This document shows positions 1 through 39,157 of a stretch of 39,157 nt of DNA, piece by piece (positions within the stretch are counted from its first letter, which is position 1; each line of letters starts with the position of its first letter). The stretch spans positions 1-39,157 of the forward strand of contig CAOKPU010000026.1 in assembly GCA_948470755.1 (NCBI GenBank). Direction: 5' to 3'. Source of the DNA: an uncultured Lachnospiraceae bacterium (GTDB lineage Bacteria > Bacillota > Clostridia > Lachnospirales > Lachnospiraceae). The notes below the pieces were generated by a model that made no database searches, had not been told where the DNA came from, and saw nothing but the letters and a program-made list of their open reading frames with translations. Position numbers and translations under genes: made by a program.

Positions 1-20
1 CGCGGAATCTCAAAATCCCA

Positions 21-143
21 AGACAAGCAAGCTTGTCTGGGAGAATGCCGCATTTTGGGCATTCTCCTGCGTGAGAAAAGTCAGCTTGGCTGACTTAGAA
101 CTTCTTCGCGAAGCAGCCTCTGCTGCGAGTGATTAGAAGTTCT
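21..143. repeat. Cluster of nested intergenic hairpins
   Basis: Several perfect inverted repeats are packed into about 125 bp. There is a 7-8 bp stem at 21-38 (AGACAAG/CTTGTCT), a 10-bp stem at 40-49/58-67 (GGAGAATGCC/GGCATTCTCC), an 8-bp stem at 78-85/89-96 (AAGTCAGC/GCTGACTT) and a 9-bp stem at 97-105/135-143 (AGAACTTCT/AGAAGTTCT). The last one encloses TCGCGA and a 5-bp stem GCAGC/GCTGC at 113-126. No gene is visible in 1-244. The loop core AGCCTCTGCTG at 115-125 recurs at 39126-39136. This may be a structured intergenic repeat; its function is unknown. Confidence 0.6.
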
Positions 144-164
144 TCTCACACTAACCCAGATGCC

Positions 165-201
165 AAAAGGCCCGTCCGGCATCCTGCCGGACGGGCCTTT
201 T
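165..201 (-). terminator. Intrinsic terminator of the aldolase operon
   Basis: A perfect 16-bp GC-rich stem (165-180 with 186-201) has the 5-nt loop ATCCT and is bordered by AAAA/TTTT. It lies 43 bp past the aldolase stop codon, so on the minus strand it should end the six-gene transcript. Its symmetry could also stop transcription coming from the left. Confidence 0.88.
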
Positions 202-244
202 AATGCCGGAACACTATAAGGAAATCAAATATTGCCGCTCAACA

Positions 245-1402
245 TCAAATGCCGGCTTTTTTGTACCGCTCTGCCATCTCATCCAAAGTCGCGCACTCTA
301 CCAACGGCGCCTTCCCTACAGAGCCGAACTGCACGATCAGCGTTCCCACTACTTCCTTTACTCCCGCTTCGATGCAGCCTGTAATGGCCGCCACATCTTC
401 ATCAGGAACAACCCCTTTCATCAAAGTTTCCATAATGGGGGTCAAAAATACCCGGGGATCCACCTGCGTCTTATTCTTTTCCAGCAGCTCATAAATCTTT
501 CCGATGGACGGGCTGCTTTGTTTTTCCGGATATTTCGCGAAAAACTCTTTCATATTTCTCGTTACTGCCAGACGGATATCGGTATCTACGTTGATTTTCC
601 CGATCCCGCATGGAATCGCCTGCTTCAGCTCATCTACGGAAATGCCGTACGCATTCTGCACATCTCCTCCCAAGGCATTGATCTCGTCTACGATATACTT
701 CGGGACGGTGGACGAACCATGGGATACCAGTACGCCGAATATATTTTCATGATTCATGCATTCTTTGATCGCAATGGCGATTTCCTTGCGCAGTTTTACA
801 TTCTTCCCTTTGGAAGGGCCGTGCATAGTGCCATAAGAAATAGCCAGGCAATCCACCTTTGTCTTACGGAAGAACTCCACCGCATTCATCGGGTTCGTAT
901 ATGTGGAGGAAGCCGAGAATACGTGGTCTTCCACTCCCGCCAGCACGCCGAGTTCCCCTTCTACTGTAATTCCCCTTTCATGGGCGTATTTTACGACTTC
1001 CCTTGTCAGTTCCATATTCTCCTCAAAAGGAAGGGAAGAGCCATCGATCATTACAGAAGTATAGCCGCCTTCAATTGCCGCTTTTACCGAATCGAAGTCC
1101 TTGCCGTGATCCAGATGGAGGACGACCGGCACCGGGGAGTTTTCCCCATATTTTTTTACCGCCGCAGCGATATTTTTTGCCCCGATCTTCTTATCCTCCA
1201 GCGTCGCATTCAGGAAATCGGTCCTTCCTCCCATAAAGCCGTTAGCCAGGTCCGCCCCTTGCAGGATCGCCGCCGAACGGAACATCTCATGCACCTCGAT
1301 CACGGCCTTCGCCTGGGCCACCGCATTTACGTTAAAAGCGCCCTGCGCAAAATGATATTTATCCGTTGTTTCCAACAACGGTCTTAAAGGTATTAACGCC
1401 AT
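245..1402 (-). CDS. Class II (zinc) ketose-bisphosphate aldolase-like protein
   Basis: The 385-residue product has class II aldolase signatures: HLDHGKD with the catalytic Asp and zinc-ligand His, GELG, the HG motif in SYGTMHG, VSHGSS, and the phosphate-binding stretch IGKINVDTDIRLA. The family reversibly cleaves a ketose 1,6-bisphosphate to DHAP and an aldehyde phosphate. It is much longer than GatY/KbaY-type enzymes (about 285 aa), with extra residues between VSHGSS and IGKINVDTD and a C-terminal extension of roughly 90 residues. The ATG at 1402 is chosen because AAGGAGGAAGA precedes it; the upstream in-frame ATG at 1429 lacks such a site. It is the last gene of the operon, 139 bp after nagA. 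Fructose-, tagatose- or another ketose-bisphosphate are all possible substrates. Confidence 0.88.
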   Translation of the reverse strand: MALIPLRPLLETTDKYHFAQGAFNVNAVAQAKAVIEVHEMFRSAAILQGADLANGFMGGRTDFLNATLEDKKIGAKNIAAAVKKYGENSPVPVVLHLDHGKDFDSVKAAIEGGYTSVMIDGSSLPFEENMELTREVVKYAHERGITVEGELGVLAGVEDHVFSASSTYTNPMNAVEFFRKTKVDCLAISYGTMHGPSKGKNVKLRKEIAIAIKECMNHENIFGVLVSHGSSTVPKYIVDEINALGGDVQNAYGISVDELKQAIPCGIGKINVDTDIRLAVTRNMKEFFAKYPEKQSSPSIGKIYELLEKNKTQVDPRVFLTPIMETLMKGVVPDEDVAAITGCIEAGVKEVVGTLIVQFGSVGKAPLVECATLDEMAERYKKAGI

Positions 1403-1440
1403 TGTCTTCCTCCTTATTATGTCATACATAAATTATTGCC

Positions 1441-1488
1441 AAAGCCGGCTTTCCTGACATTTGCCTGATGCATAAAAAGCCGGCTTTT
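1441..1488. repeat. Repeated 12-bp palindrome in the nagA-aldolase gap
   Basis: AAAGCCGGCTTT occurs at 1441-1452 and 1476-1487. Each copy is self-complementary and the two can pair with each other across a 23-nt loop. No T-run follows on the minus strand, so it is not a standard terminator. An RNA-processing or stability hairpin between nagA and the aldolase gene is possible. Confidence 0.5.
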
Positions 1489-1541
1489 GCCTTTTCTTTT
1501 GTTCATAAGCTAAAAAGCCGCCCTTTTTTCTCCCGCCCGTC

Positions 1542-2690
1542 TTATCTGCTGACTTGCTTTCCGCCGACAAAAGTATCATACACATTGTTTTCTTCATCCA
1601 GTATGACAAGATCCGCATCTTTCCCATCCGCAATGGAACCTTTTTTATCAAAGACGCCGATCAGCTTTGCCGGATTTTCCGTCAACAGCAAAAGGACTTG
1701 CTCTATCGGCCTGCCGGTAAACTTCAGGATGTTTTTCAAAGCCTGCCCTGTGGTCAGCGTGCTTCCCGCACGCACGCCGTTGGAGGCCAGTTTGGCGTCC
1801 CCGTCCACTACCACCACGTCATTTACTCCCAGTTTGTAATTCCCGTCAGGAAGCCCTGCCGCCATAATGGAATCGGTGATGGCCACCACTTTATCCATCC
1901 CCTTTGTCTTAAGCAGGAGACGCACCACGCCAGGGTGCAGATGCCGCCCGTCGCAGATAGCTTCGCAATAAATATCCGACTCCATAGCCGCCCCCATAAT
2001 GGCCGGAAAATGCTGGTGAAGCAGTTTCATTGCGTTGAAAATATGGGTGCAGGACGCCGCACCGTTTTCAATGGCTTTCATAGAAGTATCGTAATCCGCG
2101 CCGGAATGCCCGATGGCCACTACGATCCCCAGGTCTTTGATCGAAGGGATGGCGTCCACCATGCCGTCGATCTCCGGGGACACCGTCAAATACCGGATAT
2201 TCCCTTCCGCCGCCTCCTGATATTCCTTTAACAATCCTACGTCCGCATCCCTAAGGAGATGCTCCGGCATGGCCCCTTTAAACTCTTTTGCCAAAAAGGG
2301 GCCTTCCAAATGGATGCCGAGAAGGTCCGCCCCGTCATTTCCCATTGCTTTATGTTTCTTGAATTCGTCGATGCACCATAATGTCTGTTCTTTCGTATCC
2401 GTCAACACGGAACACAGCCATGAAGTGGTACCCTGGGTCGCCATAAAATGACCGATTTTTCCCAGTTCTTCCGCCGTTGCCGCATTTACGTCCACTCCTA
2501 CCGCGCCGTGGGTATGGATATCAAGAAAACCGGGAACCACCCGTTTTCCTTCCGCATCATATACTTTTGCCCCTTCTTTTGGCGTCTCTTCTTTCGGAAG
2601 GACATGAATGCGTCCTTCTTCCATGCCGATTGTTTTCTCCTGAAAACTTCCGTCTAAAAAGACTTTTCCGTTTATAATATACTGCTCCAT
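1542..2690 (-). CDS. nagA: N-acetylglucosamine-6-phosphate deacetylase-like amidohydrolase
   Basis: The product (382 aa) is a metal-dependent amidohydrolase of the NagA family, which removes acetate from N-acetylhexosamine 6-phosphates. Visible motifs are the metal-binding HTH at 59-61, HLEGPF at 127-132 (bridging Glu), His195 in IGHSG, His216 in CTHIFNAM, DGRHLHP near 248-253 and the catalytic Asp273 in ITDS. The HxH form resembles the Bacillus-type rather than the E. coli-type enzyme. The ATG at 2690 follows a GGAGGT site; a longer reading to 2744 would overlap the upstream gene. It sits 31 bp after the NagB-like gene. GlcNAc-6-P is the default substrate, but a GalNAc-6-P (AgaA-like) role would also fit. 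Confidence 0.88.
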   Translation of the reverse strand: MEQYIINGKVFLDGSFQEKTIGMEEGRIHVLPKEETPKEGAKVYDAEGKRVVPGFLDIHTHGAVGVDVNAATAEELGKIGHFMATQGTTSWLCSVLTDTKEQTLWCIDEFKKHKAMGNDGADLLGIHLEGPFLAKEFKGAMPEHLLRDADVGLLKEYQEAAEGNIRYLTVSPEIDGMVDAIPSIKDLGIVVAIGHSGADYDTSMKAIENGAASCTHIFNAMKLLHQHFPAIMGAAMESDIYCEAICDGRHLHPGVVRLLLKTKGMDKVVAITDSIMAAGLPDGNYKLGVNDVVVVDGDAKLASNGVRAGSTLTTGQALKNILKFTGRPIEQVLLLLTENPAKLIGVFDKKGSIADGKDADLVILDEENNVYDTFVGGKQVSR

Positions 2691-2721
2691 TCCGCTACCT
2701 CCATTTTTTCCATAACTTCTT

Positions 2722-3540
2722 TTATTCCGGGAGATTTGCAACAAACTCCGTAAACTTAATATTGATATCCGGGTGGGCCTGTAGAAGGCTTACCGGGAAA
2801 TGCGCCGTCGGTTCGCCATACGCCGCATGGCGCACTACGCTCCTATGCCAGTCGCGGAAGCAGCCCAGACGGATCTTCCTTGCGTGGGAAATCTCATAAA
2901 TGCCGATGGTAATACAGTAATGAGGCATATCGTCCAATGCGCCGTTCAGATCCCCAATGGAATTTACCGCCCTTGTTTCCTTCGATATATCCAATACTCT
3001 CGTCTTTAAGGCAAGGAATCCTTCCCCTGTCATCTCATCCTGCGGCTCGTTAAACGCCACATGGCCGTTGATCCCGATCCCTCCAAAAGCGATATCCACA
3101 CCGCCCAGTTTTTCGATCAGTTCCGGTATGTATTCCAAATGATTGGGATCCGGGAATACCCTCTGGCTTTCCGGCATCACCAGCTCCGGTTTTATCTTCG
3201 TATATACCACCCGGTCCATAAAGCCGCGGAAACTCAGCTTATGTCCCTTGTCAATCCATTGCTTATCGTCCGTTAAGTACTCGTCCATATTAATGAACCA
3301 TACATTTTTCAGGTCGATATTCCTGCTGTTTACCATATCCACAAAATAAGGATACTGGCCTACCGGGCCTACCGGGCAGATGAATACGGTTTTCTCCCCG
3401 AGCCCGTTCTTCCTCTCGATTTCCGCCGCCATCTCTTCCGCTATGGACCGGAATACAGCCGCATTATCTTCCATCACAATCAACGGGATCTTCGGGGCCT
3501 TTAACAACTCTTCTTTTGTGTAATAGTAATAATCATGCAT
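2722..3540 (-). CDS. NagB-like hexosamine-6-phosphate deaminase/isomerase
   Basis: The 272-residue product belongs to the NagB/6-phosphogluconolactonase superfamily. It shows MDEYL at 85-89, GGIGINGHVAFNEP at 153-166 and a C-terminal segment matching the NagB lid and SxLQxH region. In canonical NagB the motif reads GxDGHxAFNEP. Here the Asp is Asn158, while His160 and Glu165 are kept. The N-terminal phosphate loop, usually TGSTP, is PVGPVGQYP. It probably deaminates and isomerises an aminohexose 6-phosphate, but specificity may differ from glucosamine 6-phosphate; from memory, galactosamine-6-phosphate isomerases of the AgaI type also carry Asn there. The start at 3540 has an AGGAAAGG site. 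It lies between the LarA-like and NagA-like genes. Confidence 0.8.
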   Translation of the reverse strand: MHDYYYYTKEELLKAPKIPLIVMEDNAAVFRSIAEEMAAEIERKNGLGEKTVFICPVGPVGQYPYFVDMVNSRNIDLKNVWFINMDEYLTDDKQWIDKGHKLSFRGFMDRVVYTKIKPELVMPESQRVFPDPNHLEYIPELIEKLGGVDIAFGGIGINGHVAFNEPQDEMTGEGFLALKTRVLDISKETRAVNSIGDLNGALDDMPHYCITIGIYEISHARKIRLGCFRDWHRSVVRHAAYGEPTAHFPVSLLQAHPDINIKFTEFVANLPE

Positions 3541-3625
3541 AACCTTTCCTTCCTTTCTTTTGCGCCCTCGGACAATCTCCAAATAAACATGCCCAAAGAT
3601 GCTTTGCATCTTGCACGCGCCTGCC

Positions 3626-5077
3626 TTAACCGTTATAAACCTCGTCCTTCATCATCAAATGCACCGCGCTTTTCTTAAATGTGAGGGGAAGCGCAAGTAT
3701 ATTCGGGTTCTCCCCTACATATTTTTTCTTTGCATCTTCCAATGCCTCCTCTATCGTCGCCCTCGTCTTTAAACCCATGCCCCTTGCATACCCCGGTTCC
3801 TGGGCGCCGCAGATATAGATAGCGGAAGTGTTCATTTCCGCTATATGCCCGCAAGCTATCATGGAAAAGCCGTGGAACGGATGGAATGCATTGGCAAAGC
3901 GGTACTTGCGGATATATTCTTCGTTGGTGGCAAAATATTCGCCCAGCCTGTTCATATCGGGCAGCGTATTCATCTGATCCTTCTGGAACATATCGTACAT
4001 TTCCCTTAAATAAGGCCAAAGCTCATCATGGAAATATCCGTTGCAGATAGAAGAGCATATAATAACGCACTTATCGCTCATTACCCTTTTATGACGGATG
4101 ACTTGCGCCGAAAGCGCCTGCATCATCATGATCGGGTTCGTTCCCATCCCTTCCCCGTAATGGAAGAACTGGGGCATACCGAATATCATCACATCATATT
4201 TTTTCTCCGCAAAAGGCACATAAGTCCTCTTATCCGCCACTTTCCAGGATGCCGGCTGCATTTCTTTCGCATAGCCGGAGAAAATGGCAATCTGTCTGGA
4301 AGAAGTATCTAAAACCGCATCGCAGCAGAAAAATTTCTTGCCCATGCACTTTTCCATATGCTGCCCGATCTCATCAAACTTCGTCCGCATCAGGGAATGT
4401 CCGCTCACCGGCACAAAGTCCTTTTGATGCATTACTTTCGGCACATGATGGGAAGCAATCGAACGCCAATGGGTAATGCCCGTTGCACAATGCTTATAGC
4501 CGCCGGAATATCCCCCATAAGGGTTGCCCTGCGTATGCCCTATCAAAATTGCCACATCGCTGTCATACACATATTTATTCATCAATACCGGATCGCCCCT
4601 GTCCGTCGTTCCCAAATCCACCAGATGTTCATAATCCTCGCTGTCATGGTTGATGATCTGCCCGCAGTTCCAGAATTCATCAAAAAGTTCCTTCCCAAGC
4701 ACGCCTTTGATTTCCTGCTCCGTATTCTTCCGGTGCAGTCCATTGGAACAAATCAAAAGGATATCCTTCTTCTCCACCCCTGCCGCATACAGTTCCTTCA
4801 AAATCAGCTTAATTGATATTTTCCTATGGGAAGTAGGCTGTTCGCCCCCCTTTACCCTGTCCGGGAATACGATCGTAACCTTCGATCCCTTTTTCGCCAG
4901 CCTGGAAAGCGGCTCCATCCCCATGGGGTTCCGCAAAGACTCCAACGTCTTTTCTTCCAGCTCTTCTTCCGGGATATGCGGCGGATCCTCCACCGTCACC
5001 CCCGGAATAAATACATCCGTACTCTCCGGCAGCTCTGCCGCCATCGTACCCTGCCCGTACTCAAATTCCAACTTCAT
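3626..5077 (-). CDS. LarA-like (DUF2088) nickel-pincer racemase/epimerase
   Basis: The 483-residue product matches the lactate racemase LarA superfamily, whose characterised members use a nickel-pincer nucleotide to racemise or epimerise 2-hydroxyacids. Seen are FPDR at 71-74 (the D/R pair of the N-terminal motif), SNGLHR with His115, GGYSGGYK with Lys195 (the expected cofactor-linking lysine) and His211, 16 residues further, where the nickel-ligand His lies. Ten residues before Lys195, where lactate racemase has its second catalytic His, there is Asn185. The substrate is therefore probably not simple lactate; a sugar acid is plausible given the neighbours. The ATG at 5077 follows AAGGAAGGG. 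No larB, larC or larE maturation gene is in the window, so cofactor synthesis must be encoded elsewhere. Confidence 0.82.
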   Translation of the reverse strand: MKLEFEYGQGTMAAELPESTDVFIPGVTVEDPPHIPEEELEEKTLESLRNPMGMEPLSRLAKKGSKVTIVFPDRVKGGEQPTSHRKISIKLILKELYAAGVEKKDILLICSNGLHRKNTEQEIKGVLGKELFDEFWNCGQIINHDSEDYEHLVDLGTTDRGDPVLMNKYVYDSDVAILIGHTQGNPYGGYSGGYKHCATGITHWRSIASHHVPKVMHQKDFVPVSGHSLMRTKFDEIGQHMEKCMGKKFFCCDAVLDTSSRQIAIFSGYAKEMQPASWKVADKRTYVPFAEKKYDVMIFGMPQFFHYGEGMGTNPIMMMQALSAQVIRHKRVMSDKCVIICSSICNGYFHDELWPYLREMYDMFQKDQMNTLPDMNRLGEYFATNEEYIRKYRFANAFHPFHGFSMIACGHIAEMNTSAIYICGAQEPGYARGMGLKTRATIEEALEDAKKKYVGENPNILALPLTFKKSAVHLMMKDEVYNG

Positions 5078-5136
5078 AAACAATCCCTTCCTTTCCTTGC
5101 GTTATTTTCTATTGATTGCCGTAACAAAGCGTATCC

Positions 5137-5973
5137 TTACCGCCCCATATACATCCGGATGATTTCCAGATATTCATCCGGGTAAAACCCGATATCTCCC
5201 TGGAATCTGGTCAAAGCGATCAGGCCTCCGTCTATTTCCGGGATAGAAGCTAACATTGCCGCATTATCCGTTTTCAAACCTCCGCCGTAAGCTACCGCCA
5301 TTCCGCCGGTGCGTTCTTTCACAAACCGGGCGATCATCTGGATATAGTCCTTTCCTGCCGGCGTCTTTCCCGGGCCAATGGACCAGATCGGTTCATAGGC
5401 AATCGCCACTTTTGTGGCATCTACGTCTTTTAGCCCGATTTGCAACTGTTTCCCAAGGACTTCCTGCCACTTATCCTGTTCTTCCGCACTTTCCCCGATG
5501 CAGTACAAAACGGTCAGTCCGGCTTCCACGGCGGCTTTCACCTCCTGATTCAGAATCCGGTTCACCGCATCCGTATCGTTTACCCCGGCTTCCGCCATAA
5601 TGCCAAGCTTATCCCTGCGTTCTTCACAATGCCCTATTAACACGCTGGAACAGCCTAATGCTTTCATCGCTTTTCCCGTCCGGTTTGCGGTAAAAGCGCC
5701 AAAATTGCCGCCTTCCTTCACATCCTCCCTATGGATCCCCTGGGATCCGATCGCAAGGTTCCCGCCCGCATCCAATGCCCCAATGGCTGAAAGAAGATGG
5801 GCTTCCGGCAGGTACATCACAAACTCCGCTTCATCCTCCCCGTACTGAGCTAAAGCTTTTTTCGTATTTTCCACGATATAAGCGCCCCATTCCTTTATCG
5901 GCGCAATACTGTTCACGCCTCCCAGTCCCTTCGGAATATCAAACCTCTTCAAATTCAAATAAATATGCTTCAT
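5137..5973 (-). CDS. Triosephosphate isomerase-like protein (paralog type)
   Basis: The 278-residue product has a TIM-barrel fold signature: N7 and K9 in LNLK, His115 in GHCEERR (canonical GHSERR), CIGES, the catalytic Glu194 in YEPIWSIGPGKTP, and YGGGLKTDN where most TIMs have YGGSV. It is about 25 residues longer than usual, partly through an insertion after GHCEERR. The catalytic Lys/His/Glu triad is intact, so it should interconvert an aldose and a ketose phosphate. The changed phosphate loop and insertion suggest a specialised substrate, as in TIM paralogs of tetrose-phosphate (erythritol) pathways. The ATG at 5973 has AAAGGAG ten bases upstream; an ATG at 5997 lies before that site. A putative operator sits 35 bp upstream. 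The LarA-like gene starts 59 bp downstream. Confidence 0.85.
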   Translation of the reverse strand: MKHIYLNLKRFDIPKGLGGVNSIAPIKEWGAYIVENTKKALAQYGEDEAEFVMYLPEAHLLSAIGALDAGGNLAIGSQGIHREDVKEGGNFGAFTANRTGKAMKALGCSSVLIGHCEERRDKLGIMAEAGVNDTDAVNRILNQEVKAAVEAGLTVLYCIGESAEEQDKWQEVLGKQLQIGLKDVDATKVAIAYEPIWSIGPGKTPAGKDYIQMIARFVKERTGGMAVAYGGGLKTDNAAMLASIPEIDGGLIALTRFQGDIGFYPDEYLEIIRMYMGR

Positions 5974-6007
5974 CCCTGTCTGTCTCCTTTCCTGCATAAC
6001 AGCATTT

Positions 6008-6023
6008 AAACATTTGCATAAAC
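6008..6023. promoter_or_regulatory. Candidate LacI-type operator upstream of the TIM-like gene
   Basis: AAACATTTGCATAAAC at 6008-6023 matches AAACGTTTGCGTAAAC at 7435-7450 in 14 of 16 positions; both differences are G/A swaps. It lies in the 94-bp gap between the kinase-like and TIM-like genes. Two such sites in one cluster point to regulation by the adjacent LacI-family protein, possibly at an internal promoter. Confidence 0.55.
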
Positions 6024-6067
6024 CGTGGATCGTTAGCCATCCTGACGATTATTTTATGGACATCCCT

Positions 6068-7258
6068 TTAAATCCTGCTTTTGAGCGTTTGTTCCATTTC
6101 GTCCTTAAAACTTACCATTTCCGGCAGATCGCCATCGATCAACGGCCTGCACCACCGGACGAACTGACCGGTGATATCGTTACCTCTTTCATTTATATAG
6201 TTTTCCGGCATCACCCGTTCATTCAGCATGACCTCTTCAATCGGTATCAACGGTGTTTCTATCCCATATGCTTCCCCGGCTTTTCTCTTTATGCCTACCA
6301 TCACGCCTGTCCGCCCGTCCACTGCAGCCTTTACCGCTTCCCTGCCTACCAGGATCGCTTCCTCCCTGTCCACTTTTGACTGGAGCAGCATGGAAGTCCT
6401 CCCGCATAAACCCGGTTTTTCGCTTCTTGCCTTAATCCCCAGCTTCTTTATAACCAGTTCCGCCAGATAAGCGCTCACGTCCCCATAATAAACAGCCCGG
6501 TCCGTTTTAAAAATAGGCGGCACGATAGATTCTCCCTTTTCGTTGCGCAGCCCTTCGCTGACAACAACGACCACGCCCCCTAACTCATCATATAATTTCT
6601 TCACATCCTCCAAAAATTCTTCTTCATTAAAATTCCTCTCCGGAAGATAGATCAGATGCGGTGCATCACCCGGATTCTTCCGCGCCAATGCCGAAGCCGC
6701 CGTAATCCATCCCGCATTCCTTCCCATAGCCTCTATAACGCATACATGGATAGGCAGGGATTTTACATCAGCACCCACTTCCTTCGTTACGGTAGCAATA
6801 TATTTTGCGGCGCTGGGAAAGCCCGGAGCATGGTCGATAATGGAAATATCGTTATCCATGGTCTTTGGGATGCCCACGACATAGATCCCTTCCCCTTCGC
6901 ATACTTTGCTCACTTTTCCGCAAGTATCCATAGATCCGTTCCCGCCGTTAAACAATACATATTTAATGTTATTCTTTTTAAAGATATCCACCATGGCTTC
7001 ATATTGGTCTTGCTCCAACGGGAACCGTGAAGAGCCGATAGCCGTTCCCGGCGTCTGCAGGAGCCGTTCTATTTTCTCATCTTCCAAGGCTCCCATATCC
7101 AGGAAGTTTTCCGCCAATATCGCCTCCGAACCGCCAATCGCACCATAAATCTTCTGAATATCAGGATTCTCCTGCGCTTCCCTTATTACGCCGTACAAAG
7201 AAGCATTCAACACCGCCGTCGGCCCTCCGCCATGCACCACAAGTAAATTTCCTTCCAT
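6068..7258 (-). CDS. 6-phosphofructokinase-family sugar-phosphate kinase
   Basis: The 396-residue product is a PfkA-family enzyme, which phosphorylates fructose 6-phosphate or a similar ketose phosphate at C1. It starts with the nucleotide loop HGGGPTAVLNAS, then shows GGNGS at 105-109, PKTMDND at 131-137 with the catalytic Asp, GFPSAA, and MGRNAGW at 178-184. The Lys of PKTMDND is typical of pyrophosphate-using enzymes. The Gly of GGNGS is typical of ATP-using ones, where PPi enzymes have Asp (GGND/GGDD). The phosphoryl donor therefore cannot be settled by eye. The chosen ATG at 7258 has AAAGGAG 12 bases upstream; in-frame codons further upstream lack a site. It is the first gene of the operon and is divergent from the LacI-type regulator. 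Confidence 0.88.
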   Translation of the reverse strand: MEGNLLVVHGGGPTAVLNASLYGVIREAQENPDIQKIYGAIGGSEAILAENFLDMGALEDEKIERLLQTPGTAIGSSRFPLEQDQYEAMVDIFKKNNIKYVLFNGGNGSMDTCGKVSKVCEGEGIYVVGIPKTMDNDISIIDHAPGFPSAAKYIATVTKEVGADVKSLPIHVCVIEAMGRNAGWITAASALARKNPGDAPHLIYLPERNFNEEEFLEDVKKLYDELGGVVVVVSEGLRNEKGESIVPPIFKTDRAVYYGDVSAYLAELVIKKLGIKARSEKPGLCGRTSMLLQSKVDREEAILVGREAVKAAVDGRTGVMVGIKRKAGEAYGIETPLIPIEEVMLNERVMPENYINERGNDITGQFVRWCRPLIDGDLPEMVSFKDEMEQTLKSRI

Positions 7259-7397
7259 ATTACAACCATACTCCTTTCCCTTCGCCAGCCCATTTTCATT
7301 TTTTACACATCTTTTCCGCACAATCATGCTGTTCCTGCCCCATCCTGCCCCGTGCGGCGGGCAAACTTTCAAATGCCCGGATCTCATTTATAATAGT

Positions 7398-7425
7398 ATC
7401 ATACTCCCCTGCTTTTCCGTTGCAA
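7398..7425 (-). promoter_or_regulatory. Candidate promoter of the six-gene sugar operon
   Basis: On the minus strand TTGCAA (7420-7425) and TATGAT (7398-7403) are spaced by 16 bp, about 140 bp before the kinase-like start codon. The putative operator at 7434-7450 lies just upstream of the -35 box. Confidence 0.4.
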
Positions 7426-7433
7426 TTTTTACC

Positions 7434-7450
7434 CAAACGTTTGCGTAAAC
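7434..7450. promoter_or_regulatory. Candidate LacI-type operator in the divergent promoter region
   Basis: CAAACGTTTG at 7434-7443 is a perfect palindrome and sits inside AAACGTTTGCGTAAAC (7435-7450), which is nearly repeated at 6008-6023. It overlaps the probable -35 box of the regulator gene. This suggests autoregulation and control of the divergent operon. Confidence 0.6.
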
Positions 7451-7469
7451 ATTTCCCCCATGATACAAT
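7441..7469 (+). promoter_or_regulatory. Candidate promoter of the LacI-type regulator gene
   Basis: TTGCGT (7441-7446) and TACAAT (7464-7469) are separated by 17 bp and lie 35 bp before the ATG. The -35 box overlaps the palindromic operator. Confidence 0.5.
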
Positions 7470-7503
7470 AAATTATGTACAATAAAAAGGGAGGAGGGTT
7501 GTT

Positions 7504-8553
7504 ATGACGTTAAAAGAAATCGCTTCTTTGGCCGGCGTTTCCCCTTCCACAGTCTCCAGGGTCATCAACCATCCCGGCTCCAAAGCAGCAAGCCGGGAAG
7601 TGGAAAACAAAATATGGCAGATCATCCGTGAAACCGGCTATATCCCGGACGCCTCCGCCAGAAACTTGAAACTCCGCTCTGTTTTGGCGCAAAATCAGGC
7701 CAGGCAAAAGGCCATCGGCTGCATTCTCGCCCGGACTCATACTTCGGATCCTTTTTTTTCCAAAGTGACCAGGGGGTTGGAACGGGAAGCTTTGCGCAAC
7801 GGCTATACGGTAAAATATATTTTTTCCTATGAGGATCTTAGGAATCCGGATATCCAGGAGGCCATCCAGCAGACCAAAGTAGAAGGCGTAGCGCTTTTAG
7901 GACGCCCTGATTCCAAGATGCGTTCTTTCTTAAAGACGAATTATAAAAAAATCATTTATGCAGGGCTGAACAATATTGATTCGGAATTCGACCAGATTAC
8001 GTGCAATGCTTACCTTGCTTCCAAAACCGCCGTCAGCTATTTGGCGGAACTGGGGCATACCCATATCGCTTATTTAGGAGAGCGGAAAAATGAGATCCGT
8101 TACCGTGGTTATTTGGATGCGATTTCCCAACTCGCCCTGCCGCTTAACCGGGAACGCATCATCGACATCCATCTTTCCGCCGAGGACGGCTACCGGGCAG
8201 CCGCAAAGCTTTTATCCTCCACACGCGATGTCACCGCTTTATTCTGCGCCAACGACCTGACGGCCATCGGCGCCATGAAAGCAGCCAAAGAATCCGGCTG
8301 CCGCATTCCGGAAGAACTGTCCGTGATCGGCATTGACGATATCGAAACCTGCCAATATACTACCCCTATGCTCACCACCATCCATATCCCGATGGAAGAC
8401 ATGGGGATAATGACGGCCAAGATATTGATCGACCGGATTGAAACCGGAAAGCGGATCCCTATGAAAGTAGAACTTCCGTTCCGCCTGATCCGGCGGGGAA
8501 GCTGCGCAGCCCCGCCCTCCAAACCAAACCACCCGCCCCAGGCGATGGAATAG
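7504..8553 (+). CDS. LacI-family transcriptional regulator
   Basis: The 349-residue protein opens with a classic LacI helix-turn-helix (TLKEIASLAGVSPSTVSRV) and a hinge around residue 50. A periplasmic-binding-protein-like effector domain follows, including the family motifs ALFCANDLTAIGAMKA and PEELSVIGIDDIE. Such proteins bind palindromic operators and are released or recruited by a sugar or sugar phosphate. The strong site GGGAGGAGGG precedes the ATG. It is divergent from the six-gene operon and 44 bp upstream of the epimerase gene, so it most likely controls this cluster through the sites at 6008 and 7434. The effector cannot be read from sequence. Confidence 0.93.
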   Translation: MTLKEIASLAGVSPSTVSRVINHPGSKAASREVENKIWQIIRETGYIPDASARNLKLRSVLAQNQARQKAIGCILARTHTSDPFFSKVTRGLEREALRNGYTVKYIFSYEDLRNPDIQEAIQQTKVEGVALLGRPDSKMRSFLKTNYKKIIYAGLNNIDSEFDQITCNAYLASKTAVSYLAELGHTHIAYLGERKNEIRYRGYLDAISQLALPLNRERIIDIHLSAEDGYRAAAKLLSSTRDVTALFCANDLTAIGAMKAAKESGCRIPEELSVIGIDDIETCQYTTPMLTTIHIPMEDMGIMTAKILIDRIETGKRIPMKVELPFRLIRRGSCAAPPSKPNHPPQAME

Positions 8554-8597
8554 TTACCGCAAATGCTTAACCATAAAAAAGAAAGGATGAAATTATT

Positions 8598-9482
8598 ATG
8601 CAGCTCACTTTAAAAAGCCAAGGTTACACAGTCACCGTTGAATCCCTAGGCGCAGAATTGAAATCTTACAAAAATGAAAGCGGCAGGGAATTTATCTGGA
8701 ACTCCAACCCGGATTTCTGGCCCCGCTCCTCCCCGCTTCTATTTCCCTCCATCGGCAATCTGCGCGATGGAAAGACTATCATTAACGGAAAAGAATACGA
8801 GATCCCCAAACATGGCTTCGTCCGCGATATCGATATGGACCATGAAAAAGAAGCGGAGAACAAAATCACCTTTTCCTGCTGTTATAACGAGGAGACTTTA
8901 AAATGCTATCCCTTCCGGTTCCGTTTCCAACAGTCTTATGAACTGGACGGCCCTCTGCTTAGCACTTCCTATGTCATTACCAATGACGATGATAAAGATA
9001 TGTATTTCCATTTAGGCGCACATCCTGGTTTCATGTGCCCTCTGGAAGAAGGGGAAAGCTTCTCCGACTATGTACTTAAGTTCCCTTTCGAGGAAACATG
9101 CGACAGCCCGGTATATGACCTGGAAAACATGCAGTTTAACCCGGACAATACCAAAAGGTACTTAGACGACAGCGATACGATACAACTGGATTATTCCCTT
9201 TTTGATATTGACGCCATCGTATTCCCGCATTTAAAGTCCAAGAGCGTAACGCTGATGAATCCGGCTACAGGCAAGGGGATACAGATGGATTATCCTGATT
9301 TTTCCACCATCGCTTTTTGGACTCCTGCCCAGGTAAAAGCCCCCTTCCTATGCATGGAACCCTGGAACGGGGCTGCCATCTTTGCAGATGAGGATAATGA
9401 ATTCATCCACAAAAGGGATATCCAGACATTAAAGGCCGGGGAAAGCAGGACTTATCAGTTTACGATCCGCCTGCTCGTATAG
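8598..9482 (+). CDS. Aldose 1-epimerase (mutarotase) family protein
   Basis: The 294-residue product belongs to the galactose mutarotase-like superfamily of the LacX/YeaD kind. It has KHGFVRD, the conserved His in LGAHPGF, and a catalytic-type Glu in CMEPWNG. These proteins interconvert alpha and beta anomers of free aldoses or of hexose 6-phosphates. The ATG at 8598 has GAAAGGATG upstream. It lies directly after the LacI-type gene and probably shares its transcript, which fits a job of supplying the right anomer to the neighbouring sugar-phosphate enzymes. The exact sugar is unknown. Confidence 0.85.
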   Translation: MQLTLKSQGYTVTVESLGAELKSYKNESGREFIWNSNPDFWPRSSPLLFPSIGNLRDGKTIINGKEYEIPKHGFVRDIDMDHEKEAENKITFSCCYNEETLKCYPFRFRFQQSYELDGPLLSTSYVITNDDDKDMYFHLGAHPGFMCPLEEGESFSDYVLKFPFEETCDSPVYDLENMQFNPDNTKRYLDDSDTIQLDYSLFDIDAIVFPHLKSKSVTLMNPATGKGIQMDYPDFSTIAFWTPAQVKAPFLCMEPWNGAAIFADEDNEFIHKRDIQTLKAGESRTYQFTIRLLV

Positions 9483-9535
9483 GCCATACCGGATGGAAGA
9501 CCAATCATATTTTAAATATAAGGAAAAGAAACAAG

Positions 9536-9976
9536 ATGACAGAAACTATACTTATTTCTATAATCGACGGCCAGGGGGGAGGCATTGGGAAGCAACTGGT
9601 TGAAAAACTGGCTTCCGGCCTGCCAAAGGGGAAAAATATCATCATCCGCGCCCTTGGCACCAATGCGCTGGCTACCAATGCTATGCTAAAAGCCGGGGCC
9701 GACGACGGCGCAACCGGGGAAAACGCCATTGTATTCAATGCAGGGAAATCCCATATCATCGCCGGAGTAATGCCAATCGTCATGCCCCACTCCATTTTAG
9801 GCGAAGTAACGCCCCGCATGGCGGAAGCCATCGGCGCCAGCGATGCATTGAAAGTGCTGATCCCCCTGCCCAGGTGCAACACCCGGATCGCCGTACCTGG
9901 AACAGCCTCTTTAGGGCAGTGTATCGACCAGGCTGTAGAGATCATAAAAGAATATATCGAAAATCAGATCCCTTAA
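9536..9976 (+). CDS. DUF3842 family protein
   Basis: The 146-residue protein resembles the DUF3842 family of clostridia, whose function I do not know. It begins with IISIIDGQGGG-like sequence that looks like a glycine-rich nucleotide-binding turn after a first beta strand. It continues with IIRALGTNALATNAMLKAGADDGATGENA and a PHSILGEVTPRMAEAIG segment, consistent with a small alpha/beta fold. It lacks membrane segments and a signal peptide. The ATG at 9536 follows AAGGAAAAG. It is 53 bp downstream of the epimerase gene and may be the last gene of the lacI-epimerase transcript. Confidence 0.8.
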   Translation: MTETILISIIDGQGGGIGKQLVEKLASGLPKGKNIIIRALGTNALATNAMLKAGADDGATGENAIVFNAGKSHIIAGVMPIVMPHSILGEVTPRMAEAIGASDALKVLIPLPRCNTRIAVPGTASLGQCIDQAVEIIKEYIENQIP

Positions 9977-9984
9977 AGTTTTGC

Positions 9985-10022
9985 AGCAGCCGGAATCCGG
10001 GGAAAAGCGGAATCCGGCTGCT
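9985..10022 (+). terminator. Weak hairpin after the DUF3842 gene
   Basis: A 9-bp stem AGCAGCCGG/CCGGCTGCT (9985-9993 with 10014-10022) encloses a 20-nt loop and lies 8 bp past the stop codon. It has no immediate T-run, so termination here is uncertain. Confidence 0.4.
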
Positions 10023-10066
10023 ACAGGATATGAAATCGCTTTTTATATTCCCGGGAACACTTTTCC

Positions 10067-10095
10067 TTGACAACGCTCCGGCATTGCTTTATAAT
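10067..10095 (+). promoter_or_regulatory. Perfect-consensus sigma-A promoter
   Basis: TTGACA (10067-10072), a 17-bp spacer and TATAAT (10090-10095) match the housekeeping consensus exactly. It is about 255 bp before the ECF S component start codon, so transcription should begin near 10102 and yield a long leader. Confidence 0.85.
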
Positions 10096-10101
10096 AATTT
10101 T

Positions 10102-10349
10102 AATGTGCAATCTGAAGATTGTTATTCTTTTATATACTTATTGGACACTTACCGATACCATGAAGGTATGAGCCTTTTTTCAGAGGATCCCTTTTGAAAA
10201 AGGACAGCTTTTTTGGTATTTTTTTATGCATAAGAGCGGATGCCGGCCCGTTTCCGGCGCCTTTGCCGCCCGGATCTTATGGGATATGGAAAATACCTGA
10301 AAGAACAGCAACGATTCTAAGAAACCATAAAAAAGAAAGGATTGCCATT
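10102..10349 (+). promoter_or_regulatory. Long untranslated leader of the ECF S component gene
   Basis: Roughly 245 nt lie between the predicted transcription start and the ATG. The stretch holds small hairpins (CAATC/GATTG near 10108, ATACC/GGTAT near 10157), an AAAAAG/CTTTTT hairpin with T-rich sequence near 10195-10225, and a GC-rich block near 10240-10275. ECF vitamin transporter genes often have riboswitches, but I cannot match this leader to TPP, FMN, THF, cobalamin or preQ1 consensus. A regulatory RNA is an inference from length, position and a strong promoter. Confidence 0.4.
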
Positions 10350-10916
10350 ATGAAAAACCAAAATGTAAAAAATATTGTCAACGCCGCCCTCTGCCTTGCT
10401 TTGTGCATGGTACTCCCCTTCCTGACCGGACAGATCCCGCAAATCGGGAGCGCTTTGTCTCCGATGCATATCCCCGTCTTCCTCTGCGGTTTCCTCTGCG
10501 GATGGCCTTACGGGCTTGTTGTAGGCTTTATCGCGCCGATCCTCCGGTTTATGCTTTTTGGTATGCCGCCTGTTTTCCCTACGGGGATCGCAATGTCTTT
10601 TGAACTGGCAGCCTATGGCGCAGTATGCGGAATGCTTTATACAAAACTGCCCAAAACGATTCCCAATATTTATCTTTCCCTCATCGGTTCCATGCTCTCC
10701 GGGCGGATCGTCTGGGGGATGGCAATGACGGTGATTGCGGGAGTAAGTCAGGCGCAATTTTCTTTCCAGGCTTTTCTTGCCGGGGCTTTTCTTAACGCCA
10801 TTCCCGGCATTATCTGCCATTTAATATTGATACCTATTGTTATCGTCGCATTACAGAAAGCACACTTTATCGGACATGGACACTATCAGACAGCTCATCC
10901 TGACACACTTAACTGA
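10350..10916 (+). CDS. ECF transporter S component (substrate unknown)
   Basis: The 188-residue integral membrane protein has about six hydrophobic segments and an S-component-like pattern: NAALCLALCMVLPF, SPMHIPVFLCGFLCGWPYGLVVGFIAPILR and FGMPPVFPTGIAMSFELAAYGAVCGML. S components bind a vitamin or precursor and work with a shared EcfA1/EcfA2/EcfT module, which is not encoded here. The start at 10350 follows AAAGAAAGG; an upstream in-frame extension to 10194 is in leader sequence and is rejected. The next gene overlaps it by 41 bp, so the two are probably translationally coupled. The substrate is likely something the downstream kinase-like protein phosphorylates. Confidence 0.82.
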   Translation: MKNQNVKNIVNAALCLALCMVLPFLTGQIPQIGSALSPMHIPVFLCGFLCGWPYGLVVGFIAPILRFMLFGMPPVFPTGIAMSFELAAYGAVCGMLYTKLPKTIPNIYLSLIGSMLSGRIVWGMAMTVIAGVSQAQFSFQAFLAGAFLNAIPGIICHLILIPIVIVALQKAHFIGHGHYQTAHPDTLN

Positions 10917-11916
10917 ATATCCCTCTATGGAGCTTACCGACATGGTAAAGCTGCTTTATCAGCATGAATTTGGGCCGGGGCATATGATTTCCGATGAAGC
11001 CGGAAGCTTGCAAAGGCTTACCGCGGAATGGGAAAGCCTGTCCCATTCCCCATCCGCCCCTTTTATGGAAGCCATCGGCAACGGGCTTGTAAGAGTCCAT
11101 CTCGCCGCTCTTGACAAAACTGAGCTTCCTGCTTTAAACTCTATGTTCTGTCTGACCGCCGGCCATATAGATGGGAGCAAAGAAAAGTTCCTTCAATATT
11201 TAGACTGCCTACCTTCCTTTTTCCCGGACGCCGGAAGCTTTTTGACAGACTATAAAAAAAGAGGCTGTCCGCCCCTTAGCCATAGCAATACTTACCGTCG
11301 GGCCTACCATCCGGCTTACCGCGTCATTACGGAAGGTTATGCGCGTTTCCTACAATTGATCCGTTCCCTCTCTTTCTTGTTTCATGAGAAAGGGCGGCTT
11401 ATTGTTGCCATCGACGGTAACTGCGCTTCCGGAAAAACTACGTTAGGCCATTTTCTCTCCCTATCTTTTGATTGCAATGTTATCCCTATGGATGATTTCT
11501 TTCTGCCTCCCGGGCTGCGTACTGCCAGCCGCTTGGCAGAACCCGGCGGGAACATCCATTATGAGCGATTTGGAACAGATGTCAAAGAGGCTTTGCAAGC
11601 GGGAAGGACCATATCCTATCTTCCATTTTCCTGCAGTACTATGGATTACGGAAAAAGGATCATTTTACCCCCAAAACCCTTTACCGTGATCGAAGGTTCT
11701 TATTGTATGCGCCCGGAATTCTGCAGCCTCTATGATTACTCCGTATTCCTCTCCTGCCCGTATGACCAGCAGATTAAACGGATACGGATACGCAACGGGG
11801 AAGAAATGCTGCAAAATTTCATTACAAAATGGATCCCTATGGAAAATGCATATTTTGATGCCTTTCATGTAAGGGAAAACTGTTCCGTCGTCATTGAACA
11901 AAAAAGTGTGCGTTAA
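10876..11916 (+). CDS. Two-domain protein with C-terminal uridine kinase-like P-loop domain
   Basis: The 346-residue protein has two parts. Residues 1-165 form a domain I do not recognise, with conserved-looking HEFGPGHMI at 30-38 and a Cys/His-containing stretch near 92-97. Residues 175-346 form a P-loop kinase: Walker A GNCASGKT at 181-188, DDFFLP at 206-211, a VIEGSYCM segment typical of uridine kinases, and a basic lid (KRIRIR). It probably phosphorylates a hydroxyl of a nucleoside-like or vitamin-like molecule. It overlaps the ECF S component gene, suggesting an import-then-phosphorylate pair. The ATG at 10876 lacks a good Shine-Dalgarno; a TTG at 10837 is an alternative start. Confidence 0.75.
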   Translation: MDTIRQLILTHLTEYPSMELTDMVKLLYQHEFGPGHMISDEAGSLQRLTAEWESLSHSPSAPFMEAIGNGLVRVHLAALDKTELPALNSMFCLTAGHIDGSKEKFLQYLDCLPSFFPDAGSFLTDYKKRGCPPLSHSNTYRRAYHPAYRVITEGYARFLQLIRSLSFLFHEKGRLIVAIDGNCASGKTTLGHFLSLSFDCNVIPMDDFFLPPGLRTASRLAEPGGNIHYERFGTDVKEALQAGRTISYLPFSCSTMDYGKRIILPPKPFTVIEGSYCMRPEFCSLYDYSVFLSCPYDQQIKRIRIRNGEEMLQNFITKWIPMENAYFDAFHVRENCSVVIEQKSVR

Positions 11917-11935
11917 AACGCACACTTTTTTGTTC
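11896..11935. terminator. Bidirectional terminator between convergent genes
   Basis: A stem of at least 17 bp (GAAC, six A, GTGTGCG paired with CGCACAC, six T, GTTC) has a small A-rich loop. It includes the stop codon of the kinase-like gene and lies 15 bp from the end of the convergent GH3 gene, with A/T runs on both sides. It can terminate both transcripts. Confidence 0.88.
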
Positions 11936-11950
11936 TATAATATCTTCCCT

Positions 11951-14398
11951 TTATTCCACCGTCACGCTGCAAGTATAAGAACGCCTGCCCATAACATCCC
12001 TTTTCTCTCCCGAAAGAACCACTTCTTCACAAAAATGGATATCGTGCGCGCTTGTTCCTACCATGACGTCCATAACAGTAGGTTCCACTACAAATTCCAT
12101 GTCTTCATTATAATAGCCAAGCTGCGCCGTATCTAAAGTAAATGTCACTTTCTTTTCTTCCCCTGCCGCCAAAGATATCCGTTTAAATCCGGCTAATTGT
12201 TTTACCGGGCGGATCACATGGGCTTTTTTCGTATGATAATAAAGCTGTACGACTTCATCCCCTTCCCGTTCCCCGGTATTTTTTACCGCAAGGGATACAA
12301 CGATCTTCCCATCCGTAGGCACATTCGTCTCTTCCAGACAAAAATCCTTCAGTTCAAAGGTTGTATAACTTAATCCATGGCCAAAACAGAATAACGGGCT
12401 GTCATCCTCATCCACATAACCGCCGCTGAAAATTGCGGAACCATAGCCTCCGCCGGCGCCCGCCCTGTTATAGCCGCTTCCCGTCCTATGGTTATAAGTT
12501 ACCGGAACCTGGCCCACGCTGCGGGGTACGGTCATCGTCATTTTCCCACCCGGGTTTGCGCTTCCGTCCAATACATCTGCAATTACTTTTCCGGCAAACT
12601 GTCCCGGCATAAATGCTTCCAACATACCGTCTACATGCTCACAAGCCCATGGAGTTGCAAAGATACCCGGCCCATAAAGAACCAACACTACCTTTTTCCC
12701 GGTTGCACACAAAGCCTCCAGCAACTTCTGCTGTACTCCGGGCAGATCCAGCTTGCAGCGATCCTTTCCTTCCCCTCCTGTCACATTGACCCAGCCGGAA
12801 TTGCCGCCGCAGGCAAAAACCACCACATCGCTTTCCTCTGCCGCTTTTACCGCTTCCGCAAACCCGGATTCATCCGGGCCTATGATATCGCATCCCTTCG
12901 CATAATTAACTTCAAACCGTCCTTCCAGCTCCTCTTTTAAGGAAACTGCCCCCATAGAACGCAGTACGGAATTCATATCCCCGATTTTCTTTTTTTCCTC
13001 CTCTGTCAATGCCTTAAAGAAAGATGCAAACGGGTTTGCCGCCTCATTATCTTTCGCCTTAGCGGCTTCATCCGCAATACCGTTAAAAGATACGGAATCA
13101 TTTCCGCTTGCCCCTGCCGAAAGCATCTCCACATAAGCCGGGAAAGTATAACCGCTTACAGGATAACGAAGACTGTCCGCATGGGGCCCGATTACCGCCA
13201 GCCTGCTTCCCTTTTTCAAGGGAAGGACTCCATTGTTTTTCAAAAGCACCAAAGATTTTGCCGCTATTTCTTCCGATAGCGCATTCTTCTTGCTGTTCGT
13301 CATTGCCTCTTTTACTTTTTCCACATCCACATAAGGATTCTCAAACAAACCATATTCAAACTTCACCTTCAATACGCGGCGCACCGATTCATCCAGAACC
13401 GATTCATCCAACTGGCCGGAGCGTACATACCGGGGAAGTTTGGCAAAAGAACCTCCTACCGGAATCTCCGTATCCGTTCCTGCTTTTTTTGCCAGATATC
13501 CCGCTTCTTCATAGGTATCTGCAATATGGAAATCCGTCAACGTCTTCATGATGCCGGCCCCGTCGGAAGTAAGGATCCCCTCAAATTTCATCGTATCGCG
13601 CAGTAAGTCATGGGCAATCGCCCGGTTCGCTACCACGCACATTCCATCGATCTCCGCATAATTCGCCATCACGGAACTTACGTCCGCTTCCCTCATAGCC
13701 GCCTCAAACGGTGTGGCAAAGACCTCATACAGCTCCCGGCTGTTTAACCGGGTCGTCGCCGTATTCAGCCCTCCCTGCGTCTCGGAATATCCTAGGAAAT
13801 GCTTGGCCACACAGGCCACGCCGTCTTTTTTATTTCCCTGCATCCCTTTGATATAATGGATTCCCATTTGGCTGATTAAATAAGGATCCTCTCCATAAGT
13901 CTCATAAGTGCGCCCCCATCTGGGATCCCTCGCCACATCGATGACAGGGCTCATTGCAGAATTAATGCCCACTGCTTTTGATTCCTGCCCGATAATTTTC
14001 GTCATTTCTTCCACAAGATCCGGATCCCATGTACATCCTGCATTGACCTGTGCCGGGAAAAGGGTGCCGCCCATAGCCGGGTACCCGCATAAATTCTCCG
14101 ACTGCAAAGCCACCGGGATTCCGAGCCTTGTTTTTTCCATAAAATATCTCTGTATTTTATTTGTCAGTTCCGCAATCTTCACCGGGTCCGCCAGCCCTGT
14201 AATGGAATATTGGGTAAACCGCCCATGTCCATTGGGATACTTTTCCTTAAGCAGTTCCTCCCAGCCATCCCCCGCCATTAGGATTTCATTCGTAAGATCG
14301 CCGCATAGCTGTGCCGCTTTTTCTTCCAACGTCATCCGCGAAAGCAGATCTTCTATCCTCTCCTCTATCGTATACCCCGCATCCTTATACACTTCCAT
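11951..14398 (-). CDS. Glycoside hydrolase family 3 beta-glycosidase
   Basis: The 815-residue enzyme has the full GH3 layout. An N-terminal barrel carries RWGRTYETYGEDP (160-172), the substrate-binding KH at 199-200 and the likely nucleophile Asp279 in LTSDGAG. A second alpha/beta domain follows (SLVLLKNNGVLPL to MPGQFAG), then a C-terminal fibronectin III-like domain containing FGHGLSYTTF. The family releases terminal beta-linked glucose (or xylose and similar) from oligosaccharides and glycosides. There is no signal peptide, so it works in the cytoplasm on imported substrate. The ATG at 14398 follows AAGGAG. It is the last gene after the symporter and phosphoglucose isomerase genes, which points to a beta-glucoside substrate. 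The nucleophile motif SDG rather than SDW is a mild departure. Confidence 0.92.
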   Translation of the reverse strand: MEVYKDAGYTIEERIEDLLSRMTLEEKAAQLCGDLTNEILMAGDGWEELLKEKYPNGHGRFTQYSITGLADPVKIAELTNKIQRYFMEKTRLGIPVALQSENLCGYPAMGGTLFPAQVNAGCTWDPDLVEEMTKIIGQESKAVGINSAMSPVIDVARDPRWGRTYETYGEDPYLISQMGIHYIKGMQGNKKDGVACVAKHFLGYSETQGGLNTATTRLNSRELYEVFATPFEAAMREADVSSVMANYAEIDGMCVVANRAIAHDLLRDTMKFEGILTSDGAGIMKTLTDFHIADTYEEAGYLAKKAGTDTEIPVGGSFAKLPRYVRSGQLDESVLDESVRRVLKVKFEYGLFENPYVDVEKVKEAMTNSKKNALSEEIAAKSLVLLKNNGVLPLKKGSRLAVIGPHADSLRYPVSGYTFPAYVEMLSAGASGNDSVSFNGIADEAAKAKDNEAANPFASFFKALTEEEKKKIGDMNSVLRSMGAVSLKEELEGRFEVNYAKGCDIIGPDESGFAEAVKAAEESDVVVFACGGNSGWVNVTGGEGKDRCKLDLPGVQQKLLEALCATGKKVVLVLYGPGIFATPWACEHVDGMLEAFMPGQFAGKVIADVLDGSANPGGKMTMTVPRSVGQVPVTYNHRTGSGYNRAGAGGGYGSAIFSGGYVDEDDSPLFCFGHGLSYTTFELKDFCLEETNVPTDGKIVVSLAVKNTGEREGDEVVQLYYHTKKAHVIRPVKQLAGFKRISLAAGEEKKVTFTLDTAQLGYYNEDMEFVVEPTVMDVMVGTSAHDIHFCEEVVLSGEKRDVMGRRSYTCSVTVE

Positions 14399-14488
14399 AC
14401 CTTAACTCCTTCCTTTGCCCCTGCATAGCGCTTATTAGCCATTTTGCCAAAACATCATCGCTGTATCCGGGCAATCTTTTTAACTCGT

Positions 14489-15748
14489 TCATCCCTGCTT
14501 CCCCAAAGCTTTAAACATCCACCCTTTATACGCCTCAACGCCCGGCTGGTCAAACGCATTCACTCCCATCAGCTTACAGGAGAGATAACACGCAAACTGG
14601 AAAAAATAAAATAACTGTCCAAAATGATAAGCATCCAGCCTGTCAATTTCCAGCGTAAAACACGGCATCTTCCTGCTGTGAGCCGTTACGGTAGCCTTAT
14701 ATGCTTCTTTATTGATATACCAAAAATCTTTCCCATCCAAATAATCAAAATAGTCCTTCTTCCCGTCGCTCTCCATAAGAAATGAATCCTGGCGTTCCTT
14801 TATATCCAGGAACGTTTCAAAAATGATCGGGGGGCCGTCCTGAAGGAACTGCCCTACCGAATGCAGTTCTTCCGAATATTCCCCCGCCACCGGAAAAATC
14901 CCCTTGCTCTCTTTCCCTTCGCTTTCCGCAAACAACTGGATCCACCATTTAAAAAAGTATTTGAACCTGGGTTCAAAACAAGCCAGCATTTCGATCCGGT
15001 ATCCCCGGTTATAGAAAAAATTACGCAGGCTGGCATACTGGTAGGCGATATTCCCCGGCGCATCTTCCTCATGCAGCTCTTTTTGCATATCATTCGCCCC
15101 ACGCACCAGTTCCCTTATGTCAATTCCCGCCACTGCCATAGGAAGCAGGCCCACATTGGAAATCGCCGTATACCTTCCGCCAATATTGTCGGGAAATTCC
15201 AAAAACATATAACCGTTGTCCTCACATAATTTTTCCAGGCTGCTTCCTGCCGTTCCTGTTGCAATAATGCGCTCCGCGGCCTTGCTTCCATATCTTTCGT
15301 GCAAATATTTGCGCAATACCCGGAAAGCCGCCCCCGGTTCCAACGTCTCAAAATTCTTAGCTATGCAATTAATATAGATGGACTTCCCCTCCAATTTCTC
15401 CAACGTCCGATTCAGTGCATGGGCCGAAAGCGTATTCCCGGCATATACGATTTCCGGCGTGCCGGGAAGCTGCAAAGCCTTTATCACGCTGCGGGCCGCG
15501 TTATTAGAACCTCCCACCCCGATCAGGACAAATACATCCGCATTCTGCCGGATATCCGCCGCCAGCATTTCCAGACGCCTTATCCTCTCTTCGCCGGCCC
15601 ACTCTTTGGTATCCAGCCATCCCTGACTGTCCTTATATTCCTCTTCCCCTTTCCGGGCAAGAGAAAGCACGCTTTTATTCCGGTCAGCAAAGCTGTCATA
15701 TTCTTTTTTCCATTCTTCCTCTTTGTTATGAATCCTCAGCTTTATCAT
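14489..15748 (-). CDS. pgi: Glucose-6-phosphate isomerase
   Basis: The 419-residue product interconverts glucose 6-phosphate and fructose 6-phosphate. Family motifs are GVGGSNNAARSV for phosphate binding, FPDNIGGRYTAISNVG, the catalytic Glu in QLFAESEGKESKG, the ring-opening His in EELHSVGQF, and the C-terminal Lys in DQPGVEAYK. The length is slightly below the 440-450 usual for Firmicute enzymes. The ATG at 15748 is preferred because GAGGTGG lies just before it; another ATG four codons upstream (15760) lacks this. It starts 21 bp after the symporter gene, so it is probably co-expressed to pass glucose freed by the GH3 enzyme into glycolysis. Confidence 0.93.
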   Translation of the reverse strand: MIKLRIHNKEEEWKKEYDSFADRNKSVLSLARKGEEEYKDSQGWLDTKEWAGEERIRRLEMLAADIRQNADVFVLIGVGGSNNAARSVIKALQLPGTPEIVYAGNTLSAHALNRTLEKLEGKSIYINCIAKNFETLEPGAAFRVLRKYLHERYGSKAAERIIATGTAGSSLEKLCEDNGYMFLEFPDNIGGRYTAISNVGLLPMAVAGIDIRELVRGANDMQKELHEEDAPGNIAYQYASLRNFFYNRGYRIEMLACFEPRFKYFFKWWIQLFAESEGKESKGIFPVAGEYSEELHSVGQFLQDGPPIIFETFLDIKERQDSFLMESDGKKDYFDYLDGKDFWYINKEAYKATVTAHSRKMPCFTLEIDRLDAYHFGQLFYFFQFACYLSCKLMGVNAFDQPGVEAYKGWMFKALGKQG

Positions 15749-15769
15749 GTTCCACCTCATCCACAGCCT

Positions 15770-17176
15770 TTAAATATTTAATGCATCATCCGTTACGATC
15801 CCTGCCGCCTTATCTAATTTCCTTTGCATATCCACCTCGCCTTTGCGGTCCAGCGGATAGAAATACATAGCGATCACGGAAGCAATATAGCCCAGGATAG
15901 GCCCTAAAGTACAGAGCAGGAGAATAGCCTTTAAGCATCCCGGCGATTGCTGCTCTACCGTCGCGCTATAGCCTGTCGCCGATAAGATCGCGCCCCCAAA
16001 AAACATGGAAAAGGCCTGGCAGCATTTATTAACAAACGTAAAAGTAGAATTTACAAGCGCCGTGCCATTGACCCCCGTTGTGATCTGCGCATAATTTGCG
16101 GAATCCAGAACAGCCGCACGGCTTAACATATTGTTGATCGTCCATGTAAAAGTAACGGCAATATAGGTAAACATAACTGCGGCAATGGCATAGCTCCCAG
16201 CCAGCCCGGTAATCAGCATCGGAAGCGTAAACACTACGGCCAGGGCTTCCACTACGATAATTCCCGCCTTCTTGCCCGTCCTCTTTACAAACGGCTGAAT
16301 GAACGCTACTAAAGCAAAACCTATAAATGTAGATGCATAACCGATATATGTAATCAGGTCCGTCCTTCCGCCCATGTTGTACTGGAAGAAGTAAATGCGG
16401 AGAGAATTGGATATTTGATAAGCAAACATATCCGTACCATAAGCGATCAGGACGCAAAGCAGCGCCTTATTTTTCGTAATAACGGAAAGCGTCTCCGAAA
16501 GAGGCTGCTTCTCCTTCTTCTTCACTTCCATATCCGGATCATATACGTCCACATCCTTCACGGACATTGCAGACAGGATAAACAGCACCGCTGAGATTGC
16601 CCCAAAGATAATCGTAAACTTCATCCATGCCCCGGCGTCCTCCTGGCCTCCCAAAGCATTCAAAATCGGCAGGGCCCATGCCGAAACCACTAAAGAGGCG
16701 ATGGAGCCAAAAGCCTGGAAAATTGCCTGTATCCTCGTCCTTTTTGCCAAATCGTTGGTCAGCATAGCGGGCAGCGCAAGCTGCGGGATCTGCACGATCG
16801 TCCATGCCAGGGAATAAATAATATATGTCACAAATGCATACACGATCTTACCGGTTGCAGAAAAATCCGGCGCTGTAAACAGCAGTACAAACATAATCCC
16901 CAGAAAGGGCGCCCCGGCAATGATAAAAGGGCGGTATTTCCCCAGTTTTGTATTCGTCCTGTCAACGATCATCCCCATAAGCGGGTCAGTCACGGCATCT
17001 ACCAACCGCGCCACCATAAAAATCGTCCCCGCCATCACAGCAGGTATCTGCAAAATATTTGTATAAAAATATGTAACATATGTCCCCACCATCATAAAAA
17101 TGATGTTATTTGGAAAATTCCCCACACTATACAGCCAATATTGGGCTTCTGTCGCTTCTTTTCTTTGAGTACCCAT
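15770..17176 (-). CDS. GPH-family sugar:cation symporter (MFS)
   Basis: The 468-residue membrane protein shows about 12 hydrophobic segments and the signature of glycoside-pentoside-hexuronide symporters: GNFPNNIIFMMVGTYVTYFYT at the start and the loop DAVTDPLMGMIVDRTNTKLGKYRPFI after the second helix. These carriers import glycosides with Na+ or H+. A GGAGGAGG site precedes the ATG. It is first in the symporter-pgi-GH3 operon, so a beta-glucoside or similar disaccharide is a reasonable cargo. Two palindromic operator candidates lie upstream, suggesting substrate-induced expression under the neighbouring ROK repressor. Confidence 0.92.
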   Translation of the reverse strand: MGTQRKEATEAQYWLYSVGNFPNNIIFMMVGTYVTYFYTNILQIPAVMAGTIFMVARLVDAVTDPLMGMIVDRTNTKLGKYRPFIIAGAPFLGIMFVLLFTAPDFSATGKIVYAFVTYIIYSLAWTIVQIPQLALPAMLTNDLAKRTRIQAIFQAFGSIASLVVSAWALPILNALGGQEDAGAWMKFTIIFGAISAVLFILSAMSVKDVDVYDPDMEVKKKEKQPLSETLSVITKNKALLCVLIAYGTDMFAYQISNSLRIYFFQYNMGGRTDLITYIGYASTFIGFALVAFIQPFVKRTGKKAGIIVVEALAVVFTLPMLITGLAGSYAIAAVMFTYIAVTFTWTINNMLSRAAVLDSANYAQITTGVNGTALVNSTFTFVNKCCQAFSMFFGGAILSATGYSATVEQQSPGCLKAILLLCTLGPILGYIASVIAMYFYPLDRKGEVDMQRKLDKAAGIVTDDALNI

Positions 17177-17206
17177 TTTTCTGCCTCCTCCATTTACTCC
17201 ATTTAA

Positions 17207-17219
17207 TTAAAACTTTTAA
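17207..17219. promoter_or_regulatory. Candidate ROK-repressor operator, proximal copy
   Basis: The 13-bp palindrome TTAAAACTTTTAA lies 31 bp upstream of the symporter ATG. An identical copy is at 17385-17397. Confidence 0.5.
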
Positions 17220-17384
17220 CTATGTGTTGAAAAAACAAAAGTGCCTTATGCACTCCCTCGTCCAGGATTACTGACAATGCAGCTTTTGTTTTACGCAAGT
17301 AACTGCGCCTATGCCAAAACACGGCTGTATCAACAGCCATTCCTATCTATATGCCCTTTCCCTCCTTCCCTTCATCTTACTTAC

Positions 17385-17397
17385 TTAAAACTTTTAA
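17385..17397. promoter_or_regulatory. Candidate ROK-repressor operator, promoter copy
   Basis: A second exact copy of TTAAAACTTTTAA sits 7 bp downstream of the -10 box of the minus-strand promoter. A bound protein here would cover the transcription start and block it. Confidence 0.6.
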
Positions 17398-17404
17398 TAA
17401 ATTA

Positions 17405-17433
17405 ATTATATCCAACAATGTTTTTCCAATCAA
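17405..17433 (-). promoter_or_regulatory. Promoter of the symporter-pgi-GH3 operon
   Basis: On the minus strand TTGATT (17428-17433) and TATAAT (17405-17410) are separated by exactly 17 bp. The start point would be near 17398, giving a leader of about 220 nt. That leader contains a 10-bp stem AAAACAAAAG/CTTTTGTTTT (around 17232-17302) and the second operator copy. Confidence 0.7.
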
Positions 17434-17457
17434 GAAGAATATCCACTAAAATAACAT

Positions 17458-17495
17458 AAAAAAAACTATGCAGAATCACCAAAAAATCTGCATAG
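17458..17495 (-). terminator. Intrinsic terminator of the ROK regulator gene
   Basis: A 9-bp stem CTATGCAGA/TCTGCATAG (17466-17474 with 17487-17495) is followed on the minus strand by eight T. It isolates the ROK gene from the symporter operon. Confidence 0.85.
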
Positions 17496-17565
17496 CCCTA
17501 TTGCAAAAGCCAACCCGCCCAAGCCTGTCCGATCCATATCGTCCTTCCCTGTCCAAAGACTTGGC

Positions 17566-18765
17566 TCAACACTCTAAAAAAAGCTTGCTGATAGCAAAAT
17601 AAGCCGCCCCTTTCGCCCCCCAGCCGGAGTCATAAGGTTGAAAGAAAATCTGTACCTCCTCTTCATTCAGCCCATAGAAATTAGCTTTTGCCGTACGCAA
17701 TAATTTTTCCCGGTTAGGCTTCTCCTTCATGATATAACCGTCCACCACAACGAACCCGGGATTGATCAGGTTTACCACATTCGCTAAGGCGATCCCCAAA
17801 AATCCAACCGCCTCATCCATCACCTGGATCACATCTTCATCCCCGTCCCGTTGGGCGTCCAGTATATCCTGTATGGTCAGCCGCCCTTTCTCATCCAGCC
17901 TCTCCCTTAACTTTGGGGCTGCCCCCTGCAGCAGCTTTTCCTGGCATTTTTCAAAAATAGCCCTTTCGCTTCCCACATCATCCACAGTCTTTTGGATCGT
18001 TTTTCCATCCTTATGAAAGCTGACGATCGTACGCCCCAGCTCGCCGGCCCCGGAAGTGCATCCCGATATGATATCGTTTTTTACCATCAAAGGGCAGGCA
18101 ACCCCTTTGGACACAAATAAATAGGCAAACGTATCCGCCTTTATCTTATGGGAACTCATCTCATATCCGATTGCCCTGATCCTTACATTATTATCAATAA
18201 TTACGGGGACGTTCAAAATCCCCTGTAAATCCTCCGCCAGATGCTTCCCTACCCATTCCTGCCTGAGGTTGCTTCTGATTACCCCGCTCCCGCAGTCAAT
18301 GAACCCCGGGAGTCCAATCCCAACCCCCAAAAACCTCTTTTCCTCTGCGAACCGCATGAGCTTCCGGATTTGTCCCTTAATATTTTGCAGCATCTTATCG
18401 TAATTCTCCGCACCTGGCGCTTCCTCCGAAAAGGCAATCACCTTTCCTTTCATATTCAGCAGTACCGCGCTTGTGGCATAAGGGCCAAGCTCCACTCCGA
18501 CCGCACATGCCGTATCCGCCCGGAATGCAATAGAGGCAGGCCTCCGGCCCATAGCGTTTACCAGATTATTTTCCGCCATCGGGATCTCTTCCAGGATTCC
18601 CTCCGAAAGCATTTCATTGACGCTGGTTGTTATGGTCGGCAGCGTCAGCCCCAACGCTTCCGCGATTCCGGTCCTCGTGGCATTCTCCGTACGGAATATC
18701 ATATTTTTAATCAATACACGGTTCCATCTTCTTGTTTCCAGCAGGCTGCTTCCCTTTTTATTCAT
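17566..18765 (-). CDS. ROK-family transcriptional repressor (XylR/NagC type)
   Basis: The 399-residue protein has an N-terminal winged helix-turn-helix (residues about 8-60, with TRTGIAEALGLTLPTITTSVNEMLSEGILEE) joined to a ROK sugar-kinase-like domain (GVGIGLPGFID, SGAGELG, LINPGFVVVDG). The kinase-type DxGxT loop reads VELGPYATS, and the Cys-rich zinc motif usual after GExGH is missing, so it is more likely a sensor than a kinase. The ATG at 18765 follows GGGGGAG. A further in-frame upstream stretch of about 90 codons is repeat DNA and is not counted. It probably represses the downstream glucoside operon via the TTAAAACTTTTAA sites. Confidence 0.9.
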   Translation of the reverse strand: MNKKGSSLLETRRWNRVLIKNMIFRTENATRTGIAEALGLTLPTITTSVNEMLSEGILEEIPMAENNLVNAMGRRPASIAFRADTACAVGVELGPYATSAVLLNMKGKVIAFSEEAPGAENYDKMLQNIKGQIRKLMRFAEEKRFLGVGIGLPGFIDCGSGVIRSNLRQEWVGKHLAEDLQGILNVPVIIDNNVRIRAIGYEMSSHKIKADTFAYLFVSKGVACPLMVKNDIISGCTSGAGELGRTIVSFHKDGKTIQKTVDDVGSERAIFEKCQEKLLQGAAPKLRERLDEKGRLTIQDILDAQRDGDEDVIQVMDEAVGFLGIALANVVNLINPGFVVVDGYIMKEKPNREKLLRTAKANFYGLNEEEVQIFFQPYDSGWGAKGAAYFAISKLFLEC

Positions 18766-18841
18766 CTTCCGTCTCCCCCTACATGTATATCCATCTGTAC
18801 AAATGGGCTGCCCCAGGAAAGTCTGTCCCTTTGGCGCTTTA

Positions 18842-18934
18842 CTGCGACAGCAGCCATTTCCTTCTTGCGCGCAGTGCGCATCCTCCCGGAGGGTTCTCAT
18901 ATCATAGGAAATTGTTCTGCAATTTCCTATGATA
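18842..18934. repeat. 93-bp direct repeat, copy 1
   Basis: It is identical to 18977-19069 except for one T/C difference. It contains three hairpins in a row: TGCGC/GCGCA, CCTCC/GGAGG and a 15-bp stem TATCATAGGAAATTG/CAATTTCCTATGATA with loop TTCTG. It lies in the upstream region of the ROK gene, in a 321-bp space without a gene. Confidence 0.9.
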
Positions 18935-18935
18935 C

Positions 18936-18961
18936 AAAAAAGTGTGCGTCCCAATGCACAC
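18936..18961 (-). terminator. Intrinsic terminator between the two 93-bp repeats
   Basis: On the minus strand a 6-bp stem GTGTGC/GCACAC with an 8-nt loop is followed by six T. It probably ends the transcript of the upstream minus-strand genes before the ROK gene. Its A/T run and stem resemble the terminator at 11896-11935. Confidence 0.7.
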
Positions 18962-18976
18962 CCCGCCGAAGCGCGG

Positions 18977-19069
18977 CTGCGACAGCAGCCATTTCCCTCT
19001 TGCGCGCAGTGCGCATCCTCCCGGAGGGTTCTCATATCATAGGAAATTGTTCTGCAATTTCCTATGATA
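18977..19069. repeat. 93-bp direct repeat, copy 2
   Basis: Second copy, 135 bp from the first and differing at one position. Flanking bases extend its last hairpin to a perfect 20-bp stem, TCTCATATCATAGGAAATTG paired across loop TTCTG. This suggests an intergenic structured repeat that may occur elsewhere in the genome. Confidence 0.9.
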
Positions 19070-19086
19070 TGAGAAAATAGTGGAGG

Positions 19087-19350
19087 TCATCCCTCCACTA
19101 TCAGATATCTTCCGTCGCCAATATCAAAGACTTCATCCGCGTTCAGGATCTCATCTTCATCCGCTCCTTCCAGGTCGATGCCGGCCTCGTCAAAATAACT
19201 CCACACTTCCCGTACGGAACCGACTACGACCGCCATGCAGTCCTCCAAAAAAGCTTCCGCTTCCTCCGGGGTGGATGCCACATCTTCCGGGAAAAGCTGG
19301 CTTTGCTTTTTTAAGAAACACGCCAAAACCGCATCATCATATTCATGCAT
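19087..19350 (-). CDS. Small acidic conserved-looking protein of unknown function
   Basis: The 87-residue product is strongly acidic, with about 20 Asp plus Glu, and has no signal peptide or membrane segment. I do not recognise the family. It starts MHEYDDAVLACFLKKQSQLF, has an acidic middle and ends in DIGDGRYLIVEG. The ATG at 19350 has a strong AAAGGAGG site eight bases upstream, which supports translation. It follows the HAD phosphatase gene by 96 bp and is probably the last gene of the polyphosphate-linked run, before the terminator at 18936-18961. A DNA-mimic or regulator role would be a guess. Confidence 0.65.
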   Translation of the reverse strand: MHEYDDAVLACFLKKQSQLFPEDVASTPEEAEAFLEDCMAVVVGSVREVWSYFDEAGIDLEGADEDEILNADEVFDIGDGRYLIVEG

Positions 19351-19446
19351 ACCATATCCTCCTTTCTGGCAGAGTATCACGTTCCATCTATATCCTGCTG
19401 CTTCTTTGCCTTTTGCAGCTCCCATTATTTACACTATATACTGCCT

Positions 19447-20244
19447 TTAAGTAAGAATCAAGTCTTTTAAGGTCTGATAAACCCCTTTTTCCAAATAAGA
19501 GGGGCAGATATGTCCGGCCGCCGCCTTTACAGTCTCCCTGGCCGTCTCCACAGCGTAGCTTTCCCCGGCAGCCTGCATCATCCCAATATCATTATCGTTA
19601 TCCCCAAATACCATAGTTTCTTCCTTCGATATATGGAAATAATCCTGTATAAAAGCAAGGGCTTTCCCTTTATCCACGGACAGATCCATAAAATCCACCC
19701 ATTCGTTGCCCGATATACACACCTTCACTTTATCCTGCCATTCCGGGATCAATATCTTTTCCCCTAATTCCAGAATGCTTTCTTTCTGGTATACCGCTAT
19801 TTTCACAATTTCCGCTTCCTCCCCCAACACATCGTCCACCAGCATAAACTTGTTCCGATAGCCATACGTAAGCAGATCCACAAACTCTTTATTCTTGCTT
19901 TCCACAAAACTTCCATCCGGCGTAGAAACCACAATATCGCAGAAAGGATAAGACTCCCTGATCTGCCGGACAATCGCCTCTGCATATTCCCGCCTCATCG
20001 GGGATACACGGATATCCTTTTCCTTATACCGTATCTGCGCCCCGTTTTCCGCAATATATACAATATCTTCTTCAACGTTGCGGAATACATTCCTTATGCT
20101 ATGATACTGTCTCCCGCTGGCCGCACAGAATATAATCCCCCTTCCGGCCAGTCCCTTTAACGCTTCTTCCATTTCCGGATACAGATCCGGCGTAGAATCC
20201 TTAATCAACGTCCCGTCAATGTCGCTTGCTATTAATCGAATCAT
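19447..20244 (-). CDS. Cof-type HAD-superfamily phosphatase
   Basis: The 265-residue product is a HAD-IIB (Cof-like) hydrolase. Motif I is SDIDGTLI near the N-terminus, motif II is AASGRQ, motif III includes the Lys of DKGKAL, and motif IV is FGDNDNDIGMM. Members dephosphorylate sugar phosphates, nucleotides or cofactors such as flavin and pyridoxal phosphates; the substrate cannot be told from sequence. It starts seven bases after the maf stop codon, so the two are probably co-translated. It lies in the run with ppk and ppx. Confidence 0.9.
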   Translation of the reverse strand: MIRLIASDIDGTLIKDSTPDLYPEMEEALKGLAGRGIIFCAASGRQYHSIRNVFRNVEEDIVYIAENGAQIRYKEKDIRVSPMRREYAEAIVRQIRESYPFCDIVVSTPDGSFVESKNKEFVDLLTYGYRNKFMLVDDVLGEEAEIVKIAVYQKESILELGEKILIPEWQDKVKVCISGNEWVDFMDLSVDKGKALAFIQDYFHISKEETMVFGDNDNDIGMMQAAGESYAVETARETVKAAAGHICPSYLEKGVYQTLKDLILT

Positions 20245-20251
20245 CCCTTGC

Positions 20252-20878
20252 TTATCCTTCCTGTCCCCATTCCCTTTTCAGCTCCTGGTAAAGCCTCCCT
20301 ACAGGCAGTCCTACCACATTGTTATAGTCTCCACAAATCCTCCGGATATACGCTGCGCATCTGCCCTGGATCGCATACGCCCCTGCTTTGTCCATAGGCT
20401 CCCCCGTCGCCGCATAAGCTTCTATCTCCTCTGAAGACATCGGATACATGGATACCTCTGTTTTTTCATAAAAAGTACGGCTTTTTGCAGGATGCCCTTC
20501 CCGTTTTACATAAAGGGCCACGCCCGTATATACCTGATGGGTCTTCCCCTGCAGCATACCCAGCATCCGGCGGGCCTCTTCCTCATCCTTTGGTTTTCCC
20601 ATGATGTTGCCCCGGAATGCCACTACCGTATCCGCCCCAATCACCGTATACCCATCTTCCTTCTGCCGTTCCAGCATAAGGCCGATATCCAATGCTTTTT
20701 GAAGGGAAAGTTCACATACTACATCCTCCGGCCGCTCTTTCTTTATTTTTTCTTCCATCCGGCTGGGCATCACTTCATAAACCGCACCAATCTGTGCCAG
20801 CAGCTCTTTCCTTCTGGGCGATGCGGACGCCAGGATCAGACGTCCCATGCCTTTCCAAAGCCTTCCATCCCTACTCAT
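20252..20878 (-). CDS. maf: Maf-family nucleoside triphosphate pyrophosphatase
   Basis: The 208-residue product has the Maf signature LILASASPRRKELL, the catalytic GADTVV and GKPKDEEEA, and a C-terminal YAIQGRCAAYI and GDYNNVVGLP. Maf proteins hydrolyse dTTP, UTP or modified pyrimidine triphosphates to the monophosphate and are thought to keep odd nucleotides out of nucleic acids. I chose the ATG at 20878, which has GGAG eight bases upstream and overlaps the ppk stop by eight bases. An ATG ten codons on (20848) is an alternative. The overlap suggests coupling with ppk. Confidence 0.92.
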   Translation of the reverse strand: MSRDGRLWKGMGRLILASASPRRKELLAQIGAVYEVMPSRMEEKIKKERPEDVVCELSLQKALDIGLMLERQKEDGYTVIGADTVVAFRGNIMGKPKDEEEARRMLGMLQGKTHQVYTGVALYVKREGHPAKSRTFYEKTEVSMYPMSSEEIEAYAATGEPMDKAGAYAIQGRCAAYIRRICGDYNNVVGLPVGRLYQELKREWGQEG

Positions 20879-23063
20879 GATGCATCTCCGGTACGAACAC
20901 GCGGTCGCTTGCCGTATCCTTGCCTGATTCTGCGGCAGCCTGCGCTTCCCTGGAAAATGCAAGCTGGGAATTATAAACAGCCTTTCCCCGCCTGTCCACT
21001 TTATCATAACTTCCATCCGGTTTCAATACATGGGCTTTTACCGTATCTTTCAATTCCCCGTCCAGGATATGCATAAGCTTTTCCCTTAAAGCAGGCTCTT
21101 CTACCGGGAAAAGGATCTCCACCCGTCGTTCTAAGTTGCGCGGCATCCAATCCGCGCTGGCGCAATATATTTCCGGGGAGCCATCGTTTTCAAAATAGAA
21201 AATCCGGCTATGTTCCAGGAAATTGCCTACGATGGAACGTACGCTGATGTTTTCGCTTACCCCCGGAATCCCAACTTTCAGACAGCAAATGCCCCGGATG
21301 ATCATTTCGATCTTCACGCCGGCTGCGCTGGCCTCATATAAAGCCTGGATAATATCTTTATCGCACAGGGAATTCATCTTAGCAATGATATGCGCCGGCC
21401 GGCCGGCCTTCGCATAATTTTTCTCCCTCATTATCATATAAAGGAATCTGTCCTTCAACCAGAGCGGGGCAAGGGAAAGCTTATTCCATGTACGGGGTTC
21501 CGAATAACCGGATAACATATTGAATACCGCCGTAGCGTCCTCACCGATCGGCCTGCTGCATGTAAATATGCCCACATCCGTATAAAGCTTTGCCGTAGCA
21601 TCGTTATAATTGCCTGTGCCAAGATGGACATAACGACGGATGCCGTCTTCCTCTTTTCTTACTACCAGCGTTATCTTGCTGTGGGTTTTTAACCCTACCA
21701 ACCCATAGATCACATGACATCCCGCTTTTTCCAGTTTTTTCGCCCAGACAATATTATTCTCCTCATCAAAACGGGCCTTCAATTCCACAAGCACCGACAC
21801 CTGCTTCCCGTTCTCCGCCGCCAGGGCCAGGGCCGCAATAATCGGGGAATTGCCGCTGACACGGTACAAAGTCTGCTTAATCGCCAGCACATCCGGATCT
21901 TTCGCCGCCGTTTTAATAAAATCCACCACCGGCATAAAGCTCTGGTAAGGATGATGAAGGAGAATATCCCCTTTTCTAATTTCATCAAAAATATTATAGT
22001 CCTCCGAAAGACCCGGCACCGGCTGAGGAGGCAGATACCCCGTTTCCTTCAGATGGTCAAAACCTTCCATTCCATACATTTTCATAAGGAAAGTCAGATC
22101 CAATGGGCCGTCAATCTGGAAGATATCCTCCTCTTCGATCAGCAGATCATCTTTGATGATCCTAAGCAGGCGTTTATCCATGCCGCTTTCCACTTCCAGG
22201 CGGATCGCCTGTCCCCACTGCCTTTTCTTGATCTGCTTTTCAATCTCTTTTAATAAATCTTCCGCCTCATCCTCCTCAATCGTCAGATCCGCATTGCGCA
22301 TAATGCGGAAAGGGCTGGCGCACACAATATGATAATTCAAAAACAGCTTGTCAATATTCCTCTCTATAATTTCCTCTAAAAGGATAACCGCTCTTTCCCC
22401 TTCCTTTTCCGACGGGACAGGGACTATCCTGGGCAGGACGCTGGGAACCTGTACCGTAGCAAATTCCAGCTCCGCTTTCTTCTCCTTCCCCGCCTTCTTT
22501 TCTTTCCCTTCTTTCCCTTCCTTCTTCCTTACAAGGGCGCCGATGTTTAAGGATTTATTCCTGATCAATGGGAACGGCCGCGAAGAATCCACGGCCATAG
22601 GAGTTAAAACCGGGTACACATTTTCAGCAAAATATTTATCCACATAGGCGGTTTCCTTTGCCGACAAATCTTCATGATGCTCTATAAGACGCAGCCCGTT
22701 CGACAAAAGCAACGGCAGGAGGGAGCGGTTGTATGTACTATACTGAAGATTCACCAGCTCATGGGTTGCTTCATTTAATTCCTTCAACTGTTCTAAGGGT
22801 TTTAAGCCCGCAATGTCCGGCTTTGTATATCCGGCATGGACCATATCCTTCAAAGACGCCACGCGGATCATAAAAAACTCATCCAGATTAGATGCCGTAA
22901 TGCTTAAAAATTTTAACCTTTCAAAAAGAGGGATCTGTTTGTCCCTCGCCTCGCTCAGCACCCTTTTATTGAATAAAATCCAGCTTAATTCCCGGTTCGT
23001 GTAATATGCAGGATCTGAAAATGTCATTTCCCCGCTCTTTTTTTCCATTTCCTTTCCGCTCAT
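20871..23063 (-). CDS. ppk: Polyphosphate kinase 1
   Basis: The 730-residue enzyme makes polyphosphate from ATP. It has the N-terminal ELSWILFNKRVL and SNLDEFFMIRV, AIKQTLYRVSGNSPI, and two His in phospholipase-D-like motifs: His461 in LKTHSK and His480 in VHLGTGNYN. Their spacing of 19 equals that of the catalytic His pair in E. coli PPK1. A lysine/glutamate-rich low-complexity insert (about residues 180-197, KKEGKEGKEKKAGKEKK) lies in the N-terminal half. The ATG at 23063 has GGAGGG upstream; the ATG at 23081 overlaps the ppx stop and is an alternative start. It is followed by maf with an overlap. Confidence 0.95.
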   Translation of the reverse strand: MSGKEMEKKSGEMTFSDPAYYTNRELSWILFNKRVLSEARDKQIPLFERLKFLSITASNLDEFFMIRVASLKDMVHAGYTKPDIAGLKPLEQLKELNEATHELVNLQYSTYNRSLLPLLLSNGLRLIEHHEDLSAKETAYVDKYFAENVYPVLTPMAVDSSRPFPLIRNKSLNIGALVRKKEGKEGKEKKAGKEKKAELEFATVQVPSVLPRIVPVPSEKEGERAVILLEEIIERNIDKLFLNYHIVCASPFRIMRNADLTIEEDEAEDLLKEIEKQIKKRQWGQAIRLEVESGMDKRLLRIIKDDLLIEEEDIFQIDGPLDLTFLMKMYGMEGFDHLKETGYLPPQPVPGLSEDYNIFDEIRKGDILLHHPYQSFMPVVDFIKTAAKDPDVLAIKQTLYRVSGNSPIIAALALAAENGKQVSVLVELKARFDEENNIVWAKKLEKAGCHVIYGLVGLKTHSKITLVVRKEEDGIRRYVHLGTGNYNDATAKLYTDVGIFTCSRPIGEDATAVFNMLSGYSEPRTWNKLSLAPLWLKDRFLYMIMREKNYAKAGRPAHIIAKMNSLCDKDIIQALYEASAAGVKIEMIIRGICCLKVGIPGVSENISVRSIVGNFLEHSRIFYFENDGSPEIYCASADWMPRNLERRVEILFPVEEPALREKLMHILDGELKDTVKAHVLKPDGSYDKVDRRGKAVYNSQLAFSREAQAAAESGKDTASDRVFVPEMHHE

Positions 23064-23080
23064 AACCCTATTTCCCTCCA

Positions 23081-24616
23081 TCACAAACTTCTTTTTTGTT
23101 TAATTACCGGTTTCACGCTATATACCTCTTCAAAAAATTCCGCCCTATGGGTAAACATTCCCTTTTCAAGGGTAATATCCTCATTGGTATCCACTGTGAT
23201 CGTCAATATATCGTCTTTTAGTATCGTCTTTACATCTTTAAACTTCTGTTTATGGCTTCTGTCCAGCCCGTTCGCCACCCTGAGGATTGCGGTCAGTTTG
23301 GCAATCTTCAAATAAGATTCCTGATCCAGGGTAGACGCTTTGGCAATATCATAATATTCAAACTCTTCATGATTGAATTTCACCACATTCGCCACGATCT
23401 CCCTCTCCATATGGGACAGCCCTATGATTTCCGTCGCCATAATAATGCTATAAGAGCATTTGCCCAGATTCGCCATGCTGATATACTTGCCGCAGTCATG
23501 CAGCAACGTAGCCAGCCTAAGAAGCAGCCGTTCCCTCTGCCCAAGCCCGTGTACTTTTTTCATACTATCAAAAATGGTCAGGGCAATTTTCTCTAAAGTT
23601 TCCCCTCTCTTTTTGCTGCCCATATAGCGTTTGCTGATATTCTGGGCGCAGGCGATGATATCCTGTTCAAAATCATGTTCCGGCAGCACGATTTTATTTT
23701 CCTGCGCATATTCATAAGCCATGCCGTCGCATAAAGTCATGCCGGGCGCCCAAAGCATCTCGGCATCCATGACTTCGATAATACGCTTTAACAGCACATA
23801 GGATATGTAAAGCAGCTCGATGCTTTCCTGCGGCATGTCAAAGACCCGGGTCAGCTCCTGGGATGTTTTCTCCCCCGCCAGCCTCATAAGCTTCTGAAAA
23901 GCTTTTACTTCAATATGTTCCCCTACTTTTTCCGAAAAATACTCCTTTTGCACCAGCGCGTTTATATAATCATCCACAATAATGATATTCGCGATCTGCC
24001 GGTCCTTCAAGTACAGCTTTTTAAATACGGAAAGCTGGGAGCTTATCATTTCCGTAAGCAGGCCGTCATACTGCGCCTTCCCTACATCCAGATGGCTCAA
24101 AACCTCCCTTAGCCTAAGCACTCCGAGACGCATGTTCTGGGTCGCTACCAGTTTATCTTTATCGAACAGGGATATCTGGATGCTCCCCCCGCCGATATCC
24201 ACAATCGCCGTCCCTTTTTCTATAAACTTATTAAAAGCCTCTCCTTTAAACGCCACGGCCTTATAGCCTAAGAAACGCTGCTCCGAATTGCTGAGCACTT
24301 CCATCTTTATGCCCGTCCTCTGTCGTATCTGGTCTAAGATGATCGCCGTATTTTCCGTTTCGCGGATGGCGCTCGTTCCATAAGCTTTATATTCCGATAC
24401 TTTATATCCTTTCATTATTTTCGCATATTCATTCAGATACCGGCATAATTCATCCACCCTTTCATATGCCATCTTCCCGGTGGCGTATGTTTCCGTCCCA
24501 AGATCGATCCGGTGCCTGACATGATCGATCTCATGCATACCGCTCTTGGGCGATACTTCAAATATCTTCATGGACAATTCAAAAGACCCTACATCAATCG
24601 CCGCAAATGTTTTCAT
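23081..24616 (-). CDS. ppx: Exopolyphosphatase/GppA-family phosphatase with HD domain
   Basis: The 511-residue protein belongs to the Ppx/GppA family, which removes phosphate from polyphosphate or converts pppGpp. It has an actin-like ATPase core (FAAIDVGSFELSMKIFE, GTSAIRET, VDIGGGSIQISLF) and a C-terminal HD-type helical domain with LLHDCGKYI. The first glycine motif reads DVGSFELSMK, slightly unlike the DxGSNSxR usual in the family. It overlaps the DUF815 gene upstream by 23 bp and its TGA overlaps the ATG of a possible ppk start. It should act with ppk to set polyphosphate level. Confidence 0.92.
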   Translation of the reverse strand: MKTFAAIDVGSFELSMKIFEVSPKSGMHEIDHVRHRIDLGTETYATGKMAYERVDELCRYLNEYAKIMKGYKVSEYKAYGTSAIRETENTAIILDQIRQRTGIKMEVLSNSEQRFLGYKAVAFKGEAFNKFIEKGTAIVDIGGGSIQISLFDKDKLVATQNMRLGVLRLREVLSHLDVGKAQYDGLLTEMISSQLSVFKKLYLKDRQIANIIIVDDYINALVQKEYFSEKVGEHIEVKAFQKLMRLAGEKTSQELTRVFDMPQESIELLYISYVLLKRIIEVMDAEMLWAPGMTLCDGMAYEYAQENKIVLPEHDFEQDIIACAQNISKRYMGSKKRGETLEKIALTIFDSMKKVHGLGQRERLLLRLATLLHDCGKYISMANLGKCSYSIIMATEIIGLSHMEREIVANVVKFNHEEFEYYDIAKASTLDQESYLKIAKLTAILRVANGLDRSHKQKFKDVKTILKDDILTITVDTNEDITLEKGMFTHRAEFFEEVYSVKPVIKQKRSL

Positions 24617-25925
24617 TCCATCCCCCGCCTTTCCCTAATAAATAATCAATAAACTGCTGCGCCGTCCGCCCGGAAAGCCCGCCATGGGCTAACTCCCATT
24701 TATTGGCTTCCAGAAGGAGGACGTCTTTTGGCATCTTTATTCCGCATCTTTCCGCTAAGACGCTGACTATTTCCTGAAACTGCCGTTTATCCGGCGCGCA
24801 GAAAAAGATCGTTACGCCGAAACGGGATACCAGGGAAAGTTTTTCCTGCACAGTATCGCTGGAATGGAGCTGATCCCTCCGTCCCTCCTTATCCGCAAAG
24901 GTTTCCTTTATCAGGTGCCTCCTGTTGGAAGTCGCGTATATAAGCACATTTTCCGGCTTCTTTTCCAGCCCGCCTTCAATCACGGCTTTTAAATATTTAT
25001 ACTCGATTTCAAACTCTTCAAAGCTTAAATCATCCATATAAATAATAAATTTATAATTCCGGTTCTTCACCTGGGCAATCACATCGTTCAGATCTTTAAA
25101 TTGATGCTTGTACATTTCTATGATGCGCAGCCCTTTTTCATAATACGCATTGGCAATGGCTTTGATGCTTGAGGACTTGCCCGTTCCCGCATCGCCGAAC
25201 AACAAGCAATTATTGGCCCTCCTTCCCTCCACAAAAGCCTCCGTATTCTCTATCAGCTTCTGCTTTGGGATTTCATAGCCCACCAAGTCATCCAGATGCA
25301 CATGGGCAATATTGCGGATAGGCGTAATATCCACCCCATTCTCATCATGCGCGATGCGGAAGGCTTTATGCAGGCCGAATTTCCCCACCCCATACTCTTT
25401 GTAGAACTCCGTCAGGGTATCCTTCATCTCCTCCGGTGAACGGTTTTTAGAAAAACGCACCGCCAAATCGCAGATCCTTTTTCGTATACGGGTATTATAG
25501 ACTTTGCTTTCCTGCCTGCAGCTATCATAACAAAGCACAAGGCCAAATTCCGGCGCCTCCAGACAATCCGTCATTTCCTTAAAATCATAGTCATACCATT
25601 CCTTAAAGATGGCAATATCATGAAGCGCCGCCTGATTGACCGTTCCCTCCACATTCCCGCGTATCTCACACGCCATGCTGTAGCTGTTTTCGTGATTAAC
25701 CAAAAGATTCGTCAAATAACAATGCCATAAATTACCGTAAAAACCATGACGCCCCGCCATATCCAGGAACTTATGCATACAACTGTATAAAACGTCCCTT
25801 TTTTCCTGCCATCCTTCCCGGGCATCCTTTTTCCGGCAGTAGCCGTTTTCCATCAGCCATACCATATCGGACAAAAGCCCTTCATCTTCAAATCCACGGT
25901 AAACGATCAGTTCCTTTTCCCTCAT
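24594..25925 (-). CDS. DUF815-type AAA ATPase
   Basis: The 443-residue protein has an N-terminal alpha-helical half without a motif I can name and a C-terminal AAA ATPase. The ATPase has Walker A GDAGTGKSS at 244-252, a Walker B-like IIYMDDLSF, a YATSNRRHL sensor-like motif and RRDQLHSSDTVQEKLSL. It fits the ATP-binding DUF815 family (PF05673), whose role is unknown. The last 23 bases overlap ppx, so a link to polyphosphate or stress physiology is possible but unproven. The ribosome site is poor (GGCGGGG). Confidence 0.85.
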   Translation of the reverse strand: MREKELIVYRGFEDEGLLSDMVWLMENGYCRKKDAREGWQEKRDVLYSCMHKFLDMAGRHGFYGNLWHCYLTNLLVNHENSYSMACEIRGNVEGTVNQAALHDIAIFKEWYDYDFKEMTDCLEAPEFGLVLCYDSCRQESKVYNTRIRKRICDLAVRFSKNRSPEEMKDTLTEFYKEYGVGKFGLHKAFRIAHDENGVDITPIRNIAHVHLDDLVGYEIPKQKLIENTEAFVEGRRANNCLLFGDAGTGKSSSIKAIANAYYEKGLRIIEMYKHQFKDLNDVIAQVKNRNYKFIIYMDDLSFEEFEIEYKYLKAVIEGGLEKKPENVLIYATSNRRHLIKETFADKEGRRDQLHSSDTVQEKLSLVSRFGVTIFFCAPDKRQFQEIVSVLAERCGIKMPKDVLLLEANKWELAHGGLSGRTAQQFIDYLLGKGGGWNENICGD

Positions 25926-26001
25926 CTTTTTCCCCGCCTTTTTTTATTTTCAATACCATTCCCGCTTTTCAGCATATAGGCTTTGGGCCGACGCATGTCC
26001 G

Positions 26002-27129
26002 TCAATAATTCCCCAAAATCCTCATATTCCTCGCTTCCTCCCTAAGCCCCCGCAAAGCGTTCTTTACCGCCCCGTCCGCCAGGTTCCCATCAAAATCGAT
26101 GAAAAAACGATATTCCCAGTTCCTGTCCTCGATGGGCCGGCTCTCAATCTTATTCATATTCAGATTGTTATAAATAAAATGAGACAACATATGATATAAC
26201 GAGCCGCTTTCATGGGGCAGTTCAAAGCAAATGCTCACCTTTCCGGCGTCCTTTAAAAATATTTTCCGGTTTGTGACGATAATAAAACGGGTGGAATTCG
26301 TACTGGACTGGTTAATGCCCTTTGCCAGTATTTCCAGCCCATACGTCCCTGCTGCATGTACGCTGGCAATGGCCGCCTGTGTCCTATCCTTATCCTCCGC
26401 CACTTTTCTTGCCGCAAAAGCATTATTATTCATGCCGATTTGCTTCCAGGAAGCATGTTCCTGCAAAAACCTGGCGCTTTGCATCAGCGACTGAGGATGG
26501 GAGTAAACCGTCCTGATATCATCTATCCCCGTTCCCGGCAGCGCCATCAGGCAATGTTCTATTTTTATGATCTGCTCCCCGACAATATAATTTTCAAATT
26601 CCACCAGCATATCATAAATCTCGTTCACAATGCCTGCCGTAGAATTCTCGATTGGAAGCACTCCATAATCCGCACTCCCTTCATCAATGGCAATCATCGC
26701 ATCGCGGAAGGTGTCAACATGGAAACTGTTGACATTTTTCCCGAAATACTGTTCCATAGCCGCCTGCGTATACGCCCCTTCCGCCCCCGGGAACACCACG
26801 CGGGCCTGCTGCGCATCCAGCCCATCTACGCCGATAAAAGGCAGCCTCCCTATGTTCCCTCTTTCCGTCAGCATCTGATACTGCAGTTTCCTGCTCATCG
26901 ACATAATCTGCTCGAACAATTCCCCAATCCCATGGCTGTTAAAACCGTTATGCGTCATGGATTTGACTTTCCTAAGCTTCTCCTCTTCCCGTTCCTTATC
27001 AAAAACCTTTTTCCCCGTTTCCATCTTGTATTCCGCTACCTGTCGGGAAATATCCATCCTCCGCTCATACAGCTCCACAATCTGCCTGTCGATATCGTCA
27101 ATCCGCGCCCTTAAATCCATCAAGTCCAT
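26002..27129 (-). CDS. pheA: Bifunctional chorismate mutase/prephenate dehydratase
   Basis: The 375-residue protein directs chorismate to phenylpyruvate for phenylalanine. Residues 1-90 form an AroQ chorismate mutase (LRARIDDIDRQIVELYERR). Residues about 100-285 are the prephenate dehydratase, with FPGAEGAYTQAA, LPIENSTAG and the NSTRF motif. Residues about 295-375 are the ACT domain with ELPHESGSLY and ESRPIEDRNWEY, the motifs for phenylalanine feedback binding. I chose the ATG at 27129 because AAAGGG precedes it at nine bases; further upstream starts lack a site. No T-box motif is visible in the leader. Confidence 0.94.
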   Translation of the reverse strand: MDLMDLRARIDDIDRQIVELYERRMDISRQVAEYKMETGKKVFDKEREEEKLRKVKSMTHNGFNSHGIGELFEQIMSMSRKLQYQMLTERGNIGRLPFIGVDGLDAQQARVVFPGAEGAYTQAAMEQYFGKNVNSFHVDTFRDAMIAIDEGSADYGVLPIENSTAGIVNEIYDMLVEFENYIVGEQIIKIEHCLMALPGTGIDDIRTVYSHPQSLMQSARFLQEHASWKQIGMNNNAFAARKVAEDKDRTQAAIASVHAAGTYGLEILAKGINQSSTNSTRFIIVTNRKIFLKDAGKVSICFELPHESGSLYHMLSHFIYNNLNMNKIESRPIEDRNWEYRFFIDFDGNLADGAVKNALRGLREEARNMRILGNY

Positions 27130-27182
27130 CTTTCCGGTCCCTTTCATACTGTTTTTCAATTGCCTTTTTACAGTAACGCAAA

Positions 27183-27239
27183 TTTATGCAGGGTTTGTCC
27201 TCTGCATAAATCCGCCAGTTGGAAAATCTATAGATTTTC
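27183..27239. repeat. Two hairpins in the pheA leader region
   Basis: A 9-bp stem TTTATGCAG/CTGCATAAA (27183-27191 with 27202-27210) and a 7-bp stem GAAAATC/GATTTTC with loop TATA (27222-27239) lie upstream of pheA. Neither has a clear T-run on the minus strand. Attenuation is possible but unsupported. Confidence 0.5.
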
Positions 27240-27282
27240 AATCCGATATTTTTAGTTTACTTCATCTTATAACAAAACCCAC

Positions 27283-27311
27283 TTGATAGCAAGTGGATAA
27301 AGGCTTATAAT
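27283..27311 (+). promoter_or_regulatory. Promoter of the DUF5050-like gene
   Basis: TTGATA (27283-27288), a 17-bp spacer and TATAAT (27306-27311) lie 37 bp before the start codon of the plus-strand membrane protein. Confidence 0.75.
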
Positions 27312-27348
27312 TTGATTGAAAAAATTTATTTTATGCGAGGTTAATGCA

Positions 27349-28380
27349 ATGAAAACGAAAACAAAAACAATCATTTTCAGCGTAATAGGAGGCCTTGTCC
27401 TAATTGCAGCCCTCACAATTATGCTGTTCTCCGAAAGAGTGAAGATGAACGAAGGGTACATCACCGGCAATACTGCCGGCAATCTGAATAACGGCGGCCT
27501 TTTCTGCGAATCGGAAGGCGTTATTTATTTTTCCAATCTTTATGACGAAGGCTGCTTGTATTCCATGCTGCCGGATGAAACGGACATCAAAAAGCTGAGT
27601 ACTTCCCATGCCACTTCCATTAACGCGGACTCCAATTACCTGTACTATTATATGGACAGCGCTAAGAAAGGGGAAAGCTATGTACAGCGCAACTATGGCA
27701 TCTTCCGCAGCAAATTGAACGGCAAAGACGTCCAGTGCCTGAAAAGGGGGAACGCCATTACCCTTCAGCTCTGCGGCAACTATCTTTTTTATCAGAATTT
27801 CGACAACAAGAACACAAACGGCACGGAACTTTATAAAATTAAAATCGATAAATCGGAAGACATGCTTGTGGCCGATTATCTTGTCAACCCATCCTGTATT
27901 GTAGACGGGATGATGTATTTTAGCGGCACGCAGGATAACCACTACATCTACTCCTTAAACACAGCCAACCACGCCACCTCCATCGTATGGACGGGGGATA
28001 CCTGGAACCCCATTTACCAGGGCGGTTATTTTTATTATATGGACGTCTCCAACAATTACCGGTTATGCCGCTATTTCCCTGCGGAAAACAAAGTGGAAAC
28101 ACTGACAAAAGACCGGGTGGATGCTTTCAACGTTTATGGGGATTACATCTATTATCAGAAAAATTCCAAGACCGAACCCGCCCTTAAACGTATGTATATT
28201 GACGGCAGCAATGTGGAGACTGTGGCAGAAGGCAATTTTACCAATATCAATATCACCTCCAACTACGTATATTTTACCGCCTTCAATTCCGATACCCCCA
28301 TGTATAAGACGCCGACTTTCGGGCCTGTCATGGTCACTGTTTTTGATGCGGCGGAAAAAGCGGTGGAGGTAAAAGAATAA
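27349..28380 (+). CDS. Membrane-anchored DUF5050-like protein
   Basis: The 343-residue protein starts with a short basic segment (MKTKTK) and one hydrophobic helix (IIFSVIGGLVLIAALTIMLF), so it is probably anchored with its bulk outside the cell. The rest has several repeats of about 40 residues with a pattern like GxYIYYxN or NYLYYYM followed by LYKIKIDK, the beta-propeller-like pattern of DUF5050 proteins. Function is unknown; a role at the surface or in ligand binding is a guess. The ATG at 27349 has GAGG eight bases upstream. It is 44 bp before the CmpB-like gene and likely shares its transcript. Confidence 0.78.
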   Translation: MKTKTKTIIFSVIGGLVLIAALTIMLFSERVKMNEGYITGNTAGNLNNGGLFCESEGVIYFSNLYDEGCLYSMLPDETDIKKLSTSHATSINADSNYLYYYMDSAKKGESYVQRNYGIFRSKLNGKDVQCLKRGNAITLQLCGNYLFYQNFDNKNTNGTELYKIKIDKSEDMLVADYLVNPSCIVDGMMYFSGTQDNHYIYSLNTANHATSIVWTGDTWNPIYQGGYFYYMDVSNNYRLCRYFPAENKVETLTKDRVDAFNVYGDYIYYQKNSKTEPALKRMYIDGSNVETVAEGNFTNINITSNYVYFTAFNSDTPMYKTPTFGPVMVTVFDAAEKAVEVKE

Positions 28381-28424
28381 TCATCTTCTGAATACGGAAA
28401 AGAGAAAATGGGAAGAATATCCCT

Positions 28425-28829
28425 ATGAAAAAAATATTGCATAACTTTATCCATTGCGGCATTCTCGGCTGGTGCCTGGAAATCACATTCACCGCCCTGA
28501 ATTCTTTCCGCCGGAGGGAATTTACTTTAAGCGGGAACACCTCTGTATGGATGTTCCCCATATACGGTATGGCGGCCTTCCTTGCGCCGGCCTGCCGTCT
28601 TGTCAAAAAACGGCATTTTCTAATACGCGGTTTTCTCTACGCGTTTCTCATCTTTACCGGCGAATTTATCACCGGCTCCCTTTTAATGCGCAGGGAGTTA
28701 TGCCCCTGGGACTACGGACATTCCAAATGGAATATTAAAAAAGTCATCCGCCTGGACTATCTGCCCTGCTGGATGATTGCCGGCCTGCTTTTTGAGCGTT
28801 TATTAAAAGAATCGGATGATTCCCTTTGA
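28425..28829 (+). CDS. CmpB-like integral membrane protein (PF06541 type)
   Basis: The 134-residue membrane protein has about three to four hydrophobic segments and motifs of the PF06541 putative transporter family: GILGWCLEITFTAL, VWMFPIYGMAAFLAPA, FLIFTGEFITGSLLMRR and CPWDYG. The longer family member encoded at 33430-34344 shares the W-C-E, PxYG, E-x-x-TG and WDY pattern, so the two are distant paralogs. The biochemical role is not established. The ribosome site is weak, and its place 44 bp after the DUF5050-like gene suggests co-expression. Confidence 0.72.
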   Translation: MKKILHNFIHCGILGWCLEITFTALNSFRRREFTLSGNTSVWMFPIYGMAAFLAPACRLVKKRHFLIRGFLYAFLIFTGEFITGSLLMRRELCPWDYGHSKWNIKKVIRLDYLPCWMIAGLLFERLLKESDDSL

Positions 28830-28851
28830 GGATCTCGCTCCAAAGGGAATC
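28818..28851. terminator. Hairpin between convergent genes
   Basis: An 11-bp stem GATTCCCTTTG/CAAAGGGAATC overlaps the end of the CmpB-like gene. It has no clear T-run on either side, so it is a weak terminator candidate between convergent transcripts. Confidence 0.45.
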
Positions 28852-28868
28852 GCATCCAAAGCCTGCTG

Positions 28869-29249
28869 TTATGAATCGGAATCCGGATCCTCCGGACCAA
28901 GCCCATCGGGCCCGATGTCCAATGTATTCAACGTCCTTCTTTTCCGTCTCGCTTCTTCCGACTCTTTTAATATATAATCCTTAATCTCCTTTGCATTCTT
29001 AATCCGCTCCAGCACCAGTTTCGGGTGCGTCGTATCGCCGGTAAAGCAGACGACCGTACCAAGCCCGAATATCCTCTCCGCCAGCGATATCTGAAGCTCC
29101 ACATCCTGGATTTTATACATATAGCAATTATTTTCGTAAGTTTTTAAAAACCCGCTGTTTATCACCACATCGTCTTCCCTTACGGTATACTTCGTAAATG
29201 TCCACGGTAAACCGAAAAACAACAGCCTTTTCTTTTCTACATATTCCAT
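28869..29249 (-). CDS. Bacterial PH-domain-like protein
   Basis: The 126-residue product resembles bacterial PH (bPH2/YdbT-like) domains: LFFGLPWTFTKYTVREDDVVINSGFLKTYENNCYMYKIQDVELQISLAERIFGLGTV is typical of this beta-sandwich. The family is linked to envelope or multimeric membrane complexes, but the target here is unknown. No membrane helix is obvious. The C-terminal 25 residues are charged and acidic (EESEEARRKRR, PEDPDSDS). The ATG at 29249 is used because AAAGGAG lies 13 bases upstream; the ATG at 29261 is too close to that site. It follows the RNase H gene by 21 bp. Confidence 0.72.
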   Translation of the reverse strand: MEYVEKKRLLFFGLPWTFTKYTVREDDVVINSGFLKTYENNCYMYKIQDVELQISLAERIFGLGTVVCFTGDTTHPKLVLERIKNAKEIKDYILKESEEARRKRRTLNTLDIGPDGLGPEDPDSDS

Positions 29250-29270
29250 CTTGATAACCATACTCCTTTC

Positions 29271-29933
29271 TCACAATTGCTCTTTTTGAATCTTAGGAAT
29301 CCCATTCCCGTTTACCAGCGCCGATTTTGCGAGTCCATCCGCCATATCGTTGTATTTATTGTTTGTGTGGGCGACGATTTTAAAAAAAGAAATCCTGATG
29401 GATTTTTTCCATTCGTTCATGGCCTTCGCATATTTCCCGGCCAATTCGTTTTTCGCTTTCCACTCCCCCTGCACCCATTTTTCAATCCCTGCATAATCAT
29501 ACCTAAGTTCGATCTCCCCATATCCGTTCACGATCGCCCATTTCACAGCGTACATAGCCCCAAGCATCTCCCCGGCTACGTTGCGGATCGCCAATGAGGC
29601 CGGGTTATCCCCATTTCCGGACTTTTGTATGATCTCTCCCGAAGGTAGAAGCAGGATGCAGCCAAAAGAATACTTTTTCAATCGCTCCTCATAACTTCCG
29701 TCCACATAAGCAATCACCTTTGCAGGATGTAATGTAAAATCTTCCTCCCCCGCGCCTTCTTCCGCCCATCCGGCGTCAGCCCCTTCCATATAGCGCCTCG
29801 CCTCTTCCTGCGTTGAAAAGCTCTTATACTCCGCATTGCTGTATCCCCGGACTGCGGACTGGCATTCCGGCCAGCTTCCGAATATCCCTGTCCGAAGCCC
29901 CTTCCTTACTGCGTAAAATTTTTTCTTTGCCAT
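29271..29933 (-). CDS. Ribonuclease H with N-terminal viroplasmin domain
   Basis: The 220-residue protein begins with a viroplasmin-type RNA/DNA hybrid-binding domain (KKFYAVRKGLRTGIFGSWPECQSAVRGYSNAEYKSFSTQEEARRYM). RNase H follows: AYVDGSY with the first Asp, AGEMLGA with the Glu, ELRYDYAGIEKW with the second Asp, and AHTNNKYNDMAD with the last acidic site. It cuts RNA in RNA-DNA hybrids. The arrangement matches eukaryotic RNase H1 and many clostridial enzymes. AAGGAGG precedes the ATG. It has its own promoter (30014-30042) and is probably transcribed with the PH-domain gene. Confidence 0.93.
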   Translation of the reverse strand: MAKKKFYAVRKGLRTGIFGSWPECQSAVRGYSNAEYKSFSTQEEARRYMEGADAGWAEEGAGEEDFTLHPAKVIAYVDGSYEERLKKYSFGCILLLPSGEIIQKSGNGDNPASLAIRNVAGEMLGAMYAVKWAIVNGYGEIELRYDYAGIEKWVQGEWKAKNELAGKYAKAMNEWKKSIRISFFKIVAHTNNKYNDMADGLAKSALVNGNGIPKIQKEQL

Positions 29934-30013
29934 CTAACCTCCTTAACGGAAGGACTTATCATATATCCTTTCCTTTTTCCCGGGAATATAAGATATCATC
30001 CAACCCTGTGTTT

Positions 30014-30042
30014 ATTCTACAACATCTCCTTTCAAAAAACAA
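30014..30042 (-). promoter_or_regulatory. Promoter of the RNase H gene
   Basis: On the minus strand TTGTTT (30037-30042) and TAGAAT (30014-30019) are spaced by 17 bp and lie about 80 bp upstream of the RNase H start. Confidence 0.55.
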
Positions 30043-30128
30043 ATGCTTCCTCTAAAATATATCCTATACCAATTTTTTATCATTCCATTCCGAATCGCTT
30101 CATTTTTCATCGAATCCCTTTTTTCAAG

Positions 30129-30157
30129 TTGAAAGCATCCTCCCGTTATGTTATCAT
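30129..30157 (+). promoter_or_regulatory. Promoter of the nitroreductase gene
   Basis: TTGAAA (30129-30134) and TATCAT (30152-30157) are 17 bp apart. The start codon lies 88 bp further on. The 311-bp gap between the RNase H and nitroreductase genes holds only these two divergent promoters and AT-rich sequence. Confidence 0.55.
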
Positions 30158-30244
30158 AAAGAAAACGTACATAATAACCGTAATTTCAACGCATAACTGC
30201 GACGGGACCGCCATAAAATGACAACAGCCCAAAGGAGGTAAATA

Positions 30245-30784
30245 ATGACAGCAAAAGAATGTATCAAAGGACGTAGAAGCATCCGCAAATTTACGCAGCA
30301 GCCAATCAGCCATTCCCTGCTTGCGCAGATCATTGAAACGGCATCTTATTCCCCCAGTTGGAAAAATACTCAAATTACACGTTATATCGCAGTGGAAGGC
30401 GGATTAAAAGATAAAATCGCCGATGAATGCACCGGTGCGTTCCCGAACAACGGAGCGATCATCAAAGGCGCCCCTATGTTGATTGCCGTAACCGTCGTTA
30501 AAAACAGATGCGGCTATGAAAGGGACGGCTCCTTTACTACAAGAAGAGGGGATTCCTGGCAGATGTTCGACGCCGGCATCGCGTCCCAGTCCTTTTGCCT
30601 CGCCGCTTATGAGCAAGGCATCGGCAGCGTGATCGAAGGCATTTTTGACGATGAAAAGGCCGGCGAACTTCTCGAAATACCGGAAGACAGGGAAGTTGTC
30701 GCCCTCATTCCCATCGGCTACCCTGCGGAAGAACCGGCTGCGCCAAGACGCAAACCGGTAGAAGACTTATTATCTTATAAGTAA
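30245..30784 (+). CDS. Nitroreductase-family flavoprotein
   Basis: The 179-residue product belongs to the FMN-dependent nitroreductase family: GRRSIRKFTQQPIS at the start binds the FMN phosphate, SYSPSWKNTQ forms the next FMN contact, and DAGIASQSFCLAAYEQGIGS and VALIPIGYPAEEP close the fold. Members reduce nitro groups, quinones or other acceptors with NAD(P)H; the natural substrate is unknown. AAAGGAGG sits eight bases before the ATG. It is probably transcribed alone, since a hairpin follows before pyrB. Confidence 0.92.
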   Translation: MTAKECIKGRRSIRKFTQQPISHSLLAQIIETASYSPSWKNTQITRYIAVEGGLKDKIADECTGAFPNNGAIIKGAPMLIAVTVVKNRCGYERDGSFTTRRGDSWQMFDAGIASQSFCLAAYEQGIGSVIEGIFDDEKAGELLEIPEDREVVALIPIGYPAEEPAAPRRKPVEDLLSYK

Positions 30785-30800
30785 ACGGAAAACAAGATGC

Positions 30801-30832
30801 AAATCGGAGAGAAACCCCTTTCTCTTCGATTT
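30801..30832 (+). terminator. Hairpin between nitroreductase and pyrB
   Basis: A 14-bp stem with one G-T pair (AAATCGGAGAGAAA/TTTCTCTTCGATTT, loop CCCC) lies 17 bp after the nitroreductase stop, followed by TGTTAC. It could terminate or attenuate before pyrB, but the T-run is short. No PyrR-binding consensus is visible. Confidence 0.5.
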
Positions 30833-30871
30833 TGTTACGATAACCTGTTATAAAAGAAAGGAATACTCTTC

Positions 30872-31783
30872 ATGAGACATTTAATGAGCCCACTTGATTT
30901 TACCGTGGAAGAACTGGATAAGCTTTTCGATCTTGCCAACGACATCGAAAAGAATATGGAAAAGTACGAAAAAAGCTGCGTAGGGAAAAAACTTGCCACC
31001 TGTTTTTATGAGCCGAGCACAAGGACAAGGCTCAGCTTTGAATCCGCCATGCTGAACTTGGGCGGCAGCGTGATCGGTTTCTCCGACGCAGGATCTTCTT
31101 CCGCCGCCAAAGGCGAAAGCGTATCCGATACCATCCGGGTCATCTCCTGCTTTGCGGACATATGCGCCATGCGCCATCCCAAAGAAGGCGCCCCTATGGT
31201 AGCCGCGGAGAAATCCTCCATCCCGGTCATCAACGCCGGGGACGGCGGGCATCAGCACCCTACCCAGACTTTGACGGATCTGCTGACCATACGCTCCCTC
31301 AAAGGCTCCCTCGGCCACTTTACCATCGGCCTTTGCGGGGATTTAAAATTCGGCCGGACCGTCCATTCCCTTATCAATGCCTTGGTACGTTACCCGGATG
31401 TCCATTTCATCTTTATTTCGCCTCAGGAACTGAAAGTCCCCGATTACATTACTGAGATGTTAAAAGAAAAGGGCATCCCCTATGAAGAGGTCATCCGTTT
31501 AGAAGAAATCATGCCCCGTCTGGATTTCCTATATATGACAAGAGTGCAGAAGGAACGCTTTTTTAATGAAGAGGATTATGTCCGCTTAAAGGATTTTTAC
31601 ATATTAAACAAAGACAAAATGGCGCTGGCAAAAAAAGACATGCTTGTCCTCCATCCGCTTCCCCGGGTAAACGAGATTTCCGTGGAAGTGGACGATGACC
31701 CAAGAGCCGCATATTTCAAGCAGGTGCAGTATGGCGTCTATGTCCGGATGGCCCTCATCCTCACCTTGCTGGAATATGCATAA
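30872..31783 (+). CDS. pyrB: Aspartate carbamoyltransferase, catalytic subunit
   Basis: The 303-residue enzyme makes carbamoyl aspartate from carbamoyl phosphate and aspartate, an early committed step of pyrimidine synthesis. Clear motifs are [14 protein letters not shown] for carbamoyl phosphate, [36 protein letters not shown] and [10 protein letters not shown]. The length is as expected. The ATG at 30872 has AAAGAAAGG upstream. It is followed after 92 bp by pyrI, as in clostridia that keep the allosteric holoenzyme. Confidence 0.96.
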
Positions 31784-31875
31784 AATTGTATTCAGGCCAA
31801 TATCCATCCTATAGCTTTTTATATTCAAAAGCTGACTGCGGAATGGGAATCCGACAAAGGAGGTATACTTATATT

Positions 31876-32307
31876 ATGTTAAATGTAGGAAAAATTGAAG
31901 AAGGCTTCGTTTTGGATCATATTGAAGCCGGAAAAAGCCTTTCCATCTATCATCATCTGCAGCTCGACAAATTAGACTGCCCGGTTGCCATTATCAAAAA
32001 TGCAAGAAGCAACAAAAAGGGGAAAAAAGACATTCTCAAAGTAGAATGCGATATCGACACTCTTGATTTGGACGTCCTGGCTTTTATCGATCACAACATC
32101 ACGGTCAATGTCATAAAAGACGGGGAAATCGTAGATAAAAAGGAACTGGCTCTCCCAAAAGAAATCCGCAATATCATTAAATGCAAAAATCCCCGGTGCA
32201 TTACTTCCATCGAACAGGAGCTGCCCCACATTTTCGTCCTTTCCGATGAAAAAAAAGAAATCTACCGCTGCAAATACTGCGAAGAAAAATACGGCAAACG
32301 GCTGTAA
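31876..32307 (+). CDS. pyrI: Aspartate carbamoyltransferase, regulatory subunit
   Basis: The 143-residue protein binds nucleotides and PyrB. The N-terminal part (LNVGKIEEGFVLDHIEAGKSL) matches the allosteric nucleotide domain, and the C-terminal domain has the zinc motif C-x4-C (CKNPRC) and C-x2-C (CKYC). It should give ATP/CTP control to the pyrB enzyme. AAAGGAGG lies about 12 bases before the ATG at 31876. A longer reading upstream is in non-conserved sequence and is rejected. Confidence 0.95.
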   Translation: MLNVGKIEEGFVLDHIEAGKSLSIYHHLQLDKLDCPVAIIKNARSNKKGKKDILKVECDIDTLDLDVLAFIDHNITVNVIKDGEIVDKKELALPKEIRNIIKCKNPRCITSIEQELPHIFVLSDEKKEIYRCKYCEEKYGKRL

Positions 32308-32361
32308 AGCCAACAACCCCGATACAAGCTACGGGACATTAAAACAGAAAGAAGGTATAAT

Positions 32362-33231
32362 TTGAAACTGGATATGCACTGCCATACAAAGGAAGGATCC
32401 TTGGATGGCAAGATCACGCTTTATGAAACAATCTTAGCATTACGGGAAAAAGGTTATCACGGAATGCTGATCACCGACCACAATTCTTATAAAGCATACC
32501 GCTGCTATGAGAAAAACATAAAAAACAATGACCAGGAACTGGAAGACTTTATTGTATTGAAGGGCGTAGAATATGATACTATTGACGCCGGGCATATCAT
32601 CGTCATCATGCCCACCGGGGTAAAACTGCCCCTTTTGGAACTCCGCGGCCTTCCCGTCAACCTCTTAATCGACATCGTCCATCATTTCGGCGGTATCCTG
32701 GGGCCCGCACACCCTTGCGGTGAAAAATATTTGAGCCTGATGAACACCAGAAGAGGGAAAAAGTCCCGCAACCTAACCGCACGGTTTGATTTTATCGAAA
32801 CCTATAACGCCTGCGAACCGCCGGAATCCAATCAGGCTGCCGCAGATTTGGCAAAACGTTTTGACAAACCGGGGATAGGGGGCAGCGACTCCCACAAAGA
32901 GCTCTGCGCCGGCATGGGCTATACCATGATCGACGCCGATATCAAAAATGAAACCGACCTGATCCATGCCCTTCGCTCCGAGACCACAATTTCTTCCGGC
33001 GGGGAACGGTATATGTTCACTACCAAACAGCGCATCGGCCGGATTAACGATGTCCTGATCTACTCTTTCTGGTTTTACAACAAGTTCCTGGCGCTTTACA
33101 AACGCCACAAACGCAGGGTGGAACTTAAAGAAAACCATCTGTACGGATATCTTTCCGCACGGCGGCGCTTCTTTCGGAAAAAAGCATCCCGTCCCTTTGG
33201 AGTTTCCCTTTTTCATCAGAAAGGGGCTTAA
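32362..33231 (+). CDS. PHP-domain metal-dependent phosphoesterase
   Basis: The 289-residue protein has the PHP superfamily metal-ligand set: HCHT near the start, ITDHN, the Glu in KGVEYDT, GPAHP and GGSDSHK. Such proteins hydrolyse phosphoesters, for example histidinol phosphate or 3',5'-nucleotide products; the substrate is not evident. The last 60 residues are basic (KRHKRR, RRRFFRKK) and lack a known domain. A TTG at 32362 is used as start because AAGGTATAA precedes it and residues KLD before MHCHT fit the family; the ATG at 32374 would cut these. Confidence 0.85.
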   Translation: MKLDMHCHTKEGSLDGKITLYETILALREKGYHGMLITDHNSYKAYRCYEKNIKNNDQELEDFIVLKGVEYDTIDAGHIIVIMPTGVKLPLLELRGLPVNLLIDIVHHFGGILGPAHPCGEKYLSLMNTRRGKKSRNLTARFDFIETYNACEPPESNQAAADLAKRFDKPGIGGSDSHKELCAGMGYTMIDADIKNETDLIHALRSETTISSGGERYMFTTKQRIGRINDVLIYSFWFYNKFLALYKRHKRRVELKENHLYGYLSARRRFFRKKASRPFGVSLFHQKGA

Positions 33232-33282
33232 ACCGCGCCATACGCAAGATTTTCCGTTTTTGCAGATTGATCCTAAACAGGG

Positions 33283-33335
33283 AAAACCCCGTAAAGATCC
33301 CATGCCAATATACACGGATCTTTGCGGGGTTTTTT
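33283..33335. terminator. Strong bidirectional intrinsic terminator
   Basis: An 18-bp stem (AAAACCCCGTAAAGATCC paired with GGATCTTTGCGGGGTTTT, one G-T pair) has a 15-nt loop and a T-run on each side. It lies between the PHP gene and the convergent CmpB-like gene. Confidence 0.9.
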
Positions 33336-33350
33336 ACCTTATAGGAAATT

Positions 33351-33419
33351 CCGTCGTCAGACGGACATAAATTGACGAAGAACCGAAGGTTCTTCATGAA
33401 GTGTCGAAGACACTTTTTT
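33351..33419. repeat. Row of small hairpins after the terminator
   Basis: Three perfect hairpins follow within 70 bp: CCGTC/GACGG (33351-33364), GAAGAACC/GGTTCTTC with loop GAA (33377-33395) and AAGTGTC/GACACTT with loop GAA (33399-33415) followed by four T. On the minus strand the last two have TTC triloops closed by C-G pairs. Confidence 0.65.
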
Positions 33420-33429
33420 ATCCCTTCCA

Positions 33430-34344
33430 TTACTTTCCTAATCTTTCATCTACCGTTTCCTTCAATTCCTGAAGGGCATCTTTAAAACGCTTAGACGCCA
33501 TCGTAGGATTCCCTTTAATCATCTGCCGCTTATAAAAATCTTTAAACGATCTAAGCTGCATCCTGTTTTCCGCGTTCATCCGGTACTTCATACGCAATTC
33601 CAAAAACTCCTCTTTTATACTGTCGGGATAAAAAGAGACTTCGTTTTGGATCTTCTCTTTCAGGCTGCCAAGCCGTTCCTCAATATCCGCCACCAGTTCA
33701 TCCGCCTTCTGGCTGCGCTCCTGCCTCTTCATCTCCCTTTCTTCATTGGATACGGCAATAATCACATCCAAACGCTTCTGCACCCGTTCCAGTTCTTCTT
33801 TTGCCGCTTCCATCTTAAGAAGGATATCCCGCAAGTCGATTGCAGTCTTGAAAGACAACGTAAAGTCCGCCACGATATACACTGTCAGCACATACGTCAC
33901 TGCCGAAAGGACCCCTTCCGGAATGGAAAGGACAAGCTGTTCCACCGGTTTATGAACCACCCTTGTCATTAGGATGGTGAGCCCTCCCCATGCCAATGTG
34001 GAACTTAGGCAGATATGGCCTTGAAAATTGAACTTCTGATTGGAATAATCCCAATACCTTACCTTGAACAAAGCTTCCATTACAACGCCGGTCACATATT
34101 CCAGCGCTGTCGCGCCAATGCATCCCGCAATATAGGTAAGTATCAGATTGTGCTGAAAAGGCATGGATACTACCAGCATCATAACGGCGCCGCTGCCATA
34201 TAAAGGCAGGAACGGCCCCCGCATAAAACCTCTGTTTACCAGATGCCTGTTTTTTAAAGAAACATAAGCCGATTCAAAACACCATCCAAAAAGGCAGTAA
34301 AAATAAAAGAAAAACAGCCATTGCACCATTGTATACGAATACAT
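33430..34344 (-). CDS. CmpB-like membrane protein with coiled-coil C-terminus
   Basis: The 304-residue protein starts with a PF06541-type membrane region (FGWCFESAYVSLKNRHLVNRGFMRGPFLPLYGSGAV, ALEYVTGVVMEALF, RYWDYSNQKFNFQGHICLSS) of about five hydrophobic segments up to residue 165. The second half, about 175-304, is charged and helical with heptad-like Leu, Ile and Lys/Glu patterning, suggesting a cytoplasmic coiled coil. The family role is not established. The ATG at 34344 follows AAGGAGGAAGG. It is 19 bp after the YlmH-like gene. Confidence 0.8.
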   Translation of the reverse strand: MYSYTMVQWLFFFYFYCLFGWCFESAYVSLKNRHLVNRGFMRGPFLPLYGSGAVMMLVVSMPFQHNLILTYIAGCIGATALEYVTGVVMEALFKVRYWDYSNQKFNFQGHICLSSTLAWGGLTILMTRVVHKPVEQLVLSIPEGVLSAVTYVLTVYIVADFTLSFKTAIDLRDILLKMEAAKEELERVQKRLDVIIAVSNEEREMKRQERSQKADELVADIEERLGSLKEKIQNEVSFYPDSIKEEFLELRMKYRMNAENRMQLRSFKDFYKRQMIKGNPTMASKRFKDALQELKETVDERLGK

Positions 34345-34363
34345 ACCCTTCCTCCTTTGCCGC

Positions 34364-35134
34364 TTACCGGTATATCCCCGCCGACACGCTCCATTTTCCC
34401 TTCTTCGTCTCATGTCCTGCGCCATAATATAAAAAACGGCCATGCCCGCGGACCGAAACGATATCCCCGCTTTTCATCCCATAGCTGCCATTTTCATTCA
34501 ATCTGCCGTTGATATACACCTTTCTCCCTTTCAGAAGATCCAGGCTCTGGCTTCTGGACAAGTGATATATTTTGGCGATTATCCCGTCCACCCTCTCAGA
34601 AGCCACTGTAAAGCATACTTTCTCCGGCTCTTTTACCGGAAGCTCTTTCCCTGCATCCGCAAAAACACAAGCTACGTCCGTATGCCTTACCCTGTTTAAA
34701 TTATCTATCAGATACGGTGCGATCTTTTCCGTGCAGAACACATAGGCGGATTTCCCTTCCACATAGATATCCCCTATCGCCGCCCTGTCCATGCCGAGGT
34801 TCATCAATGCCCCAAGAAAATCCCTGTGGTCTAAATTTTCCGCGAATTTTTCCATTAACGGCTTTACCGCCACGCATGCTATTGGAAAATCCTCCTCATA
34901 CCCAAGGTTTTCCGGACATCCAAATTGGATCATCTGCCTCTCACAACCCTCCCGGCCGCCGGACAGCCTATAGCCTGACGCTTTATCTTCCAAAGGCATA
35001 CTATAAAAAACATCCTGCTCCGCCATATTCAGAAAGCCGGTATAGGTATAAATATTGTGTTCGTATGACCTTCCCGAAAGCTCCGCCAGACGCTTCCTTA
35101 ATTGCTGTAACTCCTTTTCGTTTTCCGCTGCCAT
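34364..35134 (-). CDS. YlmH-like S4-domain RNA-binding protein
   Basis: The 256-residue protein matches the YlmH family, S4-domain proteins found near cell-division genes in Firmicutes and thought to act on ribosomal or RNA substrates. The middle has an alpha/beta domain with FLGALMNLGMDRAAIGDIYVE. The C-terminal S4 domain (about 175-240) includes ASERVDGIIAKIYHLSRSQSLDLLKGRKVYING and SGDIVSVRGHGRF. The ribosome site AGGAAGAGGG is about 12 bases upstream of the ATG. It is the gene between the CobW-like genes and the CmpB-like gene, all on the minus strand. Confidence 0.87.
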   Translation of the reverse strand: MAAENEKELQQLRKRLAELSGRSYEHNIYTYTGFLNMAEQDVFYSMPLEDKASGYRLSGGREGCERQMIQFGCPENLGYEEDFPIACVAVKPLMEKFAENLDHRDFLGALMNLGMDRAAIGDIYVEGKSAYVFCTEKIAPYLIDNLNRVRHTDVACVFADAGKELPVKEPEKVCFTVASERVDGIIAKIYHLSRSQSLDLLKGRKVYINGRLNENGSYGMKSGDIVSVRGHGRFLYYGAGHETKKGKWSVSAGIYR

Positions 35135-35185
35135 ATTTGTATTTTTCCCTCTTCCTGCCGGCTTAAAGCCCCACTGTCCTAAGCT

Positions 35186-36115
35186 TTATAAAAAGCTGAT
35201 AATCTCTTCTTTTGGCGCCTTTGTTTTTTCCACCTCAAGAGCCGAAAGCACAGGGCCTTCCCCATTGTAATCTGCAAAATATTCTTTTTTCACCACCGCC
35301 GTCACTTTGACCCACTGTTTCTCTTTCAGGGAATCCGCCTCTTGATAAGAGCAGGCAAACCCAAGGAACGCCATATCTTCCGCACAGCATGTCATAGCCA
35401 TCCTCCCCGGTACAAAGAATCCATCGGGGAAATTCTTCGGTTTTAGCACCATTGCTGTAAACCGGACTTTTTTCCCGATATATCGCTCCAAATGATCCAA
35501 AGAATCCAGATACCAAATGCCGAATCCCTGATTGTCCAATTCAATGATCTCATCCTCCAGATTATACGGGAGATCGTCTTCCATAATTTCATCGATCTCT
35601 CCCTCTGAGGTTTCAAAGACAATATCCGCTTTCTGGTTAATGGCTTTGATGTTCCTCTTATAACTGTTCAAATCCTCAATGCCGTCGCAACGGTTAAAAA
35701 TAATCAACTCCGACTTGCGTATCATTTCCGCCAGCAATGTTTTCATATTATTAAAATACATTGGGAATGTGGATGCATCGATCGTTGTCACCTGCTGCTC
35801 TATCGACCAATGCCATGGCAGCTTCATATTTTTGTAGTTCCACATGCCGTTATATTCTATAATAATCCGTTCCGGCTTGTGCTTTTTTTCCAGCTCAATC
35901 AAATGAGCAGGGGTAAAATCCTCCTCATCTTCTATCCGTTCCATCTGCGTCCGGCTCGCCTCCAGCAAAGCGTCCCCGTATTCGCTTTCCCCCTCTTCAC
36001 AAAGGATGAGGAGGGTTTTCCCTTTTATCTGGAAATAAGGCTGATCCAATGTATAGGCAATGAACTCCGTCTTGCCGCTTTCCAAAAATCCGTTAATAAT
36101 ATAAACCGGTTTCAT
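35186..36115 (-). CDS. CobW-like GTPase fused to a TIGR03943-like C-terminal domain
   Basis: The 309-residue protein begins with a P-loop GTPase of the CobW/COG0523 kind: Walker A GFLESGKTE, a G4-like NRCD in IIFNRCD. It lacks the usual CxCC metal motif of COG0523. The last 100 residues (RFTAMVLKPKNF, VPGRMAMTCCAEDMAFLGFACSY, VKVTAVVKKEYF) resemble the C-terminal domain of TIGR03943/YcgQ proteins that work with membrane permeases. It probably takes part in metal trafficking or in a permease complex; I am not sure of the metal. It is encoded right after the His-rich CobW gene, 53 bp downstream in transcription. Confidence 0.7.
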   Translation of the reverse strand: MKPVYIINGFLESGKTEFIAYTLDQPYFQIKGKTLLILCEEGESEYGDALLEASRTQMERIEDEEDFTPAHLIELEKKHKPERIIIEYNGMWNYKNMKLPWHWSIEQQVTTIDASTFPMYFNNMKTLLAEMIRKSELIIFNRCDGIEDLNSYKRNIKAINQKADIVFETSEGEIDEIMEDDLPYNLEDEIIELDNQGFGIWYLDSLDHLERYIGKKVRFTAMVLKPKNFPDGFFVPGRMAMTCCAEDMAFLGFACSYQEADSLKEKQWVKVTAVVKKEYFADYNGEGPVLSALEVEKTKAPKEEIISFL

Positions 36116-36168
36116 CCATAACCTCCGTTTTTCTCAAACTGCCGCCGCTCCATGCCTCTTTTGTGGGG

Positions 36169-37350
36169 CTATTTTTGAAAAAGCTTCTCCAAATTACCTT
36201 CCACGAGCTTAGAACCGATCACGCATATTTTGCCTGTTACATCCGGCTTCCCTTCCCTGATGTCGCATTCGCCCGGCACATAATCAAAATATACCCAACT
36301 TCCATTATCCGAAGGCACCATCCCCTTGGCACGTAGTACAAAACCATACTCGCTTTCTGACTCCAGCTCCTCTAAAAGCTTTTTCATTTCTTCCGTGGTA
36401 TATGCCGCAGGCGTCTCCATCCCCCAACTGGTAAATACCTCGTCCGCATGGTGATGATGATGGCCTTCATGCCCATGATGGCCATGCCCGCATTCCTCCT
36501 CATGGTGATGGCTGTGGCACTCTTCTCCATGCCCTTCGTGATGATGACCGTGGCATTCCTCTCCATTCCCTTCATGGTGATGGCCGTGGCAGCATTCTTC
36601 TCCATGCCCTTCGTGGTGATGGCCGTGGCATTCCTCTCCATTCCCTTCGTGGTGATGGCCGTGACAGCCGCATGTACAGTCCGGCCCATGGTCGTGGTGA
36701 TGCTTCTGTCCGTGCTTCCTGCGCACTTCCTCCATCAATTCCGCCTCTAAGTCTTTTACTCCCTCTATCGTCTCCAGGATATCTTTCCCATCCAATTCCT
36801 CCCAGGGTGTTGTAACGATCGTCGCCTTCTTGTTATGCTCCCTTATCATTTCCACGCATGCCTCCAGCTTCTGCCCGCTGGCTTTTCCGGTACGGCTCAG
36901 TATGATGGTTCCCGCATATTCTATCTGGTTGGTAAAAAACTCGCCGAAATTTTTCATATACATCTTGCATTTCATGGCATCCACTACAGCCACCGCGCTG
37001 TTAAGCTGCACTTCCGCCTCCGATATTACATCTTCCACCGCTTTCATCACATCCGAAAGCTTTCCCACGCCCGACGGCTCTATTAAAATCCGTTCCGGCG
37101 CATAGGTATCCAATACTTCTTTTAACGAAGCGCCAAAATCCCCTACCAGGGAACAACAGATACAGCCGGAATTCATTTCTTTAATTTCGATTCCGGCCTC
37201 TTTTAAAAAGCCTCCGTCTATACCAATTTCCCCAAATTCATTTTCTATCAATACTACCTTTGTATCTGCCAAAGCCTCCTTTAACAGCTTCTTTATCAGA
37301 GTTGTCTTCCCGGCCCCTAAAAAACCGGATACGATATCAATCTTTGTCAT
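36169..37350 (-). CDS. CobW/COG0523 GTPase with a long His/Cys-rich repeat
   Basis: The 393-residue protein is a metallochaperone-type GTPase: Walker A GFLGAGKTT at 9-17, ENEFGEIGID, the CxCC metal motif CICC at 63-66, EPSGVGKL, and a C-terminal CobW domain (about 305-393). The guanine-specific motif reads SRTG where NKxD is usual. Residues 213-301 are a metal-binding insert with five near-identical GHHHEGxGEECH-like units and further His clusters. COG0523 proteins move zinc, cobalt or other metals to client proteins. The insert suggests storage or buffering. The ATG at 37350 starts the operon with the second CobW-like gene. It is divergent from alaX. Confidence 0.9.
   Translation of the reverse strand: MTKIDIVSGFLGAGKTTLIKKLLKEALADTKVVLIENEFGEIGIDGGFLKEAGIEIKEMNSGCICCSLVGDFGASLKEVLDTYAPERILIEPSGVGKLSDVMKAVEDVISEAEVQLNSAVAVVDAMKCKMYMKNFGEFFTNQIEYAGTIILSRTGKASGQKLEACVEMIREHNKKATIVTTPWEELDGKDILETIEGVKDLEAELMEEVRRKHGQKHHHDHGPDCTCGCHGHHHEGNGEECHGHHHEGHGEECCHGHHHEGNGEECHGHHHEGHGEECHSHHHEEECGHGHHGHEGHHHHHADEVFTSWGMETPAAYTTEEMKKLLEELESESEYGFVLRAKGMVPSDNGSWVYFDYVPGECDIREGKPDVTGKICVIGSKLVEGNLEKLFQK
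36448..36714 (-). repeat. Minisatellite coding for the His/Cys-rich insert
   Basis: Within the CobW gene an approximately 36-bp unit is repeated in tandem about five times, with alternating Asn and His codons after EG, and one unit has an extra Cys codon. The tract could change length by replication slippage, altering metal-binding capacity. Confidence 0.8.
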
Positions 37351-37431
37351 CGCCGTATCTGCTCCTTTCTATCATGCTTTCCAAACTACCTATACCTCCA
37401 TGTCAGAGCGGCATGCTGCGATGACGCGCGC

Positions 37432-37526
37432 CGGAAATTTCAAATTTCCGACTACGATCAAGGCAATTTGAGGCTCTGACTCAAATTGTTGATTGAAAAA
37501 CCATCTACCAAGCTGATTTTTCAATC
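37432..37526. repeat. Three consecutive hairpins upstream of the CobW gene
   Basis: In the 420-bp divergent gap there are stems CGGAAATT/AATTTCCG (37432-37450), CAATTTGAG/CTCAAATTG with loop GCTCTGA (37464-37488) and GATTGAAAAA/TTTTTCAATC (37491-37526). None has an obvious coding or promoter context. They sit 80-180 bp upstream of the CobW ATG. The rest of the gap, 37527-37648, shows nothing I can name. Confidence 0.6.
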
Positions 37527-37648
37527 TATACCTATGTATTTTGCACTTGTTTTCCGGTAATGTCAAGTTCCAGCCTGCCGTTCTGCGGCCATTCGTGCAG
37601 ATATCCCCGCCTTTTGCCCTCCACCCACATTGTCATTGCAAATCTCTA

Positions 37649-37677
37649 TTTCATTTATTCATACAATCCTTTATAAT
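37649..37677 (+). promoter_or_regulatory. Candidate promoter of the alaX gene
   Basis: TATAAT at 37672-37677 is preceded by a weak -35 (TTTCAT at 37649-37654) with a 17-bp spacer. It is 93 bp before the ATG. Confidence 0.45.
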
Positions 37678-37770
37678 GATTAGGATATAAATGCCCTGCC
37701 CATAGCTGTTGCCCGGCAGATCCACTTTTACATCATTAACCCGATTCTCTTAAGAAAGGAATTTTCTATC

Positions 37771-38994
37771 ATGGTTATGAACACAAAAAAACTTTACGAT
37801 GATGATGCCTATCAAACCGCATTCAATGCTGCCGTACTCTCATGTGAGCCATATATGGCATCTTCTAAGAATACGAACCAAGACTCCCCTCTTTATGATA
37901 TCCTTTTGGATCAGACTGCCTTTTTTCCGGAAGAAGGAGGGCAGAACGCGGATACCGGCACGATCGACGATCTTCCTGTCCTCGACGTTCAAATCAAAGA
38001 CGGCCTCATCCACCATATTACCAATACCCCTTTTATCCCCGGTCAGAAAATCACCGGCAATATTGACTGGATGCCCCGCTATTCCAACATGCAGCAGCAT
38101 TCCGGCGAACACATTATGTCCGGGCTGATCCATTCTCATTTTGGCTATGACAACGTAGGCTTCCATCTTGGCATAAAAAACGTCACTTTAGATTTCAACG
38201 GCTTCCTGACAGACCTGCAGCTCGAGATGATAGAAACGCTTGCCAACGAAGCTATTTACAAAAACCTGGCAATCACAGCCTCCTATCCCTCAAAAAACAG
38301 GCTCTCCTCCATGGAATACCGCAGCAAAATAGAACTGGAAGGCCCCGTGCGCATTGTCACAATCCCCGGATACGATATCTGCGCCTGCTGCGCCCCTCAT
38401 GTGAAAAAAACCGGTGAGATCGGCATTATAAAAATTACGGATGCCATAAAATATAAAGGAGGCATCCGCATCAGCATCCAATGCGGCGCACGGGCCTTGG
38501 ACGATTACCGCATGAAACAACAGCAGCTCCACTCCATATCCGTCCTTTTATCAGCCAGGCAGGAAGCGGCCGCAGATGCCGCCGCCAAATTAAAAGATGA
38601 GAATTTTGCCTTAAAGGGCCAAATCATCTCCCTGCAAAACAGCCTGATAGGACAAAAGGCAGCAGCCATATCTCCGGATCAGGAGAACATCTTCCTTCTG
38701 GAAAACTATATGGATCCCGGCGCCCATAAAAATTATGTCAATCTCCTGACCGGGAAATGCGCCGGCCTCTGCGCCGTATTTGCCGGAAATGATATAGACG
38801 GCTACCGCTATATCATCTCCTCAAAAACAAAAGACGTACGGCCTTTCCACGAACAGATGAAAAAGCAGGTTTTGGCCAAAGGCGGCGGAAGCGGCCAGAT
38901 GGTACAAGGCTCTTGTTCCGGCCCGAAAGAACAGATCCTGTCCTTTTTTCAAACATGCGGACTGCCTTTTACAATCCCCCGGCATCTTTTCTGA
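37771..38994 (+). CDS. Alanyl-tRNA editing protein (AlaX-L type)
   Basis: The 407-residue protein is related to the editing and C-terminal parts of alanyl-tRNA synthetase. It has FFPEEGGQ early, the zinc motif His110-x3-His114 in QQHSGEH, and Cys206 and His210 in CACCAPH. A coiled coil follows, then a DHHA1-type domain with GGGSGQMVQGS near the end. These features define AlaX-L proteins, which hydrolyse mischarged Ser- or Gly-tRNA(Ala) and have no aminoacylation domain. The ATG at 37771 has AAGAAAGG about 11 bases upstream; a second ATG is two codons on. Confidence 0.92.
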   Translation: MVMNTKKLYDDDAYQTAFNAAVLSCEPYMASSKNTNQDSPLYDILLDQTAFFPEEGGQNADTGTIDDLPVLDVQIKDGLIHHITNTPFIPGQKITGNIDWMPRYSNMQQHSGEHIMSGLIHSHFGYDNVGFHLGIKNVTLDFNGFLTDLQLEMIETLANEAIYKNLAITASYPSKNRLSSMEYRSKIELEGPVRIVTIPGYDICACCAPHVKKTGEIGIIKITDAIKYKGGIRISIQCGARALDDYRMKQQQLHSISVLLSARQEAAADAAAKLKDENFALKGQIISLQNSLIGQKAAAISPDQENIFLLENYMDPGAHKNYVNLLTGKCAGLCAVFAGNDIDGYRYIISSKTKDVRPFHEQMKKQVLAKGGGSGQMVQGSCSGPKEQILSFFQTCGLPFTIPRHLF

Positions 38995-39078
38995 ATCAGC
39001 AGGAATTCCAAATATAGGATTCAGGTGTCAAAAGGCCCATCCGGCGGCCCCGTCCGGCAGATGGCAAAAAAGGATATT

Positions 39079-39147
39079 GTGCAAACGGCTTTTGCACGAT
39101 GAAGAGGAGACTCTAAAATCGTGGAAGCCTCTGCTGAACACGATTTT
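39079..39147. repeat. Hairpins at the right window end sharing a loop core with the left end
   Basis: A 7-bp stem GTGCAAA/TTTGCAC lies at 39079-39097. A 9-bp stem AAAATCGTG/CACGATTTT at 39115-39147 has loop GAAGCCTCTGCTGAA. The loop carries AGCCTCTGCTG (39126-39136), also found at 115-125 inside a different hairpin. It follows alaX and may contain its terminator (T-run after CACGA). The 38995-39078 segment has a GC-rich imperfect repeat near 39039-39065. Confidence 0.55.
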
Positions 39148-39157
39148 TGCTTTCCGA

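Follow-up and report, generated by a model that had tools for sequence, protein, structure and literature searches.

An operon pairing a one-histidine LarA-like protein with altered sugar-phosphate enzymes in a Lachnospiraceae bacterium: a possible sulfoglycolysis-like route

Analysis of a 39,157-nucleotide stretch of DNA (the window) from an uncultured Lachnospiraceae bacterium revealed an operon that may encode a sulfoglycolysis-like, EMP-type route for hexoses and N-acetylhexosamines in which a sulfur group at C6 takes the place of the 6-phosphate. We hold this reading tentatively, at close to even confidence. It was adopted because the phosphate pockets appear largely lost and transporters for sulfur compounds are frequent neighbors. 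It draws on gene content and its conservation, the co-occurrence of LarA with a TIM-like protein, the replacement of phosphate ligands with catalytic residues kept, and the transporter genes following the operon, all read from sequence. The pathway, originally predicted to be undescribed, is not described in the open-licence literature searched, but an association of LarA with glycolysis-like genes was published in 2025 (PMC12611868; here and below, PMC sources are cited from their accessible portions). The LarA-TIM co-occurrence, the phosphate-site replacements, the sulfur-related neighbors, and the LarA genomes seemingly without LarC and LarE are new.

The six genes lie on one strand, from 7258 down to 245 (Table 1), with gaps of 94, 59, 85, 31, and 142 bases (stop codons counted) in the order from pfk to the aldolase gene. 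As originally predicted, they belong to the PFK, TIM, LarA, NagB-like, NagA, and class II aldolase families, and the divergent LacI, mutarotase, and DUF3842 genes are present as well. The prediction had also placed the operon's end at the aldolase, seen no transporter in it, and assumed import via another locus. However, the window begins at a contig end and the operon is cut there: in close relatives the genes that come next encode an ABC transporter of the SsuABC/TauABC kind, a two-component system, and a protein resembling chemoreceptors, and contig C10 of the same genome opens with genes of these same kinds. ABC transporter genes directly follow the aldolase in L056, L058, L060, L061, L068, and L106, in L056 as permease, ATPase, and substrate-binding protein. 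Import via another locus is thus less supported. No Rfam match was found in the window at gathering thresholds, and a promoter/terminator scan was set aside (16 versus 14.4 and 13 versus 11.7 expected from shuffles).

Table 1. Features of the operon and its surroundings (window positions).
Feature	Positions	Strand	Basis
Contig end	1..244	.	Sequence similarity; stretches 40-76 and 92-154 resemble start of own contig C10
Class II aldolase of ketose-1-phosphate type; contig end follows	245..1399	-	TIGR00167
NagA-family deacetylase, R227 to His	1542..2690	-	TIGR00221, residue comparison
NagB-like deaminase/isomerase, altered phosphate site	2722..3540	-	NCBIfam matches, residue comparison
LarA-like protein, one-histidine subfamily (H115, N185, K195, H211)	3626..5077	-	PDB 9q3j/9q2u matches
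TIM-like isomerase, altered phosphate loops	5137..5973	-	Pfam, residue comparison
PFK-family kinase, first operon gene	6068..7258	-	PRK14072 passed; G at presumed ATP/PPi switch position
Operator-like palindrome of LacI type, in lacI-pfk gap	7431..7446	.	Motif search
LacI-family regulator, divergent from operon	7504..8553	+	LacI match in 56/95 listed related loci
Aldose 1-epimerase (mutarotase) family protein	8598..9482	+	Match in 17/95 listed related loci
DUF3842 protein	9536..9976	+	Match in 3/95 listed related loci
GH3 glycosidase	11951..14398	-	NCBIfam descriptions; 6/95 listed related loci
PGI-like isomerase paralog, altered phosphate loop	14489..15748	-	Near LarA in 18/95 listed loci
GPH-family sugar symporter, adjoins PGI-like gene	15770..17176	-	3/95 listed related loci
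ROK-family regulator of PGI/GPH group, start not certain	17566..18801	-	

The neighborhood was compared across 95 listed loci, made up of 24 regions and 71 of 80 further loci, these 80 being the best 80 of 569 relatives; the set leans to close relatives, and for 69 of the 95 the available stretch is 19 kb or longer. Regions L036 and L037 (30-31% identity, different motifs) were left out before counting, as were nine loci that share an identical LarA C-terminal part with another locus (L062, L071, L078, L079, L081, L082, L103, L114, and L115); some of these duplicates come from the same genome, but L082 and L114 need not. L071 belongs to Anaerobium acetethylicum, an isolate carrying the operon. 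Genes were counted by tblastn, which catches genes hidden by antisense ORFs and whose labels rest on resemblance to a chosen sequence or a handful of them rather than to curated models. Near LarA, TIM was found in 85 of the 95 loci, PFK in 68, aldolase in 65, NagA in 51, NagB in 49, and PGI in 18, and among 250 genomes of the family, the 18 with LarA are exactly those with the TIM-like protein. This recurrence agrees with the conserved neighborhood originally expected, and the notion of an accessory pathway with a dedicated regulator gene and non-canonical enzymes is supported.

Residues that bind the C6 or C3 phosphate are replaced in TIM, NagA, NagB, and PGI and partly in PFK, with the catalytic residues examined retained except NagB D141 (counts below refer to listed sequences). 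The TIM-like protein lies above the Pfam gathering score and matches several NCBIfam models, none over cut-off. Its catalytic H95 and E165 are kept in 85/85 sequences, and the phosphate loops GGS/GG read GGG/AL in 84-85 of 85 (S211 to G in 85/85, G232 to A in 84/85, G233 to L in 85/85), with an Arg after the altered loop in 81/85. N7 and K9 are invariant in 14/14, though automatic alignments did not place them on the E. coli pair. The NagB-like protein has no Pfam match at E 0.001 and several NCBIfam matches, none over cut-off. D72, H143, and E148 are kept in 48/48 sequences, D141 is N in 45/48, and in 48/48 two loop residues are deleted and K208 is H; the full catalytic quartet with the phosphate ligands was thus not found. 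The FRxWHR segment around the K208 position is invariant in 11/11, its W and H in 48/48. NagA scores 298 bits against the TIGR00221 cut-off of 225.65 and keeps D273 and H251 in 54/54, yet the phosphate-binding R227 is H in 54/54.

The PGI-like protein stays below the PRK14097 cut-off (414.6 versus 443 bits), and its loop reads AKNFETLEP instead of SKSGTTTEP; the changes S to A, S to N/D, and G to F are each seen in 18/18 listed sequences, leaving no SKSGTT loop. PFK passes the cut-off of the PPi-PFK model PRK14072 and has G104, which we take to be the ATP/PPi switch position, in 59/59 listed sequences; two of its four C6-phosphate residues are replaced (R162 to H and H249 to I/L; R243 and R252 kept; each 59/59). 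The aldolase passes the TIGR00167 cut-off and keeps the motifs HGSS and NVDTD, presumably with a DHAP-phosphate role, as well as the C6-side Arg (DPR). With this Arg and the two kept PFK Args, the C6 site retains some of its usual residues, which argues against the sulfur reading. The original prediction had four enzymes departing from family consensus: TIM, NagB, and LarA do fall below NCBIfam cut-offs, but NagA, PFK, and aldolase each pass one and TIM passes in Pfam.

The window LarA belongs to the one-histidine LarA subfamily, matching PDB entries 9q3j (E 3.2e-267) and 9q2u (E 7e-264). A Pfam LarA N-domain was found, and none of five NCBIfam models was matched over cut-off. H115, N185, K195, H211, H306, and Y307 are invariant in 16/16 aligned sequences. 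Thus the first catalytic His (H115), the NPN-tethering Lys (K195), and the Ni-ligand His (H211) of LarA racemases are kept, but not the pair of catalytic His of the NPN-dependent enzymes, the second being replaced by Asn (N185). The subfamily (LarA_Bw of Blautia wexlerae, LarA_Sp of Streptococcus plurextorum) was published in 2025 with no substrate found, with differing active-site residues and no lactate racemisation; the same paper already reported TIM, aldolase, NagB-like, PFK, and GPI neighbors, and sugar ABC transporters in the vicinity of more distantly related members (PMC12611868). The window LarA shares subfamily and invariant residues with that system; the accessible portion of PMC12611868 makes no mention of sulfonate-type transporters, the neighbors' phosphate-site losses, the exact TIM co-occurrence, or missing LarC and LarE. 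In the window's own genome (92.5% complete), LarC gave 0 matches and LarE weak sub-threshold matches only, none over cut-off. Both (LarE over cut-off) are missing in 5/18 LarA genomes, this one included, raising the question whether the one-histidine LarA needs a nickel cofactor at all. LarC as a co-occurring partner showed no clear association (13/18 LarA genomes versus 140/232 others). No LarA relative was seen in viral contigs by a single-protein scan that reaches close relatives only.

In 65/95 listed loci, LarA has at least one gene of the SsuA-like, TauE-like, sulfatase, or maturase kinds in its neighborhood; in the other 30, none was found within the available stretch. The binding protein is SsuA/TauA-like (the genome's own copy scores 131 bits, under the TIGR01728 cut-off of 163.5) and the permease SaoP/TauC/SsuC-like. 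By tblastn, a TauE-like gene is present in 24/95 listed loci, compared with a single TauE in the own genome (3.0 Mb). This copy adjoins an anaerobic sulfatase maturase with a sulfatase nearby; PF01925 was confirmed for it and for those of L029, L040, L109, and L127. TauE is present in 14/14 control genomes, and SsuA-like and TauE-like genes occur together in 9/95 listed loci only. Members of both families transport other anions as well. These points, together with the low binding-protein score and the 30 loci lacking such genes, count against the sulfur reading.

What the pathway acts on, which group sits at C6, in what order the steps run, and what LarA does are inferred as follows. The C6 group would be anionic sulfur, a sulfonate or a sulfate ester. 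Import would use the SsuABC/TauABC-like transporter at the operon's end, with glycosides taken up and cleaved by the GPH symporter and GH3 glycosidase. The amino form would be deacetylated by the NagA-like and deaminated and isomerised by the NagB-like protein, the plain form isomerised by the PGI-like protein, both yielding a 6-sulfo(oxy)-ketohexose. After C1 phosphorylation by the PFK-like kinase, the class II aldolase would release DHAP and a sulfur-bearing glyceraldehyde analogue (3-sulfolactaldehyde or glyceraldehyde-3-sulfate). This fragment may be isomerised by the TIM-like protein before LarA acts, possibly by assisting the release of sulfite or sulfate, with TauE exporting the sulfur product.

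Such a scheme resembles sulfo-EMP and sulfo-EMP2 in its isomerase, C1 kinase, DHAP-yielding aldolase, transporter, and mutarotase-like gene, and sulfo-EMP2 in having a class II aldolase (PMC12890257). It differs in its PfkA-family rather than PfkB kinase, PGI- and NagB-type isomerases, and NagA/NagB entry, and in having TIM-like and LarA proteins at the point where a sulfolactaldehyde reductase or dehydrogenase acts in known sulfo routes (PMC12890257). E. coli YihQ, YihS, YihT, and YihU were each matched in 0/95 listed loci and YihV once, weakly (25-26%). The lack of a YihQ match weakens sulfoquinovose as sole substrate, and no natural 6-sulfonated N-acetylhexosamine was found among the open-licence titles examined, which counts against a sulfonate amino-sugar. 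Other front ends beside LarA, a split transketolase with transaldolase-family and RpiB genes (L127) and an SDR with an SMP-30 lactonase and a DapA-family aldolase (L030), resemble other known sulfoquinovose-cutting routes (PMC12890257). The accessible part of a 2026 sulfoquinovose review does not mention nickel, triosephosphate, N-acetyl, TauE, phosphofructokinase, or sulfite lyase. In open-licence literature, nothing linked sulfoglycolysis with lactate racemase or, by titles, nickel-pincer with sulfonate; for LarA with sulfur transport, the one "LarA" in the accessible part of PMC12421959 is an author name.

The loss of phosphate ligands fits a C6 carboxylate equally well. Hexuronates or N-acetylhexosaminuronates would then give DHAP and tartronate semialdehyde, the TIM-like protein would make hydroxypyruvate, and LarA, whose known substrates are alpha-hydroxy acids (PMC7583248), would epimerise C5 of the uronate or the C3 acid. 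Reductases beside LarA in L032 and L109 favor this alternative, with best scores to tartronate-semialdehyde (2-hydroxy-3-oxopropionate) reductase models, all below cut-off, and lower ones to the sulfolactaldehyde reductase model. A glucuronide transporter model is among the matches of the GPH symporter in the window, below cut-off, and the L032 dehydratase passes the ordinary IlvD cut-off, which counts against sulfur. However, the SsuABC-like importer and the TauE, sulfatase, and maturase genes would need another reason, and LarA lacks the second catalytic His, in a subfamily reported to differ in its active-site residues and not to racemise lactate (PMC12611868); we consider a carboxylate unlikely.

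Quite improbable are ordinary amino-sugar phosphates of the GlcNAc-6-P type, with LarA as a side sugar-acid epimerase. The E. coli GlcNAc route (NagA-NagB-PFK-FBA-TIM) uses the same families, catalytic residues are mostly kept, and NagA passes its model with D273/H251 intact; but here the C6-phosphate ligands are replaced (throughout the listed NagA and NagB sequences and in 84-85 of 85 TIM), NagB D141 is changed, LarA and SsuABC-like transporter genes are added, and the operon's own genes include no PTS component or hexokinase. With the PGI replacements, these changes leave the originally proposed amino-sugar phosphate less supported. Ligand loss would also suit the absence of any anion: a ketose-1-phosphate would yield DHAP and glyceraldehyde, the latter being interconverted with dihydroxyacetone by the TIM-like protein. 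Such C6-neutral sugars seem highly improbable: the NagB FRxWHR segment and the TIM Arg could be anion ligands, and the SsuABC-like importer and TauE would be left without explanation.

The proposal offers the orphan one-histidine subfamily a testable substrate class. If the sulfur-sugar reading is right, gut Lachnospiraceae and spirochaetes would have a further, phosphofructokinase/NagB-type branch for breaking down sulfur sugars; sulfite or sulfonates set free there can sustain producers of hydrogen sulfide. A rather unlikely extension is that the TIM-like/LarA pair constitutes a new anaerobic, non-radical release of sulfite (or sulfate) from the three-carbon organosulfur fragment. The TIM-like protein would set up an enediol or ketone and LarA, as a lactate racemase relative that shuttles hydride or is even NPN-free, would complete a redox-neutral elimination; all six carbons of the sugar, instead of half of them, would then be available to the fermenter.

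Beyond the operon, the GH3 name derives from beta-xylosidase/beta-glucosidase NCBIfam models, all below cut-off. The DUF3842 protein was rejected as a pathway member and probably lies outside the pathway because so few listed related loci match it. Where an operator pair had been predicted, the operator-like palindrome was recovered as a single near-palindrome matching in two overlapping registers (2 matches with <=2 mismatches versus 0.63 expected; 11/100 shuffles reach 2). Between lacI and pfk, the window and eight close relatives (L055-L061, L106) carry the sequence GTTTACGCAAACGTTT, and the core AAACGTTT is present in 17/17 lacI-pfk gaps examined.

The original prediction of a six-gene operon, and of an accessory pathway that has a dedicated regulator gene, is borne out by the window and its relatives, in which the pathway is conserved. 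The operon is transcribed in the order PFK, TIM-like, LarA-like, NagB-like, NagA and class II aldolase, and a divergent LacI gene is followed downstream by an aldose epimerase and then a DUF3842 gene. In 95 loci labelled by tblastn (24 unnamed regions and 71 named loci, the latter from the best 80 of 569 relatives), TIM is found near LarA in 85, PFK in 68, aldolase in 65, LacI in 56, NagA in 51, NagB in 49, PGI-like in 18 and the epimerase in 17. Among the ten loci where TIM was not matched, L032, L034 and L109 carry a HIBADH-family reductase near LarA; L099, L102 and L107 comprise less than 12 kb of DNA each, and the remaining four are L086, L091, L097 and L127.

Coordinates of the features in the window and in related or same-genome loci
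Feature	Location	Strand	Remark
Six-gene operon	window 245-7258	-	
LacI gene	window 7504-8553		divergent from the operon
Small membrane protein	window 10350-10916		resembles ECF transporter S component (by eye)
GH3 glycosidase	window 11951-14398		
PGI-like isomerase	window 14489-15748		
GPH symporter	window 15770-17176		
ROK regulator	window 17566-18801		
93-base units, two	window 18842-18934 and 18977-19069		98.9% identical; upstream of ROK regulator gene
Arylsulfotransferase family (PF05935)	L030:5487-6926		
Chemoreceptor-like gene	L141:5590-7530		last of the contig C10 run
Sulfatase-maturase row	L142:113-6765		contig C32, beginning at contig end

At the genome level, LarA matches (E <= 1e-40) occur in 18 of 250 family genomes, and TIM-like matches (E <= 1e-45) occur in the identical 18. 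The chance of this coincidence is about 1e-27 if the sets are independent and the genomes unrelated, and the true probability is higher because the genomes are kin. NagB-like matches are also present in 18 of the 250, 14 of them common to the LarA set. In the phylum, LarA matches are found in 10 of 398 genomes at the same threshold, the genome of the window counted; two of these belong to a 30-31% group and were left out of the analysis.

The LarA subfamily itself is not new. The two best PDB matches of the window protein (E 3.2e-267 and 7e-264) are, by chain names and PMC12611868, LarA of Blautia wexlerae and Streptococcus plurextorum. That paper describes an Asn in place of the second catalytic His, reports an unidentified ligand of 316.5 Da, sees no racemisation of lactate and mentions glycolysis-type neighbouring genes. 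That TIM, PFK, aldolase and NagB accompany LarA is therefore already in print; the excerpts consulted assign the association no purpose, and what is new here is the pathway proposal. H115, N185, K195, H211, H306 and Y307 are invariant in the window protein and 15 relatives. LarA of L027/L028 (region L054) aligns to query positions 98-482 and 1-117 as two separate matches, and its gene therefore looks split. The more distant LarA group (30-31%; L036, L037), in which the NPN-tether Lys is absent from the alignment, lies, by eye, beside an FAD oxidoreductase-like gene and an SsuABC-like ABC transporter.

The NPN ligands are invariant despite the apparent lack of LarC and of a LarE above cut-off in some genomes. 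LarC (PF01969) is present in 153 of the 250 family genomes, but among the 18 LarA genomes was not found in that of the window or in G511, G516, G594 and G639. LarE exceeds the TIGR00268 cut-off in 12 of the 18; the same five genomes and G459 gave only weak matches, of a type seen in all 18 LarA and all 14 control genomes. In the 27 genomes searched via named loci, LarC is present in 23 and was not found in Lachnospiraceae bacterium 28-4 (L057), Enterocloster alcoholdehydrogenati (L115), Dielma fastidiosa (L118) and Holdemania sp. (L128). Either the cofactor comes from elsewhere, or the genes were missed, or LarA works without it.

The entry genes vary: 44 of the 95 loci have NagA/NagB without PGI, 15 both, 3 PGI alone and 33 neither. 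The PGI-like gene lies inside the LarA cluster in L046, L048 and L052. Since GPH, PGI-like and GH3 genes adjoin the DUF3842-epimerase-LacI-PFK-TIM-LarA-aldolase run of a close relative (L055), where neither NagA nor NagB was matched, the GH3, PGI-like, GPH and ROK genes of the window may belong to the same system.

Residues were numbered after textbook or E. coli sequences, with phosphate-ligand and catalytic roles that we take to be as in the canonical enzymes. The TIM-like proteins keep H95 and E165 (85/85), with S211 replaced by G (85/85), G232 by A (84/85), G233 by L (85/85) and the loop-6 T by P (85/85); N7/K9 are invariant in 14/14, the N-terminal Asn/Lys pair not being placed by automatic alignments. 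NagB-like proteins retain D72, H143 and E148 (48/48), with D141 changed to N in 45/48, K208 to H in 48/48, no counterpart of G43-T44 in 48/48 and G in the R172 column in 46/48; a neighbouring ETR motif may supply an Arg. In NagA, R227 is H while D273 and H251 are retained (all 54/54). The PGI-like loop reads A-K-N/D-F-variable-T-L-E-P in 18/18, as opposed to SKSGTTTEP in the genome's own canonical PGI (contig C40, 720 bits). PFK has H for R162, I/L for H249 and G at the ATP/PPi position (59/59), with R243 and R252 retained, and the aldolase consensus of 57 keeps HGSS, NVDTD and the C6-side Arg of DPR. On these alignments, several enzymes have been altered where they should hold the 6-phosphate end of the sugar, whereas their catalytic residues and the C1-phosphate end have changed far less.

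The claim that the operon holds no transporter is not upheld, as the contig end truncates the operon. In the related locus L056, the aldolase gene is followed by genes for a permease, an ATPase, an SsuA-like binding protein, a histidine kinase, a response regulator and a second binding protein, an order repeated in L058, L060, L061 and L106 and, in its first part, in L068; these genes also open contig C10 of the window's genome. C10 aligns from base 185 onward to L056 from 14685, and the window aldolase end aligns to L056 up to 14650; the two contig ends resemble each other over 37 and 63 bases, with 89% identity. The C10 binding protein scores highest with TIGR01728, a family for aliphatic sulfonates (131 bits against a cut-off of 163.5), followed by taurine binding proteins, and the permease with SaoP, TauC and SsuC, all under cut-off. 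The last gene of the run, which stands in one row with those of the ABC transporter and the two-component system, fuses a chemotaxis signalling domain (PF00015) to an NMT1/SsuA-like domain (PF09084).

The importer type, TauE-like genes in 24 of the 95 loci and sulfatase genes accompanied by a maturase together point to sulfur oxyanions. Of the 95 loci, 45 hold an SsuA-like binding protein, 9 a sulfatase-like gene and 3 an anaerobic sulfatase maturase-like gene. The single TauE of the window's 3.0 Mb genome lies on contig C32, followed by an anaerobic sulfatase maturase that scores 452 bits with PRK13758 and so passes the cut-off of 441, a three-gene run resembling a Tct-type transporter by eye, whose first protein is without Pfam match, and a sulfatase. 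In L090 (Lacrimispora) the same TauE-maturase pair lies near ALDO-TIM-LarA, together with a LarC-like gene and two sulfatases; L111 has the pair, one sulfatase and a LarC-like gene.

A sulfate ester at C6 would fit the sulfatases and GlcNAc-6-sulfate, which is abundant in mucin, and a C6 sulfonate would fit the importer and TauE, cited as a sulfite exporter in PMC12421959. A carboxylate at C6 agrees with the usual LarA substrates and with tartronate-semialdehyde-type reductases near LarA. TauE-like and SsuA-like genes occur together in only 9 of the 95 loci and the dehydratase of L032 looks ordinary, scoring above the standard IlvD cut-off, which makes the sulfur proposal slightly weaker and the carboxylate slightly stronger, although still unlikely. 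We place most weight on sulfur, with no choice made between sulfonate and sulfate, and a sulfoglycolysis-like variant is the most likely reading, at a little short of an even chance.

A 2026 review (PMC12890257) lists EMP, TAL, TK and ED routes for sulfoquinovose; the likeness of the LarA front ends to these is drawn from gene families that also serve other sugars and sugar acids. In most loci the front end beside LarA is PFK and/or aldolase. L127 instead has a split transketolase, a transaldolase family member and RpiB, without TIM, while L118 and L128 combine a split transketolase with TIM and LarA, a distant aldolase match lying further away. The front end of L030 consists of an SDR, a lactonase and DapA-family aldolases, and an arylsulfotransferase-family protein is encoded in its LarA/TIM neighbourhood.
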